64,000 bases of DNA from Nitrospirota bacterium (GCA_021825365.1 JAKAHR010000002.1:1-64000), one strand, 5' to 3'. Counted from the stretch's first letter, positions 1 to 64,000 are shown. The notes: generated by a model from the sequence alone, not told the origin. Made by a program: numbers and translations.

Positions 1-224
1 CCGGATGATGTTTACTGGGGTACACTACCTCAGAAGCAGGTAGCAGCATGAACAGGCAGCTTACCACTTATAAAACGCTTCAGGCTGTCCAAACAAACCC
101 GGCCACCGCTGTCCTCACAGGAGTCCACTCCCAACACCTCGGCGAGAATTTCGGCCCGGTCAGAGTCGATCAGGTGATCGTCCTTCTTCTTGTACTAGCC
201 ATATGGATTAAAGCGCGCGCTTTT

Positions 225-542
225 CTAATAAGATAGCCTCTCTCTCATTGCTTTATATTTATCGAGCGTTTTCAATCTCTGCCTTTCCGATGGGAATTTA
301 AAGTAAACCCTAGTGTTTTCATTGGCTTTCTTTTTAGTAGTGACTTCAGTAAAAGCATTTGATTGATTTACAGCTTCCATTGGGAAGTCGGCAGGGGTAA
401 GGATCGCGTACGAGGATGTTGACCCTTTTTTTCTTTTCAGCACTCCTCTTTTTACTAAGTCATCAAAATCAAGTTTGATTGAAAAGATTCTTATTTGTTT
501 TTCAATCTCCATTAAAATATCCTTTTCGCTGAGCGTTGCCAT
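225..542 (-). CDS. Small hypothetical protein downstream of the qat operon
   Basis: A 105-residue basic protein that I do not recognise. It starts at an ATG with a good ribosome-binding site (GGGAGGAAAG, about 8 bases upstream). The stretch around residues 25-50 (a hydrophobic helix, then LVKRGVLKRKKG, then a strand) could be a small winged-helix-like fold, but this is only an impression. Lysine and arginine are abundant near the C terminus. It overlaps the preceding small ORF by 31 bases and follows the Qat operon on the same strand, so it may be cotranscribed with it. It is not one of the four known Qat components. Confidence 0.55.
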   Translation of the reverse strand: MATLSEKDILMEIEKQIRIFSIKLDFDDLVKRGVLKRKKGSTSSYAILTPADFPMEAVNQSNAFTEVTTKKKANENTRVYFKFPSERQRLKTLDKYKAMRERLSY

Positions 543-733
543 GATGCTGTCTTTCCTCCCGTTATAGAGTCGCTAAAAGTAATCGATTGTAAAAAGTCAC
601 AACGCGGACGTAACTCGTTTATCGGGTTGACGGACTGGTTGGACATCTTCGCAATTATCTTTCTATTCTTTGCATCGCTCAAAAAGTAGCATGTCCCTTT
701 TTCTGCCTCCAATTTGTTAGGGTGTGTATTCAT
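512..733 (-). CDS. Small ORF translationally coupled to qatD
   Basis: A 73-residue reading frame whose ATG overlaps the qatD stop codon as ATGA (730-733), the usual sign of translational coupling. The sequence shows no recognisable domain, no signal peptide and no membrane segment. Its end overlaps the start of the next small gene by 31 bases. It could be a real accessory gene of the Qat operon, the remnant of a longer gene, or a chance frame; the coupling is the only positive evidence. Confidence 0.35.
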   Translation of the reverse strand: MNTHPNKLEAEKGTCYFLSDAKNRKIIAKMSNQSVNPINELRPRCDFLQSITFSDSITGGKTASWQRSAKRIF

Positions 734-1458
734 GATAATTCTTCTGATAGATAATTATAATTATTCTCAATCTGTTGAGTGGCTAAGGCAGGCGATGTTT
801 TCCAAGATTCTGCCAACCAAGAAATCACAGATCCCACATTCTTGGGAACCGCTGGATGACCATTAACTTTTACAAAGGGTCCATCAGTCTCTGTTAGTAC
901 GGACGAGCGCGGAACAAAAGTAATCATTTCATCCCATTTGGGACTATCAGCCATTGCGGTGTTTATGGAAATTCGGTGTCCAGCATCCAACAGATTCCTT
1001 AGCTGGCGTTTCGAGCCAGAAAACCAATGAAATACGACCGGCCCAATGCCGCTTTCCCGTAGCATGGTCAATACCACATCCTCCGCTCCACGCGAATGAA
1101 TGGTCACAAACTTCGAGACCTTTTTCAGATGGTGGATTACCGTCGCAAAGGACTTTTCCTGAATCGATTTGGAAGCCTTATTGCCGCCGTAAAAATCCAA
1201 ACCAACCTCACCTACATACTCCGCAGCACCAAAGCACTCTGCAAAGAGTTTGAGTTCAGCTTCGTGATCTTTAGCCACCAAAGGATGCAGACCAAGCGCC
1301 GGGCGGACATACTTAAAGCCAGCCAAGTGTTTAGAGGCCAAAACAAAGTGACTCGGCAGATAAGTAACGGCCACCGTTTTTACGGCCAACTTTTCAGCCG
1401 CTGCCGCAACTTCTAGCGGATTGTCGTAAAGATCAATATGACAGTGCGTGTCAATCAT
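730..1458 (-). CDS. qatD: QatD, TatD-family metal-dependent DNase of the Qat defence system
   Basis: A 242-residue TatD-like hydrolase. The N terminus MIDTHCHIDLYD carries the HxH metal motif of the TatD/amidohydrolase fold; EVGLDF and the ETDGPF motif near residue 190 supply further metal ligands. TatD proteins are metal-dependent nucleases, and in the four-gene Qat anti-phage system this is the fourth component. I start it at the ATG at 1,458 because the start overlaps the qatC stop as ATGA and the HxH motif then sits at the usual distance; an upstream in-frame start at 1,521 would add 21 unlikely residues. The neighbour order identifies it as QatD rather than a housekeeping TatD. Confidence 0.9.
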   Translation of the reverse strand: MIDTHCHIDLYDNPLEVAAAAEKLAVKTVAVTYLPSHFVLASKHLAGFKYVRPALGLHPLVAKDHEAELKLFAECFGAAEYVGEVGLDFYGGNKASKSIQEKSFATVIHHLKKVSKFVTIHSRGAEDVVLTMLRESGIGPVVFHWFSGSKRQLRNLLDAGHRISINTAMADSPKWDEMITFVPRSSVLTETDGPFVKVNGHPAVPKNVGSVISWLAESWKTSPALATQQIENNYNYLSEELS

Positions 1459-2810
1459 GTAACTTGCCGCTTCACTCCTGCTAATTTGCAAACTTCCGCA
1501 GAGCCTTTGGATGCAACCCACGAAATGACTTCCTGAATCATACGCTGGACTACGGCTGCATGTTGAGAAAGCTCCACCAATGGTATCCGGCCATTCGCCA
1601 TCAACCGCTTTTTGATTTCGTTTTGACTCGGCCTCGCGTACACGAGCCCCATGAGTGCATGCAAATCCGTATAACCTGTCGGATCACCAGAAAATGCTTC
1701 ATTCCCATAAATGCCGTTATCCAAACCAGCAGCGTTGAGTGCTGCTCGACGCAGCAAACAGGGAACGCACACGCCGCAGGCGCGTGCCTTTTTGTTTGCC
1801 CAGTGTTGTTTGCGCCCCGCCTTACCACAAGAATTGCTTGAGGAAATGCCGAGTTTCAATGCTTCCTGGCCCACACATTCTCTTACCATCTCGCCTTTGG
1901 TTCTGAAATAATATGGATTTTGCACGACGTGCGGAATGCCAGCCATGCTCAGAATTTGGTTGATGGATGAAATGAAAAACGGATGCACGGTTCTTGTGCT
2001 ACATGCACCACGCCTGCTCGGATTGAGAGGGATATTCACCGAAATAGGCCCGTTCTCTGGAATCAGGATCGGGACAGCTCCGCCGACTTTCAGGGCTGCA
2101 TAGGTAGCCAAACCGAGAAAAATCAGCGAACGACTTCTAAAGGATGTTTCAAACTTGTATTTGCCATCGTCGCTTTCCCCCGCGACGACGCCCACCCTAA
2201 CTTGAAGGTGACGAATACGCTGGCCGTATTTTAACGCCAGTAACTGACGTAAATTGTTTTGGTCAGTGGCCGGGCCGCTGACATGCCTATCGTAGTGGCT
2301 GACCAAAAGAAGCTTTGTCTCGGGATGCTCATGAAGCAGGTTTATCGCGCCGATAAAAGAATCAAGACCTCCCGAGAGAAGGCTCACCACCGGGCTTTTG
2401 GGAAATCCCAGCGCACGAACGCGGCGATTCGACCTACGCTGCGAAAAATTCCTTGGCGCGTCCGTAAACTCGAACGACCAGCTATCACCCGTAAGGAACG
2501 AGACGGCCTCCGCCAAAGCGGCACTAGCCGCAACCCACGTTTCCCGATTGCGAACCGGAATGCTGACTTCGAGCGTCCGCGTCCAAAGGTCAGGCGTGTC
2601 GTCCCGAGGCACGATTTTATCCACCGCGTAAACGCAGGCGCAAATAACAAGGAAGTCGAGGCCGAGGACATGTGGCTGCCACGAGAAATCAATGATGGCG
2701 CTGAAATCCAAATCTACCCGGAACGTCCGTTCGATGCCTGAACACTGGATTTTTAAAAGCGAAAGCTCGTGAAAAACCTCCGCCGCGTCTTGTTCGACAG
2801 TGATTTTCAT
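1455..2810 (-). CDS. qatC: QatC, QueC-like PP-loop enzyme of the Qat defence system
   Basis: A 451-residue protein with a QueC-like ATP-pyrophosphatase domain in its second half: the PP-loop SGGLDS is near residue 150 (VVSLLSGGLDSFIGAINLL), and a C-terminal cluster of four cysteines (SCGK...ARACGVCVPC) matches the zinc site of QueC. QueC makes 7-cyano-7-deazaguanine; in Qat the homologue is thought to act in a modification reaction whose substrate is not settled. The first 130 residues are Qat-specific. I choose the ATG at 2,810 (MKITVEQDA) because AGGACCTGT lies just upstream, between it and the qatB stop. It overlaps qatD by 4 bases. Confidence 0.92.
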   Translation of the reverse strand: MKITVEQDAAEVFHELSLLKIQCSGIERTFRVDLDFSAIIDFSWQPHVLGLDFLVICACVYAVDKIVPRDDTPDLWTRTLEVSIPVRNRETWVAASAALAEAVSFLTGDSWSFEFTDAPRNFSQRRSNRRVRALGFPKSPVVSLLSGGLDSFIGAINLLHEHPETKLLLVSHYDRHVSGPATDQNNLRQLLALKYGQRIRHLQVRVGVVAGESDDGKYKFETSFRSRSLIFLGLATYAALKVGGAVPILIPENGPISVNIPLNPSRRGACSTRTVHPFFISSINQILSMAGIPHVVQNPYYFRTKGEMVRECVGQEALKLGISSSNSCGKAGRKQHWANKKARACGVCVPCLLRRAALNAAGLDNGIYGNEAFSGDPTGYTDLHALMGLVYARPSQNEIKKRLMANGRIPLVELSQHAAVVQRMIQEVISWVASKGSAEVCKLAGVKRQVT

Positions 2811-2817
2811 ACAGGTC

Positions 2818-3738
2818 CTAACTCGCGTACACCGCAATGGTTCGTTCCAGTATCGCATCCACGATCTTCGCCCCTTCCGCGCCGATCCAGTCCACGCCCG
2901 TCAAATCGTGCTTATCCACCCGCTGAATATCCATCTCGGTGGAGATGAATTCACGCGCCTCCTTTAAGATATTGTCGGCTGCTTCGTAGCCGTATTTCGC
3001 AGCCTCGTGCTCGCAGAAGAAGGTTTTGAAACGCTCCATGATATAGCACTCGAAAAGGCTTTGGACAACGGATTCCAGCTTGCCGGCGGATTCCACTATT
3101 TTTTCTTCGGCTTGTTCCAGACTCTTCGCATCCTCGCACAATTCCTCGATCACGGTCGCAACCGCGTCGCGCAGTTCCGTCATGATCAACTGGCTTGCAT
3201 CCGTCACAAGCACGTCTGCCACGGCCAGCGCGATTTCGTCTGGTTTCAACTTCTCGACATTAGCCAATCCTGCGTTCGTTAACGCCTGCTTTAAACCGAC
3301 TTTCGGAACTTGGCTGATGAACGCAGCTAGTCGTTGCGCTGCAGGCCGCACGACGGCCCCTCCAGTTGCTCTCCTTCCTCCACCCCGTCGACCCGTTGAA
3401 GCGCCTGACCTTCTGGTGCCGGAACCCGCTCCGCCACCACCGCCAACCGTCTTGGGGCTGCCGCTAACTCTTAAACCGGAGAAAGTTGCTGGCCTCGGTG
3501 GCAGCTTCTGCAGCAACGCATCCAATTCTTCTGTGGCCTTATCGGGGGCAACATGACCAAAGTCAGATGGCACTTTCCCGAATCCGTCATCTGCATCGCC
3601 AGCCAGTTGTTGGGCGAAATTGCCCAGGATGTCTTTGGCATCCTGCCCTTGTGGCATGCCATCGCTTAGCGCATTGGTGACATCGGTCTTGGTTCCAGAC
3701 CATTTTGGCGAGGGCCTATATGATCCTGATGTTCCCAT
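2818..3738 (-). CDS. qatB: QatB, Qat defence system protein of unknown biochemistry
   Basis: A 306-residue protein starting MGTSGSYRPSP, the typical opening of QatB proteins. Residues about 105-135 are a glycine/arginine-rich, probably disordered linker, and the C-terminal half is predicted helical with an acidic, coiled-coil-like stretch (AEEKIVESAGKLES). No catalytic motif is visible. It lies between qatA and qatC with its start overlapping the qatA stop by one base (TAATG), so it is translationally coupled. The assignment rests on gene order plus the N-terminal signature. QatB is required for anti-phage defence in known Qat systems, but its role is unclear. Confidence 0.88.
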   Translation of the reverse strand: MGTSGSYRPSPKWSGTKTDVTNALSDGMPQGQDAKDILGNFAQQLAGDADDGFGKVPSDFGHVAPDKATEELDALLQKLPPRPATFSGLRVSGSPKTVGGGGGAGSGTRRSGASTGRRGGGRRATGGAVVRPAAQRLAAFISQVPKVGLKQALTNAGLANVEKLKPDEIALAVADVLVTDASQLIMTELRDAVATVIEELCEDAKSLEQAEEKIVESAGKLESVVQSLFECYIMERFKTFFCEHEAAKYGYEAADNILKEAREFISTEMDIQRVDKHDLTGVDWIGAEGAKIVDAILERTIAVYAS

Positions 3739-5594
3739 TACGTTTTGCTGCGAGGCTGCTGCGCCGCTTTACCCGCCCGGCTATTGGTCAGTGTTTTTAG
3801 ATACGCCACCGCATCATCAACCGGGCCTTTCAAGGCAGTGTTGTGCTTCGACAGCAATTCGAGTTTCCCCGAAAGCCATCCCGGTAGGTTGTCGGACGGC
3901 AGATTTTTTATCAGCGCACCGAAAACACTTATCGTAGAAGGAATTATCTCGGCCACTTTCAAGAACGCATTATATGTCTCGGCATTTTTGGAATCACGTT
4001 GAAGGGCCTTGGAGAGCAGGCTGGTCAGCGCATCCACTTCCGCTTCACGCAGTCCCTTGAGCAAACTGCCAACGCTCTTGCGACCCGATTCGGAGAGCAA
4101 TGCATCATAGCTTTCTTTGACTGCCGGAGGCGTGAGCGACAAACCGATTTGCGATGAAGCGAGACGGTCGCGCACGAGCCAGAAATACTCCGACAAATCC
4201 ACGGAAGACAGCTTCGGCTCCATGCCGATCCACCGGCGAAGTGAATCCTTTTCTCCCCATTCCTTCGGCCATTCCTTGTCTGTCTCCATACCATGAATCT
4301 GTTTTGGAGTTTCATCCTGCTCTTCATGCCATCGGGCGAGTTCCCGGAAGCGCGTTTCATTGGAGTATTCAAGCAGCATCAGCTTGAGCAGCACGTCATC
4401 GCGCATCGTGACCATCTTGGCAACCTTTGCGAGCTTCCGCCGCAGCACGAAGGCATTTAGAAAGCGCTTCACCTGACGTGGATTGCCCTTCAAATTCTCT
4501 GTAATCAGATGGGCAGCCCCCGCCGTAAATGACAGGGCCTCCTTAAGGGTCGCAGGCAACGGCTTGCTTCCCAAGGCCTGCTGAATATCAGAAAGACCGA
4601 ATGGGCCGAAACGATTTGCCGCCCGAAGCTTTTCGCACTCCGCGAGACATACTTTGAAGTCATCCGCAGGCAAATCCCGTTTGGCGAAAAGCAGGCTGAG
4701 ATACGTCTCGATTTCAGCGGGTGACAGCCGGGGAAGGTGGTAGGGAACTTGAATCAGCTTTTCAACGTAATCGCGTACCAATTGCTCCGCCGCTTCGGTG
4801 GGATTTTCCCCGAATGCTGGGGAGGTGCGCGCTGCATCCAGCGCTTGATGATAACGCACCGCGATGCCGTGGCGCACAATGCGGGGATCAGCCCCTATGA
4901 TGAATGCCGTCTTGTCCACGTTGAGGAACAACCGAATCGCTTCAAGGTTTTCGACAATACGGTCAGGCGAACAACGATCCAGGTCATCAATCAATACCAC
5001 CAGTGACTTGAACTTTGAATCGCGCAACAATTCGTCGAATTTCTCGCGGAAATCTTTGACTCCGGTAATTTCGGCGTCTTCCGATTCTTTGAGAAGCTTC
5101 TCCGTCTCTTCAGATTTGAGGGGACTCTCATCGGCCTTTCCGAAAAGCGCCTTGACGCCGGTCACCACCGCTGGGACGGCGGTGGCACCGCCTGTTGCAT
5201 AAGCCAACACCGCCGGTAGCGCGACGTTATCCCAGCCCATTTTCATGAGGCGCATCCAATTGACGCGTTTGATCAGCTTTGTAGCCTTGTCTTTGAGTTC
5301 CGCAGGGAAACGCTTGTTGTCCATCAACTGCTTCAGGATGGACGAAATTAAAGCGCTTTTGGCGTCGTCGTATCCTTCAAACAGCCACGCATCAAAATAC
5401 ACAACTGCGACCTGCTCATTCTTGGCAAGTTCAGCTTGCAGCATCTTCATAATGCTTGTCTTGCCACTCCCCCAATCGCCAAACACGCCGATGGTCACAG
5501 GCAAAACAGTGTCGTCGCTCACTACGTCGCGGACCAGCTCCGCATGAACGCGAAAACCTATCAAATCCTCTGCGGTGTCATTGTCGGACCACAT
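3738..5594 (-). CDS. qatA: QatA, KAP-family P-loop NTPase of the Qat defence system
   Basis: A 618-residue KAP-family NTPase. Walker A is GDWGSGKT at about residues 39-46 and Walker B is VVLIDDLDR at about 199-207. Between them, residues about 122-150 form an Ala/Val/Gly-rich hydrophobic stretch, the membrane-associated insertion common in KAP proteins. The segment NPRQVKRFLNAF near residue 370 is a typical KAP sensor region. It is the first gene of the Qat operon, preceded by GGAAGAGGTG as a ribosome-binding site. KAP NTPases are frequent in phage-defence loci; here the ATPase probably acts as switch or sensor of the system, which is inference. Confidence 0.92.
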   Translation of the reverse strand: MWSDNDTAEDLIGFRVHAELVRDVVSDDTVLPVTIGVFGDWGSGKTSIMKMLQAELAKNEQVAVVYFDAWLFEGYDDAKSALISSILKQLMDNKRFPAELKDKATKLIKRVNWMRLMKMGWDNVALPAVLAYATGGATAVPAVVTGVKALFGKADESPLKSEETEKLLKESEDAEITGVKDFREKFDELLRDSKFKSLVVLIDDLDRCSPDRIVENLEAIRLFLNVDKTAFIIGADPRIVRHGIAVRYHQALDAARTSPAFGENPTEAAEQLVRDYVEKLIQVPYHLPRLSPAEIETYLSLLFAKRDLPADDFKVCLAECEKLRAANRFGPFGLSDIQQALGSKPLPATLKEALSFTAGAAHLITENLKGNPRQVKRFLNAFVLRRKLAKVAKMVTMRDDVLLKLMLLEYSNETRFRELARWHEEQDETPKQIHGMETDKEWPKEWGEKDSLRRWIGMEPKLSSVDLSEYFWLVRDRLASSQIGLSLTPPAVKESYDALLSESGRKSVGSLLKGLREAEVDALTSLLSKALQRDSKNAETYNAFLKVAEIIPSTISVFGALIKNLPSDNLPGWLSGKLELLSKHNTALKGPVDDAVAYLKTLTNSRAGKAAQQPRSKT

Positions 5595-5626
5595 TGAACA
5601 CCTCTTCCAATATTAATTTGACTAAC

Positions 5627-5655
5627 AAGTTATTGAGCAGTTAACCCGCTAACAA
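5627..5655 (-). promoter_or_regulatory. Candidate promoter of the qat operon
   Basis: On the minus strand, TTGTTA (5,655-5,650) and TAACTT (5,632-5,627) are separated by 17 bases and lie 33-61 bases upstream of the qatA start. The -10 box is weak and the region is AT-rich, so this is a plausible rather than a firm call. The motif CTAAC(A) recurs nearby at about 5,622, 5,650 and 5,771 and might be a regulator site. Confidence 0.3.
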
Positions 5656-6378
5656 CGTCATACGCCGCTCTTGCGCAACGAATAAATCTGCCCTTCTCCA
5701 TATAACAACTTGATCTTATTGTCTTTACCTTATGACTAATACTCGAAATACGCTGTCAATCAGCTACCTGACTAACATTTCAATGATATTCCCCATCTTA
5801 GCGATCGCCCCTGTGCGGTTTCAATAATATAGAAAATGTGCGGTTTAATGTAAAGAGGAATATTGAGGAATATTTACAATCGGTTCTCTTGGGCATACAT
5901 GCTCTGAGGGCAATCAAGCTCGGACATCCGAGTGCTGCGTTTCCGTCAGTTAGTAGCGGAAATCTTCAATAGTTGCAAACCGGCGTAACTGAGTAGTATC
6001 AGTCATAACCGCTATAGAGTGCTCACGGGCACCCTCTTCTTTCGGTTTGAACTTGGGATGGGTTTAGCTGGCAATAGTACCAAATGCAAGCAGCCGTCTG
6101 TGGTCAATTTTCCCAAGAGGTACGGTTAATGCTTGTCGAATCGCTCTCCTGTTTAAGCCGGACAGCCTCCGAGGTCTGTGACATGTTGCCCCGACTGGTA
6201 TCCTTAAGACAATATTCCCGAGTTGGTACGCCGAGGACTTTCTGAGCAAGGGGGGCCTGCTTGAGCGTGATACTCACTATTATCAGCAACCCGTGACCCT
6301 GTCCCGATCTACTGAAACGCTTTCGGGGAAATATTGAATTCATGGAGAGCTTACAACTATCAGCCCGACATTTTTTGA
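5656..6378. other. AT-rich intergenic region between the Qat operon and the SLATT-RSH cassette
   Basis: About 720 bases with no gene I can support. A 10-bp direct repeat TGTGCGGTTT occurs at 5,812-5,821 and 5,837-5,846 (25-base period), followed by the near-repeat GAGGAATATT / GAGGAATATT around 5,855-5,875. A 93-codon frame on the minus strand (6,385-6,104) has no recognisable domain, no ribosome-binding site and looks non-coding. The region probably holds divergent control sequences or a junction between separately acquired cargo modules. Confidence 0.5.
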
Positions 6379-6408
6379 CTGACAATTAGTCTCGTTCTCC
6401 TGTATAAT
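6379..6408 (+). promoter_or_regulatory. Sigma-70-type promoter of the SLATT-RSH-TIR cassette
   Basis: A perfect TATAAT at 6,403-6,408 has CTGACA at 6,379-6,384 as a -35 box with an 18-base spacer. It lies about 95 bases upstream of the first possible start of the SLATT gene and is oriented towards the cassette. Confidence 0.55.
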
Positions 6409-6504
6409 TATCTATTCTTTTCGCTGTCTTTGCTATCTTGGCCGTATTTGTTGAAAGGGGATGAGGCAATGGGATAACTTCATGCAAAAGGCACTTCTTA
6501 TCTA

Positions 6505-7605
6505 ATGCCCGATGTTATATCTTTCCGCGTTGTAAGATGTTGCATGGATAATAGAAGCGAAGTTAGCGTTAAGAGAGGTCAAATACAGTTCTGCTATGGT
6601 GACATGGCTGATAAAGATGAAGATCTCTCAAAGTACCGTCTTCTGAGCACTGCCCTTAGAAGATGCAGCGAGATTATTAATCCGACATATGATATTGCTG
6701 ATGAGTCCGCCCTGCGAAACCAGAAGTATCATCGATTCCTCACCAATTTTGCAGTATCTTCCGGTACGCTCGCTGTACTGTTGGCAGTAGTACAACTGAC
6801 AGGCTTTGTCCCAGCACCTTTGCCCATGTGGGTCGAGGTGCTGGCAGCGCTGATGGCATTAAGCGCGGTCATCCTGGGCATAGTCCAATCTCGTCAGGCG
6901 TTGTGGCTCTTACAGAGGCACAAGGCCGAGAGATGCAGGCTTCTCAAATTCCGCTCATTGATTCATCCTGACCTTTGGACAAAGAATCCTCAACAGTCCG
7001 CATCATGGGAGAACCGCCTCCATAAAGAAATGACGAGGATAAATGATTTGACGCCGCAGTCTCTGAAAGAATGGGCCGAAAGACGCGACATAACCGATGT
7101 GCCCCATGGAATCTCGCAGTGCTCTATTGATGTGGGCACTTTACGTGCTCTGGTAGATTATTTTGTTCAGAAGCGGATCAACGTCCAGATGGAATATTTT
7201 GAAAGGCGGTCAAATCAGTATCAGGGGATAGACAGATATCTTAGGAATCTTCCCCCGATCCTATTCTTTGTAAGCGTTTTTGTCGTGTTCGGGCATTTTG
7301 CGACCGACGTTGTTTTGAACCCAAGTCACAGCAACCACAAAGTCAGCGTGATACTAATAGCTCTTGCCGTATCGCTTCCGGTAACAGGGGCTGCCATTCG
7401 CAGCATCAGATCTGCTCACGAGTTCGCCCGTAGCGCATGTCTGTATAGAGCGAAACATGAGGCATTGAAACGCATAAGCGACAGGCTGGGCAAAGAAGAA
7501 GACTGCGTCGAGATACTTCTCACTCTGTGGCATTGTGAACAGTTTCTTGAAAGCGAACATCGGGAGTGGCTAAGACTGATGACTGAGGCTGAGTGGTTCG
7601 GATGA
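6505..7605 (+). CDS. SLATT-like membrane protein, putative effector of a nucleotide-signal system
   Basis: A 366-residue protein with two pairs of membrane helices (about residues 75-98 and 106-128, then 248-268 and 280-300 when counted from this start), each pair followed by a long charged helix. This two-fold 2TM-plus-helix layout is that of SLATT domains, predicted pore-forming effectors that accompany SLOG- and nucleotide-synthase proteins. Two SLATT-like units in one chain is unusual. The start is uncertain: the ATG at 6,607 (MADKDEDLSK) has a better-looking context and would remove 34 residues. The next gene, the RSH-SLOG-RyR fusion, starts 24 bases after the stop, so they are likely one operon. 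The effector role is inferred from context. Confidence 0.7.
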   Translation: MPDVISFRVVRCCMDNRSEVSVKRGQIQFCYGDMADKDEDLSKYRLLSTALRRCSEIINPTYDIADESALRNQKYHRFLTNFAVSSGTLAVLLAVVQLTGFVPAPLPMWVEVLAALMALSAVILGIVQSRQALWLLQRHKAERCRLLKFRSLIHPDLWTKNPQQSASWENRLHKEMTRINDLTPQSLKEWAERRDITDVPHGISQCSIDVGTLRALVDYFVQKRINVQMEYFERRSNQYQGIDRYLRNLPPILFFVSVFVVFGHFATDVVLNPSHSNHKVSVILIALAVSLPVTGAAIRSIRSAHEFARSACLYRAKHEALKRISDRLGKEEDCVEILLTLWHCEQFLESEHREWLRLMTEAEWFG

Positions 7606-7629
7606 GGCAAAGTCTTCCTTGGGGGGCAG

Positions 7630-10155
7630 ATGACTGAGAAGAAAAAGGTTCCTGACCATGCCTGGATAAAAGAACAAGTCGAAAAATTCAGAGCTGTTCG
7701 TGACCGCTATAAAGGTCTTGCCGGAATACTCGAAGAAGTGTTAATAGCAGTCGCGAGGGAATATTCGCCGCAGGGCATCGTTCAGGTTAGGGCGAAAGCG
7801 ATCGGCAGCTTTGCTGAAAAGGCTCAGAGAAAGAGGACTCCCGGGAAAGACCCGGTCAATGAATTCACCGACCTCTGCGGGGGAAGGGTCATTGCAACAA
7901 CGCCTTCAGAGGTCGCTGCCATCTGCAAATTTATTGAAAACCATTTTGAGATCGACTGGATAAACAGCATCGATGTGTCTCAGCGGCATAAGTCCTCTGA
8001 ATTCGGCTATCGATCGGTACACTACATTGTCTGTTTCAGAAGAGATGTCTTTCCCACCGAGGATGTCCCCCTGACAATACCCGACGATCTCTATCCTTCA
8101 GGAGATTGTCCGATGAAGGCCGAGATACAGGTAAGGACTCTTATAGAGCACGCCTGGGCTGTCTTTGCTCATGATACAACGTACAAAAGTTCGTTCAAGA
8201 CGCCGCCGCCGATTGAGCGTGAACTCAATACCGTGGCGGCCTTATTAGAGGATGCGGACAAGTCCTTTGAGAGGATTCAAAGGGGTCTAAGCAATTATGC
8301 ATCGCACTACCTTGCATATATGGATCCGGACCGCATGGACGCCGAAATCGACACGCTCAGTCTGGTCATGGCATATGACCCGGATAATACCGACCTCGCC
8401 GTAAGAATTGCAGCAATTGCGAATGAATGCGAAAGATGGGACACGGCAATAGCAATCCTGACGCCGTTTGCGGAAAGCAAGCATCAGGCCGCTTTAAGAA
8501 ACCTGGGGTATGCACTGTGCAGGAAACATAAGGACGCGAGAACCGCTGAAGGCTTTATAGACGGCCAGGAATATCTCAAGAAGGCGATGGAGATTGACAG
8601 CACTTCTTCGATTACAGTAACGACTCTGGCGAAGACCTATGAGGGCTATGCTGAAGAGAGGGCCGGGCATCTATATCGGCTTGCATATGAAATCGATTCA
8701 TCTGACCCCTTTGTTCTCATCAATTATCTACACTATGAAGTACTCAGGAAAAGAGATGTATCATTCATTCCGATGATGGCATCCGTTATCCGGCAAGCGA
8801 TTCAGAGAAGCCGCGAACACATAAGTGTCGGAATAAATTTGCCGTGGGCATACTATTACACTGCCAAGTTCCATCTTCTTCTCGGAGAGCCCTACGAATC
8901 CACCTCTGAATATGCGAAAGGCATCCTAGTGACGGCCAAGGCGGCAGGTCACATTGAGACCCCGGTGCAAAGGTCTCTAAAGGCGCTCAAGGCAATATCC
9001 TTTGCAAAAGAGGGGCTCGATGGTTTTGATTGGATTAAGAGGTTTCTTGTCGCGGGATGTTTTGTTAAGGCCTTTGATAATGGTGAATATATTAAGGAAC
9101 TCAGCAGCCTCAAACTTGGAGACGTCAGCGGCCGGGTGGTAATTCTGGCTGGAGGATGTGACAGCGGAGTTGAAGAAACCATAACAAAATATCGCGATTT
9201 GATCTGCGAGGCGTTCAAGTCTTTTCGTGGCACCATCATTGCGGGAGGGACTACGCAGGGAATAAGCGGGTTGGCAGGCGACCTGCGTGAGCGTCACCCA
9301 GACAATCTTCGTCTCATCGGCTACTTGCCGGAATATATTCCAAATGATGCCACGAAAGACGTGAGGTACACCGAGATCAGGTCGACGCGAGGCAATGGAT
9401 TTTCACCTCTCGAAATAACACAGTACTGGGTGGATATCATCTCTTCAGGAATATATCCTTCAGACGTCTTGATCATGGGAATCAATGGCGGAAGAATAGC
9501 ATCTTTGGAGTATAAGATCGCCCTCGCGCTTGGCGCAAAGGTTGGGCTTATTGGAGAAAGCGGCCGTGGGGCTTCCAGGATGCTAAAGGATGATGAATGG
9601 GGCGAAGCTCCCGGACTCATAAGTTTGCCTTCAGATGCCCAGACCATAAGAGCCTTCCTCGGATATGAGAAGATAAACATCGACACGCAGAAGAGAGAAG
9701 ACATCGCTACGGACTTCCATGAAAGACATAGCCAGCCAAAGAGAGAAAAGGCAGTGGCCGAAAAGATCAAAGAAGAGCCAGCTCTTGCTCAGTGGCAGTA
9801 TTTGAGGATCGATTACAAGGAATCCAGCCGGCAGTGCGTTGATCACATAGCCGAGAAGCTCAGGGAGATAGGATGCGAGATCTATGAGGCATCTCCGAAT
9901 GGTGAGGCGATGTTTGAATTCAGAGCCGAAGAGGTAAAGCGAATGGCCGAGATGGAGCACGGGAGATGGAATGCAGAGCGGCTGCTAAGCGGATGGCGAT
10001 ACGACGAGACGAGAGATGACGCTAAAAAAAGACATCCTGACATACTTCCCTGGACAGAACTCCCGGAGGGAAAAAAGACGTATGACTATATCTTTGTTCG
10101 CAGCATACCAGAACTTCTCAACAAATACGGCCTCGCCATTAGACGAAAGGTATAA
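7630..10155 (+). CDS. RelA/SpoT synthetase-TPR-SLOG-RyR fusion protein
   Basis: An 841-residue multidomain protein. Residues about 25-235 are a RelA/SpoT nucleotidyltransferase: DLCGGRVIA, the FGYRSVHYIV loop and EIQVRTLIEHAWA with the catalytic Glu are all present, so it is likely an active (p)ppGpp-type synthetase; there is no hydrolase domain. Residues about 240-480 are TPR-like helical repeats. Residues about 500-690 look like a SLOG Rossmann domain, with VVILAGGCDSG at the start and GGTTQGISG as the nucleotide-binding loop. Residues about 770-841 are a RyR domain (MEHGRWNAERLLSGW). SLOG and RyR are predicted ligand sensors in nucleotide-based conflict systems. The layout suggests a ligand-gated alarmone or toxic nucleotide synthetase; this function is inferred. 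Confidence 0.85.
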   Translation: MTEKKKVPDHAWIKEQVEKFRAVRDRYKGLAGILEEVLIAVAREYSPQGIVQVRAKAIGSFAEKAQRKRTPGKDPVNEFTDLCGGRVIATTPSEVAAICKFIENHFEIDWINSIDVSQRHKSSEFGYRSVHYIVCFRRDVFPTEDVPLTIPDDLYPSGDCPMKAEIQVRTLIEHAWAVFAHDTTYKSSFKTPPPIERELNTVAALLEDADKSFERIQRGLSNYASHYLAYMDPDRMDAEIDTLSLVMAYDPDNTDLAVRIAAIANECERWDTAIAILTPFAESKHQAALRNLGYALCRKHKDARTAEGFIDGQEYLKKAMEIDSTSSITVTTLAKTYEGYAEERAGHLYRLAYEIDSSDPFVLINYLHYEVLRKRDVSFIPMMASVIRQAIQRSREHISVGINLPWAYYYTAKFHLLLGEPYESTSEYAKGILVTAKAAGHIETPVQRSLKALKAISFAKEGLDGFDWIKRFLVAGCFVKAFDNGEYIKELSSLKLGDVSGRVVILAGGCDSGVEETITKYRDLICEAFKSFRGTIIAGGTTQGISGLAGDLRERHPDNLRLIGYLPEYIPNDATKDVRYTEIRSTRGNGFSPLEITQYWVDIISSGIYPSDVLIMGINGGRIASLEYKIALALGAKVGLIGESGRGASRMLKDDEWGEAPGLISLPSDAQTIRAFLGYEKINIDTQKREDIATDFHERHSQPKREKAVAEKIKEEPALAQWQYLRIDYKESSRQCVDHIAEKLREIGCEIYEASPNGEAMFEFRAEEVKRMAEMEHGRWNAERLLSGWRYDETRDDAKKRHPDILPWTELPEGKKTYDYIFVRSIPELLNKYGLAIRRKV

Positions 10156-10157
10156 GG

Positions 10158-10580
10158 ATGACTTTACATCCTGCAACGCCGGTGCCCGTAGTGAGACTGA
10201 TTATTCCCGATTCGAGTGGGAAAGTACTCATATTAAGAAGAAGCCATAGCAGATACTCCGAGGGCTCATGGTGCCTGCCTGGAGGCAAGATCGATTATGG
10301 CCAGACTGCGGAAGAAACTGTTGTTAAGGAGCTCAACGAGGAAACGGCTCTTACTTGCACCTCGGCCAGATTTCTGTTTTATCAGGACAGCCTGCCTGTG
10401 GTCAAAGGTAAAATGCATTGTCTCAATCTCTATTTTGAATGCACGGTAAGAGGTGATATCACCCTGAATGAGGAGTCAAGTGAATATGCCGTAATTGGAC
10501 CCGATGATTTGAATAAGTATGACATTGCATTCAGGAATGATGAGGGGTTGAGAAGGTACTGGCGGAGGAACAACGAATGA
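10158..10580 (+). CDS. Nudix hydrolase
   Basis: A 140-residue single-domain Nudix protein. The Nudix box is recognisable at about residues 40-62 (GGKIDYGQTAEET followed by VVKELNEET); the EExxEE-type metal ligands in KELNEE are kept, while the first box Glu is Gln (GQ instead of GE) and the Arg is Lys. Nudix enzymes hydrolyse nucleoside diphosphates linked to another group. It starts 3 bases after the RSH-SLOG-RyR stop, so it is translationally linked to it; likely substrates in this setting are the alarmone made by the synthetase or an ADP-ribose-type product of the TIR protein, both inferences. Confidence 0.88.
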   Translation: MTLHPATPVPVVRLIIPDSSGKVLILRRSHSRYSEGSWCLPGGKIDYGQTAEETVVKELNEETALTCTSARFLFYQDSLPVVKGKMHCLNLYFECTVRGDITLNEESSEYAVIGPDDLNKYDIAFRNDEGLRRYWRRNNE

Positions 10581-10647
10581 TGGCAATAACAGCTGCGGCT
10601 ATGGACGATGATATGACACAGGTCATCGGGAGTATTCATCAGGTCAT

Positions 10648-12888
10648 ATGCGGATGAACGGGCATATTTTTATAAGCTATTCATTTATGAGACGGTCTGT
10701 TGCAGAATCCATAGCAGATAGATTGGAGTCGGCCAATTATGGATGTTGTTTTGCTCCAAGAGATGTTGCCAACGGAGTGTCGAGGGAGGATTTCACAGCC
10801 AGGGCTATCCCTGACAGTCTGGGATTGATCTTCCTGATCGATGCGGACTCCGTCGTTTCTCCAAATGTATTTCGCGAGATTAGTCTTGCGCTCTCACTGG
10901 GGAAGAGAATCCTTCCCGTGATACTAGAAAGGGTTGAGATATCCAAGAAGATAAGAAACATAATTGAAACGGAGACGGTATGCGATGTCTCCGGACTTAA
11001 CGCGGATGATCAGGCCACAAGAGTACGGGATATCGCCCTTAAGACCTTTGGCGTCTATGAGAACGTTACACATGAATCTGACCGCGAGCTTAACCTTCAG
11101 CCCCAGAGACCCTATCCATTTATGCTGGATCCCGAAGCAGAAGATGCAAAAGACACGAGATTCAGGATCTATCTTAGTCACGTCGCCGCTGATGCCGCAT
11201 ACGCTGAAGAACTATATAAGTACTTAAGGGAGACACTCGGATCTCAAAACGATCTGCGTATCTATGGTACGAGAAACAGCGTTTACGCTGAAGGCAGCAA
11301 GATACGGTCTGAATGGGTTTCGGCCGTTCATGCAGGACACACCATGAAGGCACTGCGTACCTGCGGAGTCTTCATATTGTTGATATCGAGGAATTCATTT
11401 GATGGCGAACGTATCCGTGAACAGATAAACCTCGAGTATGTGGAAGCGCGCAATTTTGGAAGAAGAATCATATTGCTATTTGTCGAGCAGGCGAAATATT
11501 TCCCCGAAAGCGTGATTCGACAACTTAATATAGCCGATGGCCACGTCGATTGCGTATATCCCGAAGACAAAGTGGCTGGAATAAATGTCGCTGGCTTGAG
11601 AAGTATACTGGGAAGACACGGAGCGAGGATTGACGATGGTCAAATTGCTGATAACAGGGACTACGATGTTTTTATCTGCTGCAAATCTAACGACGATGTA
11701 TTTGGAACTGCCGTCAATGATTTTCTGAGGGCCCGGGGACTGAAGGTCTTTTTCGGTGAAAAGACTCTGCCTAAGCTGGGGAGTTCCGGTTATAGAAGAC
11801 AGATTACAGAGGCTATAGATAGGGCGCGCAACATGGTTGTTGTTGCCTCCAAAAGGAAGTACGCCAGTTCCGATTGGGTAGAATTCGAGTGGGGGCTGTT
11901 TTTGGATGAGCAACTCGCCGGACGAAAGAAAGGCAATTTGCTCACTGTGCTGGCCGACGGAATGACCGTTGACGAACTTCCCCTGGCGTTGCGCAACCTT
12001 GAGGCCATCCCGCTAGTTCCTGGAAAGCTGGAGAGGCTTTTTGATTATGTTAAGCCTCAAGCAGGCAGCTCCAGAATTGACGCGATTAGAGATGATGGTT
12101 CGCCCGCGTCACTTTCCAAAATAGACAGTGCTTCGGCAGGTGATTCTTCAAATTATCTCAGCATAGAAGATTTTATCGTTCACGACAAAGAAGTTCTTGA
12201 GAATATTAGCTGGCAGGTCGCGTATGAATATTCGCAAAAAATGGCGTTGGCTGGCTCAAGGGCATGGAAATTGCCGACGATAGACCAGCTCAGGGCGATA
12301 AGGAAGCGTTCTCTTTTCCCGGAGAGATACTGCTATTGGTCTCGCGAGGTCCTCGAAAACAACGAGGTTCGCTATCTCCACTTTGATGATGGCCATGCCG
12401 GATCGGGCCCCAAGTCAATGAATAATGGCGTCTGTGCGGTGTTTGTATGGGATAATCAGCCCGAGACCGGACCCTCCGATGAGGACTTCCAGATGAGATC
12501 CGATGTTTTGGCCAAGCTCATGAGTGATCATCATGAAACTGTAGTCAGCGCTTTTTCAGCCCTTATAGTCAAAGAGAAAGGCGTGTATGCTGAAGTTCTC
12601 GTGCAGAAACTTTCGAGTCCGATTCCTAAAGAGAGAGTAGCTGCCATCCATAGCCTTTATTGGATCCGCCACAAGGATCTCGCCGTTCATCTATTGCGTT
12701 TGGCAAAGGATGAGTCGCATTCTGTCCGGCGTAGAGTGGCAACCTATCTGGGCGAGTTGCGATATAAGAGTGCTCTGAATGTCTTAACTGAATTGTGCCT
12801 CGATAAGAGTCCCGATGTCAGAGCAGCGGCACGGCGAGCTTATGAGAAGATTACTGGTAAACGGCTTGCAAGCGGTGATGGGCTATGA
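10648..12888 (+). CDS. Triple-TIR protein with Lcl/DUF1566-like and HEAT-repeat C-terminal domains
   Basis: A 746-residue protein. TIR domain 1 (about 5-130) opens HIFISYSF and has a VFREISLAL helix; TIR domain 2 (about 170-310) opens FRIYLSHV; TIR domain 3 (about 345-465) opens YDVFICCK and carries SSDWVEFEW, matching the SxW..E catalytic-Glu region of NAD-cleaving TIRs. Residues about 515-610 resemble the DUF1566/Lcl C-terminal fold (AWKLPTIDQLRAI), and about 640-740 are HEAT-like repeats ending in SPDVRAAARRAYEKI. TIR domains in phage defence cleave NAD or make cyclic ADP-ribose signals read by SLOG domains. It follows the Nudix gene by 67 bases. Three TIRs in tandem in one bacterial chain is uncommon. 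Confidence 0.85.
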   Translation: MRMNGHIFISYSFMRRSVAESIADRLESANYGCCFAPRDVANGVSREDFTARAIPDSLGLIFLIDADSVVSPNVFREISLALSLGKRILPVILERVEISKKIRNIIETETVCDVSGLNADDQATRVRDIALKTFGVYENVTHESDRELNLQPQRPYPFMLDPEAEDAKDTRFRIYLSHVAADAAYAEELYKYLRETLGSQNDLRIYGTRNSVYAEGSKIRSEWVSAVHAGHTMKALRTCGVFILLISRNSFDGERIREQINLEYVEARNFGRRIILLFVEQAKYFPESVIRQLNIADGHVDCVYPEDKVAGINVAGLRSILGRHGARIDDGQIADNRDYDVFICCKSNDDVFGTAVNDFLRARGLKVFFGEKTLPKLGSSGYRRQITEAIDRARNMVVVASKRKYASSDWVEFEWGLFLDEQLAGRKKGNLLTVLADGMTVDELPLALRNLEAIPLVPGKLERLFDYVKPQAGSSRIDAIRDDGSPASLSKIDSASAGDSSNYLSIEDFIVHDKEVLENISWQVAYEYSQKMALAGSRAWKLPTIDQLRAIRKRSLFPERYCYWSREVLENNEVRYLHFDDGHAGSGPKSMNNGVCAVFVWDNQPETGPSDEDFQMRSDVLAKLMSDHHETVVSAFSALIVKEKGVYAEVLVQKLSSPIPKERVAAIHSLYWIRHKDLAVHLLRLAKDESHSVRRRVATYLGELRYKSALNVLTELCLDKSPDVRAAARRAYEKITGKRLASGDGL

Positions 12889-12941
12889 TGGCTCCAGACA
12901 AAAGAAGGATTTAATAACACTTCGGTCGGATCTTTAACCTC

Positions 12942-14681
12942 TTACCGAGTCCCAAGTACTCTCTCCGCTTCTCTGAAGATAACAGTCAATACAGCCTCAA
13001 AGTCAGCTGCCAACGTCTCGTTCCAATATTTCTTGGCCCTATGTATATCGCTTTGAAACAAGTCATGGAAGTCTCTGAGCCTATCTCTGAATCCCAGGAC
13101 AGCGGAATAGGTCTTGTCAGTGTGGAATAGCATATGTTCCTGGCATAGGATTTCAAGTTCGCCAAGGTGGAAATCCAGATTGGCCCTCGCGGAGGCCAGT
13201 GCCTTATTATCGATCTTCCTGCTCCCTAGAATAGGAGTCAGTTCATATCTCATTGTTCGAATGACGTCGTCAGCTCGCCTGAGGTGACGCCAGCAGTCTC
13301 CCCGAAGGAGATCAATCCCCCTCTCCGACAGGTGAAAACTTCCCGTGGTCCAGTCTTGCCCCTGAAGATAGAATACAGACCGCAGATCTCTTTCCTTGAT
13401 CTCTTTGGGGCCGCAAATGGTGTAAAGATTATTAAGCACCATTTTGAGTTCCCTGGCATTACCCGGCCAGCGATATGCCCGAAGTTCATCCAGTACCCGC
13501 CGTGACAATTTCGGGCTATGCTGCATTCTTACACCCCTGATATCGGTGGTAATCTTCTCCCAGAAGTGTTCTGCGAGAAGAGGGATGTCATCCGGATGAT
13601 CCTTTAGGGCGGGCGTGTGGATAGGGATGCCCCTCAAGCGATAGTAAAGGTCCTCCCTGAACTGCCCCATCTTGGTCATGGAGGAAAGGTCACGGTTTGA
13701 TGCGGCTATGACCCTTGTCTCAACCGGACGGTATGTCGTCTCGCCCAGCCGCCTGATCTTTCTGTCTTCAAGAGCGCGAAGTATCTTCACTTGCTGGAGA
13801 AGCGGGAGGTCCCCTATCTCATCGAGAAAAAGCGTTCCGCCCTTGGCTTCTTCCCAAAGTCCGGCCCTGTCCTCCAGAGCACCGGTAAAAGAACCCTTTT
13901 TGTATCCAAACAACTCAGACTCAAATAAGTTGTCTGGAATTCCTCCGCAGTTCAGAGCCTTAAAAGGTGTGCCTTTTCGGCCGATTTCATGGATTGAGCG
14001 TGCGACTATCTCCTTGCCTGTGCCGGTGTCGCCCAAAATCAATACGGGTGTGTCGCTCCCAGCCGCAAGAATAATGAATCGTCTGACCAGATCAACCTTC
14101 CACGATGACCCAACAAACCTTCTCTCCAGTTCAGGCGGAACGTTGCATCTCTGCCAAAGGTCACGGAGAAGGACAGATGCCATCTCGTCGGCACTATCTA
14201 TATCGGGATAAGGTCTATCCTGTCGTCGCCGACCTTTTGAGAATGACTCGCCGGCATCATGCCAAAGCTTATCAAAAATGGCATTCTTTATCCCAATAAG
14301 GAATAGTCTATCCTCCCGGCGGTTTTTTGCATTAATAATGAAGGTCCTTATACTTCTTTCCAGTTGCCGGGAAGAGCCGTAGTTGCCGTCAATGAGGGGT
14401 ATCCGATCTTCCCTTGTTCCCATGAGATATTCCGACAGGCCCTTATGTTTATTCTTAATACCCCTGTCAATGATTGGCGGACTGAAGTTTCGAAGCCGAG
14501 GCAGGCAATCCATAGAAATGACATAAACAAGAGGGGAGCCGCTTCCTCTTAGTTTCTGCAGATCCTCCGAAGATGAGCACCTCATAGTATGGCGTACGAA
14601 TCCACAGCCCTTGGAATCATCCCCGTAGCTCAGGATCCGGACCTCCATCTCAGAAATGGAATCGACCATGTTGAGTTTCAA
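12942..14681 (-). CDS. Sigma-54-dependent activator with unusual N and C termini
   Basis: A 579-residue protein whose centre (about residues 190-430) is a sigma-54 AAA+ domain: Walker A GDTGTGKE, the sigma-54 contact loop as GSFTGA (usual GAFTGA), FLDEIGDLP as Walker B and the ASNRDL sensor. The N-terminal 190 residues are not a receiver, GAF or PAS domain that I recognise. The C-terminal 130 residues are helical (FHLGELEILCQEHMLF) and show no Fis-type helix-turn-helix, so DNA binding is unclear. It runs divergently from a gene train that starts behind a -24/-12 promoter at 14,825-14,840 and is its probable regulator. It faces the TIR gene end to end. Confidence 0.85.
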   Translation of the reverse strand: MKLNMVDSISEMEVRILSYGDDSKGCGFVRHTMRCSSSEDLQKLRGSGSPLVYVISMDCLPRLRNFSPPIIDRGIKNKHKGLSEYLMGTREDRIPLIDGNYGSSRQLERSIRTFIINAKNRREDRLFLIGIKNAIFDKLWHDAGESFSKGRRRQDRPYPDIDSADEMASVLLRDLWQRCNVPPELERRFVGSSWKVDLVRRFIILAAGSDTPVLILGDTGTGKEIVARSIHEIGRKGTPFKALNCGGIPDNLFESELFGYKKGSFTGALEDRAGLWEEAKGGTLFLDEIGDLPLLQQVKILRALEDRKIRRLGETTYRPVETRVIAASNRDLSSMTKMGQFREDLYYRLRGIPIHTPALKDHPDDIPLLAEHFWEKITTDIRGVRMQHSPKLSRRVLDELRAYRWPGNARELKMVLNNLYTICGPKEIKERDLRSVFYLQGQDWTTGSFHLSERGIDLLRGDCWRHLRRADDVIRTMRYELTPILGSRKIDNKALASARANLDFHLGELEILCQEHMLFHTDKTYSAVLGFRDRLRDFHDLFQSDIHRAKKYWNETLAADFEAVLTVIFREAERVLGTR

Positions 14682-14824
14682 TTAAGCTATCAGAATCACC
14701 ATGCAAAGTCAACGCTTCCACACCGTCCTTCCTGTCTAACCCAACGAAGGCAAACTCAACGTTTCTTGTTCCAAGGCCTTCATAACTTGTTGTTTTGCCT
14801 GACATCCCGGCCCCTGATGCTTAA

Positions 14825-14840
14825 TGGCATCCGACGTGCA
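14825..14840 (+). promoter_or_regulatory. Sigma-54 (-24/-12) promoter of the 14,877-29,869 gene train
   Basis: The sequence TGGCATCCGACGTGCA keeps the invariant GG and GC with the required 10-base gap (GG 14,826-14,827; GC 14,838-14,839). It lies 37 bases upstream of the start of the small exported protein and next to a divergent sigma-54 activator gene, so position and partner both fit. Confidence 0.6.
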
Positions 14841-14876
14841 CATAAGATGCAAGAGCAAAGAAAGGGGGAATATCAA

Positions 14877-15266
14877 ATGAAACGGCTATTTCACCTGGAG
14901 ACAGCAGTCTTGATGATTGCATTAACTGTTGCGTTTGCAGTCAGTGAAGCCGGAGCAGAGGGAAGAAACAGCCTCACCCTCATCAACCATTCCGGCAACA
15001 ACGCTCTGGTCAAGCTTGTGGGGCCAAGCCGCAGGACTATAGAAATTCCCAGCGGCGCGAGCGAGACGGTCAACATAGTCGGAGGTCAGTACTCCATATA
15101 TGTCAGATACGATCTTCACGGCCGATACCGTTATACCAGGGGTGAGTCGTTTCAGATAAAAGAGACCGCCATCAGCTATACGAGGGCCTCTCTCACCCTG
15201 CATGGCGTCATAAACGGCAATTATCACACGCAGGGCAGCTCGGAGAATGAATTTAACCGGCAGTAG
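14877..15266 (+). CDS. Small exported protein of unknown function
   Basis: A 129-residue protein with a Sec-type signal peptide (MKRLFHLETAVLMIALTVAF, cleavage probably after SEAGA). The mature part is short and strand-rich (SLTLINHSGNNALVKLVG; then ETVNIVGGQYSIYVRYD), suggesting a small beta-sandwich exported to the periplasm or beyond. I start it at 14,877 because AAAGGGGG lies 9 bases upstream and the signal peptide begins there; the frame is open further upstream but has no signal. It is the first gene after the sigma-54 promoter at 14,825. Family not recognised. Confidence 0.7.
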   Translation: MKRLFHLETAVLMIALTVAFAVSEAGAEGRNSLTLINHSGNNALVKLVGPSRRTIEIPSGASETVNIVGGQYSIYVRYDLHGRYRYTRGESFQIKETAISYTRASLTLHGVINGNYHTQGSSENEFNRQ

Positions 15267-15502
15267 GCATCACGGCCGGTTATCTCGAAAGCCCGCGCAC
15301 TGCCGCTGTGGCTCCACTCCCGGCGGGCGCCTTTTGGGGGGAGGGCGTCGCGGGCGGAATTAGTGGTGGCCAATGGGAGCTGTGGTGGGGAGCCGGCAGG
15401 AAGTATTGACGGATGGGAGACGCAGCTGTTCAAAGCAGACTATTCACCGAAGAAGGGATGTAAAGATTCCAATTCTAGTAAACGCACTATAGGGAGGTGT
15501 CC
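15267..15502. other. GC-rich spacer between the exported protein and the MoxR-like gene
   Basis: About 235 bases, markedly more GC-rich in its first part (long G runs at 15,336-15,400) than the surrounding island. No gene or clear terminator is visible. The end CACTATAGGGAGG overlaps the ribosome-binding site of the next gene. Confidence 0.4.
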
Positions 15503-16393
15503 ATGAGCGACAATACCGCGAAGATCGGAGAAAAGACCGTAAAGCTGAGCCAGCCATATAGAGCTCCTCTTTCCAAATGCATAGGCAGAGATACGGAAAT
15601 GAGAAAGGTGCTGGCGGCATGGATGGGTGCCACGAGCGGATTACCCCTTTCTCCTCTTCTTATCGGCGAGCCGGGAACGGGGAAAAACAGAATCATCTAT
15701 GAGTGCGCACAAATGTGCGGTAAGGAACTCTACATCTTCCAGGGGCATGAGGATGTAACGTCATCGGACCTTGAATGCGCTGTCAGATTCAGTGATGATG
15801 CCGACCGAAAGATGGACTATATTCTGACCTCCGTCGCCACTGGAGCCATGAGGGGGGCGGTTGTCTTCATAGATGAGATCGCAAAAATAAGGCCCAGAGC
15901 CCTGGCCCCGCTCGCCAGCCTGCTTGACGAACGCCGTTATATAGACAGTTCCCTGCTGGGTGAGCGGATTTATGCCCATCCAGGATTCAGGTTTGTTGCG
16001 GCAACGAACACCACGGACCTGGAAAGCCGTCTGCTCCCTGATTTCATCAGGTCACGCATGCGGCCGGTTATCAGTGTGGGTTATCCAGAGCATAGGGAGA
16101 TTGAACAGATAATCAGGGCGAGATTTAGGACGATGTCCAATAACGGAAATTCCCTGTTGTCGCAGTTCTGGAGTCTCTGGAAAGAAAAGAACGGAGATCA
16201 GTCGCCCACGCCGAGAGACGCGATCTATATCTTCGGATACGCTCTCAATCTCGCAGACTTTGCGACAATAGAGAGCCAACGCCCCTATTCCCTGGAAGCG
16301 GGCACTCATTCAGGCATCATTGAAGCGGGGCATCTGGAGCAGGCATTTGCCGCATTTCATGACCTTCCGCCTTCTCCCGGATGGAGGAAATGA
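15503..16393 (+). CDS. MoxR-like AAA+ ATPase
   Basis: A 296-residue AAA+ ATPase. Walker A is GEPGTGKN (last Thr/Ser replaced by Asn) near residue 52, Walker B is VVFIDEI near residue 115, and the sensor-1 strand is FVAATNTTD near 165; DFIRSRMRP gives the arginine finger region. The layout is that of MoxR-type helper ATPases, which remodel or activate partner proteins. I choose ATG 15,503 over GTG 15,497 because GGAGG at 15,493-15,497 is then correctly spaced. Its stop abuts the next ATG with no gap (TGAATG), so it is tightly coupled to the TraB/Tiki-like protein, its probable partner. Confidence 0.82.
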   Translation: MSDNTAKIGEKTVKLSQPYRAPLSKCIGRDTEMRKVLAAWMGATSGLPLSPLLIGEPGTGKNRIIYECAQMCGKELYIFQGHEDVTSSDLECAVRFSDDADRKMDYILTSVATGAMRGAVVFIDEIAKIRPRALAPLASLLDERRYIDSSLLGERIYAHPGFRFVAATNTTDLESRLLPDFIRSRMRPVISVGYPEHREIEQIIRARFRTMSNNGNSLLSQFWSLWKEKNGDQSPTPRDAIYIFGYALNLADFATIESQRPYSLEAGTHSGIIEAGHLEQAFAAFHDLPPSPGWRK

Positions 16394-18709
16394 ATGGACA
16401 CTAAGAATTTGGTTCTCAGGCTTGGAGAAACAGAACTGATCGTTGTGCCCTCTATCCACTATAATCACGTGTTTGCACGCAGGGTCAACCAAATATGCCA
16501 TGCATCTGAGGGAGCGCCTGAGGCGATAGCAGTAGAACTTGGACCCAGGGCGGCATCTGAGGCAAGACTGTGGCTTTCGGAACTCGGCGGCAAGAATGCC
16601 GGCCTTCCGGTGATGTTCGGACTCATGAAGAGAAACAGGCGGATCCGGGCATCTTTAAGACAAAAGGCTCTCCAGCTTCAAAAGGATACCGGCAAGGACC
16701 TCAGCGAGCTTTCGCCCGAGGTATTAAGGCGTGAACTGGGTTATAGCGGCTATTCACTTCTTTGTCTATCTCCCACTGATTCCATTATCGAGGCTATCCG
16801 CTGCGGCATAGAGCTTGGTCTGCCCTCATTCGGCGTGGATCTGGACGATATGGCAGACGGAGTCTACGATGCCCCGGTCCTGATACAAAATCCGGATGCG
16901 CTGGAAGGCCTGGTTGATTATATCGACCGCAATGCCGATTTGGCCGATCTGCACAGAGATGAAGAAGTCGACCTTCGCAGGGAGACTGTAATGGCTTCCA
17001 GGATCAAGGCCACTCTGCAGCGCTACAAACGGGTGCTATTCGTCTGCGGCATGGCCCACTGGCTGAGCATCAGTAATATGTTGACAGACCAGACTGTCAA
17101 GCCTGCCCTGACTTCAGGGACGCCCGAAAGAATTCAGGGTGAATTCAAGCGCCTGGTTGTACATCCCCTCGTTGCCCTGCAGTACATGGACTCCTTTCCG
17201 AAACTGGCAATTGCGTATGAAAAGACCAGGATTTCGGCGTCAAACCGGGGCCGCAGGGGGGGAGGAGTGAATGAGTTGAGCCCCACGGCCATATTTGACA
17301 AGGAACTGAAAAGGTCGTGCAGAAGATACTTCCATACAAGACGTTACCTTCAGAGTAATGACGAGCGAAAGCAGGATATCGAGAAGATTGCACTGTTTCA
17401 GGGCTATCTTGGAAACCTGTGCGTGCTGAGCAACCGGCAAGTGCCGCATCTTTCGATGATTGCTAATGCCGCCAAGGAGACAATGAGCGCAGACTTCACG
17501 CAGATCCTAACTAAGACATTTATGGATATCCCCTGGGTCTCTCCCGATGACTTCCAGGACTGCGAGCTTCTCAGTCCCTCCGGGGATGAAGGACACAATA
17601 CCGGTGCCACGGTGCTTATAAACGGTGAGGGACGGCAAGGTGGAAGCAAGTTCTTTGTCAGGTGCCAGTCAACAAATGCAGCCCATGCGCCGGCAACGAT
17701 ATCCTTCGACTGGGGCAAAGCCAGAAAACTAATGGAAAGAGCGACCTCCAACTTCACAAGCCACACATGGTCACCATGGAACAGGCTCATAACTTCCCTG
17801 TCACTGAGGGCGATTGAAGAGTCGACCAGGGAAAAAATAACCAATATTCATGTCCAGTTCGAAGGAAGTTTGCTGCATGGCATTGACATCAAGAAGACTA
17901 TTCACTCCTTTTCTAGAGGTAAAGAGACATATTTTGTGCGCGACTGCTCCTGTGCTGCACCAGATCAGCCGGATTTCGTGGGCGGATTCCCAGTAGTTTG
18001 GATTATCCGGCCAGGGAACATCGACGGATCCGATTGGCGCGTCCTGTATGAGCCGTGTAATTACATGGAGCGGCATATAAAGGACAAGGCGGCTTTTGAA
18101 AGGGTAAGGGCAAAAAAAGGCAGCAATATGGTCGCCATCATTGCCTACGGCCAGAGCTATTGCGATGAGAGCACGTTATCAAGACCGTCGGGCGCCCGGT
18201 GCGATAGATACGCGGGCATAACGATTTTTCAGCCTATATCATGGTCGAATAGGCAGTTTGCGCATTGGGCCGAGATAACGGGTTATCGCAGAGCCCCCTT
18301 TTGTGAAACCAGCCTTTTCGGGAACGACTTGTATGGCGGCCTTGCCAAACAGTACAGAGAAAAGCATCGAATCAGGATTGAGGATTACCATTGGACTACC
18401 ACCATGATTCTCCTGGCCATTCCTTATGCAAAGGAGGTGCTCACAGTCGTTGCACCAGATGGGTACCGCCTAGAGCGTGTGGTTCATGAGAAGGCCAGTC
18501 AGTATGGCGTTCAGGTGAAACCCGTCTTTCACAAGAAGTTTGCGGCGGACGACCTGGCCCGACTCGAGCGGTGCCATCTCGTTCCCGCTATAACTTACGA
18601 TCCTGAATGCATATACACCGAGGATATCGAAACATACATAGGGGAAAAGCAGACCGACAACCTCGACCTTATTCCTGCTGCTGTTCGCGACTTTGGATAT
18701 CTGACATAG
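16394..18709 (+). CDS. Large protein with an N-terminal TraB/Tiki-like domain
   Basis: A 771-residue cytoplasmic-looking protein. The first 235 residues fit the TraB/PrgY/Tiki-EreA superfamily: VPSIHYNHVFARRV at the start, IAVELGP near residue 50, FGVDLDDMADG near 150 and RETVMASRIKATL with CGMAHWLSI near 210-225. These enzymes are putative metal hydrolases (proteases or erythromycin-esterase-like). The remaining 530 residues are not recognised; they hold mixed alpha/beta segments, and a Cys-rich spot at YFVRDCSCAAP. Directly coupled to the MoxR-like ATPase upstream and 8 bases from the TPR gene downstream. MoxR-type ATPase plus hydrolase pairs occur in conflict systems, but no exact counterpart is known to me. 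Confidence 0.65.
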   Translation: MDTKNLVLRLGETELIVVPSIHYNHVFARRVNQICHASEGAPEAIAVELGPRAASEARLWLSELGGKNAGLPVMFGLMKRNRRIRASLRQKALQLQKDTGKDLSELSPEVLRRELGYSGYSLLCLSPTDSIIEAIRCGIELGLPSFGVDLDDMADGVYDAPVLIQNPDALEGLVDYIDRNADLADLHRDEEVDLRRETVMASRIKATLQRYKRVLFVCGMAHWLSISNMLTDQTVKPALTSGTPERIQGEFKRLVVHPLVALQYMDSFPKLAIAYEKTRISASNRGRRGGGVNELSPTAIFDKELKRSCRRYFHTRRYLQSNDERKQDIEKIALFQGYLGNLCVLSNRQVPHLSMIANAAKETMSADFTQILTKTFMDIPWVSPDDFQDCELLSPSGDEGHNTGATVLINGEGRQGGSKFFVRCQSTNAAHAPATISFDWGKARKLMERATSNFTSHTWSPWNRLITSLSLRAIEESTREKITNIHVQFEGSLLHGIDIKKTIHSFSRGKETYFVRDCSCAAPDQPDFVGGFPVVWIIRPGNIDGSDWRVLYEPCNYMERHIKDKAAFERVRAKKGSNMVAIIAYGQSYCDESTLSRPSGARCDRYAGITIFQPISWSNRQFAHWAEITGYRRAPFCETSLFGNDLYGGLAKQYREKHRIRIEDYHWTTTMILLAIPYAKEVLTVVAPDGYRLERVVHEKASQYGVQVKPVFHKKFAADDLARLERCHLVPAITYDPECIYTEDIETYIGEKQTDNLDLIPAAVRDFGYLT

Positions 18710-18717
18710 GAGGTTTC

Positions 18718-19659
18718 ATGGGACATAAATATATTGATCAGGACGTAGTTCCGGCCATTTTATCATCTGACGTCGAAGATAATCTGATAGAGCTCTATTT
18801 TGACGATGAGCCTCTGGAAAGCATCTTGTACGGAGTCAACCAGCGCAAGCCATCCCCGGCCAATCTCTTCAGGGCGGCACGTATCTGTATTAATGGCGTC
18901 ATAAACTCATTCAATGAAGGCAATGTTCCCAAGTTCATTGCTGCTGCTTCAGCATTGGGAAACACCGATATGGAGATTTCAGCTCAGACCTGTTCCATAC
19001 TTGCAGGAGCTATTGGAGCTTTCTTCCCATATTATCCAAATCCGGTGATGCCGTACGACCTTGGACCCCTGAAAGAACTCCTGGAAAAGATTTGGACGAT
19101 TGCCGCGCAGAGCGGTGACGACGATCTTCAGGACAAAACGGGAAGTCTGCTCTTCAGATGGTATGAGCATCACGGGAGGTATGAGGAGGCAAGAAAGGTG
19201 CTCGCCAGACTCATTGAGATTGCAACAGAGAAGGGAAACAGACGTGGTGAAGCCCTGTATCTTAACAACCTCGGCTTTGAGTACCTCCTTGAAAGCCGAT
19301 GGAGCGAGGCAATCCCCTATTTTGAAGAGGCAACACAACTATTCATGGAGGCAGATATCACTTTTGAAATGATGAACGCGCGGGCAAATTGCTGGATTTG
19401 TCGATTTGAAGCAGGTGATTTTGGCGACATCTCCAGCACTGAAGCGGATGTGAAGGAGATAATGGACTTTTTTACGGGCAGCGGTCGCTGGTATGAAAGA
19501 AAAGCTCTCGTCCTGATGGCAAAGATCGAGGAACGGAAAGGAAATAGCGAGGGGGCGGCCCAACTGGTCGGCAGGGCTATTGAGTCGGCGAAAAACAGCA
19601 ATACACGGTATCCGGAACTGGATGCTAAATATCTGAGGGCACTGTTGGAAGCCCAGTAA
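18718..19659 (+). CDS. TPR-repeat protein
   Basis: A 313-residue helical-repeat protein. Tetratricopeptide-like motifs are clear in the second half: GRYEEARKVLARLIEIATEKG, EALYLNNLGFEYLLESRWSEA and AIPYFEEATQLFMEA, then RKGNSEGAAQLVGRAIESA. No signal peptide or membrane segment. TPR proteins hold partners together, here probably the MoxR-like and TraB-like proteins encoded just upstream. I use the ATG at 18,718, preceded by TAGGAGGTTTC that overlaps the stop region of the previous gene; an upstream in-frame start lies inside that gene and is unlikely. Confidence 0.78.
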   Translation: MGHKYIDQDVVPAILSSDVEDNLIELYFDDEPLESILYGVNQRKPSPANLFRAARICINGVINSFNEGNVPKFIAAASALGNTDMEISAQTCSILAGAIGAFFPYYPNPVMPYDLGPLKELLEKIWTIAAQSGDDDLQDKTGSLLFRWYEHHGRYEEARKVLARLIEIATEKGNRRGEALYLNNLGFEYLLESRWSEAIPYFEEATQLFMEADITFEMMNARANCWICRFEAGDFGDISSTEADVKEIMDFFTGSGRWYERKALVLMAKIEERKGNSEGAAQLVGRAIESAKNSNTRYPELDAKYLRALLEAQ

Positions 19660-19685
19660 TAATTTCGAATGACAAGGAGATGTCA

Positions 19686-20291
19686 ATGAAAAGTCACCTG
19701 GCGCTATGGTTTTCAATTGGTGTGTTGTTTCTTTGGATACAGATCGGCCACCACTCATACTACACATGGTTTGAGCCCAGGAAGTCGGTTCTCGATAAAT
19801 ATGTGGAAAAAAAAGAGGTTTCCGTGGAGGAACTCGCGAGACTCTATGACGAGGCCTACAGAAAGGTCAAGGCACTCGAGGCGGACAAGGTTATCGACGA
19901 GGATGACTTCAAACGCCTTCGCACGGAGCCGTACAAATCCGAGATACAACTCAGAGCGGATATAGAAGAAAAGGAGTTAACTGCAATAACAATCTTCAGA
20001 GATCGTTCCATGTGGCTATATGGACTCGCCGGTACGATTATTGGCCTTATCCTTTTCCGATGGGTACACGAACTGCTCGGACTGCCGATCATGATAGCAG
20101 CCTTCATGGAAATGATAGTTGCCACACATGACCTGTCGGTCTTCTATAAGGCAGGCCGCGATGCCATTATTCTGAACAAGCTCATATTAGCCACTATAAC
20201 GCTTGCAATCCTTATCGGCATGGCATACATCGCGGGTGTCTTCCACAGGGAAGAAGACCCAAGTGCTGATGAGTCAGCCGGGAATGGATAA
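19686..20291 (+). CDS. Membrane protein with an internal charged coiled coil
   Basis: A 201-residue protein with an N-terminal membrane helix (LALWFSIGVLFLWIQIGHHS), a highly charged helical segment of about 85 residues that would lie outside the cytoplasm, and then three hydrophobic helices (WLYGLAGTIIGLILF; GLPIMIAAFMEMIVATH; LILATITLAILIGMAYIAG). I prefer ATG 19,686 to 19,680 because AGGAG at 19,675-19,679 is too close to the latter. Function unknown; it may anchor the neighbouring TPR/ATPase proteins to the membrane. Confidence 0.7.
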   Translation: MKSHLALWFSIGVLFLWIQIGHHSYYTWFEPRKSVLDKYVEKKEVSVEELARLYDEAYRKVKALEADKVIDEDDFKRLRTEPYKSEIQLRADIEEKELTAITIFRDRSMWLYGLAGTIIGLILFRWVHELLGLPIMIAAFMEMIVATHDLSVFYKAGRDAIILNKLILATITLAILIGMAYIAGVFHREEDPSADESAGNG

Positions 20292-20324
20292 AGGTGATAG
20301 TGACATATCAAGGGACTTCTGACC

Positions 20325-20600
20325 ATGAAGCTATATCGACACCTGCTATCGCAGGTTAACGAAACTTGGGCCGATATGCATAATGACAGGCAGAAATTCT
20401 TAAGCCTGTTTTCCGAAAGGCTGAGGGGGTATCGGATAAAGAAATGCTATACCCAGGAGCAGCTGAGTGAGCTTGCCGGCATATCGTACAAGTACTATCA
20501 GGAACTTGAAAGCGGGAAGAAGGTGCCTTCTGCAATTATTCTTGTGCACCTTTCCGAGGCCCTGGATGTAAGTCTCGATGATTTGTTCAGTGCCCGCTGA
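20325..20600 (+). CDS. XRE-family helix-turn-helix regulator
   Basis: A 91-residue DNA-binding protein. The XRE/Cro-type helix-turn-helix is clear at about residues 30-88: FSERLRGYRIKKCYTQEQLS, then ELAGISYKYYQELESGKKVP, ending SLDDLFSAR. No further domain. It sits within the plus-strand gene train, 33 bases after the membrane protein, and is a likely local regulator of the lipoprotein genes that follow, although no operator could be assigned. Confidence 0.88.
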   Translation: MKLYRHLLSQVNETWADMHNDRQKFLSLFSERLRGYRIKKCYTQEQLSELAGISYKYYQELESGKKVPSAIILVHLSEALDVSLDDLFSAR

Positions 20601-20693
20601 AACGCTGATATGAAAAGGCTGCGGCAAGAATAGGGCAGAAAGGCTTCCATAATGATTCGAGCTTGGAAAGAGTCTATACCCCAGGAGGGCTAT

Positions 20694-22253
20694 ATGAATA
20701 AGATTAAGGCTATGCTTACGGTCGTGGCATTTCTTGCAGTGATTACGCTGACTGGATGTGGGGGAGGCGGAGGCGCACCTGCGGTCAGTGGGGGAAGCAC
20801 AGGAGACAATACTGGGGGAGGGGGGGGATCTGCATCCGAAGCTTCAGCTATGATAGGCTCATCAGGCGGCGTTGTTGAGGTGACCAGCTCTTCAAGCCAG
20901 CTGTTTGGAGTTAAGGTCGAGATTCCCGCAGGAGCACTCTCCACAGAAACGAATATTACGATTAGCAAAGCAACAGATTTGCCATCGTCTCCCTTTGCCA
21001 AATTGGGCAGTGGCATTGCGGCAGAAATCGGCCCGTCAGGCACAGTATTTAAGAAACCGGCAACCATAACAATGCCATATAAGGGCGACATCGACGGGGC
21101 ACTTTGGGGTGTCTTTGTCTTTAGCAAAGAGGAGGGCGGATGGCTTTACCTCCCTTTTTCAAAGATTGATAAAACCTCTAAGAAGGCAATAATCAAGGTT
21201 TCACACTTTACTCCCTACTATTTGACTAATCTTCCAAAGCTTCCGTCGGGGGCGCATAAGTTCTTTATAGAGGGTTTTGATGAAACTGCAAAAATGACTA
21301 TACAGGCAGCGATAAGACACGGCACCTTCTTGCCCTATATGGATTGTGCTGGGGTCGGTTTCCAAGAGGTGATGTCGAAGAGCGAAGCAGAATTAGTTGT
21401 GCGCCTGGGTGATCCCAAACGATATGACGAAAACGGCGTGCTGCATGACTTGCCGGCGGGCTTCAAGTGGATGTCTGCCAGCCAGGCAGAAATTGTGATA
21501 CGAAACAACATTAAGCTTCATGCGAAAGAAACACAAGATATTGCTCCTGATGCATTCGACTTGTATAGCCTGATTGTTCATGAATTAAGTCACCTCTTTG
21601 GTATCGGGACTATTTTGGATAGCACCGACCCCGGGTATCCTCAAAACGGAGTATTTGACGATCACATCGGAGCCGGGGAGATAGTGCGCGCCCTGATTGC
21701 TGAGGATATGGCGGTCTTTGAAATGAAATATCCGGAGTGCAAAGAATCTGAGTGTCCCAGTATAGCTGGCTTTTGGTCTGTCTCCGAAACCATTAACCTC
21801 AACTGCACAGTCGATGGAGAGGTTGCCTCAGACACTATTGTCGGTAGCGGGACAGTCAGAATTAATCAAAGCGGCTGCAACATAAGCTTTGTTGTGCCTT
21901 CGACCAATCTATTGAGATCCGGCACAATAGTCGGTGATAAAGTGCAGCTATCGGGTCAACTGGCGGCAATTGCAGTTGGAACAGCCACCTTCACGGAAAA
22001 TACTGCGGCCCTTTCAGGAACTCTAAGCAGCGATAATATGACAATCAAATTAGCCGGATCTGGAGTTGCGGCCGGTACGGGCTGCGATACGCTGGGCTAT
22101 TGCTTCCCTTTCTCCTGCACAGCCAAAGACAGCGCATCATTAACCAGGTTAGGCACTCAGTCTGCGCTTGCCACTGCCAGAGAGAAGGCTTTCAGGAAAC
22201 CATCATTGTTTCCTGAGGGAGCTTCGAAACTATTTTCAGTCATATCCTTTTGA
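20694..22253 (+). CDS. Exported lipoprotein with ZU5-like and zinc-metalloprotease-like regions
   Basis: A 519-residue lipoprotein. The signal peptide ends in a lipobox (AVITLTGCGGGG), followed by a Gly/Ser-rich linker. Residues about 60-180 resemble a ZU5-type domain (VKVEIPAGALSTETNITISK, then FKKPATITMPY). Residues about 185-330 contain HELSHLFGIG, an HExxH zinc-protease motif with a third possible ligand in DDH some 25 residues on. The C-terminal third is strand-rich with paired cysteines. ATG 20,694 is preceded by GGAGG. It is likely anchored at the cell surface or in the periplasm. A matrixin-like role is possible; the substrate is unknown. Confidence 0.68.
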   Translation: MNKIKAMLTVVAFLAVITLTGCGGGGGAPAVSGGSTGDNTGGGGGSASEASAMIGSSGGVVEVTSSSSQLFGVKVEIPAGALSTETNITISKATDLPSSPFAKLGSGIAAEIGPSGTVFKKPATITMPYKGDIDGALWGVFVFSKEEGGWLYLPFSKIDKTSKKAIIKVSHFTPYYLTNLPKLPSGAHKFFIEGFDETAKMTIQAAIRHGTFLPYMDCAGVGFQEVMSKSEAELVVRLGDPKRYDENGVLHDLPAGFKWMSASQAEIVIRNNIKLHAKETQDIAPDAFDLYSLIVHELSHLFGIGTILDSTDPGYPQNGVFDDHIGAGEIVRALIAEDMAVFEMKYPECKESECPSIAGFWSVSETINLNCTVDGEVASDTIVGSGTVRINQSGCNISFVVPSTNLLRSGTIVGDKVQLSGQLAAIAVGTATFTENTAALSGTLSSDNMTIKLAGSGVAAGTGCDTLGYCFPFSCTAKDSASLTRLGTQSALATAREKAFRKPSLFPEGASKLFSVISF

Positions 22254-22387
22254 TCACTCAAGATGCGTATCAGAGGACTGGAAATCAGGAAAAGGAGGTG
22301 AGCCATACACTGGCCGTTATTGGGACCGGACTAAAGACTCTAAGGAAGTTGTTGTCTTGTGAGAGTAATCGAAAGGAGAAATTTAAT

Positions 22388-22951
22388 ATGAAAGGAATGA
22401 ATAACTACACAGGCCTTGCCACACGGGTTGTACTTCTTTTTGCGGTAGCCATGCTTTATGCATGCGGTACAACGACTTTGGCCTTGAAGCCCGATCCTCA
22501 GGTCGACCTGGGTCAATACCGATCGCTGTCAATTCAGACTCTTTCCACCGACGGCGTCGCAATAAGTGATCTGGCGCAGAGTCGGATTAAGGACAGAATA
22601 AAGGCCGAAATCAGCGGCAAATGTTGCCCTGGCCGATTTGAAAGCATATCTACGGACCGGGCCCGTCCTGAGGACCTGTTACTGACAATCAGGTTCACGG
22701 CGTACGATGAAGGAAACCGTTTTGCCCGCCTCATGCTTGCAGGGCTGGGGGCCATGAAGATCAATGCAGAGATCGAGGTCAAGGATGGAAGATCGGGACA
22801 TGCTATCTGCAGAGGAGAGGCGGGCAAATCATTTGCCTGGGGAGGCGTCGCGGGCGCCATGACAGGCATCGAAGATGTCGAGAAAGACTTTGCGTCTGAG
22901 GTGAGTCGTGGGGTTGGAGAAATGTTAGGTCTTGCGTCTGCGGCAAATTGA
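22388..22951 (+). CDS. DUF4410-like lipoprotein
   Basis: A 187-residue lipoprotein: signal peptide with lipobox (AVAMLYACGTT), then a compact alpha/beta domain resembling DUF4410 (DLGQYRSLSIQTLSTDGVA; then LLLTIRFTAYDEGNRFARLM; then a Gly-rich helix pair VAGAMTGIEDVEKDF). DUF4410 proteins are envelope lipoproteins of unknown function. The start at 22,388 has AAAGGAG 9 bases upstream and gives the signal peptide; the frame is open further up but without a signal. A hairpin at 22,968-23,009 follows the stop. Confidence 0.7.
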   Translation: MKGMNNYTGLATRVVLLFAVAMLYACGTTTLALKPDPQVDLGQYRSLSIQTLSTDGVAISDLAQSRIKDRIKAEISGKCCPGRFESISTDRARPEDLLLTIRFTAYDEGNRFARLMLAGLGAMKINAEIEVKDGRSGHAICRGEAGKSFAWGGVAGAMTGIEDVEKDFASEVSRGVGEMLGLASAAN

Positions 22952-22967
22952 ACTTTTCTCCCGAGTA

Positions 22968-23009
22968 GCGCCACAGGAACAACGTCCCGGCACGTTGTTC
23001 CTGTGGCGC
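22968..23009. repeat. Perfect 18-bp inverted repeat (hairpin)
   Basis: An 18-bp arm (GCGCCACAGGAACAACGT) is repeated in inverse after the 6-base loop CCCGGC. There is no T-run on either side, so it is not a standard intrinsic terminator. It lies 17 bases after the DUF4410 lipoprotein gene. It may protect the 3' end of the mRNA or be a mobile palindromic unit. Confidence 0.75.
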
Positions 23010-23062
23010 GATGATTATGAATCTCGCATGCAAGATTAGACTATCCTTTGGCAAGATTGCGT

Positions 23063-23737
23063 ATGTTAATTCCGATAATTAGCGATATTCATGGAAATAT
23101 GAGCTTCTATGCAGTCATAAAAGACTATGAGTCAGTCGTCTGCCTCGGGGATTATGTGGGAGTTTCGGGTAAAAATCGCGACTCAAATAAATGCATTGAC
23201 CTGCTTAAAAAAAGGAAGGGTAGGTTACTGCTTGGAAATCACGACCTCGAAGTCATTGGAGGGAGCAACCACGATAGCGATATCAGGTTCGTAGTCGACG
23301 ATGTCGAATACAGATATGATTACAATATCAGAGAGGACAACAAAGACTGGCTGAAACGAAGGGCAAGAATGCTATTCAAGGCCAGTCTTCACAGCCGGGT
23401 ATTGTTATTTGCTCATAGTTATTGCCTGGCGGGCCATTTTCAGTATCTGGATAATATGCAGATCATCGGCGAATACCTGGGGAAGATTGAAGGCCGCGAT
23501 AGCATCGCATTCGTTGGACATACGCATGTGCCAGGACTATTTTCTTTCGTCGACAACCGGCAATTGACTCGGCACAAAGTCATATATCAGGAGTGGGTCC
23601 CACTTGAAGCGGGGAAGAAATATCTGGTCAACGTTGGGAGCATCGGGGAGCCAAGGGACGGAAGCAAGGACGGAACCTTTGTGTTGTTTGACTCTGACCA
23701 TACTGGGGTTATGTTCTGTCATGCGAAAGTCGCATAA
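23063..23737 (+). CDS. Calcineurin-like metallophosphoesterase
   Basis: A 224-residue single-domain phosphoesterase with the full motif set: SDIHGN near residue 7, CLGDYVG near 27, LGNHD near 54, FAHSY near 115, VGHTHVPG near 152 and NVGSIGEPRDG near 190. This spacing is that of the YfcE/MJ0936 group, which hydrolyse small phosphodiesters. Nucleotide second messengers are possible substrates in this island, which is inference. The start is uncertain: ATG 23,063 gives a normal N terminus, an in-frame TTG lies 15 bases upstream, and no strong ribosome-binding site is seen. Confidence 0.88.
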   Translation: MLIPIISDIHGNMSFYAVIKDYESVVCLGDYVGVSGKNRDSNKCIDLLKKRKGRLLLGNHDLEVIGGSNHDSDIRFVVDDVEYRYDYNIREDNKDWLKRRARMLFKASLHSRVLLFAHSYCLAGHFQYLDNMQIIGEYLGKIEGRDSIAFVGHTHVPGLFSFVDNRQLTRHKVIYQEWVPLEAGKKYLVNVGSIGEPRDGSKDGTFVLFDSDHTGVMFCHAKVA

Positions 23738-23895
23738 CTATAACCTTGGCGTGGGGTGACCTCTCAGGCATAGTTTGAATTTGGCGTATTTGGGAGCCCC
23801 TTGCGTGTATCCCCATTTTTCTCTTTCCATAATCCTCCCTTTATTCTATAATCTGCCCAAGGATCTCCCAGGGGAAAGGACGTGGGGATCGTCTT

Positions 23896-24096
23896 ATGGG
23901 GAACAAAGCAACTCTTACAAGACTTCCTGATGGTCGTGTTGTCGGAGACATTATCGATAACCACGGCAACGTCCTTTCATCTCGATACTTCGGCACCTTT
24001 ACAGAAGACGAATACCAGCACTTGCTCGATGTGGCCTCCCAGTATGCCCAAGAGATAGGAGTGCAGGTCCAGTCGTTGTTTCCAATGAATAGTTGA
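23896..24096 (+). CDS. Small hypothetical protein
   Basis: A 66-residue acidic protein starting at an ATG with AAAGGACG 8 bases upstream. It contains a short beta-hairpin-like part (TRLPDGRVVGDIIDNHGNV) and a helix (FTEDEYQHLLDVASQYAQ). No family recognised. It lies between the metallophosphoesterase and the EEP enzyme on the same strand and may belong to their operon. Confidence 0.55.
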   Translation: MGNKATLTRLPDGRVVGDIIDNHGNVLSSRYFGTFTEDEYQHLLDVASQYAQEIGVQVQSLFPMNS

Positions 24097-24135
24097 TGCG
24101 CTGAGCGCTATATATCACATCACAGGGGGCGGTTT

Positions 24136-25113
24136 ATGGGAAAGATAAGGATCGGGACTTTCAATTGTGAGAACATGTTTGCCAGGTATAAGTTTCTTAA
24201 CAATTCATGGGAGGGGACCCACTATGTTGATTTCATCCGCCCGACAGTCGCAGAGGGGCTGGTCACTTTTGGTCCCGGTCGGGACGACACCCCAGTTCCA
24301 ACAGAGATTAGCAGGCAGCAGCGCAAGAATACCGCCGCAGTGGTATTGGCCAACAAGCCCGATATCCTGGCCGTCCAGGAAGTGGAAAATCTGCCCACAA
24401 TGAGGCTCTTTAACAGCGACTTTCTGAAACACCATTTCGCCTATTCAGTATTGATCGAGGGGAATGATCAAATGAGGCTTATCGATGTCGGTTTGTATTC
24501 TAACTACCCATTCCTCAATATTCGGACCCATATGTTTGAAACAACAAAGTTCCCGGGGAATAAGGACGAATCGAATATCTTTTCAAGAGACTGCCTAGAG
24601 GTGGAAGTTAACGTTGACGGCAGCATCGTGACGTTCTTTGTTAATCATTTCAAGGCCCAAGACAAATTCACCAAGAGGGGCAAGAACCCCTCCAAGGATG
24701 TGCTTAAGCGAAAGATTCAGGCCGAGCGGGTGACCGAAATTGTCGAGGAAAGCATGAAGGGAGACAAGAATGCCCGTTATGTTGTCCTTGGAGATCTCAA
24801 TTGCCCTCCGCCGTCTGATGGTGGCACGGAGTTATCATCCCTCTATGAGACGCAGGCCCTGGTTTCTGTTGAAGAATCGACAGACGGAGATACGTGGACC
24901 CATTTCTTTGCCGATCCCAAGACAGTCTCAAAGATGGACCATATCTTAATCTCCCCTGCTCTGGCAAAGAATAATAAGAAGGCAAAGCTCATCATCGAAC
25001 GCGGCGGACTTTCTCCGAAGTGCAAACAGTACAAGGGAGAAAGATTTGCCAATGTGACAGACGAGACAGAGGCGTCCGATCACTGCGGCGTATTCCTTGA
25101 TTTAGACATCTGA
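24136..25113 (+). CDS. Endonuclease/exonuclease/phosphatase (EEP) family protein
   Basis: A 325-residue EEP-superfamily enzyme with all core motifs: IGTFNCENMF at the N terminus, LAVQEVEN near residue 80 (metal Glu), VGLYSNYP near 118, VNHFKAQ near 170 (catalytic His), GDLNCPP near 217 (Asp, Asn) and SDHCGVF at the C terminus (Asp-His pair). No signal peptide or membrane helix is visible, so it probably acts in the cytoplasm. The family covers DNases and phosphodiesterases; the full motif set supports an active enzyme but not a specific substrate. In a defence cargo a nuclease role is attractive but unproven. Confidence 0.85.
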   Translation: MGKIRIGTFNCENMFARYKFLNNSWEGTHYVDFIRPTVAEGLVTFGPGRDDTPVPTEISRQQRKNTAAVVLANKPDILAVQEVENLPTMRLFNSDFLKHHFAYSVLIEGNDQMRLIDVGLYSNYPFLNIRTHMFETTKFPGNKDESNIFSRDCLEVEVNVDGSIVTFFVNHFKAQDKFTKRGKNPSKDVLKRKIQAERVTEIVEESMKGDKNARYVVLGDLNCPPPSDGGTELSSLYETQALVSVEESTDGDTWTHFFADPKTVSKMDHILISPALAKNNKKAKLIIERGGLSPKCKQYKGERFANVTDETEASDHCGVFLDLDI

Positions 25114-25207
25114 GACGAAGTCGAGAATCACAAAGTCGTCCCGCATAGGAAGATAAGAGCGGGCGAGCAACGTAAGAACAAGTTAGGACAATTTGCGGAG
25201 GGCAACC

Positions 25208-26383
25208 GTGACGTCGATCAAGCAAAGAGCACAGGCATCGTTAATTATGTTGGTGTTTATTGGGCTGGCAGCCGGATGCGCAGTGCTCCCGAAGGAGAGG
25301 ATAGCCAGCAATGCCATTGATTATAACCTGACAGTCGAGAAGGTTCACAACCAGATACTTCTTCTTAACATAATCCGGGCAAGCAAGCGGCGCCCGATGT
25401 ATTTCACGTCATTTAGTGCAATACGGGGCAATATGACGAATCAGTTTCAGACAGGGAATTTCAACATCCCTCTCAATAATCTGGGAGGCGGACTGGACAA
25501 CGCTTACGTCTTTTCCCCCAGTGCAAGCCACTCTTTTACTCCCTCGTATGAGTTTGCCGTCCTTGATAGCCAGGACTTCATGCGCGGCATCACGACGCCG
25601 GTGAGCATCGCGACGGTGGATTATTACATAAAGCAGGGGTGGCCCCGGGAGATGCTGCTGCATCTGTTCGTCAAGCGCATTGACATCAAACAGGGAGACG
25701 GGACAATGAAGCCATACATGAACTACCCTGGTGAGGAGAAGAAGTCGAAGGAGGAGTCAAAACAAGAGCTCGAGGACTTCCACTCCTATATTCGTAACTG
25801 TGAAGTGCTGACAAGGGATGACTCAAAGCCTATGGGGCATGCCATAGATGTAACACAAGCTTCCGACGTGAAGAATCTTGTCGAAATTCAGAAGGCCGGC
25901 CTTAGGCTTCAAAAAGATGACTGTTGCCCGCAGTATCGCCTAATTGCACCAAGAACGACCCACTATTTCAAATGTGCCGGCGATGAAGTCATCGACGCAA
26001 AAGATGCCTATGCAAGAAAGGGTGATCAATATGCGGGAGTATTCTATCTTAGGTCTCCCGAAGCAATCCTTTACTACTTGGGCGAACTTGCTCGGGAGTC
26101 AATGAAAAATAACGTCCATAGGATTAACGTCTGCTCAGACCCTAAGAAAACCGCACCTCTTTTTGACGTGCGGCAGCTGACAGACGACAGCAAGGATGCA
26201 GCAGTAGCCCTGACCGTCGAATACGAGGCAGAGAAGTATTTCATAAAGAAGGACAACTCTGAAGATCACTGCATATTGGATCGGTCAATGCATGTTTTGT
26301 CGCTGGTGTCGCAACTCATTGCTCTTCAGAAGTCGGCGAAGGAGATGCCGGCAACAGGGGTAGTGGAGGTAATAGGGAAATAG
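25208..26383 (+). CDS. Exported lipoprotein of unknown function
   Basis: A 391-residue lipoprotein: signal peptide with lipobox (LIMLVFIGLAAGCAVLP). The mature N terminus (NAIDYNLTVEKVHNQILLLN followed by IIRASKRRPMYF) resembles a group of uncharacterised envelope lipoproteins seen in proteobacteria. Several cysteines occur in the middle (DDCCPQYR, HYFKCAG), and the C-terminal part is helical. I use GTG 25,208, with GGAGGGC 7 bases upstream, because it begins the signal peptide. It precedes the large TPR membrane protein by 45 bases. No enzymatic motif is visible. Confidence 0.62.
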   Translation: MTSIKQRAQASLIMLVFIGLAAGCAVLPKERIASNAIDYNLTVEKVHNQILLLNIIRASKRRPMYFTSFSAIRGNMTNQFQTGNFNIPLNNLGGGLDNAYVFSPSASHSFTPSYEFAVLDSQDFMRGITTPVSIATVDYYIKQGWPREMLLHLFVKRIDIKQGDGTMKPYMNYPGEEKKSKEESKQELEDFHSYIRNCEVLTRDDSKPMGHAIDVTQASDVKNLVEIQKAGLRLQKDDCCPQYRLIAPRTTHYFKCAGDEVIDAKDAYARKGDQYAGVFYLRSPEAILYYLGELARESMKNNVHRINVCSDPKKTAPLFDVRQLTDDSKDAAVALTVEYEAEKYFIKKDNSEDHCILDRSMHVLSLVSQLIALQKSAKEMPATGVVEVIGK

Positions 26384-26428
26384 ACCTTTAATCGCTCGAG
26401 CTTTCTGACGTTCACAGGAGGGCCCAAG

Positions 26429-28885
26429 ATGGATAATCTCAGCCTGCTCAGGTATTGGACTATGTTCAGGGGAATGCTGTCAGTACTTTCAGAGGCAGCG
26501 CTAAAGTTCGCCATGGCCTATGTGCCTGGTTCGCAAGCCCCTTCCATGGGGGCCCAATATTTGCCTAGAAGGCGAATAAGGCCGGCAAGGAGCCTGCAAC
26601 TCCAGATTATTACGGCACTTCATGTCCTGCTGATAGGGTTTGCAATGTTGCCGGCCATATCGCTTGCCCAACCTGTCAAGAAGGATACAGGATCTATTAT
26701 CAGGAAGGATAAATGCCGCATTGCCAATGCCCATCTGAGCAGTGGTGCGGTCAGTCTGGCTGAAAAGGAATACAACAAAGTCCTTGAGGCACTCCCCCTG
26801 GAAGATTGTGCATTGAGCGGTTTGAGGAATATTGCAGACATCAGATGCCAGGTAGCTCTCACAAGGGCACATAATGGCGACCTTGAGGGAGCAAAGGACA
26901 TGTATCTGCAATTGCTTAAGTCAGATGCCGATCTGAACTGCGCCATCGAGGGATTGGCGACGGTCAGAAACTTGGAGATAAAAGGGCTGATTGAAATTGG
27001 CAGTTATGAGGCAGCGTGGAAGAAACTGGGCACCGCCCGAGCGGCAAATCCCGACGACAAAGAAATAAGAAGCTTATCTGAGGGCCTCCCATTCCAGCTG
27101 CGAGGCAGATATCAGGTATTGATCGAGGCGGGAAAATGGCTAACAGATCTTCTTATTTTTCTTTCGATTGTGGTGCTTCTATGCTTTACGATCCAGCTGC
27201 TTTGGTCCAGACAAAGGCTGAAGCTTGATATCGGCGACTTTGTATTGGGATCTGCCGCATTGGAGAAGGATGCTGCGAAGGCCGGATGCGACCCCAACAA
27301 GGCGGTTGCTACTAGATTTGAGGAAAGCCTGTCGAGCTGGCGCCTCATCCGCAAGCTGGATTCGGTCAAGCCAGTCGCAGGGCCTGTGGAGGTCCCGGCC
27401 CTGCCGGATGTCTCGTTTGTCCCTAAGGAGGCAAAGGCTCTGTGGGGACTGATTACAAAGGTGATCCCTGATAAAGTAGTCACCATCAAGGGCAGCCTCG
27501 AGTTCGACAAGGCCAAAGGGGCCGGCCTTCACGTCAGACTGATAAGCAGCCGCGGAAACGAAGTGTGGCAGTCTCATACTATATGGCAGCGCGACGTCGC
27601 CCCTTTTTATGGATCCATCGCTCAGCCGGTAGAACTCGATGACTATTTGTGGCTGGCGGAGCTTGCCGCAATTTGGGCCTACTGGATGATCCATAAGCAT
27701 ACTCACCCGAAAGATAGCATTCGGCGCTACTTTGGCACTGACAATGTGGATAGCTATATCAGTACACAAGTCGCCGCAAAGATCCACGGCAAAAATCCAA
27801 AACTGGCCATGGAAAGGCTGTATAAGGCGCTAACGGATGACAACGAGAATTTTGTGGCCCGGTACAATTTGGCCAGAACCAGGTCCGCACAGCATATCGA
27901 CGATGAGGAAGACTTGAAGAAGGTCAAGGCGATGACGGAGGATTTCCGCCAAAACAGGGTTCATATCCTTGCGACCTACGCCTTGGGTGTGCTGAAACTG
28001 CATCGCTACTGCAGCTCGAAATGCCAGGATAGTTTGAAGGAGGCAAAAAAACTGCTGGCGGAGGCGGTATCTGACGCCGAAAAGGCCAACGAGAAGGACG
28101 CATTGCTGATAAGCGATGAGTTAATGCAGGTACTGAGGATTGTCTATTTTGATGCCGTTATCCTATCAGGGGATAGGAATGCCCTGGGTCAAATTGATGA
28201 AATTGAAAGGGCAAACTATGCCTCTCCTCGGATTCTCTATGCCTTGGCATGTCATAAGAGCACCTTGGTCAAATACAACATCGTGCCGGAACAAGACGAA
28301 GACAAAGAGCTGGAGAAGGCACTGAAGTATCTGGGAGATGTCTTGCTGGCAAGCAGAAGTTATGCCGACATAGTGTATAAGGATCCATCGCTTGATGTGC
28401 TTCTAAGCAGGAAACAAAAGGAAATCGATGCTATGGTGAGCGACGCAAAGAAGCCATCGACTGCGGTGGCACCTGCCAAATCTTTTTCCCTAGGTGATCT
28501 CGTAGGCGTAGAGCATGGCAAGTGTTTGCAAACAGCCGGGATCCAATCCTTCGCCGACCTCTATTCCAGGGCAAGTACCGTTGAAGGCAGAGAAAAGCTT
28601 AGCAAGAAATGTCTCATAAATGGAGATCTACTGCTGCTATGGGCAGAAACTGCAGAATTACTGCGCATTGCAGGGATTGATGCAGGCATCATCGTACTAT
28701 TGTATTCCGCAAGCATATCGTCTCTGGATAGGCTCAAGAGTTATAGAAGCAAGGAGGGAGAACTGCTGTGCAGATTGCGGGAAGCAGTGCAGTCCGGCGC
28801 AATAAACGTAAAACTGCCTGTAGAAGAAGAATTGAAATGGTGGGTGGAACAGGCACGGCACACTCAATCCCTGATTGAACAGTAG
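26429..28885 (+). CDS. Large TPR-like membrane protein
   Basis: An 818-residue protein with two membrane segments: about residues 55-82 (IITALHVLLIGFAMLP) and about 232-253 (LLIFLSIVVLLCFTIQLLW). Between them lies a TPR-like part outside the membrane (VSLAEKEYNKVLEALP; GDLEGAKDMYLQLLKSD), and the long C-terminal cytoplasmic part contains more helical repeats (KNPKLAMERLYKALTDDNEN). The ribosome-binding site GGAGGG is 9 bases before the ATG. I see no catalytic motif. It probably spans the membrane and links the exported lipoproteins to cytoplasmic partners; this is inferred from topology and neighbours. Confidence 0.65.
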   Translation: MDNLSLLRYWTMFRGMLSVLSEAALKFAMAYVPGSQAPSMGAQYLPRRRIRPARSLQLQIITALHVLLIGFAMLPAISLAQPVKKDTGSIIRKDKCRIANAHLSSGAVSLAEKEYNKVLEALPLEDCALSGLRNIADIRCQVALTRAHNGDLEGAKDMYLQLLKSDADLNCAIEGLATVRNLEIKGLIEIGSYEAAWKKLGTARAANPDDKEIRSLSEGLPFQLRGRYQVLIEAGKWLTDLLIFLSIVVLLCFTIQLLWSRQRLKLDIGDFVLGSAALEKDAAKAGCDPNKAVATRFEESLSSWRLIRKLDSVKPVAGPVEVPALPDVSFVPKEAKALWGLITKVIPDKVVTIKGSLEFDKAKGAGLHVRLISSRGNEVWQSHTIWQRDVAPFYGSIAQPVELDDYLWLAELAAIWAYWMIHKHTHPKDSIRRYFGTDNVDSYISTQVAAKIHGKNPKLAMERLYKALTDDNENFVARYNLARTRSAQHIDDEEDLKKVKAMTEDFRQNRVHILATYALGVLKLHRYCSSKCQDSLKEAKKLLAEAVSDAEKANEKDALLISDELMQVLRIVYFDAVILSGDRNALGQIDEIERANYASPRILYALACHKSTLVKYNIVPEQDEDKELEKALKYLGDVLLASRSYADIVYKDPSLDVLLSRKQKEIDAMVSDAKKPSTAVAPAKSFSLGDLVGVEHGKCLQTAGIQSFADLYSRASTVEGREKLSKKCLINGDLLLLWAETAELLRIAGIDAGIIVLLYSASISSLDRLKSYRSKEGELLCRLREAVQSGAINVKLPVEEELKWWVEQARHTQSLIEQ

Positions 28886-28921
28886 GGTGATACCGCCGGT
28901 CTAGAAACGGAGGAATCGAAT

Positions 28922-29869
28922 ATGAGTTACACCTCTTTTTCCGTGTTCCATGTCGTCATCTTCTCAAGTGACGATGTGGTCATTTCCGGACATGAAGAAC
29001 ACTTCTACCAATCATATGGAACCGGCAACGAGGTTCTTCAGCCAGGCAACTATGTTTCAGTACTATGCGATGTCAATTCAGTTGGAGGCAACCGGTCCGG
29101 GGTGAGAAGCATATTCGCAGCCGACGTCCGCCTCGACCAGGAAGCCAGATCTGTGGCGATTTTTATGGCGATTCTCATGACTCATGGACTCTTAGGTCGA
29201 AACGATGTCATGACTGACAAATACAACTTGCGTTATGGCGATTGTAATGCCCGTGTCGCGACTCTTGATGTAGGCAAAGAGAGCAAGGCCATCACAGTGC
29301 GTCCCATCAGACCCGACAATCTCACTTCTGCTCAGCGACAAAAGACTATCGGAGCGATTAAATGGGCCCCGTGGGCATGGGATAACGCAACACGCGAGGC
29401 AAAAGATGCGATGGGGGTCGATTATACGGAACAGGACAACGCCAGAGAACTGCTTCGCAGAGGCGTTGAACTCGCTACTGCTACAAATCTTGTCGATGCA
29501 GACAAGACAATTAGAGAAGCCCTGGGGATTGACCGGACTTTGGTCGGTGCTCGTCTCGAACTTGGCAAGGTGGCTATCCATCGAGGCGATATTCAGGAAG
29601 CGATCGGGTGGTTCAACAGAGAACTAACAGAGGCAAAAGAACCGATGACTCTTGAGGCCAATGACTATCTTTCTGCAATATATCGAGCTCTTGACGATGA
29701 CATAGGCGCGGCACGTCATTCCGAGGCTGCGCGAAAAACGCCGGGGTATCACAGGCACCCAAGTGCGCTATCGCCAGAGGTGGTGTCGTTGATACAATCG
29801 GCAGTAAGAATTTCGAAGACTCACCAAGGCACGGTGGCCAGCAGAAGATGGTGGCAATTCTGGAAATAG
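28922..29869 (+). CDS. TPR-repeat protein, last gene of the train
   Basis: A 315-residue protein. Residues about 1-140 are an unrecognised mixed domain (YTSFSVFHVVIFSSDDVVIS; then ILMTHGLLGRNDVM). Residues about 170-280 are TPR-like (AREAL-type helices: ADKTIREALGIDRTLVGARL; then GDIQEAIGWFNRELTEAKEP). It begins 36 bases after the membrane TPR gene with GGAGG upstream of the ATG. Nothing follows it on the plus strand for over 5 kb, so it ends the plus-strand gene train. Confidence 0.68.
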   Translation: MSYTSFSVFHVVIFSSDDVVISGHEEHFYQSYGTGNEVLQPGNYVSVLCDVNSVGGNRSGVRSIFAADVRLDQEARSVAIFMAILMTHGLLGRNDVMTDKYNLRYGDCNARVATLDVGKESKAITVRPIRPDNLTSAQRQKTIGAIKWAPWAWDNATREAKDAMGVDYTEQDNARELLRRGVELATATNLVDADKTIREALGIDRTLVGARLELGKVAIHRGDIQEAIGWFNRELTEAKEPMTLEANDYLSAIYRALDDDIGAARHSEAARKTPGYHRHPSALSPEVVSLIQSAVRISKTHQGTVASRRWWQFWK

Positions 29870-30058
29870 CTCTGTCAAACTGCTGTGATTATGGTTCATG
29901 TGCTCATGACAATGGACATTGCAATTCGATCTCAGGAAGCATAGTTCAGCTAGGCGTCGAAGCGAGGGGAATTTGGAAGACACGTCTCTTATGCTTAATA
30001 TTCCCGAAAAGGGATCTATATCACATCGGGATAGACAACAGGCTGCTGAACCTGAACA

Positions 30059-30502
30059 CTAACCGTCTAGATTAGTAACACAAACATCCCCCCTCTCAAG
30101 GTCAAGGTACCTCTTGACGATCAGGAGCCCCATAAAGCCATCCTTCCTTATGACCTCGACAGGCGACCGACCTTCGAAAAAACGGTTTGGCGTGGTGGGC
30201 CATTTATACACGAGGTCCCTATTCTGGGGGAAAAGGATCCGGAGCGAACGGTGAACCGATAAGAGGTTTGCCACCCGGTCGAGAAGATCGCGGTTGTCGG
30301 CCAACGGGGCGCCCTTTCGATACCGGGTAAGACTCATCCGAGAGCCTTCGGACAACCCCAACAGCGCCATCTGATCCTTCGTGCTCAGATTCCACAGGGC
30401 AAAGAGGCGGCTTACCATCTTGGCGAAGGCGACTCGCCCTTCCCTGCTCCTTGGGTTTGCTGGCAGACTGACATTCTCTAATTCAGCACCCGACATGGTC
30501 AC
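30059..30502 (-). CDS. Xre/MbcA/ParS-type antitoxin, apparently orphan
   Basis: A 147-residue protein of the Xre/MbcA/ParS group. Residues about 25-85 form an Xre-like helix-turn-helix (FAKMVSRLFALWNLSTKDQ; then LLGLSEGSRMSLTRYRKG) and the C terminus is the toxin-binding DUF2384-like part (LSVHRSLRILFPQNRDLVYK; then PNRFFEGRSPVEVIRKDGF). Such antitoxins normally precede a RES-domain NAD-degrading toxin on the same strand; the 190 bases downstream contain no RES gene. It has its own promoter and a palindromic operator upstream. ATG 30,496 is a possible alternative start. Confidence 0.78.
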   Translation of the reverse strand: MTMSGAELENVSLPANPRSREGRVAFAKMVSRLFALWNLSTKDQMALLGLSEGSRMSLTRYRKGAPLADNRDLLDRVANLLSVHRSLRILFPQNRDLVYKWPTTPNRFFEGRSPVEVIRKDGFMGLLIVKRYLDLERGDVCVTNLDG

Positions 30503-30562
30503 CTTCCTTCAAATAAGCGCGGTCGTTCCTGGGGATCGGTGGCGGAGTGCACCACCTGCAGA

Positions 30563-30616
30563 ATTTTACTTCGGCGATGCTAAATGTGTCAATTGAAGTT
30601 GTCTATATTGTAGACA
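30563..30616 (-). promoter_or_regulatory. Promoter and palindromic operator of the Xre/ParS antitoxin gene
   Basis: On the minus strand, TTGACA (30,592-30,587) and TAAAAT (30,568-30,563) are 18 bases apart and point at the antitoxin gene. Just upstream, TGTCTA-TATTG-TAGACA (30,600-30,616) is a perfect 6-bp inverted repeat with a 5-base spacer, a likely autoregulatory operator. Confidence 0.6.
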
Positions 30617-30671
30617 TGGGAAAATGCTATTGCCTTCTCCTCCTTGGAGAATGTCATGCCGTCGCGCCTTG

Positions 30672-30709
30672 GGAACGATAGTCTGTCGTTTGCGACAAAC
30701 TATCGTTCC
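30672..30709. repeat. Long hairpin after the 497-residue gene
   Basis: GGAACGATAGT (30,672-30,682) pairs with ACTATCGTTCC (30,699-30,709), and inside it TGTCG pairs with CGACA around a four-base loop, with one C/A mismatch. The stem is about 16 bp. No T-run follows on either strand. It lies 36 bases past the stop of the minus-strand 497-residue gene. Confidence 0.65.
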
Positions 30710-30744
30710 GCGCCACATCTGCCTCCGCTAGTCTATCAGAAGAA

Positions 30745-32238
30745 TTACGGACACTGATTTTCTGATGTTAGAATTAGCCTTCCATATTTCAGGAGATTAT
30801 CGACAATATCTATGACTTCCACTTCTCTCAGGATTGTGCAGCTGTCTTTGATGATCCGGGTCTTCTCGGAGGCTGCGTCTTTTCTACATCGGTCTAGGAT
30901 AGGGTCCACCAGGATTGATGACAATCTAGATGCACCGACGCCAAGTAGAGCGCAACTGGCTGCGGCAAGAGATACAGCAGGACCATAGTTCGTCAATATG
31001 GCGCGCTGAAAATAGTTGCCTACTGCACCAATTCCAGAAATACACACGGCTCCCTGTGAAAGAAGGTCTGATCTCTTCTTGATAGCTTTTGTGTCGTATG
31101 CGATTCCGTGCCCAATAGCGCCCTTTTTCTCTTGCGAGCGGATGGAGAACTGCTGACGCTGAGGACCCACAAGTGTATGCCAAGTCTTCCAATTCTCGAA
31201 TCTATCAACCTCTGTTATAACAAGATTGTCGGCTTGAGAAAAACGGAGCAAGGTTGAATAGGCATTTTCCAAATAGGCTTCTTTACCTTGTTTGTCACTA
31301 ATATTCTCATAACCCATCGCCAAGGCTTTTGCAGTGCGATATCGCTCCCATTGGTAAACCCTGATGCATGCTGCCTTTCCAAGAATACCCTTGGTGAAGT
31401 ACTGATATCTGTAGTGGTTTTTTGAAGCATCTCCGCTAAATTCGCGTGGGATAACGAGTCCAGAAGTTGTCGCAAAAATGTATACTTCTGATTCACTATT
31501 TTGAGCGTGATAGAAATTTATGCCTTCTTCGTAGAATTCCTGGGAGCCTGCAAGTCTTGTACATGGCAAAACATACGCTTTATGAAGAACATATGCACCC
31601 CTGTTCATGGCGCCAAACCAGTGGTCTTCATAAGCGTGCCGGAGTCCTCGTCTTATAGAATTAAAGAGTTCTCTATCAAGGGAATCAAAGTCCGATTCCG
31701 TGATTGCTGGGTTGCCTCTTCTTATCCTGGCGGCGTTGACTATGCCAATCAAGTACTTTCTGGGAAGAGCAAGTCGAGCCAAGCCGCGCAACAAAACGGA
31801 AGGACTCGGCTCTACGACAGAGTCTCCGGACGAACTAATTGTGACTGCGCCAACTTCATATAAAGCTTTAATAGCCGGATCAGCAAGCGGATCAATATTG
31901 ATCGGAGGATATTGTGGAGTAGAAAAATGGTGGGCTTCAGGATCGCCACTTTCAAGAAGGTCAATGGTGGCTGGTCCCATATGTTTTATGTTGCTTTCGA
32001 CGAGATGAGGGTAGGATGCGGATATCGCATTGAAATAGCGCTCGCATAGCTTAGCCCAGGGCTTCAACGGATTTCGCCTTGATGCAGAGATGGATGACAA
32101 TATTTTTCGAACGTATTTCATGATTTCCTCAAAGAGTTGAGCGTAGCTATGAAGATTGGTCAGGTCATCCCGACAAAAATATAGCATAATAGCCGTCCGC
32201 CTGGGAAGAAAGAATTCAGAAGCAACTCCAATAGCCAA
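30745..32238 (-). CDS. Unknown 497-residue island protein
   Basis: A 497-residue protein that I cannot place in a family. The N-terminal half is helical and basic; the middle has mixed strands (SEVYIFATTSGLVIPREF); near residue 430 a hydrophobic Ala-rich stretch (YGPAVSLAAASCALLGVGAS) could be a membrane segment or a buried helix. No zinc finger, HTH or nuclease motif is visible, so it does not look like TnsD. It starts at TTG 32,238 (AGGA about 10 bases upstream), 79 bases after the TnsE-like gene, with which it may form an operon. It may be transposon-associated or cargo. Confidence 0.6.
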   Translation of the reverse strand: MAIGVASEFFLPRRTAIMLYFCRDDLTNLHSYAQLFEEIMKYVRKILSSISASRRNPLKPWAKLCERYFNAISASYPHLVESNIKHMGPATIDLLESGDPEAHHFSTPQYPPINIDPLADPAIKALYEVGAVTISSSGDSVVEPSPSVLLRGLARLALPRKYLIGIVNAARIRRGNPAITESDFDSLDRELFNSIRRGLRHAYEDHWFGAMNRGAYVLHKAYVLPCTRLAGSQEFYEEGINFYHAQNSESEVYIFATTSGLVIPREFSGDASKNHYRYQYFTKGILGKAACIRVYQWERYRTAKALAMGYENISDKQGKEAYLENAYSTLLRFSQADNLVITEVDRFENWKTWHTLVGPQRQQFSIRSQEKKGAIGHGIAYDTKAIKKRSDLLSQGAVCISGIGAVGNYFQRAILTNYGPAVSLAAASCALLGVGASRLSSILVDPILDRCRKDAASEKTRIIKDSCTILREVEVIDIVDNLLKYGRLILTSENQCP

Positions 32239-32316
32239 AGCCGATCCTGTTTACTGACGATCTACCACCGTTAATGCGGATGAGCCCTCCATTTCAATCT
32301 TTGCCAGGCCACCCTT

Positions 32317-33993
32317 CTATCTGTCTTTGAGTCTACCGAGAGTCGTAATCCTGCTCAAGAGAGTATTTCGCCAAGCCTGATATTGCTCATCTGTCTTATT
32401 TTCAGGGTGCTTCTTGGGGTACAGAATGTAGCCCCGACGCAAGTAATTTGCGGCGATTGATTCAAGTATTTCACGTTTGACAACCTTTCCGAGAAATTCC
32501 CGAATCTCTTGCAGCGACATCTGATCGCCGGCTGCTGATATGAGGACGTAGGTAGCCGTGGGCGAGGGGAGGCCGTTTTGATCTATCTCAATGAGGCACG
32601 CATGCGCCGACTTGTAGATTAAGGTCACTGCCATATATCTTCTGCTTATCGTATGCTCCTTGTCTGCATATTCCCAAAGCGACCCCCTTAATTTGTCTCC
32701 CACGCGCTTGGGCATGGCAATCGGCCCTATTATCCTAAAGTCCTGGACATTATCTTCCTTTGCCAGTGGTACGGCCATGGCTTGAAAATCGTTCAAGGAA
32801 AGACATTCCTTGTGACGAACCTCCATTTCATCTGGCTCTGGCGGCTTTATCTCCCCGTGCCGCACTTCGGCATCACCATCCCGTGATGGATCTCTAACGC
32901 TCACATCAGCTTGGCCTGCATCATGGACTTTATCAGGGACACCTATTTCTTTCCTTTCGGGATCTTCTTCGTACTGTTTCTCAATCATCATATGGCGCTT
33001 ATTGACGTTCTTTGGGGGTTCGTAGTTCTTTATTTCAATGCTTACGAGGTTGGGAGAGGGCTTCCTGGTGGAGATGACATTCGATGTCCCACGCCTTGTG
33101 GACGTCTTGCCAACATCTTCTATCTGTGGCGGGCCTACTGTTCTCATCCTCAAATACTGATCGAAATCGAAAGGACTGTTCTCCTCTTTGATCTCCATTA
33201 CAAGGATTCTTTCCTTCTTCAATTTCGGATCGTAGCATTTGATCGCCCTCACGACCATGGAGAGTTTTGCGGCGACCGGGAAGTCTGCCATAAAAGGGAC
33301 GTTGGGATCCCCTTTCCCCTTCGTCTTGTGCTGATTACTTCTTAATCGATTAACGATCGAGTGCCAGTGCCTGTTGGCAATGGGCTCTGTCGCGAACCTT
33401 ATGATATCGGGGGCGTCGCCGTCTGCTGCATTTGGTTTCAGGTGAATCTCAGCTCGTCTGGCGACAGGGTCAACATGGATGCTGCCAGGCTCGTAGAGCC
33501 CATCGAGTGACTGGGCGAATAACTGCCGACACATGGACGCCGATGTGAAATAATATGCAGATCCTAAAACAAAACATGGGAAAATGTATACAGCATTATC
33601 AGTTTCGATGACAACACAATACTGAGATTTACTATAGCCAACCCAGCTGTGGCGAAGATCATAAAGATCGTCTGAAAATGCATGACTTACCGTCCTAAAA
33701 GGATTGCCCTGTAGAGTTTCAAGGGAAATCTCCATAGTCGAGCCCTCCTCAGGAGGGTGTTCGAGACGTTGACCGTTTAGGAAGTAAGCCCCGGGGGCAA
33801 ACATAAATAGGAGCTCTGGCGCGATTTTTGTTGTGACATACCTGCCATTTGGCTCATCAAGCTTAAACAAAACGCGGAACTGATGATCGCGAAGGTCTAG
33901 GTTCTGTACCCAGATGAGTCGGAATATCTTGTCCCTGTTCTCCCCTTCCTGGAGCGCTTCAATTGCTACCGATGACAGGTCAGCTTCGATCAA
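32317..33993 (-). CDS. TnsE-like transposition protein
   Basis: A 558-residue protein next to the transposon end. Its length (Tn7 TnsE has 538 residues) and layout recall TnsE: an N-terminal beta-rich part opening [20 protein letters not shown], a segment [14 protein letters not shown] then [12 protein letters not shown] that fits the conserved TnsE block, a charged disordered middle (about residues 300-400), and a C-terminal domain with [19 protein letters not shown] and a terminal HP...W helix. TnsE directs Tn7 into replicating or mobile DNA. The comparison is from memory of TnsE, not an alignment. It starts at TTG 33,993, overlapping the stop of the comM fragment, with AGAGGA upstream. Confidence 0.5.
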
Positions 33994-34955
33994 CGAGCCA
34001 TATCCTCTTGAAAAAACAGCTTATTTGCGGCTTGGGCAGCTCTGCCAGTTTGATTATATTGGTTACAGTTGGAATATCTTTGTAATCTTACACCGCCGCC
34101 GATCAGGGCGACATCCGAAATCGTATGGTGCGGCGCACGAAACGGCCGGGTAGCAAGAAGCGGTTGTCCCTCGCGTAAGAGCCCTGCGATACTGTGGATG
34201 CGCGTTGTCTCCAGGGCTTCATCAAAGGTCATGTCCGGCAAAACGGTCGCCAGGCGTTTTGTAAGCATCGTCTTGCCCGACCCGGGGGGGCCGACCATCA
34301 GAACGTTATGCCCGCCTGCGGCAGCCACTTCCAGTGCCCTTTTGGCATGCTCCTGTCCCTTCACCTCTGAGAAATCATCCTCATAAAGGGAGTGCGTGCG
34401 CATCGTCTCATCAATGTCTGTGGTGAAGGGGAGCAGGGACCGTTCACCCCGCAGCAGGTCCATCACCTCGGGCAGGCTCCTGATTCCGTAGACATTCACG
34501 CCGCTGACCACTGACGCCTCGGGCGCGTTTTCGACGGGAAGGACAATACCCCTTAACCCGAAGTCCCTGACGGCCAGTGCCATCGAAAGCGCCCCGCGCA
34601 CCGGCTTCACCCTTCCGTCCAGAGACAGTTCTCCGGTAAACAGGAGGCCTGCTATCGCTTCCTGTTCGATAAGCCCCTCAGAAGCGATGATGCCGACGGC
34701 GATAGGAAGATCAAAGGCAGAGCCCTCTTTCTTGAGGTCAGCGGGTGCAAGGTTTACGGTGATCTGTTTGAGGGGAAAATTAAAACCGACGTTCTTCAGC
34801 GCGGCCCTAACCCTGTCGCGGCTCTCCTTGACCGCTGCGTCGGGGAGGCCGACCATCGAAAAATGGGGGAGGCCCCGGGAGGAGATATCCACCTCCACCT
34901 CTACCCGGTGGGCATCAATACCCAGGACGCTTGCGCTCAACACCTTTGACAGCAT
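33990..34955 (-). pseudogene. comM: comM (yifB), N-terminal part, interrupted by the island
   Basis: The N-terminal 287 or so residues of a ComM/YifB Mg-chelatase-like AAA+ helicase. Typical features are the start [18 protein letters not shown], the [14 protein letters not shown] segment, Walker A GPPGSGKT near residue 220 and [15 protein letters not shown], where the match stops. The last 34 codons (from VRLQRYSNC) come from the island and end at a TGA. A complete ComM has about 500 residues; Walker B, the sensor regions and the C terminus are missing, so the product cannot be an active helicase. ComM promotes branch migration during natural transformation. The missing half should lie at the left end of the island. 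Confidence 0.9.
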
Positions 34956-35148
34956 GAAAACCCTCTTTGTTCAAGATGACCAGCAGGGCAACACCCTTAT
35001 GCAGGGTGCGGTCGTTGATAATCCCCGTCAAAGGATAGCACGTAACAACCGCGCTGCGCAAGGGTTATTGATGACACAATATTGCAAAAAAGGGCGGCTG
35101 CGTTTTATTATTAGCGATTCATCTAGAGTAACGGAGGACGGGCGCCTT

Positions 35149-35571
35149 ATGAAAAAGTCGGTACTTCTCATCTTCGCTGTTCTGCTCCTTTTTTCATGCG
35201 GCAAGAAGGAGGTGAAGCAGGTCTCTCTTGATTCGAAGATATCCATCGAGGTCTTTGACCTTGCCGAAAAGATACGAAACGCCTTTGTTAAGAAAGACCT
35301 CCTTACGATCCAGCAGAACTCCACCGAGGCGGGGTACCGCGACATCATGGCGAACAAGAAACCCTTTGACTCCGTTGAACTGATCTTCACGCCGAGATGG
35401 GTTGAGATCGACAAGGAACAGACCACCCTGAACGTGACCTGGAAAAGCAGATGGACAGCAGCCGGCAAGACGGCGGCTGACAGGGGGATGGCGGTCATGG
35501 TGCTCGAAGGCAGGCCGCCGAAGGTATCGAAGATCCTCCGGGGCAACCCTTTCATCTATCCGGAGCAGTAA
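35149..35571 (+). CDS. Small lipoprotein
   Basis: A 140-residue lipoprotein starting MKKSVLLIFAVLLLFSCGKK, with the lipobox Cys at residue 17. The mature part is a mixed alpha/beta domain (EVFDLAEKIRNAFVKKDLLT; then TTLNVTWKSRWTAAG), similar in size and helix-strand order to small NTF2-like domains. The start at 35,149 is set by the signal peptide and GGAGGACG upstream; the frame extends further upstream inside comM antisense sequence and is not coding there. Specific function unknown. Confidence 0.72.
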   Translation: MKKSVLLIFAVLLLFSCGKKEVKQVSLDSKISIEVFDLAEKIRNAFVKKDLLTIQQNSTEAGYRDIMANKKPFDSVELIFTPRWVEIDKEQTTLNVTWKSRWTAAGKTAADRGMAVMVLEGRPPKVSKILRGNPFIYPEQ

Positions 35572-35617
35572 TCCTTCGGCAGTAATCCAAGAGACAGCGA
35601 TACCCGCGGAGAGGTTT

Positions 35618-35830
35618 CTACTTGCAGGAACTGCAGCTGCCCTTGCTGCAGGAGGTGCAGCCGCCGGATGAGCCGGCAAAGGGCTTTTCAACACCGCTCA
35701 TGCCGAAGACGGAAAGCTTCTTCTTCACATCCTTCGACGCACACCGGGGACAGTCCACCGCCTTGTTCCCGAAGACGAGTTTCTCGAACTCCTCCTGGCA
35801 GGTATTGCAGACGTATTCGTAAATAGGCAT
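35618..35830 (-). CDS. FmdB-type zinc-ribbon protein
   Basis: A 70-residue zinc-ribbon protein. MPIYEYVCNTCQEEF and VDCPRCASKDVKK give the two CxxC knuckles of the FmdB/CxxC_CXXC_SSSS family, and the tail GCTSCSKGSCSSCK is the usual Ser/Cys-rich end. Members are putative regulators or small metal-binding proteins; their role is not settled. It lies 21 bases after the transaldolase-like gene on the same strand and is probably cotranscribed with it. Confidence 0.85.
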   Translation of the reverse strand: MPIYEYVCNTCQEEFEKLVFGNKAVDCPRCASKDVKKKLSVFGMSGVEKPFAGSSGGCTSCSKGSCSSCK

Positions 35831-35851
35831 CCTGCGGCTATCCTCCTCGAC

Positions 35852-36517
35852 CTACTTCTTTCTCCGCGGCGCTTTCTGGGGCACCTTCTCCCAGTCTTTG
35901 AGGAACTTCTCGATCCCGGCGTCGGTCAACGGATGCCTGATCAGCTGTCGGATCACAGAATAGGGGATAGTGGCGATGTGGGCGCCAATCTTCGCCGCAT
36001 CTACGACGTGGAGGGGGTTCCTGATGCTCGCCACGATCACCTCGGTCTCGAACAAATAATTCTCATAGATATCGATAATGTCCGCAACAAGGTCCATGCC
36101 CCGGTGGCTGATGTCGTCGAGCCTGCCGACAAAAGGGCTGACAAAGCTTGCGCCGGCCTTGGCTGCAAGCAGCGCCTGCATGGAGGAAAAGATCAGGGTC
36201 ACATTGGTCTTGATGCCCTTGGCGGAGAGCCTCTTCACCGCCTTCAGTCCCTCTTCTATCATGGGGATCTTGATGACAATGTTCTTGTGAATGCCTGCCA
36301 GAGCCCCGGCCTCCCTCACCATCTCATCAGCCGTGAGTCCGACGACCTCCGCGCTTACAGGACCGTTCACGATGCTGCAGATGGACCTGAGAAGCTCTAC
36401 GGGCTCCCTGCCCTCCTTGGCTATGAGGGACGGGTTTGTGGTCACGCCGTCGATGACGCCGATCTCCCAGGCCTTCCTGATCTCTTCGACATTAGCGGTA
36501 TCGATGAAAAATTTCAT
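35852..36517 (-). CDS. Transaldolase / fructose-6-phosphate aldolase-like protein
   Basis: A 221-residue protein of the small transaldolase family (TalC/FSA type). It opens [20 protein letters not shown], has DGVTTNPSL near residue 25, the Schiff-base lysine in KTNVTLIFS near residue 105 and SPFVGRLDD near 130. The short length and these motifs place it in the transaldolase/FSA group, which moves or cleaves three-carbon ketol units of sugar phosphates in the pentose phosphate pathway. Start at 36,517, with GAGGAGAG just upstream; an in-frame start five codons earlier lacks a site. Confidence 0.88.
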
Positions 36518-36666
36518 GCTCTCCTCGCGCAAAATGGGATGTAGTATTATAGCGGAAATACTGCTGCTTTTGCTGGGCCGGCGGCCTCTGTCTGCGCCGG
36601 TGGTGACGAAAAAAAGTATCTTGCCTTATACTGTAATGACAGAGTGTTCGGGTATGCGCTTCCCGT

Positions 36667-38103
36667 ATGATGATTGATAGTGAGGAACTGTTGCAGATGA
36701 CACACAAACTCCCTGATCTTAAGGACTTGACTGTCCTTGTCCTTGACGCCGGAGACTCCTCGGCCGGCTTGACCGGCGAGAGGCTTGAGGCCCTCGGTGC
36801 CCGCGTCTTCAGCGCTCCCACTGTTGAGGACGCGACCCGTATCCTCGGCAGCGGGCAAATCCAGGTGATCATCTCCTCTCTTGATCTGGCGGATGAGCGG
36901 ACGATTGCGATGATCAGCGAATACAAGAAGTCCCACCCCGGGACCCTCTACTATCTCCTGACAGAGCACGATTATGACACGATCGAGATAGCCGACGAAT
37001 CGGCGCGGCTCGTTGTCGATGACTATGTAAAGAAGCCGTTTGATGCGGTCCGGTTCGGCCGGATGGTGCAGACGAGTCTGGGTAAACCAAGCACCGGAAG
37101 CACCTCCCTGGCCGTAGTAGAACCGCTCATATCGAGGGTCAAGCCCTATTTTCTCTTCCGGTCGACGGCGATGCGCAGGGCCCTGAGGAACCTCCCGGAG
37201 ATCGCTGCCTCCGGACAGACCGTGTTTATTTCGGGAGAGACGGGAACAGGCAAGGAGATCGTGGCCAGGACGATCCATATGTTAAGCCCCCGGTCCGGCG
37301 GCCCCTTTGTCCCGATAAACTGCGGGGCGATTCCGGAGACACTCATCGAGGGGGAACTCTTTGGGCATGAAAAGGGGGCCTTTACCGGAGCCCATAAGAG
37401 CAGGAAGGGCAAGTTCGAGGCGGCTGACAACGGCACCCTCTTTCTTGATGAGATCGCCGACATGCCGGTGGAGCTCCAGGGCAGGCTCCTCCGCGTACTG
37501 GAGGAGGGCAAGGTCTACCGCGTGGGGAGCGAGCGTCCCATCCCTATAGATGTCCGTGTGATCACAGCCACGAGGATGGATCTTGCAAAGGCGGTGGCTG
37601 ACGGCCTCTTCCGCGAGGACCTGTACTACCGGCTGAATGTGCTTCGCATACACCTGCCTCCCCTGCGCGACCGGTCCGAAGACATACCCCTTCTCGCCAG
37701 CCACTTCCTCGGGCGGGCCCTATCGGAGATGGGCAGAACACCGCCCTATCCCGTGCTTTCATCCGAGACGATGTATCTCCTCGAACACTATCCCTGGAAG
37801 GGCAATGTCCGTGAACTCAGGAATATCATGACCCGCGTCGCCACCCTCCTTCCGCCCGACACGAAGCGTGTCTTCCCCGTGCATATCATCCCCTATCTGG
37901 ATGATCCTGTCGGCGCTGCCGCTTCAGCGCCTAAGATGCAGACCCCCGCAGGCCTTCTCATCCCTTTTGGCGCCAGGCTCTCCCAGGCCGAAGACATGCT
38001 GATAGCAGAGACCCTAAAGCTCGTGGGCGGCAACCGGTCCAAGGCGGCCAGGATGCTCGGCATCAGCATCCGCACACTCCGCAGGAAGCTCAACAAGGCA
38101 TAA
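36667..38103 (+). CDS. Sigma-54 response-regulator-type activator with degenerate receiver
   Basis: A 478-residue NtrC-family activator. Residues about 15-135 are a receiver-like domain; where the phosphorylated Asp is expected (VIISSLDLADE) the residue is Ser, though the KP pair is kept (DYVKKPF). The AAA+ core has GETGTGKE, GAFTGA (EKGAFTGAHKS), FLDEIADMP and the TATRMD sensor. The C terminus is a Fis-type helix-turn-helix (NRSKAARMLGISIRTLRRKL). Directly downstream are palindromic sites, a -24/-12 promoter and three hsp20 genes, its probable targets. ATG 36,697 with GAGGA upstream is an alternative start. Receiver degeneracy suggests control other than by a sensor kinase. Confidence 0.92.
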   Translation: MMIDSEELLQMTHKLPDLKDLTVLVLDAGDSSAGLTGERLEALGARVFSAPTVEDATRILGSGQIQVIISSLDLADERTIAMISEYKKSHPGTLYYLLTEHDYDTIEIADESARLVVDDYVKKPFDAVRFGRMVQTSLGKPSTGSTSLAVVEPLISRVKPYFLFRSTAMRRALRNLPEIAASGQTVFISGETGTGKEIVARTIHMLSPRSGGPFVPINCGAIPETLIEGELFGHEKGAFTGAHKSRKGKFEAADNGTLFLDEIADMPVELQGRLLRVLEEGKVYRVGSERPIPIDVRVITATRMDLAKAVADGLFREDLYYRLNVLRIHLPPLRDRSEDIPLLASHFLGRALSEMGRTPPYPVLSSETMYLLEHYPWKGNVRELRNIMTRVATLLPPDTKRVFPVHIIPYLDDPVGAAASAPKMQTPAGLLIPFGARLSQAEDMLIAETLKLVGGNRSKAARMLGISIRTLRRKLNKA

Positions 38104-38109
38104 CGCAAC

Positions 38110-38165
38110 TAGGCCATTATGGCCTATAGGACATTATGCCGCGACAATTGGCGGACATATTGGCC
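38110..38165 (+). promoter_or_regulatory. Upstream activator sites for the hsp20 operon
   Basis: TAGGCCATTATGGCCTA (38,110-38,126) is a perfect 17-base palindrome 105 bases upstream of the -24 box. A related half-site, ATTGGCCTA, lies at 38,160-38,168, and GGACATTATGCC / GGACATATTGGCC recur about 23 bases apart. This arrangement fits enhancer sites for the adjacent sigma-54 activator. Confidence 0.6.
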
Positions 38166-38230
38166 TATCATGACATCTTACCAATGAGCACCCTTGCCAT
38201 ATCGCCTTGATTTACAATCATTATTTGATC

Positions 38231-38245
38231 TGGCACGCTGGTTGC
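38231..38245 (+). promoter_or_regulatory. Sigma-54 promoter of the hsp20 operon
   Basis: TGGCACGCTGGTTGC matches the sigma-54 consensus TGGCACG-N4-TTGC at every fixed position. Transcription would start near 38,257, leaving a leader of about 40 bases before the first hsp20 gene. Confidence 0.9.
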
Positions 38246-38298
38246 GATAATAGAGACAAGAGAGTTCATTAATCAAATTATCAAAGGAGGTAAGAGAT

Positions 38299-38730
38299 AT
38301 GTTCTGGACAGGCATTGAAGAGGTTGAGAGGATGTTTGAGCCCTTGAGGGAATTGGAAAGGATGAGCAGGTCTCTGGCAAGGCTTTCGGCGCCCAGGGGA
38401 GTCGAGTTTCCGCCGGTGAATATCTCGGAAAATACTGAAGGGGCGGTAATCACGGCGGAGCTTCCGGGCATCGAGCCCTCGGATGTCGAGATCTCGATAA
38501 AGGGCAACTCGCTGACCTTGAAGGGAAACCGGAAGGCGAACGAACTCAAGGAGGGAGAGTTCTATCAGAGACAGGAACGCTGTGCCGGAGAATTCGACAG
38601 GACCCTTGAGCTTCCCTTTGAGATCAACGCAGAAAAGGTTGCAGCCAGGTATGCACGGGGCGTACTGACTCTCTTTGCCCCGCGGGCCGAGTCTGAGAAG
38701 CCCAAGAAGATAACCATTTCTTCTGAATAG
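38299..38730 (+). CDS. Small heat-shock protein (Hsp20), first of three
   Basis: A 143-residue Hsp20/alpha-crystallin protein, an ATP-independent holdase that keeps unfolding proteins soluble. The alpha-crystallin domain spans about residues 40-130 (FPPVNISENTEGAVITAELP; GIEPSDVEISIKGNSLTLKG) with a late ARGVLTLFAPR strand; the N terminus is short and hydrophobic (MFWTGIEEVERMFEP). It is preceded by AAAGGAGGTAAGAG and starts the operon behind the sigma-54 promoter. It is the most divergent of the three paralogues in its N terminus. Confidence 0.92.
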   Translation: MFWTGIEEVERMFEPLRELERMSRSLARLSAPRGVEFPPVNISENTEGAVITAELPGIEPSDVEISIKGNSLTLKGNRKANELKEGEFYQRQERCAGEFDRTLELPFEINAEKVAARYARGVLTLFAPRAESEKPKKITISSE

Positions 38731-38739
38731 GAGGTGAAC

Positions 38740-39108
38740 ATGATGACAGAGGCATCCAGAGAAGATGTAGCAAGAAGGATTTATACACCTGCCGTTGACA
38801 TCATCAAACGGAAGGATGATCTTGAGGTCGTGGCTGATATGCCGGGGGTTGACGAGAAGACGCTCGATGTAATGATCGAGAAGAACACGCTGACCATCTA
38901 TGGCAAGGTGTTGCAGGAACCAGCGGAGAACCTCACCCTGAAGTCGTCTGAATACGGCATCGGAGATTACAAGCGGATATTTACGATCTCCGAGGAGATC
39001 GACCGCGACCGGATCCAGGCGACGGTCAAGAATGGGGTTCTGAGGATAACGCTGCCAAAGGCCGAGGCGGTCAAGTCCCGGAAGATAGCGGTTGCGGCAG
39101 CGGATTAA
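38740..39108 (+). CDS. Small heat-shock protein (Hsp20), second of three
   Basis: A 122-residue Hsp20 with almost no N-terminal extension: the alpha-crystallin domain begins near residue 15 (YTPAVDIIKRKDDLEVVADM; then PGVDEKTLDVMIEKNTLTIY) and ends VKNGVLRITLPKAEAVK. The missing flexible N terminus predicts smaller oligomers than its neighbours; it may form mixed assemblies with them. The gene lies 9 bases after the first hsp20, with GGAGGTG placed for ATG 38,740. Confidence 0.9.
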   Translation: MMTEASREDVARRIYTPAVDIIKRKDDLEVVADMPGVDEKTLDVMIEKNTLTIYGKVLQEPAENLTLKSSEYGIGDYKRIFTISEEIDRDRIQATVKNGVLRITLPKAEAVKSRKIAVAAAD

Positions 39109-39145
39109 GAAATCGGTAACGCAGTCTGTGAAGGGAGGTGTAATT

Positions 39146-39643
39146 ATGGCGGTAAGGAATCTGGTACCATGGGCTTTGGGAAAGAAGAGTTTGCCGGTAC
39201 GGCATGAGGAAAACCCGTTAGTGGTGCTTCAGAAGGAGATGGACAATCTCTTTGACACCTTCTCGCGGGAGTTCTTCGAGCTGGAGCCCTTCGAGAGCCG
39301 CCTGACCTCTTTTAGTCCCCGGATCGACGTATCCGAGACTGACAAGGAGATCATGGTGACGGTCGAGGTCCCCGGCATGGACGAAAAGGACATCGACATC
39401 TCGGTAAGCAGGGAGGCCCTGACGCTCAAGGGCGAAAAGAGGGAAGAGAAGGAGGACAAGGGACGCACCTACTACCGAATGGAGCGGTCCTATGGTTCGT
39501 TCTCCCGGACGATCCCGCTTCCTGCCGAGGCTGACATCGACAAGGTCGAGGCCAGCTACAAAAAAGGCATCCTGAAGGTCTCCGTACCAAAGACGGAAAA
39601 GGCCCTGAGGGAGACGAAGAAGATCTCCGTCAAGACGGAATAA
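39146..39643 (+). CDS. Small heat-shock protein (Hsp20), third of three
   Basis: A 165-residue class-A-like Hsp20. The N-terminal 50 residues include a hydrophobic helix (VVLQKEMDNLFDTFSREFFE); the alpha-crystallin domain follows (FSPRIDVSETDKEIMVTVEV; PGMDEKDIDISVSREALTLK), with SYKKGILKVSVPKTEKA as the last strands and a basic tail. The start at 39,146 is set by GGGAGGTG; the frame is open 18 codons further up, inside the previous gene. A strong terminator follows. Confidence 0.92.
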   Translation: MAVRNLVPWALGKKSLPVRHEENPLVVLQKEMDNLFDTFSREFFELEPFESRLTSFSPRIDVSETDKEIMVTVEVPGMDEKDIDISVSREALTLKGEKREEKEDKGRTYYRMERSYGSFSRTIPLPAEADIDKVEASYKKGILKVSVPKTEKALRETKKISVKTE

Positions 39644-39659
39644 GAACCTTTACCCAATA

Positions 39660-39697
39660 GGCCGGCATAGCCTTACGGCTGTGCCGGCCTTTTTTTT
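39660..39697 (+). terminator. Rho-independent terminator of the hsp20 operon
   Basis: GGCCGGCATAGCC and GGCTGTGCCGGCC form a 13-bp stem (one G-T pair) around the loop TTAC, followed by eight T residues. It lies 16 bases after the last hsp20 stop. Confidence 0.93.
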
Positions 39698-39710
39698 CAC
39701 GAATAAACCA

Positions 39711-40724
39711 TTAGCCGCCGCTATTGGTGCCAATAATAAAGTAGGCTTCGTCGCCGGGATAGTCCATGATTACGATGCCCATCTTCCCGCTGCCGGCCGG
39801 AAAGGTCTTTAACTGCCAGTTGATATGTTGAGCAAAATCCAAAGGCGTGTGCCAGTGAAATATGGGAATCGACATGGTCGCACTCGTCCAGGTCATGTAC
39901 AGATGGTCAGGCGAGCCGTCGCCTTTGGCCCTCCATATGTTGTCCCGGATTGCAGCCCACTTGATGTCGTATGCGCTGATCGAGGCATCGGCGACGGGTG
40001 TCCATAGGCTTTCAACGTAGACGGTCTGATCCGGATTGGTGCTGAATTGCTTGGAAGAATACGCACTGTTCCCGCCATCAGTCCTTATATCCATTCCGAT
40101 CTCAGCAGTACCGGTATCCACATCAAAGCTTCGCATCAGAACTATTTTCCCCCTTACCTGTCCCAGCGTGGGAATGGTTGTGCCCAGGTACCAGAGCTCC
40201 CGGGTGTGGGCGTCATCCAAGTACTTGTTGGCATTGTAGTAATTGAGGAAAATCTGATGAAATGACAATGTAGAGCCCGGATCATCTATATACTCGTGCC
40301 CCACGTCCATGAGAATCGTTTCGTTAGGGTGTTTTAATAAGAAAGCTCGGCACTGGTCGATGATATCTTGAAAAGTCAGGCCGAGAAAAACCACACCGTG
40401 ATGAATCGCAAACCCGTTCCCAATGATCCTGCAGCGAATATCCAGGAAGCGGATACCCAGAATGTTGAGTTGATCATAGATACTCCACATCTGGGTCTTG
40501 ACGAATCCACCTCCCGCGTTCTGATCTTGTGTGTATGTGGCCGAGTCGTGTGTGCCCGGTATGCTCAAAAGACTGATCGGCGTTTGATCAGAAATCTGTG
40601 CCATCCAATCGGACGGCTGGGCACTTAACTGGGATGGTGTGTCACTGCTGGAGCCACAACCAAGCAGCATTACGAGTACTACGGTCACCGCCGCTTTTAG
40701 AAGCAGTTGTTTCCCTTTGTCCAT
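39711..40724 (-). CDS. Exported PI-PLC X-domain lipoprotein
   Basis: A 337-residue lipoprotein: the signal peptide ends with VMLLGCGSSS. The mature part is a phosphatidylinositol-specific phospholipase C X domain: SIPGTHDSATY holds the first catalytic His, FLDIRCR the conserved Asp-x-Arg, FAIHHGVV the second catalytic His, and ILMDVGHEY follows. Such enzymes cleave phosphatidylinositol or related phosphodiesters without calcium. Being lipid-anchored it would act in the periplasm or at the surface; its natural substrate in this host is not clear. The gene stands alone, with GGAGGACAAC before the ATG. Confidence 0.85.
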   Translation of the reverse strand: MDKGKQLLLKAAVTVVLVMLLGCGSSSDTPSQLSAQPSDWMAQISDQTPISLLSIPGTHDSATYTQDQNAGGGFVKTQMWSIYDQLNILGIRFLDIRCRIIGNGFAIHHGVVFLGLTFQDIIDQCRAFLLKHPNETILMDVGHEYIDDPGSTLSFHQIFLNYYNANKYLDDAHTRELWYLGTTIPTLGQVRGKIVLMRSFDVDTGTAEIGMDIRTDGGNSAYSSKQFSTNPDQTVYVESLWTPVADASISAYDIKWAAIRDNIWRAKGDGSPDHLYMTWTSATMSIPIFHWHTPLDFAQHINWQLKTFPAGSGKMGIVIMDYPGDEAYFIIGTNSGG

Positions 40725-40969
40725 GTTGTCCTCCTAATCCTTTTTATTGCTTTTATCCATCATCCATTCCGTTTGGCAAGAGGCAACTCATGGGGTCAGC
40801 TTCCCTCCTGATGTGCCAATGTCCCCCCTCAGGAAGATGCTATTTTATGCCGCATGGTAGCTGGGGAAGTCAAGAAGAAACTGATTTGTTTGCGACTGAA
40901 GTCGACACCTCACGTACAAATAGGAAGATCGATGAGTTCAGGAAGGAAATGAAAACCTCCCTTTGCATT
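40725..40969. other. Spacer between the PI-PLC gene and a gene remnant
   Basis: About 245 bases without a supported gene. A plus-strand frame crossing it has no domain or ribosome-binding site. The phrase GGGGTCAGCTTCCCTCCTG (about 40,793) resembles degenerate repeat sequence. Confidence 0.4.
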
Positions 40970-41353
40970 TTATCCGGGGAGTTGGAAGGGGGACGCAAGC
41001 TCGAAGTGATATTCAGCCGGGGTAGCGGCGAGAATTGAGTATGGTGTCCCCGGAATAGTCCCAATGCCAGCTATGCACGGAACAAGACCGTGACCCCAAT
41101 TCCCTGCCGCACACTCGTTTCCAAACCGCTTGTGCTGATTTCTATCGATTATACCTACTGTCCAAGCAAAATCTACCCATTTTGAGTTATACCAAGCCCC
41201 ATTCACTCCACCACTAATCATATATGCACCTGCTCCTGTAGTAACGTCTCTAACAATATATCCGCAGCCATTCCAGCCATTGACAGAAATATTTGTTTTG
41301 GAAACGGTAACCGTCTTCCCCGCATTTGTGGCATTCTGAATATCCGACAGCAC
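40970..41353 (-). pseudogene. Remnant of a large exported transglutaminase/YD-repeat-type protein
   Basis: A 127-codon fragment whose first part (MLSDIQNATNAGKTVTVSKT; then WNGCGYIVRDVTTGAGAYMI followed by SGGVNGA) matches a segment common in large exported proteins with transglutaminase-like and YD/RHS repeats (as I recall LSDIQNAVNAGKxVTVPQ...GTGYIIxDPxTGAGAYMISGG). The reading frame stays open upstream of the ATG for about 28 more codons, then meets a stop, and there is no signal peptide or ribosome-binding site. It is therefore most likely a broken leftover of a much longer gene. The C-terminal part (HGLVPCIAGIGTIPG) is not conserved to my eye. Confidence 0.55.
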
Positions 41354-41545
41354 ATCTTGACTTAGCTGAAGTTGTGGAAGGATAGCGCACCTTCGAAATC
41401 TAAGTGAGTGAGCTACAGGCTGAAGTCCTCAGTTATCGCAAATCGAAATCCCCGTCGGCTTCTGTGAGAACACAACGGCAACTGACAAGCCCGGGAATGC
41501 GATGTGTCTTATTGGTAACGTAACCTGCAGGGAATGGGGCAGATA

Positions 41546-41580
41546 CTATCATCGACGCCTACAGGAAATAACAAGGCCGG
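41546..41580 (+). repeat. 35-bp direct repeat, left copy
   Basis: A 35-base sequence beginning CTATCATCGACGCC and ending ACAAGGCCGG is identical to 42,331-42,365. The two copies flank the RelE/XRE toxin-antitoxin pair. This copy ends within what, in the right copy, is the first arm of the clpB terminator, so it carries only half of the stem. Confidence 0.92.
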
Positions 41581-41727
41581 AGAGCATAAAGGGGACAGGC
41601 TACTTTTTGAGTGCCTATCCGCCCCTCACTCCATCTCAAACGATCCTGTCCTGACTTCCCCCTCCAGGCCTTCAGCCGCTTAAGTCAATGACAGCGCCGG
41701 TGGTTTGTGATCTCAGCAGCTTAAGGA

Positions 41728-41757
41728 TTGTCTTATTAAATATGATAAGTTATCATA
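41728..41757 (+). promoter_or_regulatory. Promoter and operator of the RelE/XRE module
   Basis: TTGTCT (41,728-41,733) and TATCAT (41,751-41,756) are 17 bases apart. The -10 box overlaps the perfect palindrome TATGATAAGTTATCATA (41,741-41,757), a likely autorepression site for the XRE antitoxin. The predicted transcription start lies 1-2 bases from the toxin ATG, so the toxin mRNA may be leaderless. Confidence 0.65.
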
Positions 41758-41764
41758 AATCAGA

Positions 41765-42037
41765 ATGTGGCGGATAATCGAGCACCGGACTATCGAGAAG
41801 ACGTGCCGGAAGCTGCCGCGTGAGACGGTGAAGAAATACGAGCTTTGGAAAAGTATTGTGTTCAGGCACGGTCCGGACAAATTGCGGGAGTTTCCCGGAT
41901 TTCACGACGAGAAACTGAGAGGCGAGCGGCGGGGTGAGCGCTCATCTCGGCTGGGCTTGCAGTATAGAGTTATATATACCGTGGAAAAGGATGTAGTCAC
42001 CGTGCGGGTACGCGAGATCACTCCGCACAGATATTAG
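41765..42037 (+). CDS. RelE/HigB-type toxin
   Basis: A 90-residue basic protein of the RelE/ParE/HigB fold: MWRIIEHRTIEKTCRKLP at the start, the RLGLQYRVIYTVEKDVVTVR core strands and a terminal ITPHRY. RelE-type toxins cut mRNA on the ribosome. The XRE antitoxin gene begins 9 bases later, giving toxin-first order as in HigBA. No ribosome-binding site is visible upstream of the ATG, which nearly coincides with the predicted transcription start. Confidence 0.83.
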   Translation: MWRIIEHRTIEKTCRKLPRETVKKYELWKSIVFRHGPDKLREFPGFHDEKLRGERRGERSSRLGLQYRVIYTVEKDVVTVRVREITPHRY

Positions 42038-42045
42038 GAGGCGAC

Positions 42046-42324
42046 ATGAGAGCGAAAAAGAAGGATGACTTCGTCCCGGCAAAACCGCATGCGCGTCTTT
42101 CTTCGGGCGAAGTGATCCGTATGCTTCGTGACCTCAAGGGATGGACCCAGGCGGAGCTTGCGCGGCGCTGCGGAATCAGTTCCACGAACCTCAGCCTTCT
42201 GGAGAACGATCGGGTCGAGATCGGCAAGAGGCGCGCAGAACAGCTGGCAAAGGCCTTTGAAGTACATCCCGCGATTATCATGTTCCCGGAATACGAGGCC
42301 GCGGCGATTCAGCACGCGGCATAG
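42046..42324 (+). CDS. XRE-family antitoxin
   Basis: A 92-residue antitoxin with an XRE helix-turn-helix in residues about 22-80 (RMLRDLKGWTQAELARRCGI; then SSTNLSLLENDRVEIGKRRA). The ribosome-binding site TAGGAGG overlaps the toxin stop. It should neutralise the preceding RelE-type toxin and repress the shared promoter through the palindrome at 41,741-41,757. The gene ends 6 bases before the right copy of the 35-bp repeat. Confidence 0.87.
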   Translation: MRAKKKDDFVPAKPHARLSSGEVIRMLRDLKGWTQAELARRCGISSTNLSLLENDRVEIGKRRAEQLAKAFEVHPAIIMFPEYEAAAIQHAA

Positions 42325-42330
42325 GGCGGG

Positions 42331-42365
42331 CTATCATCGACGCCTACAGGAAATAACAAGGCCGG
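42331..42365 (+). repeat. 35-bp direct repeat, right copy
   Basis: Identical to 41,546-41,580. Its last six bases are part of the first arm of the terminator at 42,360-42,400; the copy continues into a complete stem-loop, so this is probably the original chromosomal copy and the left one the duplicate. Confidence 0.92.
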
Positions 42366-42400
42366 CATGACCATATGAGCCATGCCGGCCTCTCTCTCTT
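42360..42400. terminator. Bidirectional terminator between the antitoxin gene and clpB
   Basis: GGCCGGCATG and CATGCCGGCC form a perfect 10-bp stem around an 11-base loop. TCTCTCTCTT follows on the plus strand and TTGTTATTT on the minus strand, so it can serve the antitoxin gene and the convergent clpB gene. Confidence 0.85.
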
Positions 42401-42409
42401 CAAGACCTC

Positions 42410-45052
42410 TCAGGAAACCATCTCCGCCTGGATTACTTTGGTAAAGACGATCCGGCTGTCCTGGAAATCGACCTCAACCGTATCGCCTTCCTGAAATGAC
42501 CCTTCGAGAATCCTCTTGGCCAGCTCGTTGAGCACCTCGCGCTGCAGCACCCGCTTCAGAGGCCTCGCCCCGTAGACAGGATCGAACCCCACCTCTGAGA
42601 AGTACTCCTTCGCCCTGTCGGTCAGCACCAGGTCGATCTTGCGGTCCTGGATATAGCGTTTCATCCTTCGGATCTGGATATCGACTATCTGCTTGAGCAC
42701 CGCCTTGGAGAGCGGGTTGAAGATGATCACCTCATCCACCCGATTGAGAAACTCCGGTTTGAAGAACGTCTTGAGGTCAGTCATAACCTTTTCTTTAAAA
42801 GACCCCTCATTATCCACCCAGTAGGCATAGGGCGCCTTCTGTCGCTCGGCAAGCATCTCCTGGATATGGAGAGACCCGATGTTCGAGGTCATGATCACGA
42901 CGGTGTTCCTGAAGTCGATCGTCTTGCCATGGCTGTCGGTGAGCCGGCCGTCATCAAGCACCTGCAGGAGGAGGTTGAATACCTCAGGATGGGCCTTCTC
43001 GACCTCGTCGAAAAGGACGACCGAATACGGCCTTCTCCTGACCGCCTCGGTGAGCTGTCCTCCCTCTTCGTATCCGACATATCCGGGGGGCGCTCCGATC
43101 AGCCGGGAGACCGTATGCCGCTCCTGGTATTCGGACATATCGATCCTGATCATCGCATTTTCATCGTCAAAGAGGAACTCTGCCAGAGCACGGGCGAGCT
43201 CGGTCTTGCCCACGCCCGTTGGCCCGAGGAAGATGAACGACCCTATCGGCCTGTTGGGGTCCTGTATACCGGCCCTCGCCCGCCTGACCGCATTGGAGAC
43301 CGCCTCGATCGCCTCGTCCTGGCCGACGACCCTCATCCTGAGCCGGTCATCCATCTGGAGGAGTTTCTGGACCTCTCCTTCGAGCATCCTCGATACGGGG
43401 ATCCCGGTCCACTTGGAAACCACCTCGGCAACATCCTCTTCATCCACCTCTTCCTTGAGCATCTTGCGTTTCTCCTGGGCTGTTGCGAGCCTTTCGTTCT
43501 CAGCGTCCAGGGCCTTCTGGAGCTCAAGGAGTCTTCCATAGCGGAGTTCCGCCGCCTTTGCCAGGTCACCCTCCCGTTCCGCCTTTTCAGACTCGATCCT
43601 CGCCTTCTCCATCTGTTCCTTGTAGTCCCTGATCCGGGAGATGATCTCTTTTTCGCTCAGCCACTGGCCGCGCAACTGGCCGCGACGTTCCTGCAGCTCG
43701 GCGATCTCCCTGCCTATCTTGGCGAGCTTGTCTTTGCATTCCCTGGAATCCTCCCGCATCACCGCCTGCTTTTCGATCTCCAGCTGCCTGAGCTTCCTTT
43801 CGATCTCGTCGAGCTCAACCGGCATGCTGTCGATCTCCATCCTGAGCTTTGACGCTGATTCGTCGATGAGATCGATCGCCTTATCCGGCAGGAAGCGGTC
43901 GGTGATATACCGGTGGGAGAGCACCGCCGCGGAGACAAGTGCGGCATCCTTGATCTTCACCCCGTGGTGCACCTCATACCGCTCCTTGAGGCCCCTCAGG
44001 ATAGAGATGGTGTCCTCAACGCTCGGCTCCTTGATAAGCACCGGCTGGAACCTCCGCGCAAGGGCGGGGTCTTTCTCGATATGCTTGCGGTATTCTCCGA
44101 CCGTCGTCGCCCCGACACACCGGAGCTCACCCCTGGCCAGTGCGGGTTTGAGCATATTTGATGCATCGATCGCACCTTCGGCCGCCCCGGCTCCGACGAG
44201 GGTATGAAGTTCGTCGATGAAGAGGATGATCCTGCCCTCGGCCTGTTCGATCTCCTTCAGGACGGCCTTGAGCCTCTCCTCGAATTCTCCCCGGAACTTT
44301 GAGCCTGCGACGAGCGACCCCATGTCAAGGGCAACCACCTTCTTGTCCTTTAGGGTCTCGGGCACGTCTCCGGCCACGATCCGCTGGGCGAGCCCTTCGG
44401 CTATGGCGGTCTTGCCGACGCCGGGGTCTCCGATAAGGACCGGGTTGTTCTTTGTCCTGCGGGAGAGGACCTGGATGATCCTCCTGATCTCCTCGTCCCG
44501 GCCGATGACCGGGTCAAGCTTGCCCTTGGCAGCCAGTTCGGTCAGGTCCTTGCTGAACCGTTTCAGGGCCTGATATTTTTCCTCGGGGTTCTGGTCCGTG
44601 ACCCTCTGCGTTCCCCTGATCTCCCTCATCGCGGCGAGGACCTTGTCGGTGTCGGCATTATACCGTTTGAGCAGATCCGCTGACGGCCCCGCCACCGCCA
44701 GGATGGAGATGAGGAGGTGTTCGACGCTCACAAAATCGTCCTTTAGATGCTCGGCCTCCTGCTGGGCGCGTTCAATCACCTCCTTGAGCCGGGGAGTTAC
44801 GTAAATCTGGCCGGCAGGGGTCGGGCCGATCACCTTCGGAAGCTTGTTGAGCAGGTCGTCGATGTCTTTTTTGAGAAGGTCCATGGGGATACCGATGCGC
44901 CTGAGGATCTGGGATGCCACCCCTTCATCGTCATCCACGAGCACCCGCAGCAGGTGTTCAGCGTCTATCTGCTGATGTCCCTTGCGCTCCGCGAGACGCT
45001 GCGCTTCCTGTATCGCCTCCTGGCTCTTTACCGTAAATTTATCCATGTTCAT
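42410..45052 (-). CDS. clpB: ClpB disaggregase
   Basis: An 880-residue ClpB. In order: N-terminal Clp repeats ([20 protein letters not shown]), first AAA+ module with Walker [14 protein letters not shown] near residue 205, the coiled-coil middle domain (about 410-530), the second AAA+ module with [13 protein letters not shown] near residue 610 and the C-terminal domain with [10 protein letters not shown]. Full length for the family. ClpB works with DnaK/DnaJ to pull proteins out of aggregates. It is the last gene of the dnaJ-hspR-clpB operon, 4 bases after hspR, and ends at a bidirectional terminator. Confidence 0.98.
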
Positions 45053-45056
45053 TTCT

Positions 45057-45404
45057 CTACTCCTCCTTCAGTGCCCTCTTGAGCCTCTCCCGGAAATCCC
45101 GCCTCAGCTCTCCTTCGAGGTTATTCATCATCTCTTCCATCTCCCGCTGCATCAGCTCCATCCGGTGGCGCATCCTCAGGATGATATCCACGCCTGCCTT
45201 ATTGACGCCCATGTCCCGGGTAAGCTGCAGGATGAAGTTCAGCCGATCAACATCCTGCTCTGAATAGAGCCTCTGCTTCTTCGTGCGCCGCGGCGTAATC
45301 AGCCCCTCCCTCTCATAGAGCCTCAGGGTCTGCGGATGCACATGCAGCATCTCGGAAACGACGCTGATGAGATAAAGAGGCTGGTTCCTGTCCCTTTTAT
45401 TCAT
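45057..45404 (-). CDS. hspR: HspR-type MerR-family heat-shock repressor
   Basis: A 115-residue MerR-family regulator: [20 protein letters not shown] and [20 protein letters not shown] form the winged helix-turn-helix, and the C-terminal half is a helix for dimerisation ([20 protein letters not shown]). Size and neighbours are those of HspR, which represses heat-shock operons and senses free chaperone. It lies between dnaJ (8-base overlap) and clpB, and probably acts on the promoter at 46,519-46,547; no classical HAIR operator was found there. Confidence 0.88.
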
Positions 45405-46494
45405 GCCCCTTCACCATCCCTTTTCTCGGCGATTCCCGGTAGAGAGACTCGATCTCCTGGACCGCTCCCTTCGCCCTTTCGGGTATGTTCTTCGGCACCG
45501 CCACCCGTATGGTAACCACCTGATCTCCCCGTCTGCCTGTCTTCGCCGAGGGGAAACCCTTGCCCGAGAGCTTCAGTTTCTGGCCTCCCTGGGTCCCTGC
45601 GGGCAACGTCATCGCAGCGGCTCCATCGATGGTGGGCACCTCGATTCTCGCGCCGAAGGCCGCCTCTCCGAAGGTGACCGGGACATCCACCAGGATATTG
45701 TCGTTCTTTCTCTTGAAGAGGGGATGCTCCCTCACCGTTATCTCTATCTGAAGGTCGCCCGCCGGACCGCTGCCCTGGCCTGCTCCGCCCATGCCGCGGA
45801 CGCGTATCCGCGAGCCGGTATCAGCGCCCGGGGGTATCTTCACCTTGATCGTCTCGGTATGGAGCATGCGCCCCCTTGCGCCGCAGGTCTTGCAGGCCTT
45901 TGTCACCTTCCTGCCCGTGCCGACGCAGGCTGCGCATGCCTGGGTCATCCTGAAGAAGCCCTTGGAAGAGGAGACCGTGCCGGTACCCTTGCACTTGTCG
46001 CACGGCTGAAGACTCTCGGCCCCGCTGCCGCCGCAGGTCTTGCAGGCAGCCTCCCGTGAAAAGGTGAGCGGCCTGGTTACGCCCGAGAAGGCCTCTTCCA
46101 GCGAGAGCTCGAGGCTCATAACGAGGTCTGGCCCCCTCAGGGCGACTGTTTCATGACCCTGCCCGGCGCCGCCGAAGAGGTCTGAAAAGATATCGCCGAA
46201 CCCGCCGAAGTCGAACCGGTCTCCCGAGGTGTAGGTCCTGTAATCAAAACCAGGCCCGCCCTGTTCGAAAGGCGAGCGGCCGTACGTATCATACTCTGCC
46301 CTCTTCTTTTCGTCTCCAAGGACTTCATATGCCTCGTTCAGCTCCTTGAACTTCTGTTCAGCCGTCTTGTCGCCCGGGTTGAGGTCGGGATGATACTTGC
46401 GGGCAAGCTTCCTGTACGCCTTCTTAATATCGTCCTGGGACGTCTTCTTCTCAACGCCGAGTATCTCATAGTAGTCCTTCACCTGCGGTGCCAT
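45397..46494 (-). CDS. dnaJ: DnaJ co-chaperone
   Basis: A 365-residue DnaJ. The J domain covers residues about 6-70 ([20 protein letters not shown]; the HPD motif is in YHPDLNPG), followed by a short Gly/Phe region ([16 protein letters not shown]), a cysteine-rich zinc domain with four CxxCxGxG-type repeats ([32 protein letters not shown]) and the C-terminal substrate domains. It stimulates DnaK ATPase. I use ATG 46,494, with AGGAGGAGGG upstream, because the J domain begins there; the frame is open 86 codons further but is non-coding in look. Confidence 0.95.
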
Positions 46495-46518
46495 CAGCCC
46501 TCCTCCTGTATATTTTTT

Positions 46519-46547
46519 ATCATAGTACCTTAGTCGATCCTTGTCAA
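46519..46547 (-). promoter_or_regulatory. Sigma-70-type promoter of the dnaJ-hspR-clpB operon
   Basis: On the minus strand TTGACA (46,547-46,542) and TATGAT (46,524-46,519) are separated by 17 bases, 25 bases upstream of the dnaJ start. TATCATAG (46,518-46,525) is repeated in inverse at 46,556-46,563, one arm covering the -10 box, a possible repressor site. Confidence 0.8.
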
Positions 46548-46645
46548 CTATCCTTCTATGATAGCAGACAAGCCTAATGGGAAGGGGGGGTAGCGGAAAA
46601 AGGGCATTCAGTCTGTTACGGGCACGAAAGGGGAAGGCGTATCCT

Positions 46646-47893
46646 CTATCCGACGAGGCTGGAGAATCTCTTCTTGAAGTCCCTGACCGACATCTTCCCT
46701 GCAGCGGCCAGGGCCTCGAGCTGTGCCGGGTTCTCGAAATCCTTTTTTTCAAGGCGGATCATATAGTTTCTGCCGACCTCGTACGTCTCGGCCGTGATGT
46801 CCACCAGCCTCGCCTTTATCCTGCCGGTGGAAGGATCTGTCATCTCCACAAAGGATACCGGCCTCATCCTCCCGCCATCAAAGGCGATCATGGCGCCCGT
46901 ACCGCCCCCCAGCAGGAACCGCACTGCGCCATAACCGAGATCGCGGGCATATTCGGTATCGTAGGGGATAGGGGCAGCCGCCCTCAGCTCATACCCGATA
47001 CTCTTGTACACGATCGTGGTCTTGATCCCCCGGCTTTCCAGGCTCTTCTGGACCGTATACTTGAAGATCTTGCCGAGCTCTATCTGGGAGAGCCTCATCC
47101 TGCCCGCCTCGTCGCGTTCGGTATGCTCTCCTGACTCAAGCTCTTCCTTATCGAGTTTGCCGGAGATGCCCTCCGCCAGGATCGCCACCCCGTGGTCCTT
47201 GCCCATGGACATCCGCTTGATGATCGCGCCTTCCAGGATGTCCGTAACCTTCCTGACAGAGAGTTTCTGCTCAGGGAACTCCTCCGGGATGAGCGTGAGA
47301 GGGGCGCCGGCGGCCTTGCCGATGCCGAGCGCGAGATGCCCGGCATTCCTGCCCATGGTCGAGATGAAATACCACCTCCCGGTCGTCTTGGCGTCCTCCA
47401 TGATGTTGTTGACGATCTCGACACCCCAGTGGCGTGCGGTATGGTATCCGAAGGAGGACCTCCCGCCCGGGAGATACAGGTCGTTGTCGATCGTCTTGGG
47501 TACATGCACGACGGCTATCCTCCCGCGCGACTCCCGTTCCACCCAGCGGGCCATGAATGCGGTGCCGTCGCCCCCGATGGTAATAAGGTAGCGCACCCTG
47601 AGGTCCTTCAGGGTCTTCATCAGCACCTTGAACTTTTCCTGCGCGGAATCATCGATCGGGTCCCGGGATGTCCTCAGGATTGATCCGCCGGTGGTATGGA
47701 TCCTCGAGACATCGTCAATGTGCAGGGGGGTGATGCTCTGCGCATCTCCGCTGAACAGGGTCTTGAATCCCCCGACAATGCCGAGCACCTCTTTGCCCTC
47801 GTTGATCGCCTCGATGGTCGCGGAGCTGATGACGCCGTTGATGCCGGGGGCCGGACCGCCCCCGACAACAATCGCAAGGACCTCTTTCTTCAT
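46646..47893 (-). CDS. 6-phosphofructokinase family protein
   Basis: A 415-residue phosphofructokinase, phosphorylating fructose 6-phosphate in glycolysis. Nucleotide loop [14 protein letters not shown] at the N terminus; phosphoryl-donor site GGDGTAF near residue 107; catalytic [10 protein letters not shown] near 130; [10 protein letters not shown] near 180. The donor site has Gly, as in ATP enzymes (PPi enzymes have Asp: GGDD), but the PKTIDND Lys is usual in PPi enzymes. Length and the Lys suggest the PPi/long-chain clade with a possible ATP preference. The start overlaps the aldolase stop by 4 bases, so the two glycolytic genes are coupled. Confidence 0.9.
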
Positions 47894-49248
47894 AACTCCT
47901 TGAGCACTTCTGCGGGCAGTTCCTTCCCGACCACCACGGGCTTGACCGTACGGCTGACAATGGAGACGGTATCCTCCACCTTCAGCTTCTGGAAGAGCAG
48001 TCCGAATTTCTGCTCCAGCTCCGCCATGATCGGCCCCCGGATGTCAGCGCCCAGATCCCACCACTGCTTCTTGTTGGGACCAAACCCCTTCTTCCGTGTG
48101 CTGTACATGAACTGCTCCTCTGTCTGGTCAGCCTTGCGCTCCTTGGCATACTCGGTCCTGATGAACTGGTAGACCTCATCCCTGAATCCTGCGGGAAGGT
48201 GCCTGCTGTCGAAGATGATGTTCTGGAAGCCGGTCGCAAGGTGCACCTCGGAGGTGCCGGTTTCAGGGAACATATGGAAGGCGTCCTCAGGGAGTGTTGA
48301 TGCCCCGTGCTGGACAGCGCCGGAGAGTCCGTACTCCTTCCGGGCGATCTCGGACAGCTGCCTGAGGGTATCGAAGTCGATCTTCACCTTTGCCAGGGAG
48401 CCGTCCGGCAGGACAACGCCGCCGTGGGAGGTGCCGGTCTGTACACTGAGTTTGCTGAGACCCTTGCCGGACTTGAATATCTCCCTGAATCCCCCGAGAT
48501 AGGCGTGGAGTTCATCCGGCGTGCTGTTCTTCTTCCCGATCTCGCCGATCTCGCCGCCGACTGAGACCTCGACCCCTTTTGGCTGTATCTCCCTGATAAG
48601 TTTCGCCATCTCGGCGGCAGCCTCGAAGTTCGGCCTCTGCTGTTCCTTCAGGGTAGGCTTTTCAAGATCCACCAGGGTGGATGAATCGATGTCGATATTG
48701 TAGAATTCCGCTTCAACCGCCTCCTGGATCAGCCCCTTTACATACCCGGTCTCGGCAGCCGGATCAGACAGAAAATTCTTTCGCACGAGCTGGAAATGGT
48801 CTCCCTGGATAAAGACCGGGCCCCGGAAACCCTCCCGCACGGCAGCCGCGAGGACGACCGCCGAGTATTCGAGAGGACGCTGTTTGGTGTAGCCGATCTC
48901 TGAACGGGCGATCTCGAAGATAAAGGCCCCCACTTTCTGCTGGAGCGCCTTCCTGAAGACGGCGCGGCAGGAATCATAGGTCAGGCCGCGGATATTCATT
49001 GCAGGCACGGTAAAGCCCGGATAGCTCCTGCCCATCTCCTCATAGAGTCCCTGGATCGAGGCAGGCACAGCGCCGCAGGCCTTGGCGATCTCTTTCACCA
49101 GGAGCAGGAGCCCCTTCTTCCGGTCATCAGGGGAAAAGACCGCCTCATAGATGAGCCCGTCCATCATGGCGGCTGCCTTGCTGCTGTCTTTTACCGCTAT
49201 GCCGTCCTTTGAGACGGAAATAACGTCTCTCAGCTTCTTGATGTCCAT
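47890..49248 (-). CDS. Class II fructose-bisphosphate aldolase-like protein
   Basis: A 452-residue class II (zinc-dependent) aldolase-like protein. Metal-binding histidines are visible in FIQGDHFQL near residue 150, in VQTGTSHGGVVLP near 275 and in GAVQHGAST near 315; the VGGEIGEIG strand (about 235) is typical. It is longer than E. coli FbaA, with an extra N-terminal helical part and a C-terminal extension. With the adjoining phosphofructokinase it forms the fructose bisphosphate segment of glycolysis. A tagatose-type substrate cannot be excluded. Confidence 0.88.
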   Translation of the reverse strand: MDIKKLRDVISVSKDGIAVKDSSKAAAMMDGLIYEAVFSPDDRKKGLLLLVKEIAKACGAVPASIQGLYEEMGRSYPGFTVPAMNIRGLTYDSCRAVFRKALQQKVGAFIFEIARSEIGYTKQRPLEYSAVVLAAAVREGFRGPVFIQGDHFQLVRKNFLSDPAAETGYVKGLIQEAVEAEFYNIDIDSSTLVDLEKPTLKEQQRPNFEAAAEMAKLIREIQPKGVEVSVGGEIGEIGKKNSTPDELHAYLGGFREIFKSGKGLSKLSVQTGTSHGGVVLPDGSLAKVKIDFDTLRQLSEIARKEYGLSGAVQHGASTLPEDAFHMFPETGTSEVHLATGFQNIIFDSRHLPAGFRDEVYQFIRTEYAKERKADQTEEQFMYSTRKKGFGPNKKQWWDLGADIRGPIMAELEQKFGLLFQKLKVEDTVSIVSRTVKPVVVGKELPAEVLKEL

Positions 49249-49378
49249 ATATACAGTCCTCCTTTTGGTATATGCGTCGGGGGATGATGATGAGCCTGTA
49301 ATGGGACTATTATACTCATTTTTGCGGGACAGTCTAACGAAAAAAAGGCAGGGGTGGGGGAAGGGAAAGAGAAGAAAA

Positions 49379-49546
49379 CTACGGCCTCTTTCCCTTTTCC
49401 CCTTTTTCGGACGGAGACTCCGACTCCTTGATTCTCAGGTCCCTGACGAAATCAGGACAACGGATGTCGCGGCCGGAAACGGAGAATTTCTTCTGGCAGT
49501 TCTCCCTCCAGGCGCACACGATACAGATATCTTTTTTTATCTTCAT
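49379..49546 (-). CDS. Small four-cysteine protein
   Basis: A 55-residue protein with a strong ribosome-binding site (AGGAGGTGAG) before its ATG. The first half, KKDICIVCAWRENC followed by SGRDIRCPDFVRD, has four cysteines spaced like a small metal site (zinc or iron-sulphur); the tail is charged and disordered. It starts 4 bases after the stop of the PD-(D/E)XK-like gene, so it ends that operon. Function unknown. Confidence 0.7.
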   Translation of the reverse strand: MKIKKDICIVCAWRENCQKKFSVSGRDIRCPDFVRDLRIKESESPSEKGEKGKRP

Positions 49547-49549
49547 CAC

Positions 49550-50455
49550 TCACCTCCTGAAATAACGGCTTATCACCGCCTCCATGTTCCGGATGATACT
49601 GTCCTTCGCGTTTATTATATAGATTCTCCCCTTAATCTGAAAGAGTTCCTTTTCCATCCTGCTCACCTCAGGCCTTTCCCCGTGTCTTTTGGCCAGCTCC
49701 TCTTCGAACATCGGGACGATCTTGTCCTTCATTCTCAGTTCCGTATCCATGAGGAACACTGCCATCTCAGGCACCAGGTCGCTCACCCTTTCGAGGAAGG
49801 CGGCAATCTCCCTTGAGTAGATCTGCTTGGGCGGGGAGGACTTCACCTCAACATACAAAAGAGAGTTGTCGAGCCGGGCGATGACATCGTAGTCACCACC
49901 GATCTGCGGCCGTTTGAACTTCACCCCCCAGACCGACTCTGCGCCAAACTCCCGCCTGCACAGCTCCGCTATATACCATTCGAGCGTTTCCCCGAAACTC
50001 CTGACAGGGCGGACAAGCCGGTATCCCTCTTCCCTTTCCCGTGCAAGACCGGCCATCGTGATGAACCTCAGATATTCCGCGGTCACGTTCGGGGTGGCAT
50101 AGCGGGCAACCTGCTGAAGGGTGAAGTGCTCCTGGTGCTTGATCACGTCGCGCAGAAAGAGGCGGAAGGAGTATCTGTGCATCTGCCGGTAATATTCATC
50201 CAGCAGCCTCCTGCCGGGGATGAGCAGGTCTTCTGCCGGCTCTTTCTTATATACGGTAAACCCCCTCCTCCTCAGGAGCATTTCGAGTGTTGGGGAACAT
50301 CGGCTGAGGGCCTTTCTGAGGCGCCTCACCTCCTTCTTCAGGAATGCCAGCTCTTCAGAGGGCGTCCCGGAGGGGACACTCTTGCTTCCTTTCGCCGAAG
50401 GGGGACTGCTCGCGAGGATTGCAGAAGGTTCAGGGGGTCTTCTTGTCCGTGACAA
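49550..50455 (-). CDS. PD-(D/E)XK nuclease-fold protein
   Basis: A 301-residue protein. After a Pro/Ser-rich start and a coiled coil (SEELAFLKKEVRRLRKALSR), a helical part holds a winged-helix-like segment (HQEHFTLQQVARYATPNVTA). Residues about 195-225 carry the nuclease motif: GGDYDVIA, then LLYVEVKSS, giving the D...ExK of the PD-(D/E)XK fold. It could be a DNA-processing enzyme or a structural relative; no defence neighbours are present. It overlaps the end of the YjbQ-like gene by 26 bases. Confidence 0.72.
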   Translation of the reverse strand: MSRTRRPPEPSAILASSPPSAKGSKSVPSGTPSEELAFLKKEVRRLRKALSRCSPTLEMLLRRRGFTVYKKEPAEDLLIPGRRLLDEYYRQMHRYSFRLFLRDVIKHQEHFTLQQVARYATPNVTAEYLRFITMAGLAREREEGYRLVRPVRSFGETLEWYIAELCRREFGAESVWGVKFKRPQIGGDYDVIARLDNSLLYVEVKSSPPKQIYSREIAAFLERVSDLVPEMAVFLMDTELRMKDKIVPMFEEELAKRHGERPEVSRMEKELFQIKGRIYIINAKDSIIRNMEAVISRYFRR

Positions 50456-50840
50456 ACTTCATCGCCACCCTTCTGTGGCGCGGGCCGTCAAACTCGCAGA
50501 AAAAAATGGATTGCCAGGTGCCGAGAACGAGCCTGCCCTCGTCGATGAGCACGGTCTGGGAAATGCCGAGCATGGAGGCCTTGATATGGGCCGATGAATT
50601 GCCCTCGCGATGATGGTAGTCGCCTTCAAAGGGGATAAGACGGTTGAGGACAGACAGAATGTCCCTCTGGACGCTGGGGTCGGCACCCTCATTGATCGTG
50701 ACGGCAGCCGTGGTATGGGGAACATAGAGGCAGCAGATTCCGCTCACAACACCCGCCTCCTTGATCACCTCCTGGATCTTTTCGGTGATATCAATAAATT
50801 CGGTCCGTGTCCTGCTCTTGACATTTATATACCGTACCAC
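50430..50840 (-). CDS. YjbQ/UPF0047 family protein
   Basis: A 136-residue YjbQ-family protein. GICCLYVPHTTAAVTINEGA carries the conserved histidine and Asn-Glu, and GDYHHREGNSSAHIKASMLG the second His cluster; RLVLGTWQSIFFCEFDGPR is the conserved end. Members show weak thiamine phosphate synthase activity, but their main role is uncertain. It lies 18 bases after lpxK and overlaps the next gene. Confidence 0.92.
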   Translation of the reverse strand: MVRYINVKSRTRTEFIDITEKIQEVIKEAGVVSGICCLYVPHTTAAVTINEGADPSVQRDILSVLNRLIPFEGDYHHREGNSSAHIKASMLGISQTVLIDEGRLVLGTWQSIFFCEFDGPRHRRVAMKFVTDKKTP

Positions 50841-50858
50841 GGATCATCCTCCTCGCAA

Positions 50859-51887
50859 TCAATCGCCTTTCCGGTCGAACACGCTGTCATAAAAACCCCT
50901 GTCAACGGCAAACCCTGTGCCTACAACGACCAGGTTGTCCGGCATGCCACTTTTCTGAATTTTTATTATATCTTTTTCGGTGGTAACAATCCAATCAGCC
51001 CCGGCCTTCCGGGCCCCTGTCGTTACCGCTGTCACATCTCCCGGTCCGTACTGATGATGGTCCCTGAAGGCCCTCATCCCTACCAGTATACCGCCTTCTG
51101 CGGCAAGTGTCTTTTTAAAGGATTCGGGGCTGCCCAGGCCGCAGAAGGCGTAGAGTCTCTTGCCTGAAAGCCAGCCCCCGGGCATCTCCTCTCCTGAGGG
51201 CCTCCTGCAAGAGGCAGGGGCATATCCCGCATGAAAGACAAGGGCTGAGGCGTTATACTGCCTGATCTCCTCCCCGAGCCGCCCGACCTCTTCCCCCCCC
51301 TTGCCCGCATCCATGACACCTGTCAGCACGATGATGTCAGCCCGTCGCATCGAGGTCAGCGGTTCGCGGAGTCTTCCCAGGGGCAGGAGCCTTCCGCCGC
51401 CAAAGGGATGGGCCGTGTTGATAAGGAGGATGTCCTCGTCGCGATACAGCCTCCAGTGCTGAAATCCGTCATCAAGGATAAAGATCACTGACGCAGGGTC
51501 CCAGCCGCAGGGAGTAAGATGCTCCAGGGTAAAGATACCGGATGTATAACGGTCGCCGCCCTTTACGATCGGAACCCCGGGGAGTTTCCCTGACATGAGA
51601 AAGGGTTCGTCACCCGCCTCTTCCACCGACAGGAGAGGACCCTCTCCCCGGGAAACAAACACAGGTCCCTGGGCTTTGCCCTTATATCCACGGGTGAGAA
51701 TGACCGGTCTAAGCCCCCGTCTGCCGGCCTCCTCGGCGAGGGCTATCGCACAGGGCGTCTTCCCTGTCCCTCCTGTGGTGAGGTTGCCGACGCTGATGAC
51801 CCTGCAGGGCAGGCGCTTTTGATTTCTCAGTGCATAGAACTTCTTTGCGGAGAGGCCGATGAAGTAGAGAAATTCCAGGAGATGCAT
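50859..51887 (-). CDS. lpxK: LpxK, tetraacyldisaccharide 4'-kinase
   Basis: A 342-residue LpxK: VISVGNLTTGGTGKTPCAIA is the Walker A region with the LpxK-specific GGTGKTP, ILTRGYKGK follows, and FILDDGFQHWRL is the DDGFQH signature. It phosphorylates the 4' position of the lipid A disaccharide at the inner membrane; the N-terminal helix (LLEFLYFIGLSAKKFYAL) is its membrane contact. The kinase is separated from lpxB and waaA by a HicA module and three other genes. Confidence 0.95.
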   Translation of the reverse strand: MHLLEFLYFIGLSAKKFYALRNQKRLPCRVISVGNLTTGGTGKTPCAIALAEEAGRRGLRPVILTRGYKGKAQGPVFVSRGEGPLLSVEEAGDEPFLMSGKLPGVPIVKGGDRYTSGIFTLEHLTPCGWDPASVIFILDDGFQHWRLYRDEDILLINTAHPFGGGRLLPLGRLREPLTSMRRADIIVLTGVMDAGKGGEEVGRLGEEIRQYNASALVFHAGYAPASCRRPSGEEMPGGWLSGKRLYAFCGLGSPESFKKTLAAEGGILVGMRAFRDHHQYGPGDVTAVTTGARKAGADWIVTTEKDIIKIQKSGMPDNLVVVGTGFAVDRGFYDSVFDRKGD

Positions 51888-51990
51888 GGGGTATATTACC
51901 AGAAGGCAGGGGTGTGCTCAAAGGCGAGGGCTTGAGGTTGGCTCAGGGGAGATGCCGGATTATATACTGGCTGGGGGTCCTTGTCCGAGG

Positions 51991-52221
51991 CTACCTATAC
52001 AGCTTCGAGAACTTCTCCACGGTCATCCCGGCCTTCGCAATCTGGCTTCTGAGTAGGCCCTGTTTTATCGGCTTACCCTTGTGGACGGGGATCGAAAGGA
52101 TATTCGGATTCCCTTCTCTAGTCAGATGCACATGGCTCCCTTTCTGCCTCTCGGCCGTCCAGCCAGCCCGCTCGAAAGCCTTGACGACCCTGTCGGGCTT
52201 CAGGTTGTGAAGACCGCTCAT
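51991..52221 (-). CDS. hicA: HicA toxin
   Basis: A 76-residue HicA mRNA interferase with the double-stranded RNA-binding-like fold: VVKAFERAGWTAERQKGSHV, where the GSHVHL histidine is the catalytic residue, followed by IPVHKGKPIKQGLLRSQI. Its ATG overlaps the antitoxin stop (ATGA at 52,218-52,221), so antitoxin precedes toxin and translation is coupled. The last 20 residues (KAGMTVEKFSKLYR) are the usual C-terminal helix. Confidence 0.92.
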   Translation of the reverse strand: MSGLHNLKPDRVVKAFERAGWTAERQKGSHVHLTREGNPNILSIPVHKGKPIKQGLLRSQIAKAGMTVEKFSKLYR

Positions 52222-52850
52222 GAGGCCTTCTTGCCAAACCTCCCGCTCCCTGCAATCGCCAAGTGCCCAGCTACCGCATCTTTAATCATCTCAAGTGCCT
52301 CCTCGACGGTATCTCCCTGAGAGGCACATCCGGGCAGTGCCGGGCATTCGACCCAGAACCCGCCGTCCTCGATATCCGGGTGAAGGACCACAGCATACTT
52401 ATTCCCTCTGACCACGACGTCGTATTTCTTCTCCGTCTGCAAGGAGACAATTTCGCCCTTTAGGTCTTCGAGTATCTCTCCCAGGGCGATTGAAAAGACG
52501 AGCTGCCCGCTTTTGAGAGTATCTATGATCTCCTTCTTGACCTTCGTGAGAACAAAGATGGATTCCCCATCCGTAAGGAATCGAAGTTCAGCAAGGGGCT
52601 TTTCAACCTCGGGCATGTTCTTTTTGAGATAACTGATCGCCTTTCTTATTTGCTGAAGACTGACCCCTTTATCCAGAAGGGTTTTCGCCACCTTCATCTG
52701 AACAAGGTCTCCGAAGGAATAGAGCCTTACCGATCCGTGGCCCGCTGCCTCACTAACGGAAGGCTTTATGAAATGGGTCCTGTCCCAGTAGTCGATCTGC
52801 CTGTTACTTAGTCCGGCAATCTTAGATAGGGTCTTTGTATTGAAATTCAC
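52218..52850 (-). CDS. hicB: HicB antitoxin fused to a MerR-type DNA-binding domain
   Basis: A 210-residue fusion. Residues about 1-80 are a MerR-like winged helix-turn-helix (LSKIAGLSNRQIDYWDRTHF; VQMKVAKTLLDKGVSLQQIR), residues about 80-140 a linking segment, and residues about 140-200 a HicB fold (YAVVLHPDIEDGGFWVECPA; LPGCASQGDTVEEALEMIKD). HicB antitoxins usually carry a ribbon-helix-helix or XRE domain, so a MerR head is unusual. It starts at GTG 52,850 with GGAGG upstream. A 36-base palindrome over its promoter is the likely operator. Confidence 0.88.
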   Translation of the reverse strand: MNFNTKTLSKIAGLSNRQIDYWDRTHFIKPSVSEAAGHGSVRLYSFGDLVQMKVAKTLLDKGVSLQQIRKAISYLKKNMPEVEKPLAELRFLTDGESIFVLTKVKKEIIDTLKSGQLVFSIALGEILEDLKGEIVSLQTEKKYDVVVRGNKYAVVLHPDIEDGGFWVECPALPGCASQGDTVEEALEMIKDAVAGHLAIAGSGRFGKKAS

Positions 52851-52864
52851 CGGCTAACCTCCAT

Positions 52865-52920
52865 GAGTATTATAACTACATTGATGTAATTATAATACTC
52901 AAGTAGATAATTGTTGTCAA
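52865..52920 (-). promoter_or_regulatory. Promoter and 36-base palindromic operator of the hicBA module
   Basis: On the minus strand TTGACA (52,920-52,915) and TATTAT (52,897-52,892) are 17 bases apart. The span 52,865-52,900 is an inverted repeat of 17-base arms (16 of 17 matching) around 2 bases; one arm covers the -10 box. This is a strong candidate for autorepression by the MerR-HicB protein. Confidence 0.85.
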
Positions 52921-53161
52921 CGACGGCACAAGACATTTTGATTAAGGATATGCATTGAGCATGTCAGTTGAAGGCGGAGAAGGCTCAATGGGCAAAGAAT
53001 ATTGCATTTTCGGTGCGGCTTTCTCCCGCCAAACCGAAAGCTTCAGCGCATTTCAGCCATCATTCACTTTCTCAGAAAATCAGCAAAAGCCTCCCGGGAA
53101 AGCATTGAACCACTTCACCCTCCCGATCGTTTCGGCCTGAATCCCTTATCCGCCAGCGGTG
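52921..53161. other. Spacer upstream of the hicBA module
   Basis: About 240 bases between the hicBA promoter and the end of the zinc-ribbon gene. I see no gene, terminator or repeat that I can support. Confidence 0.4.
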
Positions 53162-53572
53162 TCAGCGCAGGCCCAGCAAATCGAATATATTCACGATCAG
53201 CTGCCCGCGGCCATCATGGATGTACAGGCCGAACTGTGCGATCAGAGAATATGCTGCGGCAAATTGGGCAAGGGCAAATCCGGCTATGGTGAATTGACTG
53301 ACACTTACGAGACCGATTCCGCACTGCGAGAGCGTGAAGATGCCGCAGGCAAACTGGCCGATCGCGAAGATCCCTCTGGCAGGCACCGGGACCCTGTTGG
53401 CCCTGTATTTGAAAGAAATATGGAGCAGGGGAAGACCAAACATCGTTGCCTCGGATTTGTACTCAAATCCGTAGCCGTCCCATTTCTCGCGTGCCGGATA
53501 CGGCGCCCCGCACCCGGGACAGGCCTGCGCCTGCTCCGAGACTTCATGGCGACATTCACGACAAGGTTTCAT
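53162..53572 (-). CDS. Zinc-ribbon protein with Gly-x-x-Gly-Gln-Phe hydrophobic repeats
   Basis: A 136-residue protein. The N terminus MKPCRECRHEVSEQAQACPG has two CxxC pairs of a zinc ribbon. After a short linker, residues about 65-120 contain a repeated pattern of the type GIFAIGQFACGIF / TLSQCGIGLVSVSQF / TIAGFALAQFAAAY, which suggests a stacked beta-solenoid or membrane-embedded array. I start it at ATG 53,572, with GGAGGGAT upstream, rather than 13 codons earlier. Function unknown. Confidence 0.62.
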   Translation of the reverse strand: MKPCRECRHEVSEQAQACPGCGAPYPAREKWDGYGFEYKSEATMFGLPLLHISFKYRANRVPVPARGIFAIGQFACGIFTLSQCGIGLVSVSQFTIAGFALAQFAAAYSLIAQFGLYIHDGRGQLIVNIFDLLGLR

Positions 53573-53709
53573 ATCCCTCCTGCCTTGCACACATCGAGAT
53601 CCAGGGGCCATGCCCGTCGGCCCGTGTATATCGTGGTTTTATATATTTCTATCACTACGAAGAGGGTTTAATCAAGAGTAAAATGCGAAAGGGTAAAGGC
53701 TTGAACGGG

Positions 53710-54063
53710 CTATCCACCTGATCGCTTTGGTCGGTAGCCCATATCAGTCAGCACATGCATGATAGCGTCGCGGTGGTCACCCTGGATCTCGAAGCCGGAA
53801 TCCCTGATCGTGCCGCCTGTGCCGAACCTTGTTTTAAGCTGAGCAAGAAGCGACTCCCTCTCCTGCTGTTTCATCCGGAGTCCTTCCACCACAGTGACTG
53901 TTTTTCCCCCTCGCCCTTTCCTGTCCAGCCGGACCGCCACCCTCTGCCGGCCGGAAGGCTCAGCAGACCCGCCCTCCTTCTGGGGCGGCTTCCCCTTTTG
54001 GGGCATGGCCTGCCCTGTGGAATATACCAGCTTTGAATTCAGCTCACTCATGCCCTTTCTCAT
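53710..54063 (-). CDS. SUI1/YciH-family translation factor-like protein
   Basis: A 117-residue protein whose C-terminal 75 residues are a SUI1 (eIF1-like) domain: VAVRLDRKGRGGKTVTVVEG, then LLAQLKTRFGTGGTIRDSGF and the end EIQGDHRDAIMHVLTDMGY. The N-terminal 45 residues are basic and disordered. Bacterial YciH proteins bind the 30S subunit and have been linked to start-site fidelity and stress. The start overlaps the waaA stop as ATGA; ATG 54,051 is an alternative. Confidence 0.9.
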   Translation of the reverse strand: MRKGMSELNSKLVYSTGQAMPQKGKPPQKEGGSAEPSGRQRVAVRLDRKGRGGKTVTVVEGLRMKQQERESLLAQLKTRFGTGGTIRDSGFEIQGDHRDAIMHVLTDMGYRPKRSGG

Positions 54064-55307
54064 GGCCGGAGGAATTCCCTGATGATCTCCATCGCCCGGT
54101 CAACCGCGCCTGAGTTCCTGAGATAGAGCTCCTTCGCCTTTTCCCCTGCTGTCTGCGCCTTTTCAGGGGAGACGAGGAGCTCCCGTATCTTCTTGGCAAG
54201 ACCCGATTCCTCAACCTCGAAGGCCGCGGCCTCGGCATAGAAATCCCTTATGAACGGGAAGTTCTCCATGTGCGGCCCGCAGATGATCGCCTTGCCCCAG
54301 TACGCCGGTTCGAGGGGGTTCTGGCCCCCGGTCCCCCTGAAGCTCTTGCCGATAATCGCGATATCCGCGACGCCGTAGACAACCGTCAGCTCGCCGATGG
54401 TGTCGAGCAGGACGATGCCGTTTTCCCCGTGATCTTCCGTCCCTCGCAGGGAAGAGCGCTTTACGTACGGCACCCGGTTCGCTGCAAGCATACCCTCCAC
54501 ATCCTTGAACCGTTCCGGATGGCGCGGGGCAAGGATGAGCGTAAGGGAAGGGAACTTGGCGAGGTTCTCCTTCCACGCAGAGACGATCATCTCTTCCTCG
54601 CCGTCGAAGGTGCTGCCCGCGACAATCACCGGGCCTTTAAGCCCCCGGGCCCATGCAGGGGCGCTGCCGGGCATGTCCATATCGAACTTAAAGTTCCCCA
54701 GCACCTTCACCTTCGCCTTGTCTGCCCCCATCGCCAGAAGCCTCTCTGCATCTATATCTCCCTGCATGCCGAAGACAGATACATTCCGGAGCACCTCTTT
54801 CATGAAGAAGGATATGCGCCTGTAGCCCTGGCCTGATTTTCCGGATATCCTTCCGTTTAAGAGGAGGATCGGGATTCCCCGCAGCGCGCAGGCCCTGAAG
54901 AGATTCGGCCAGAGCTCGGTCTCGATGATGATCATCATGCAGGGATCCGTCCTGGCCAGCCAGCGCCTGAGGATGAACAGGAGATCAAAGGGGAGATAAA
55001 CGACCTGCGTGCCTGAAGGCGCCTTTTCCCTGGCAATCTTCTGCCCTGTATCGGTTATGGTCGAAAGGATGATCCGCCTCTCCGGATATGCTGCACGGAT
55101 CTTCTTCAGGAGGAGTATCGAGGCCGACACCTCGCCAACGGATACCGCATGCACCCAGATAGGCCTGTCGCCTGCCGGAGAATATTCGATACGTCCCATT
55201 TTTTCCCTGAGCCATCTGCCCCTGAGTTCTGACGACCTCTTGAGATACTGGGGCACGAAGAGAAAAGCGAGGACTATCGCATACAGAACGCTATAGATCA
55301 GAAGCAT
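54060..55307 (-). CDS. waaA: WaaA (KdtA), Kdo transferase
   Basis: A 415-residue Kdo transferase of the GT-B fold: an N-terminal membrane helix (LLIYSVLYAIVLAFLFVPQY), IWVHAVSVGEVSA near residue 50 with the catalytic Glu, and ELWPNLF near 125; the C-terminal half has GKSFRGTGGQNPLEPAYWGK, a typical sugar-nucleotide binding signature. It transfers Kdo from CMP-Kdo to lipid A precursor on the cytoplasmic face of the inner membrane. It lies between lpxB (88 bases upstream) and the SUI1 gene. Confidence 0.95.
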   Translation of the reverse strand: MLLIYSVLYAIVLAFLFVPQYLKRSSELRGRWLREKMGRIEYSPAGDRPIWVHAVSVGEVSASILLLKKIRAAYPERRIILSTITDTGQKIAREKAPSGTQVVYLPFDLLFILRRWLARTDPCMMIIIETELWPNLFRACALRGIPILLLNGRISGKSGQGYRRISFFMKEVLRNVSVFGMQGDIDAERLLAMGADKAKVKVLGNFKFDMDMPGSAPAWARGLKGPVIVAGSTFDGEEEMIVSAWKENLAKFPSLTLILAPRHPERFKDVEGMLAANRVPYVKRSSLRGTEDHGENGIVLLDTIGELTVVYGVADIAIIGKSFRGTGGQNPLEPAYWGKAIICGPHMENFPFIRDFYAEAAAFEVEESGLAKKIRELLVSPEKAQTAGEKAKELYLRNSGAVDRAMEIIREFLRP

Positions 55308-55395
55308 GTCCGCAGCATGGGTCTATGGCCAGATTGCGGGGCTGGATCTCTATCGCAGGGGGACAGATCGGCCTGACCCCCGAGACGGGCCGCAC

Positions 55396-56535
55396 CTACT
55401 TCCACCCCCCCATCTCGATCACGATCTCAGACACCCGCGCCGAGGCATTCCTGCCCTCAAACATCCGTCTGACCTCCTCAAAGGACCTCAGCATCGCATC
55501 CCGATATCCCGTATCAGACATGATTCGGCTGAGTTCCTGCATGATGTTGCCCGGCGTCGCATCTCCCTGAATAAATTCTCTCACAACCCCCCTGTGGGAG
55601 AGTATATTCACCAGGGAGATATATTTGACCTTTACGATAAGCCGCGCAAGCCAGTAGGTCAGGGGGAACAGCTTGTATATCACGACCATCGGTACGCCGA
55701 GGAGCGCTGCCTGCAAAGAGGCGGTGCCGGATGCGATCACCGCGAGGTCCGAGACAGCAAGCACCCGGAGCGATTCCCCCTGGGAGATCACTGCCCCTTC
55801 GGCCCTGAACTGCCTGACCATCTCATCATGCCTGCCGAGGTCTGTATTGGGGGCAAAGGGCATGCAGAACTGACAGGGGGGAAACGCCTTCTTGCCCTCC
55901 CGGAGAACTTCGAGGAGCAGCGGCAGGAGCCTCTGCAGTTCATGGGGCCTGCTGCCCGGAAGAAGCGCAACCACCGGCATATCCTCCTGAAGGCCAAGCT
56001 CCCCTTTCAGCCTTGTCCTGTCCCGGCCCGACTGCCGTATCTCATCCATCACCGGATGGCCGACAAACTCGGTCCGGAGCCCTGCCCCCTGGTAGATCCC
56101 TTCCTCAAAGGGAAGGATGACCGCCATCCTGTCGACGAGCCGCGCTATCTTGTGCACGCGTCTTTTGCGCCACGCCCACACCTGCGGGCTGACGTAATAA
56201 AGGATCCTGACCTGCCGCTTCCTCGCCTCTGCGGCGAGCCTGAGGTTGAAATCAGGATAGTCGATGAGGACGAGCACGGAAGGCTTCTGGATCACCAGGG
56301 CAGCCACCGCCCTCCTGAAGGTCTCCTTCAGGGAAGAGAGGGATGAAACGAGTTCAGCGACACCGAAGGCGCTCGAAAACCCCGAGATGAGCTCGACACC
56401 CGCCTCCTTCATCAGTTCTCCGCCGATGCCGATAATCCTGATGCCGGGGAGCCTCTCCTTCAGGGAGGCAGCCAGGAGCGAGCCGTAGAGTTCGCCCGAG
56501 GTCTCGCCCGTGACGATCATGACCGTATCAGCCAT
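55396..56535 (-). CDS. lpxB: LpxB, lipid A disaccharide synthase
   Basis: A 379-residue GT19-family glycosyltransferase. MIVTGETSGELYGSLLAASL is the family start, with IGIGGELM near 35; LIDYPDFNLRLA near 90, YYVSPQVWAWRKRR near 120, FEEGIYQGAGLRTEFVGHP and LLPGSRPHEL are all conserved. It joins UDP-diacylglucosamine and lipid X. The start overlaps the end of the aminotransferase gene by 8 bases, so the two are coupled; the link with GnnA/GnnB-like genes points to 2,3-diamino-sugar lipid A. Confidence 0.96.
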   Translation of the reverse strand: MADTVMIVTGETSGELYGSLLAASLKERLPGIRIIGIGGELMKEAGVELISGFSSAFGVAELVSSLSSLKETFRRAVAALVIQKPSVLVLIDYPDFNLRLAAEARKRQVRILYYVSPQVWAWRKRRVHKIARLVDRMAVILPFEEGIYQGAGLRTEFVGHPVMDEIRQSGRDRTRLKGELGLQEDMPVVALLPGSRPHELQRLLPLLLEVLREGKKAFPPCQFCMPFAPNTDLGRHDEMVRQFRAEGAVISQGESLRVLAVSDLAVIASGTASLQAALLGVPMVVIYKLFPLTYWLARLIVKVKYISLVNILSHRGVVREFIQGDATPGNIMQELSRIMSDTGYRDAMLRSFEEVRRMFEGRNASARVSEIVIEMGGWK

Positions 56536-57616
56536 TATTGACGAGATCAGCTATGCGGCGAATGGCGTCTTCCTCCAGCTCAGGGTACATCGGAAGGGAG
56601 AGGACCTGCTGCGCAGCCTCTTCAGCCGCCGGGAAATCGCCTTTGGTGCAGCCGAGGCAGCTCACCGCCTCCTGCAGGTGAAGCGGGATCGGATAGTAGA
56701 CAACGGACGAGACGCCGTTTTCCTTCAACCTCTTTTGTATCTCATCGCGCCTGGCCGAACGGACGGTGTACTGGTGGTAGACGTGCGTATATCCCGCCCG
56801 TTCAACAGGGTGCGTGACCGCGTCGGTGAGAAGCCTGTTGTACAGGGATGCGTTGCGGCGCCTTCGGCCGTTATAGTCGTCGATCCGCTTCATCTTCACC
56901 AGGAGGACAGCGGCCTGGAGCTCATCGAGCCTGCTGTTGAAGCCGACGGACTCATGACGGTAGGCCCCCTGGGAGCCGTGGTTCCTGAGCATCTTTATCC
57001 TGAAGGCGACCGAAGGGTCATTCAGGAGGACCATCCCGGCGTCGCCGAAGGCGCCGAGGTTCTTGGAGGGATAAAAGCTGAAGCACCCGGCATCCCCGAA
57101 GGCGCCGGTCCTCTTTCCCCCTATTGCGGCGCCGAAGGACTGGGCGCAATCCTCGATCACCCTGAGGTCGTGTTTCCGGGCTATCGCAAGGATCTTCTCC
57201 ATGTCAGCGGGATGGCCGAAGATGTGAACCGGAAGGATCGCCTTTGTCCGCTCGGTGATCTTCTCCTCGATCTTCGCCGGATCGATATTCATCGTGTCAG
57301 GACAGACATCCACAAAGACAGGCACTGCCCCGGTATACATAATCGCCTCTGCGGTGGCGAAAAAGGTGAAGGGAGTGGTGATAACCTCGTCGCCTTCCCC
57401 GATACCGAGCGCCTCTACCGCCAGGTGAAGGGCGTCCGTGCCCGAGGCGACGCCGATCGCCTCGGAGACCCCGTGGTAACGCGCCACCTGTCTTTCGAGC
57501 TCCTGCACCTTCGGGCCGAGTATATACTGGGAGCTTTCGAGCACCTCGGTGATTGTGTGAAAAAGCTCGTCCTTTATATCATTAAACTGCTTCTTGAGGT
57601 CCACCATCGGAATCAT
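56528..57616 (-). CDS. gnnB: DegT/DnrJ-family aminotransferase, probable GnnB
   Basis: A 362-residue PLP-dependent sugar aminotransferase: VASGTDALHLAVEALGIG, then DEVITTPFTFFATAEAI near residue 80, the PLP lysine in FSFYPSKNLGAFGDAG near 182 and the RNHGSQGAY motif. Directly between a Gfo/Idh oxidoreductase and lpxB, it fits GnnB, which with GnnA converts UDP-GlcNAc to its 3-amino derivative for amide-linked lipid A. That step is inferred from gene order. ATG 57,616 gives the family start MIPMVDLKKQF; an upstream open frame is spurious. Confidence 0.8.
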   Translation of the reverse strand: MIPMVDLKKQFNDIKDELFHTITEVLESSQYILGPKVQELERQVARYHGVSEAIGVASGTDALHLAVEALGIGEGDEVITTPFTFFATAEAIMYTGAVPVFVDVCPDTMNIDPAKIEEKITERTKAILPVHIFGHPADMEKILAIARKHDLRVIEDCAQSFGAAIGGKRTGAFGDAGCFSFYPSKNLGAFGDAGMVLLNDPSVAFRIKMLRNHGSQGAYRHESVGFNSRLDELQAAVLLVKMKRIDDYNGRRRRNASLYNRLLTDAVTHPVERAGYTHVYHQYTVRSARRDEIQKRLKENGVSSVVYYPIPLHLQEAVSCLGCTKGDFPAAEEAAQQVLSLPMYPELEEDAIRRIADLVNNG

Positions 57617-57650
57617 TGTCAGCTGTCTCCGTCCAAAGTATTTTGTTCTG

Positions 57651-58571
57651 TTACACCCTGCTGCTGTTGAGCAGTGCCGATATCCTGAGGGCAACGTCGA
57701 GCGCGTCCATCGCCTCGGCCCCCGAGACCTTCGGCCTTCGGCGTTCCCTGACGCACCGGACAAAGTCCGACAGCTCCTCCTTGAGGGGCTCCCTGCTCTC
57801 GGGCTTGATGAGGTCGAAGGCTATCTCCGTTCCGGTCTTGAAATATCTCTTGACCTCCTGGTTCTGATAGTCTATGGATATAAAGGAGTCCTTCTGAAAG
57901 ACCTTCAACTCCCGCTTCTTTTCAGGGGCAAGCCTGCTCGCCGTAATCAGTGCCCTGCAGCCGTTTTCAAACTCGAGCCATGCCTTGGCAACATCGATCT
58001 TCTCGGTGATCACGCATGCGCCGACTGCCCGGATGTCCATGAGACGTGACCTGACCAGTCCGATCACGATGTCGATGTCATGGATCATGAGATCGAGGGT
58101 GACGTCCACGTCAATGCCCCTGCCCAGGAAGGGCGAGAGCCTCTCAGACTCGATAAACCACGGCTGTTCGATCATGTCCGCAGCAGCGACGATGCCCGGA
58201 TTGTACCGCTCCAGATGCCCCACCTGGAGGATAAGGCCCTTGCGGTCGGCCGTGTCGACGATTTCCTTCGCCTCTGCGAGGTTTTCGGTTATCGGCTTCT
58301 CTATGAGGATGTCCTTACCTGCTGCAAGACAATCCATCGCAACGCGGTAGTGCGTGGTTGTGGGGGTGACGATACTCACCGCGTCGCAGAGCGGAAGGAG
58401 GTCGGCGTACCGCTCAAAGGCCCTGCAGTGGTACATCCCTGCCATCTCATCCGCCCGGGCAGCATCGCCGTCCGCAACGGCGACGAGGTCCGCGTCGTCA
58501 AGCCCTGCATAGATCCTGGCATGATGCCGGCCAAGATAGCCGACTCCGATCACACCCACCCGTAACGCCAC
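57651..58571 (-). CDS. gnnA: Gfo/Idh/MocA-family oxidoreductase, probable GnnA
   Basis: A 306-residue NAD-dependent oxidoreductase. VGVIGVGYLGRHHARIYAGL is the Rossmann GxGxxG, VSIVTPTTTHYRVAM near residue 70 and ILIEKPITENLAEAKEIV (EKP motif) near 90 are typical. Its position next to a DegT aminotransferase and lpxB fits GnnA, which oxidises UDP-GlcNAc at C3 before transamination. A role in other amino-sugar synthesis remains possible. 34 bases separate it from the GnnB-like gene. Confidence 0.8.
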   Translation of the reverse strand: MALRVGVIGVGYLGRHHARIYAGLDDADLVAVADGDAARADEMAGMYHCRAFERYADLLPLCDAVSIVTPTTTHYRVAMDCLAAGKDILIEKPITENLAEAKEIVDTADRKGLILQVGHLERYNPGIVAAADMIEQPWFIESERLSPFLGRGIDVDVTLDLMIHDIDIVIGLVRSRLMDIRAVGACVITEKIDVAKAWLEFENGCRALITASRLAPEKKRELKVFQKDSFISIDYQNQEVKRYFKTGTEIAFDLIKPESREPLKEELSDFVRCVRERRRPKVSGAEAMDALDVALRISALLNSSRV

Positions 58572-58642
58572 GCTATTCTCCTTCCGAAAATCAGATGATA
58601 TTTTGCACTATCCGGAGTTTTTTCGGCAAGGAAATTGGCTGG

Positions 58643-59680
58643 TTACAGGACGTTCCACTGCTGGGGCAGGAAGAGCCGCTCATAGGTCATGAGGGCGAAC
58701 CGGTCGGTCATGCCGGCGATAAAGTCGCAGACCATACGGTTCTTGTTCATCCTCTTCTCAGCGGGAATGTCCTCGAATAGCTCTTCCACGTGCTCGAGGT
58801 AATAGTCGTACAGGTCCCGGAGTATCTTCTGCGCCTTCCTGAATTCCTTTATAATCAGGGGGCTTTCATAAACGCGGACGTACAGGAAATCCCTGAGGCC
58901 CGAGGCAGCCTCGCTCACCTCATCGCTCATCCGCAGGTCTTCCAGCCCTGTTGCCCCTGACTGGTAGATGAAGTCCTTCACCATGACATCGATCCTCCGG
59001 GCATGGGTATCACCCAGCACCTTGAGAATCTTCTTCGGGATATCAGCCTCCCGCAGCACCTCAGCGCGGAGCGCGTCATCAAGGTCATGGTTGACATAGG
59101 CGATCAGGTCGGACACCCGCACCACCTGACCCTCCAGGGTCTCCGCACGCTCTGTCTTTTTGTCGGGGATGATCAGGCCCTTGCCCTTTGAGTGCTTGAC
59201 GATGCCGTTTCTTACCTCATGGGTCAGGTTCAGCCCCTGCCCGTCGCGTTCCAGAAAATCCACCACCCTGAGGCTCTGGATGTAGTGGTCGAACCCCCCG
59301 GGATGGATCTCGCGGAGCACCATCTCTCCGGCATGGCCGAATGGTGTATGGCCAAGGTCGTGGCCGAGGCTGATCGCCTCGGTAAGGTCTTCGTTGAGGC
59401 GCAGGGCCCGTGCTATGGTGCGCGCAATCTGCGAGACCTCAAGGACATGGGTAAGCCGGGTGCGGTAGTGGTCTCCCCGGGGGGCCAGAAATACCTGCGT
59501 CTTATGTTTCAGCCTCCTGAACGCCTTTGAATGGATGATCCTGTCCCTGTCCCGCTGGAAGGCGGTTCGTATGTCCCCTTCCTTTTCCTTCACCGCGCGG
59601 CCTTTGCTGGCGGAACTCAGACATGCCCGGGGATGGAGGAACCTCCGCTCGAACTCCTCTGTCTGCTCCCGTATGTTCAT
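58643..59680 (-). CDS. dGTPase-like HD-domain phosphohydrolase
   Basis: A 345-residue deoxyguanosinetriphosphate triphosphohydrolase-like protein. HD-domain ligands are visible in [20 protein letters not shown] (first His) and [18 protein letters not shown] (His-Asp), with a later NHDLDD near residue 210. [20 protein letters not shown] and LKHKTQVFL are the family opening. Enzymes of this group cleave dNTPs to deoxynucleosides and triphosphate. The gene precedes the GnnA-like gene by 71 bases, on the same strand; a defence role is possible but the context is housekeeping. Confidence 0.9.
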
Positions 59681-59728
59681 GGGTCATATTGTAACCCAAT
59701 CCGGCGTTTTCCGCACCGGGCTTCCCGT

Positions 59729-59757
59729 TTGCCCTTGCAGCCGACAGTTGCTACAAT
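59729..59757 (+). promoter_or_regulatory. Promoter of the methionine adenosyltransferase gene
   Basis: TTGCCC (59,729-59,734) and TACAAT (59,752-59,757) are 17 bases apart. The expected transcription start (about 7 bases beyond the -10 box) falls at the ATG 59,765, so the mRNA may lack a leader; there is no ribosome-binding site. Confidence 0.6.
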
Positions 59758-59764
59758 GGCTTGT

Positions 59765-60967
59765 ATGATCATCGTTGAGGAATTCAGGGGCACACCGGTC
59801 GCTGACAGGCGCGTCGAGATCGTGGAACGAAAGGGCGTGGGCCATCCCGATTATATTTGCGATGCGGTCATGGAAAGCATCTCCCTTGCCCTGAGCAGGG
59901 AATACCGAAAGGCCTGCGGAGCTGTCCTTCACCACAACATCGACAAGGGACTGCTGGCAGCCGGACGGGCGGAGATATCCTTTGGAGGCGGGAGGATGAT
60001 AAGGCCGATGGAGCTGATCATCGGCGACAGGGCCACCGCCGCCGTTGCCGGGAAGAAAATACCGGTACAGGAGATCGCTGCCAACGCAGCCAGGGATTGG
60101 TTCAGGAACAATCTGCGTTTCGTCGATCCGGATAAACACGTCCGCTGCAGGTCAGTGCTGGCCCCCGGATCTGAAGAGCTTTCCGATATCTTCTCCCGGC
60201 CTGGCCGGCTCCGGGGCGCAAACGACACCTCGGCGCTCATCGGCTACTATCCCCTCTCGCCTGTGGAGACAACGGTGCTGGAACTTGAGAGACACCTGAA
60301 TTCGGGGCGTTTCAAGAAACGCTTCCCTGAAACAGGCGAAGACATCAAGGTGATGGGATTAAGGACAGGCACCAGCATCGACCTGACTGTCGCCATGCCG
60401 CTGCTATCCGCCTGCATACGCTCGGAGACGGAGTACTTCAGGAGAAAGGAGCTGATCAGCAGGGCGATCGGCCGGTATCTGCGGCAACACGATCATTTCA
60501 GCCGGGTCTCCGTCAACCTCAACACCCTTGATGAGCCGGGCAGGGGGCTCGGCGGCATCTACCTGAGCCTCCTCGGGACATCCGCTGACGGGGCTGACTC
60601 CGGACAGGTCGGGAGGGGCAACCGGGTCAACGGCCTCATTTCCGTGAACAGGCCGATGGGGACCGAGGCTGCTGCGGGGAAGAACCCGGTGAGTCATGTC
60701 GGAAAGATATATAATGTCCTGGCGCACAAGACGGCAGAGAAGATCTACCGGAATGTAGACGGGATACGCGAGGTGTATGTCCTGCTCCTCAGCAGGATCG
60801 GGGCGCCGATCGACAGCCCGGCGATGGCGTCTGCACAGCTGCTTCTTGAGAAAGGGCGCCGGATCAGGGATATTTCAGAACCCGTGCAGATGATCATCGA
60901 GGCCGAATTGGCCGGCATCGGCGGCTTCTGCGAACGCCTTGCCTCAGGCGCCTTCCCTGTCTGCTAG
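59765..60967 (+). CDS. Archaeal-type S-adenosylmethionine synthetase
   Basis: A 400-residue methionine adenosyltransferase of the archaeal class, making S-adenosylmethionine from methionine and ATP. RRVEIVERKGVGHPDYICDA near residue 15 carries the His-Pro-Asp, HHNIDKGLLAAGRAEISFGG near 60, and GANDTSALIGYYPLSPVET near 155; it lacks the bacterial MetK signatures. Archaeal-type MATs occur in a minority of bacteria and suggest old horizontal transfer. I use ATG 59,765 (MIIVEEF); ATG 59,756 in the same frame overlaps the -10 box of the likely promoter. Confidence 0.92.
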   Translation: MIIVEEFRGTPVADRRVEIVERKGVGHPDYICDAVMESISLALSREYRKACGAVLHHNIDKGLLAAGRAEISFGGGRMIRPMELIIGDRATAAVAGKKIPVQEIAANAARDWFRNNLRFVDPDKHVRCRSVLAPGSEELSDIFSRPGRLRGANDTSALIGYYPLSPVETTVLELERHLNSGRFKKRFPETGEDIKVMGLRTGTSIDLTVAMPLLSACIRSETEYFRRKELISRAIGRYLRQHDHFSRVSVNLNTLDEPGRGLGGIYLSLLGTSADGADSGQVGRGNRVNGLISVNRPMGTEAAAGKNPVSHVGKIYNVLAHKTAEKIYRNVDGIREVYVLLLSRIGAPIDSPAMASAQLLLEKGRRIRDISEPVQMIIEAELAGIGGFCERLASGAFPVC

Positions 60968-60995
60968 CCTCTCCCCCGGCAGTCGGCCGGACCGG

Positions 60996-61505
60996 TTATG
61001 ACTGACTCAGGAGCCTGATCGTCTTTTTGTCGTCAGCCGTCTTGATGACACAGGTCGCGGTCTTGCCGGAGCTGGTCGTCGAGTAAAAATAATAGATCAT
61101 GATACCCGCGTCGGCGATGACCTTCGAAATCCTCTTCAGCGCGCCCACCTTGTTGGCCATCTCGACCATAATGACAGAAGATTCGTGGATATCATCGGCG
61201 CCGATCTTCTCGAGAGCCCTTTCCGCCTTCACGAGATCATCTACGATCAGGGTGAAGGTTGCCTTGCGGCGCAAACCGCTGGCAGAGTAGCCGGTACCGG
61301 CGAGTATGTTGACGTTCGCAGCCGCAAGGGCGGAGGCAACCTTGGCGGTCAGTCCCACGGCATCACAGAAGCTTGCAGTAATCTCTTTTGCCGTCTTGGC
61401 CGTAAATGCGGGAGCAGCGATCTTTGCTGCCGTGACCTTCTTCTTCGTCCTGACGGTGGTCGTCTTCTTCGCCTTTGGGGTAGCCTTCCTCGCTGCCGTA
61501 GCCAT
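60996..61505 (-). CDS. ACT-domain protein with histone-like Lys/Ala N-terminal tail
   Basis: A 169-residue protein. Residues 1-38 are Lys/Ala/Thr-rich (ARKATPKAKKTTTVRTKKKV) like the tails of histone H1 or of bacterial nucleoid proteins. Residues about 40-165 look like two ACT-like units (DAVGLTAKVASALAAANVNI; EMANKVGALKRISKVIADAG), small ligand-binding folds that usually sense amino acids. A tail of this kind on ACT domains is odd. It faces the MAT gene end to end. AAAGGAGAT precedes the ATG. Confidence 0.75.
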   Translation of the reverse strand: MATAARKATPKAKKTTTVRTKKKVTAAKIAAPAFTAKTAKEITASFCDAVGLTAKVASALAAANVNILAGTGYSASGLRRKATFTLIVDDLVKAERALEKIGADDIHESSVIMVEMANKVGALKRISKVIADAGIMIYYFYSTTSSGKTATCVIKTADDKKTIRLLSQS

Positions 61506-61668
61506 GTCTTTTCATCTCCTTTGCTCCCTGTGATGCGCGCCACCCAAGGATGGCTCAAAAAGCTGCTTTACTGTACACCATCGGGCGGTTCAAGGACAAG
61601 GCCTTCCCTTCCCTGCCGTGGCCTGACCGTGACCACGCCGCCATGTGCTGCAGGATGTCCTGTCGGTG

Positions 61669-62079
61669 TCAGGGGAGCCGTGCCCGCAGAAATTCCCCGA
61701 GCTTGATGTCAACCACGATGATATGGCTGCGTATCCAGTCCACCACGACCTGGTTTGTCGTAACAGACAGGTCATAGGAGGCCCCTTTCACGCGGGGTGC
61801 TGCTGCGAGGGCCTTCAGATCAGCCAGGGAGGTGAGGAAGATGGCATGCTGCTGCTTGTGGGCAGCATAGCCGGGATACCCGTAGAGGGCCATATACCCT
61901 TCTTCGTGAGCAAAATGGGTGACGGAATACTCCTCAAGAAAGGAGATGACCTCATCGATCGTGTCCTTACAGGAAGCCTTCCTGATCGCATCCACGAGAC
62001 TGCCGATGCGCCGGAAGAGCTCCTTGTGCTGTTCGTCGATCTCGTTTACGCCTACCGAGAGGTCACGGGTCCATTCCAT
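61669..62079 (-). CDS. Bacteriohemerythrin
   Basis: A 136-residue hemerythrin-like oxygen-binding protein. Iron ligands are seen in NEIDEQHKELF (first His), THFAHEEGYMALYGYPG (His, Glu), YAAHKQQHAIF (His, His) and WIRSHIIVVD (His, Asp), so the di-iron site is complete. It probably binds oxygen or senses it in the cytoplasm. It follows the PATAN-J-TPR gene by 9 bases on the same strand. Confidence 0.93.
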   Translation of the reverse strand: MEWTRDLSVGVNEIDEQHKELFRRIGSLVDAIRKASCKDTIDEVISFLEEYSVTHFAHEEGYMALYGYPGYAAHKQQHAIFLTSLADLKALAAAPRVKGASYDLSVTTNQVVVDWIRSHIIVVDIKLGEFLRARLP

Positions 62080-62088
62080 AGCCGGGCG

Positions 62089-63549
62089 CTATTTCTTTAT
62101 CTGGGAAAGTCCCCTCTTCGCCTTCTCATTGCCGGAGTCGATCTTGAGCGCCTTCTCAAAATTAGACTGGGCCCGCCCCTGACTCCCTGCCTTGAGATAG
62201 ATAAGGCCGAGGTTGGCATAATGATCAGCGTTAAAGGGCTCTATCTTTACGGCGGAAAGCAATGCCTCTTCAGCATCCTTGAGCCTTCCCGGTATCTTCG
62301 AGAAGGCGAGGGAAAGGTGGCTCCAGTAGCCCGGATGCCGGGGCATAATCTTGACCGCCCACTTGAAATTCTCCACGGCCCCCCAGAAGTTGCCCTTCTT
62401 GAATTCTTCTATCCCCTTGCGGAACTGATCCTCTGCCTTCGCCGCCTCATCCGTCTCGTCAGCCTTCCGGGCGGCCGCCGGGGATGGAGCCGCATCAGCC
62501 GCGGAACCGTCCTTCACCGCATTGTACGCCTTGGTGATCGCATCGAAGATGGCCGTCAGTTTTGTCTTGACGGAATCGTCCGCGATCGCGTAATTCCGGT
62601 CAGGGTGAAACTCCTTGGCAAGACGGTAGTAGTTTTTCTTGGCCGTGTCGCCGTCAGTCCCCTTGCTGATCTCGAGCAGCTCATAGGGGCTTAGTTCTCC
62701 GAGCCGCGGGAAGATTTCGTCCACCCGCCTCATCAGGGCCTCCTCCTCTTCGGAATGGGGCTGCAGTATCTCCTTGAGCGGAGGGGGAACTTCCTGCTGC
62801 GCAGCTGCCTTATGGGCCGCCGCTACTGATCCAGGCGCTATCTGCTCGATCATGCCGGTCGCCCAGAGAACATAGAGGATCTTCAGCGCCTCGAAGGAAG
62901 TCATCCATGAATTTTCCATCAACTCCTTGACCGTCCGTTTCCCGTCGATGAGGGAAAGGATCTTCCTGTCCTGCACGCTCAGTTCAATCCCCTGAAACAG
63001 GTTGAGGGGATCAGCGCTCAGCCTCATCACGCGGCCGGTATCCGGCATCTCGGCCCTTATCCTCGTCCAGTTCTCTATCTTCTTGACGCCGTCGTAAATG
63101 AGATTGGCCATACTCATCTTAAGGATGATGACCTCCTGCGTCGGCAATTCACCCTCGTCGAAAGCATAGGTCCCTTCCTCCGGAAGGAACATGCTGTGGA
63201 TAATCTCCTTGACCTGGTACTTGACGCCCCAGAAGAGGTCCTTGGGGGTCAGGTATCCCAGCTCGACGAGGATCGCCCCCTGCCGCTTCTTGGTGGACTT
63301 CAGCAGCTCGACGGACCGGTCGTACTGCTCGACGGTTATCTTGTCAGCCTTGAGGAGCATTTCTCCCAGCCGGTCGTCAGGATAGGTGGAGGAGGCGAAT
63401 ATGGCATCGCCGTCTCTCATATAGATGTTCTTGGTGAAAGTCGGGGTCGTCAGGGAGAAGGTCCCTGTCTTCCGGTTCCTGTTAAGGGCAACAAGGATCT
63501 TCACCAGGCTGACGTCGCGGATATTACCTGTCAGGGGAATTTCCATCAT
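62089..63549 (-). CDS. PATAN (DUF4388)-J-domain-TPR protein
   Basis: A 486-residue protein in three parts. Residues about 1-240 hold a PATAN/DUF4388 domain ([24 protein letters not shown]-type ending MRDGDAIFASSTYPDDRL). Residues about 290-350 are a J domain (SPYELLEISKGTDGDTAKKN; HPD in KEFHPDRNYA). Residues about 380-486 are TPRs (GIEEFKKGNFWGAVENFKWA; AHYANLGLIYLKA-type). The combination links a signalling-type domain with Hsp70 recruitment. Its ATG overlaps the next upstream gene's end by 26 bases. Confidence 0.82.
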   Translation of the reverse strand: MMEIPLTGNIRDVSLVKILVALNRNRKTGTFSLTTPTFTKNIYMRDGDAIFASSTYPDDRLGEMLLKADKITVEQYDRSVELLKSTKKRQGAILVELGYLTPKDLFWGVKYQVKEIIHSMFLPEEGTYAFDEGELPTQEVIILKMSMANLIYDGVKKIENWTRIRAEMPDTGRVMRLSADPLNLFQGIELSVQDRKILSLIDGKRTVKELMENSWMTSFEALKILYVLWATGMIEQIAPGSVAAAHKAAAQQEVPPPLKEILQPHSEEEEALMRRVDEIFPRLGELSPYELLEISKGTDGDTAKKNYYRLAKEFHPDRNYAIADDSVKTKLTAIFDAITKAYNAVKDGSAADAAPSPAAARKADETDEAAKAEDQFRKGIEEFKKGNFWGAVENFKWAVKIMPRHPGYWSHLSLAFSKIPGRLKDAEEALLSAVKIEPFNADHYANLGLIYLKAGSQGRAQSNFEKALKIDSGNEKAKRGLSQIKK

Positions 63550-63817
63550 TCTTTTCTCCTGATGATCGTTCGGCTGAAGAGAGTTCTTCGCGCAGTGTCG
63601 TCTGGTCGGTCTTCAGAGACTGCAATTCCATGGATATGGATTTCAGTTCTTCGGCCTGCCTGTCTATGGTGGTGCGCAACACCACAATATAATACGCTTC
63701 AAACAGGACAACCGCAAGGAGCAGGAGGACCCCAAGGACCTGGGCAGCATGCGTCCCGAGCAACCTCCTGACTCCGCTGTCGCCCTTCTGCGCGGCCTCT
63801 GCGCCCTCCGGTCTCAT
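63524..63817 (-). CDS. Membrane protein with coiled coil
   Basis: A 97-residue protein: a basic cytoplasmic start, one membrane helix ([20 protein letters not shown], about residues 28-47), then a coiled coil ([20 protein letters not shown]) and an acidic end. The start overlaps the AMMECR1-like gene stop as ATGA (63,814-63,817) and the end overlaps the PATAN gene, so all three are cotranscribed. Function unknown. Confidence 0.65.
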
Positions 63818-64000
63818 GTGTACCGTCGGACCCTGAAGCGGCGGACCTCCACCTCTTCGCCCGGAGCAATACCCGCCTTCATCTTCGTAATCCTGATCTG
63901 GTCCGCGACCGTATCGACCCCTTCGAGGTCCGGCAGGAGGAGCCCCCGCCTGCTGCCGCAGGATACGATGACACCGAATTCCTTCGGGTCAAGCCCGCGC
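63814..64000 (-). CDS. AMMECR1-domain protein, C-terminal part
   Basis: The last 61 codons of a gene that begins beyond the right edge of the window. [20 protein letters not shown], then [20 protein letters not shown] and a terminal RRFRVRRYT match the C-terminal half of AMMECR1 proteins (AmmeMemoRadiSam component A). AMMECR1 proteins often sit with Memo-like and radical SAM proteins; those partners would be further right. The biochemical role is not settled. Confidence 0.82.

What the first reader, a model, noticed from the sequence alone, without database searches (positions are those of the whole stretch)
14825..29869. Sigma-54-controlled MoxR-TraB/Tiki-TPR-lipoprotein gene train: candidate undescribed system
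Thirteen or so plus-strand genes in 15 kb begin behind a -24/-12 promoter and beside a dedicated sigma-54 activator. A MoxR-like ATPase abuts a TraB/Tiki-like protein with no gap, and the train also encodes TPR scaffolds, three lipoproteins (one with HExxH), membrane proteins, a metallophosphatase and an EEP enzyme. The mixture of ATPase, hydrolase and envelope parts suggests a surveillance or export machine spanning the envelope. As transposon cargo it is likely defence or stress related.
Basis: inference. Interest (0 to 1): 0.85.

Follow-up and report, generated by a model that had tools for sequence, protein, structure and literature searches.

The report
Four-gene MoxR–TraB–TPR island cassette
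Inside a bacterial island that also carries predicted phage-defence genes sits a compact set of genes (a molecular-motor ring, a probable hydrolase, a scaffold protein and a motor-type regulator) that recurs in the same order in unrelated bacteria and looks like an undescribed, probably defensive, machine; the other genes of the reported 13-gene train are not shown to be part of it.

Summary
The genes are real, but the 15-kb train is not one conserved system. The conserved unit is smaller and starts outside the reported interval: a divergent bEBP-type AAA+ gene (12942-14681, minus strand), moxR (15503-16393), a 771-aa TraB/DUF5682-like protein (16394-18709) and a TPR protein (18718-19659). One Acidobacteria locus has all four in the same order and orientation. 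A second locus of the same MAG has moxR-traB-tpr1, an Omnitrophota locus has moxR-traB followed by an unrelated TPR gene, and a Nitrospirales locus keeps a decayed copy. The TraB protein has invariant H22, E48, D149, R196, E197 and H222, falls below Pfam's DUF5682 cut-off, and belongs with a wider MoxR+TraB pair lineage. No gene from 19680 to 29869 occurs near the relatives, and an 18-bp perfect hairpin splits the train at 22968-23009. The -24/-12 site is no better than chance. The bEBP lacks a helix-turn-helix and its relatives lost GAFTGA, so sigma-54 control is doubtful. The core has no predicted membrane segment, so 'spanning the envelope' does not fit it. Best reading: a cytosolic ATP-driven MoxR/TraB-hydrolase machine, probably defence-related. 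Nothing functional was tested.

The parts
12942..14681 (-). bEBP-type AAA+ protein (579 aa), divergent from moxR; variant GSFTGA loop, no HTH, own N- and C-terminal regions
   Evidence: Pfam Sigma54_activat 1.5e-59, no HTH hit; full-length 32% homologue in the same divergent position in L008; GAFTGA lost in the L008 and L007 homologues
15503..16393 (+). MoxR-type AAA+ ATPase (ORF from 15497); Walker A GEPGTGKN (N in place of the usual T/S), Walker B VFIDE, conserved IRSR
   Evidence: Pfam AAA_5 2.6e-21; 48-63% identical neighbour of traB in L007-L010; motifs
16394..18709 (+). TraB/Tiki-fold protein, distant relative of DUF5682 (771 aa); invariant H22, E48, D149, R196, E197, H222; C-terminal half of unknown fold
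   Evidence: alignment A3; hhalign to a DUF5682 profile 95.9%, E 5.4e-9; AF2 N-domain confident; Foldseek best hit to a Tetrahymena complex IV subunit, probably its TraB-family one
18718..19659 (+). TPR protein (313 aa) with conserved N-terminal LxFDDExLExxLYG region
   Evidence: 43-44% identical in L007 and L008, same position; decayed remnant in L004
14877..15266 (+). small secreted protein (129 aa, N-terminal hydrophobic segment); not conserved with the core
   Evidence: sequence; hydropathy; no hit in loci
19680..22951 (+). accessory genes, membership not supported: two-TM protein, Xre regulator, HExxH lipoprotein, DUF4410 lipoprotein
   Evidence: Pfam; absent from cassette relatives
22968..23009 (.). 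18-bp perfect hairpin splitting the train
   Evidence: RNA fold of 22945-23045 -39.1 kcal/mol, z -4.9; only inverted repeat found in 14700-30100 at 13 bp or more within 60 bp
23048..29869 (+). further cargo, membership not supported: metallophosphatase, small ORF, EEP enzyme, lipoprotein, TPR/DUF4332 membrane protein, TPR protein
   Evidence: Pfam; absent from cassette loci; last three proteins share no neighbourhood in 396 Nitrospirota genomes

Best explanation
The conserved unit is a cytosolic ATP-driven cassette: a MoxR AAA+ ring, a TraB/Tiki-fold putative metal-dependent hydrolase of the DUF5682 superfamily, a TPR adaptor, and a bEBP-derived AAA+ regulator. I propose that the TPR protein recruits or recognises a target, that the MoxR ring remodels or unmasks the TraB enzyme, and that the enzyme then acts on a cellular or invader molecule. 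The bEBP-type protein would gate the system, either by sigma-54 activation in copies that keep the loop or as a direct AAA+ switch in those that lost it. The island setting suggests a role in biological conflict. Shown here: the genes, their order, conserved synteny, conservation of putative active-site residues, and joint inheritance of MoxR and TraB. Inferred: physical assembly, hydrolase chemistry, the roles of the parts, and defence.
For: Synteny: bEBP/moxR/traB/tpr1 in the same order and orientation in L008; moxR-traB-tpr1 in L007; moxR-traB in L009; decayed moxR-traB-tpr1 in L004/L010. The cassette TraB proteins form one side of a 100/100 branch spanning Nitrospirota, Acidobacteriota and Omnitrophota, and the MoxR tree shows the same split. 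In the wider family, moxR lies in 12 of 14 loci that were found with TraB alone, directly upstream in 10, and beside TraB in further Acidobacteria loci. Six putative active-site residues are invariant in all 13 TraB proteins. Gaps of 0 and 8 bp join the three genes. Conflict genes lie nearby: QatABCD-like, SLATT, RelA/SpoT-SLOG-RyR, NUDIX and TIR-HEAT in the window; RelA/RyR and NUDIX with L007; TIR-NB-ARC-TPR with L009. A bEBP AAA to RelA/SpoT fusion occurs in L007.
Against: Few members: four intact loci from three genomes, one of them (Omnitrophota) without a detectable tpr1 homologue or bEBP. All the relatives are MAG contigs. The cassette MoxR copies carry GKN instead of GK[T/S] in Walker A, so ATPase activity is not certain. 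The C-terminal half of TraB has no fold assignment. No PADLOC family matches TraB. No relatives in phages, plasmids or viral contigs. Hydrolase activity rests only on residue conservation and a weak fold match (E 8.6e-3).
Confidence: 0.5

Rival explanations
1. The MoxR-TraB pair is a general protein-quality or complex-maturation chaperone, for example for metal insertion into an enzyme, and the island copy is a non-defensive stress module.
For: The wider 'compact' clade (L011, L014-L020 and others) shows a bare MoxR+TraB pair among ordinary genes, without TPR, bEBP or obvious defence neighbours. MoxR-vWA pairs are known to act in complex assembly (PMC7159879).
Against: The cassette clade has its own extra genes, a patchy distribution (3 of 396, of which one is the distant kind; 1 of 285; full-length matches only in G396) and conflict-gene neighbours in the window, L007 and L009.
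Confidence: 0.3
2. One reading: the whole 13-gene train is one sigma-54-controlled envelope surveillance or export machine.
For: Same strand for 15 kb; lipoproteins and membrane proteins present; rpoN exists in the genome; the window's bEBP keeps GSFTGA.
Against: Downstream genes are absent from all cassette relatives and the last three share no neighbourhood elsewhere in the phylum. Hairpin at 22968. The -24/-12 site is at chance level. The core has no TM segments. The bEBP homologues lost GAFTGA.
Confidence: 0.07
3. Independent cargo genes that only look like a train; the cassette in the window may be inactive.
For: Islands accumulate unrelated genes; a related copy in Nitrospirales is decayed.
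Against: The four-gene order is conserved across phyla at about 32-63% identity, reading frames are intact, and putative catalytic residues of TraB are conserved.
Confidence: 0.13

Closest known systems
DUF5682 (PF18934) operons: MoxR - DUF5682 - vWA
   Same: A MoxR-type ATPase next to a TraB-like large protein; homologous over about 284 columns including the N-terminal H and E and the CGxxH motif; weak MoxR hits beside DUF5682 in L063, L070 and L071.
   Different: Below the Pfam cut-off (12.4 vs 26 bits). In several Acidobacteria controls DUF5682 is followed by a ~380-420 aa protein, which I take to be the vWA protein from memory. No vWA gene was recognised in the window's train, which has TPR instead. 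A vWA-like gene in L008 lies in a separate divergent set and is only my reading of the sequence.
MoxR-vWA ternary conflict systems (VMAP, iSTAND, FtsH, beta-propeller) of Kaur et al. 2020, PMC7159879
   Same: MoxR-centred, multi-component, linked to conflict genes; TPR scaffolds common.
   Different: Those are built on a vWA partner. The paper's main text does not mention TraB, Tiki or EreA.
TraB/PrgY/GumN/Tiki family
   Same: Fold of the N-terminal domain and conserved H/E/H positions.
   Different: Pfam TraB score 12.6 against a cut-off of 26.8; about 500 extra residues; no TM segment or signal; next to an ATPase gene.
Bacterial enhancer-binding proteins
   Same: AAA+ Sigma54_activat domain; the window copy keeps a GSFTGA loop.
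   Different: No HTH; distinct N and C regions; GAFTGA lost in the L007 and L008 relatives, a motif whose mutation usually abolishes activation (PMC7175178).

Membership tests
DUF5682 (PF18934) | whole-protein score over the Pfam gathering cut-off (26 bits) | tested here: not met
   12.4 bits, E 0.05; no hit at all for the L008 and L009 homologues
DUF5682 (PF18934) | homology by profile-profile comparison | tested here: met
   hhalign 95.9%, E 5.4e-9, N-terminal half only
MoxR-vWA ternary systems | MoxR-type AAA+ ATPase | tested here: met
   AAA_5 2.6e-21, Walker B and arginine motif; Walker A has N after GK
MoxR-vWA ternary systems | vWA partner encoded alongside | tested here: not met
   no vWA family hit among the genes of 12942-29869; a fold-level vWA in the TraB C-terminus could not be resolved
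TraB/Tiki fold | conserved H (beta-1), E (VEL) and GxxH positions | tested here: met
   H22, E48, H222 invariant in 13 of 13
TraB/Tiki fold | similar solved structure | tested here: inconclusive
   best Foldseek hit 7w5z_E, E 8.6e-3, prob 0.96; a related supercomplex paper reports a TraB-family subunit; chain identity inferred
bEBP / sigma-54 activator | GAFTGA loop | tested here: inconclusive
   GSFTGA in the window; absent in the L007 and L008 homologues
bEBP / sigma-54 activator | C-terminal HTH (usual, absent in group 5) | tested here: not met
   no HTH hit, whereas the chromosomal bEBP in the same window has HTH_8
sigma-54 promoter before the train | -24/-12 element beyond chance | tested here: not met
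   84 matches vs 84.2 expected; not clearly conserved upstream of moxR in relatives
known anti-phage systems | PADLOC match of core proteins | tested here: not met
   no match for TraB; only weak generic AAA and TPR matches for MoxR and TPR; the bEBP was not scanned

The most novel reading that the evidence does not exclude
A new class of immune machine in which a MoxR ring drives a TraB/Tiki-fold hydrolase effector without a vWA co-chaperone, gated by a bEBP-derived AAA+ switch that has left transcription control and, through fusion in a relative, is tied to RelA/SpoT-SLOG nucleotide signalling.
Probability: 0.25. Interest if true: 0.85.

Novelty: new variant of a known kind. Interest (0 to 1): 0.6.

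Why it matters
MoxR-centred conflict systems are known with vWA partners. A recurrent MoxR + TraB-fold enzyme cassette would give the uncharacterised DUF5682/TraB superfamily a setting, a set of testable residues and possible partners. The loss of GAFTGA in relatives of its bEBP-type companion would be an unusual case of a transcription-activator ATPase repurposed as part of another machine.

Tried and rejected
Sigma-54 promoter as evidence: rejected by shuffles; the L008 site at 9019 is suggestive, but such sites occur by chance in 17-36% of regions of that size.

T7-promoter-like string before moxR: not above chance.

Train as one system: no downstream gene near relatives. A concatenated query of the last three proteins found almost only weak relatives of the lipoprotein N-terminus.

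Viral, plasmid and phage relatives: none.

Homology of the L009 TPR gene to tpr1: not detected.

C-terminal fold of TraB by a second model: confidence too low, no match.

TnsE identity of 32317-33993: Pfam hit below cut-off, no solved relative.

Mu/TnsB-type transposase in the genome: the search also found nothing in its controls, so it is uninformative.

Full report
What is there. The window has 14 plus-strand ORFs between 14877 and 29869. Pfam gives MoxR-type AAA_5, TPR, Xre, a ZU5 lipoprotein with HExxH, a DUF4410 lipoprotein, metallophosphatase, EEP and DUF4332/TPR proteins. moxR and traB abut with no gap, and tpr1 follows after 8 bp with a clear ribosome-binding site.

Promoter. The -24/-12 site at 14825 has three mismatches. 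The window has 84 sites with up to three mismatches and 84.2 are expected. The genome does encode RpoN, and L008 has a fair site close before moxR, but such sites occur by chance in 17-36% of regions of that size. The claim of sigma-54 control is open, not shown.

Synteny. The TraB-like protein alone was used to find relatives. In 396 Nitrospirota genomes three matched, including the window's own. A genome-collection scan, with an alignment of the first three proteins as query, gave 14 loci. Against these loci, moxR, traB and tpr1 of the window hit in order in two Acidobacteria contigs, with the divergent bEBP in the same place in L008. In L009 (Omnitrophota) moxR and traB are present. In the Nitrospirales locus traB is truncated and tpr1 is broken. 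None of the proteins encoded at 19680-29869 had a hit in any of the loci. In 396 Nitrospirota genomes the last three proteins gave almost only relatives of the lipoprotein's N-terminal half, scattered and mostly at 22-31% identity. The unit under selection is therefore bEBP-moxR-traB-tpr1, and the rest is island cargo on present evidence. An 18-bp perfect hairpin (z -4.9) further separates 22951 from 23048; it lacks a T tract, so its role is unknown.

The TraB protein. It aligns over its full length with a second clade of 600-810 aa proteins from Geobacteraceae, Wallbacteria, Planctomycetota, Chlamydiae, Armatimonadetes and Nitrospirota. H22, E48, D149, R196, E197 and H222 are invariant. The cassette and compact clades lie on either side of a 100/100 branch, and the MoxR tree shows the same division, so the two genes appear to be inherited together. 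moxR is found in 12 of 14 loci, directly upstream in 10; L012 starts inside traB and L013 shows none. Profile comparison joins the family to DUF5682 (95.9%, E 5.4e-9), but the protein is below the DUF5682 cut-off. AF2 models the N-terminal TraB domain well and the C-terminal half poorly. The best solved match is a Tetrahymena complex IV subunit, and a supercomplex paper describes a TraB-family subunit there.

MoxR. Walker B and the IRSR motif are kept. All five cassette copies have N where Walker A normally has T or S after GK, while the compact clade has T. This is a shared, clade-specific change that leaves ATPase activity to be shown.

The bEBP-type protein. The window copy has a GSFTGA loop and no HTH. 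The L008 homologue, in the same place, and the L007 relative have lost the motif, and L007's is fused to RelA/SpoT and TPR with an apparent SLOG-type segment. Since GAFTGA mutants usually fail to activate transcription (PMC7175178), I infer that this lineage has partly left transcription control. This is inference from few sequences.

Setting. The island includes a QatABCD-like operon, a SLATT protein, RelA/SpoT-SLOG-RyR, NUDIX and TIR-HEAT. L007 carries RelA/RyR and NUDIX relatives, and L009 has a TIR-NB-ARC-TPR gene. comM is cut at about 34089 and no other half was found in the assembly, consistent with insertion of a mobile element; no transposase was identified. Guilt by association favours a conflict role, but only a handful of loci exist.

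Mechanism and confidence. I think it most likely that the MoxR ring, helped by the TPR protein, remodels or activates the TraB enzyme, and that the bEBP-type ATPase gates this (about 0.5 overall). The enzymatic reaction, target and trigger are unknown.

Known kinds. MoxR-vWA ternary systems are described (PMC7159879), but the main text does not mention TraB, Tiki or EreA. No open-access paper held here mentions DUF5682. The vWA assignment for genes downstream of DUF5682 and in L008 is my reading of sequence, not a database hit. I file this as a new variant of MoxR-centred systems, not as a member of the ternary family, because the vWA feature was not met.

Noticed in passing
730-5594: Minus-strand KAP ATPase, unknown protein, QueC-like and TatD genes: the QatABCD anti-phage layout (identified from gene order and Pfam; no PADLOC scan of these).
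   Followed up: partly
6505-12888: SLATT membrane protein, RelA/SpoT-TPR-SLOG-RyR protein, NUDIX and TIR-HEAT in one plus-strand run: looks like a nucleotide-signalling conflict system.
   Followed up: partly
L007:17012-20071: bEBP-type AAA domain without GAFTGA fused to RelA/SpoT and TPR, with an apparent SLOG-type segment; beside the cassette in an Acidobacteria MAG.
   Followed up: partly
15503-16393 and L007-L010: All five cassette MoxR copies have GKN in Walker A instead of GK followed by T or S; the compact clade has GKT.
   Followed up: partly
L008:1479-8773: Behind the divergent bEBP lie a 747-aa AAA protein, a MoxR-like P-loop protein and a protein with a vWA-like DxSxS motif; the last two have no significant Pfam hit.
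   Followed up: partly
33900-34100: comM (YifB) is cut at about residue 284 (position 34089) and no 3' half is in the assembly; a 14-bp repeat (33917, 34067) lies near the junction.
   Followed up: partly
32317-33993: 558-aa ORF next to the comM junction with a sub-threshold TnsE_C hit; may be a transposition protein.
   Followed up: partly
30059-30502: Xre/MbcA/ParS-type antitoxin; the neighbouring 497-aa ORF has no recognised toxin domain.
   Followed up: no
L004:15600-19996: Decayed copy of the cassette in a Nitrospirales genome: open MoxR, truncated TraB, broken TPR gene.
   Followed up: yes
22968-23009: 18-bp perfect palindromic hairpin, unique in its exact form in the genome.
   Followed up: yes
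L017:6220-9720: SNF2 helicase with a weak SWIM-finger hit between MoxR and TraB in a Geobacteraceae MAG.
   Followed up: no
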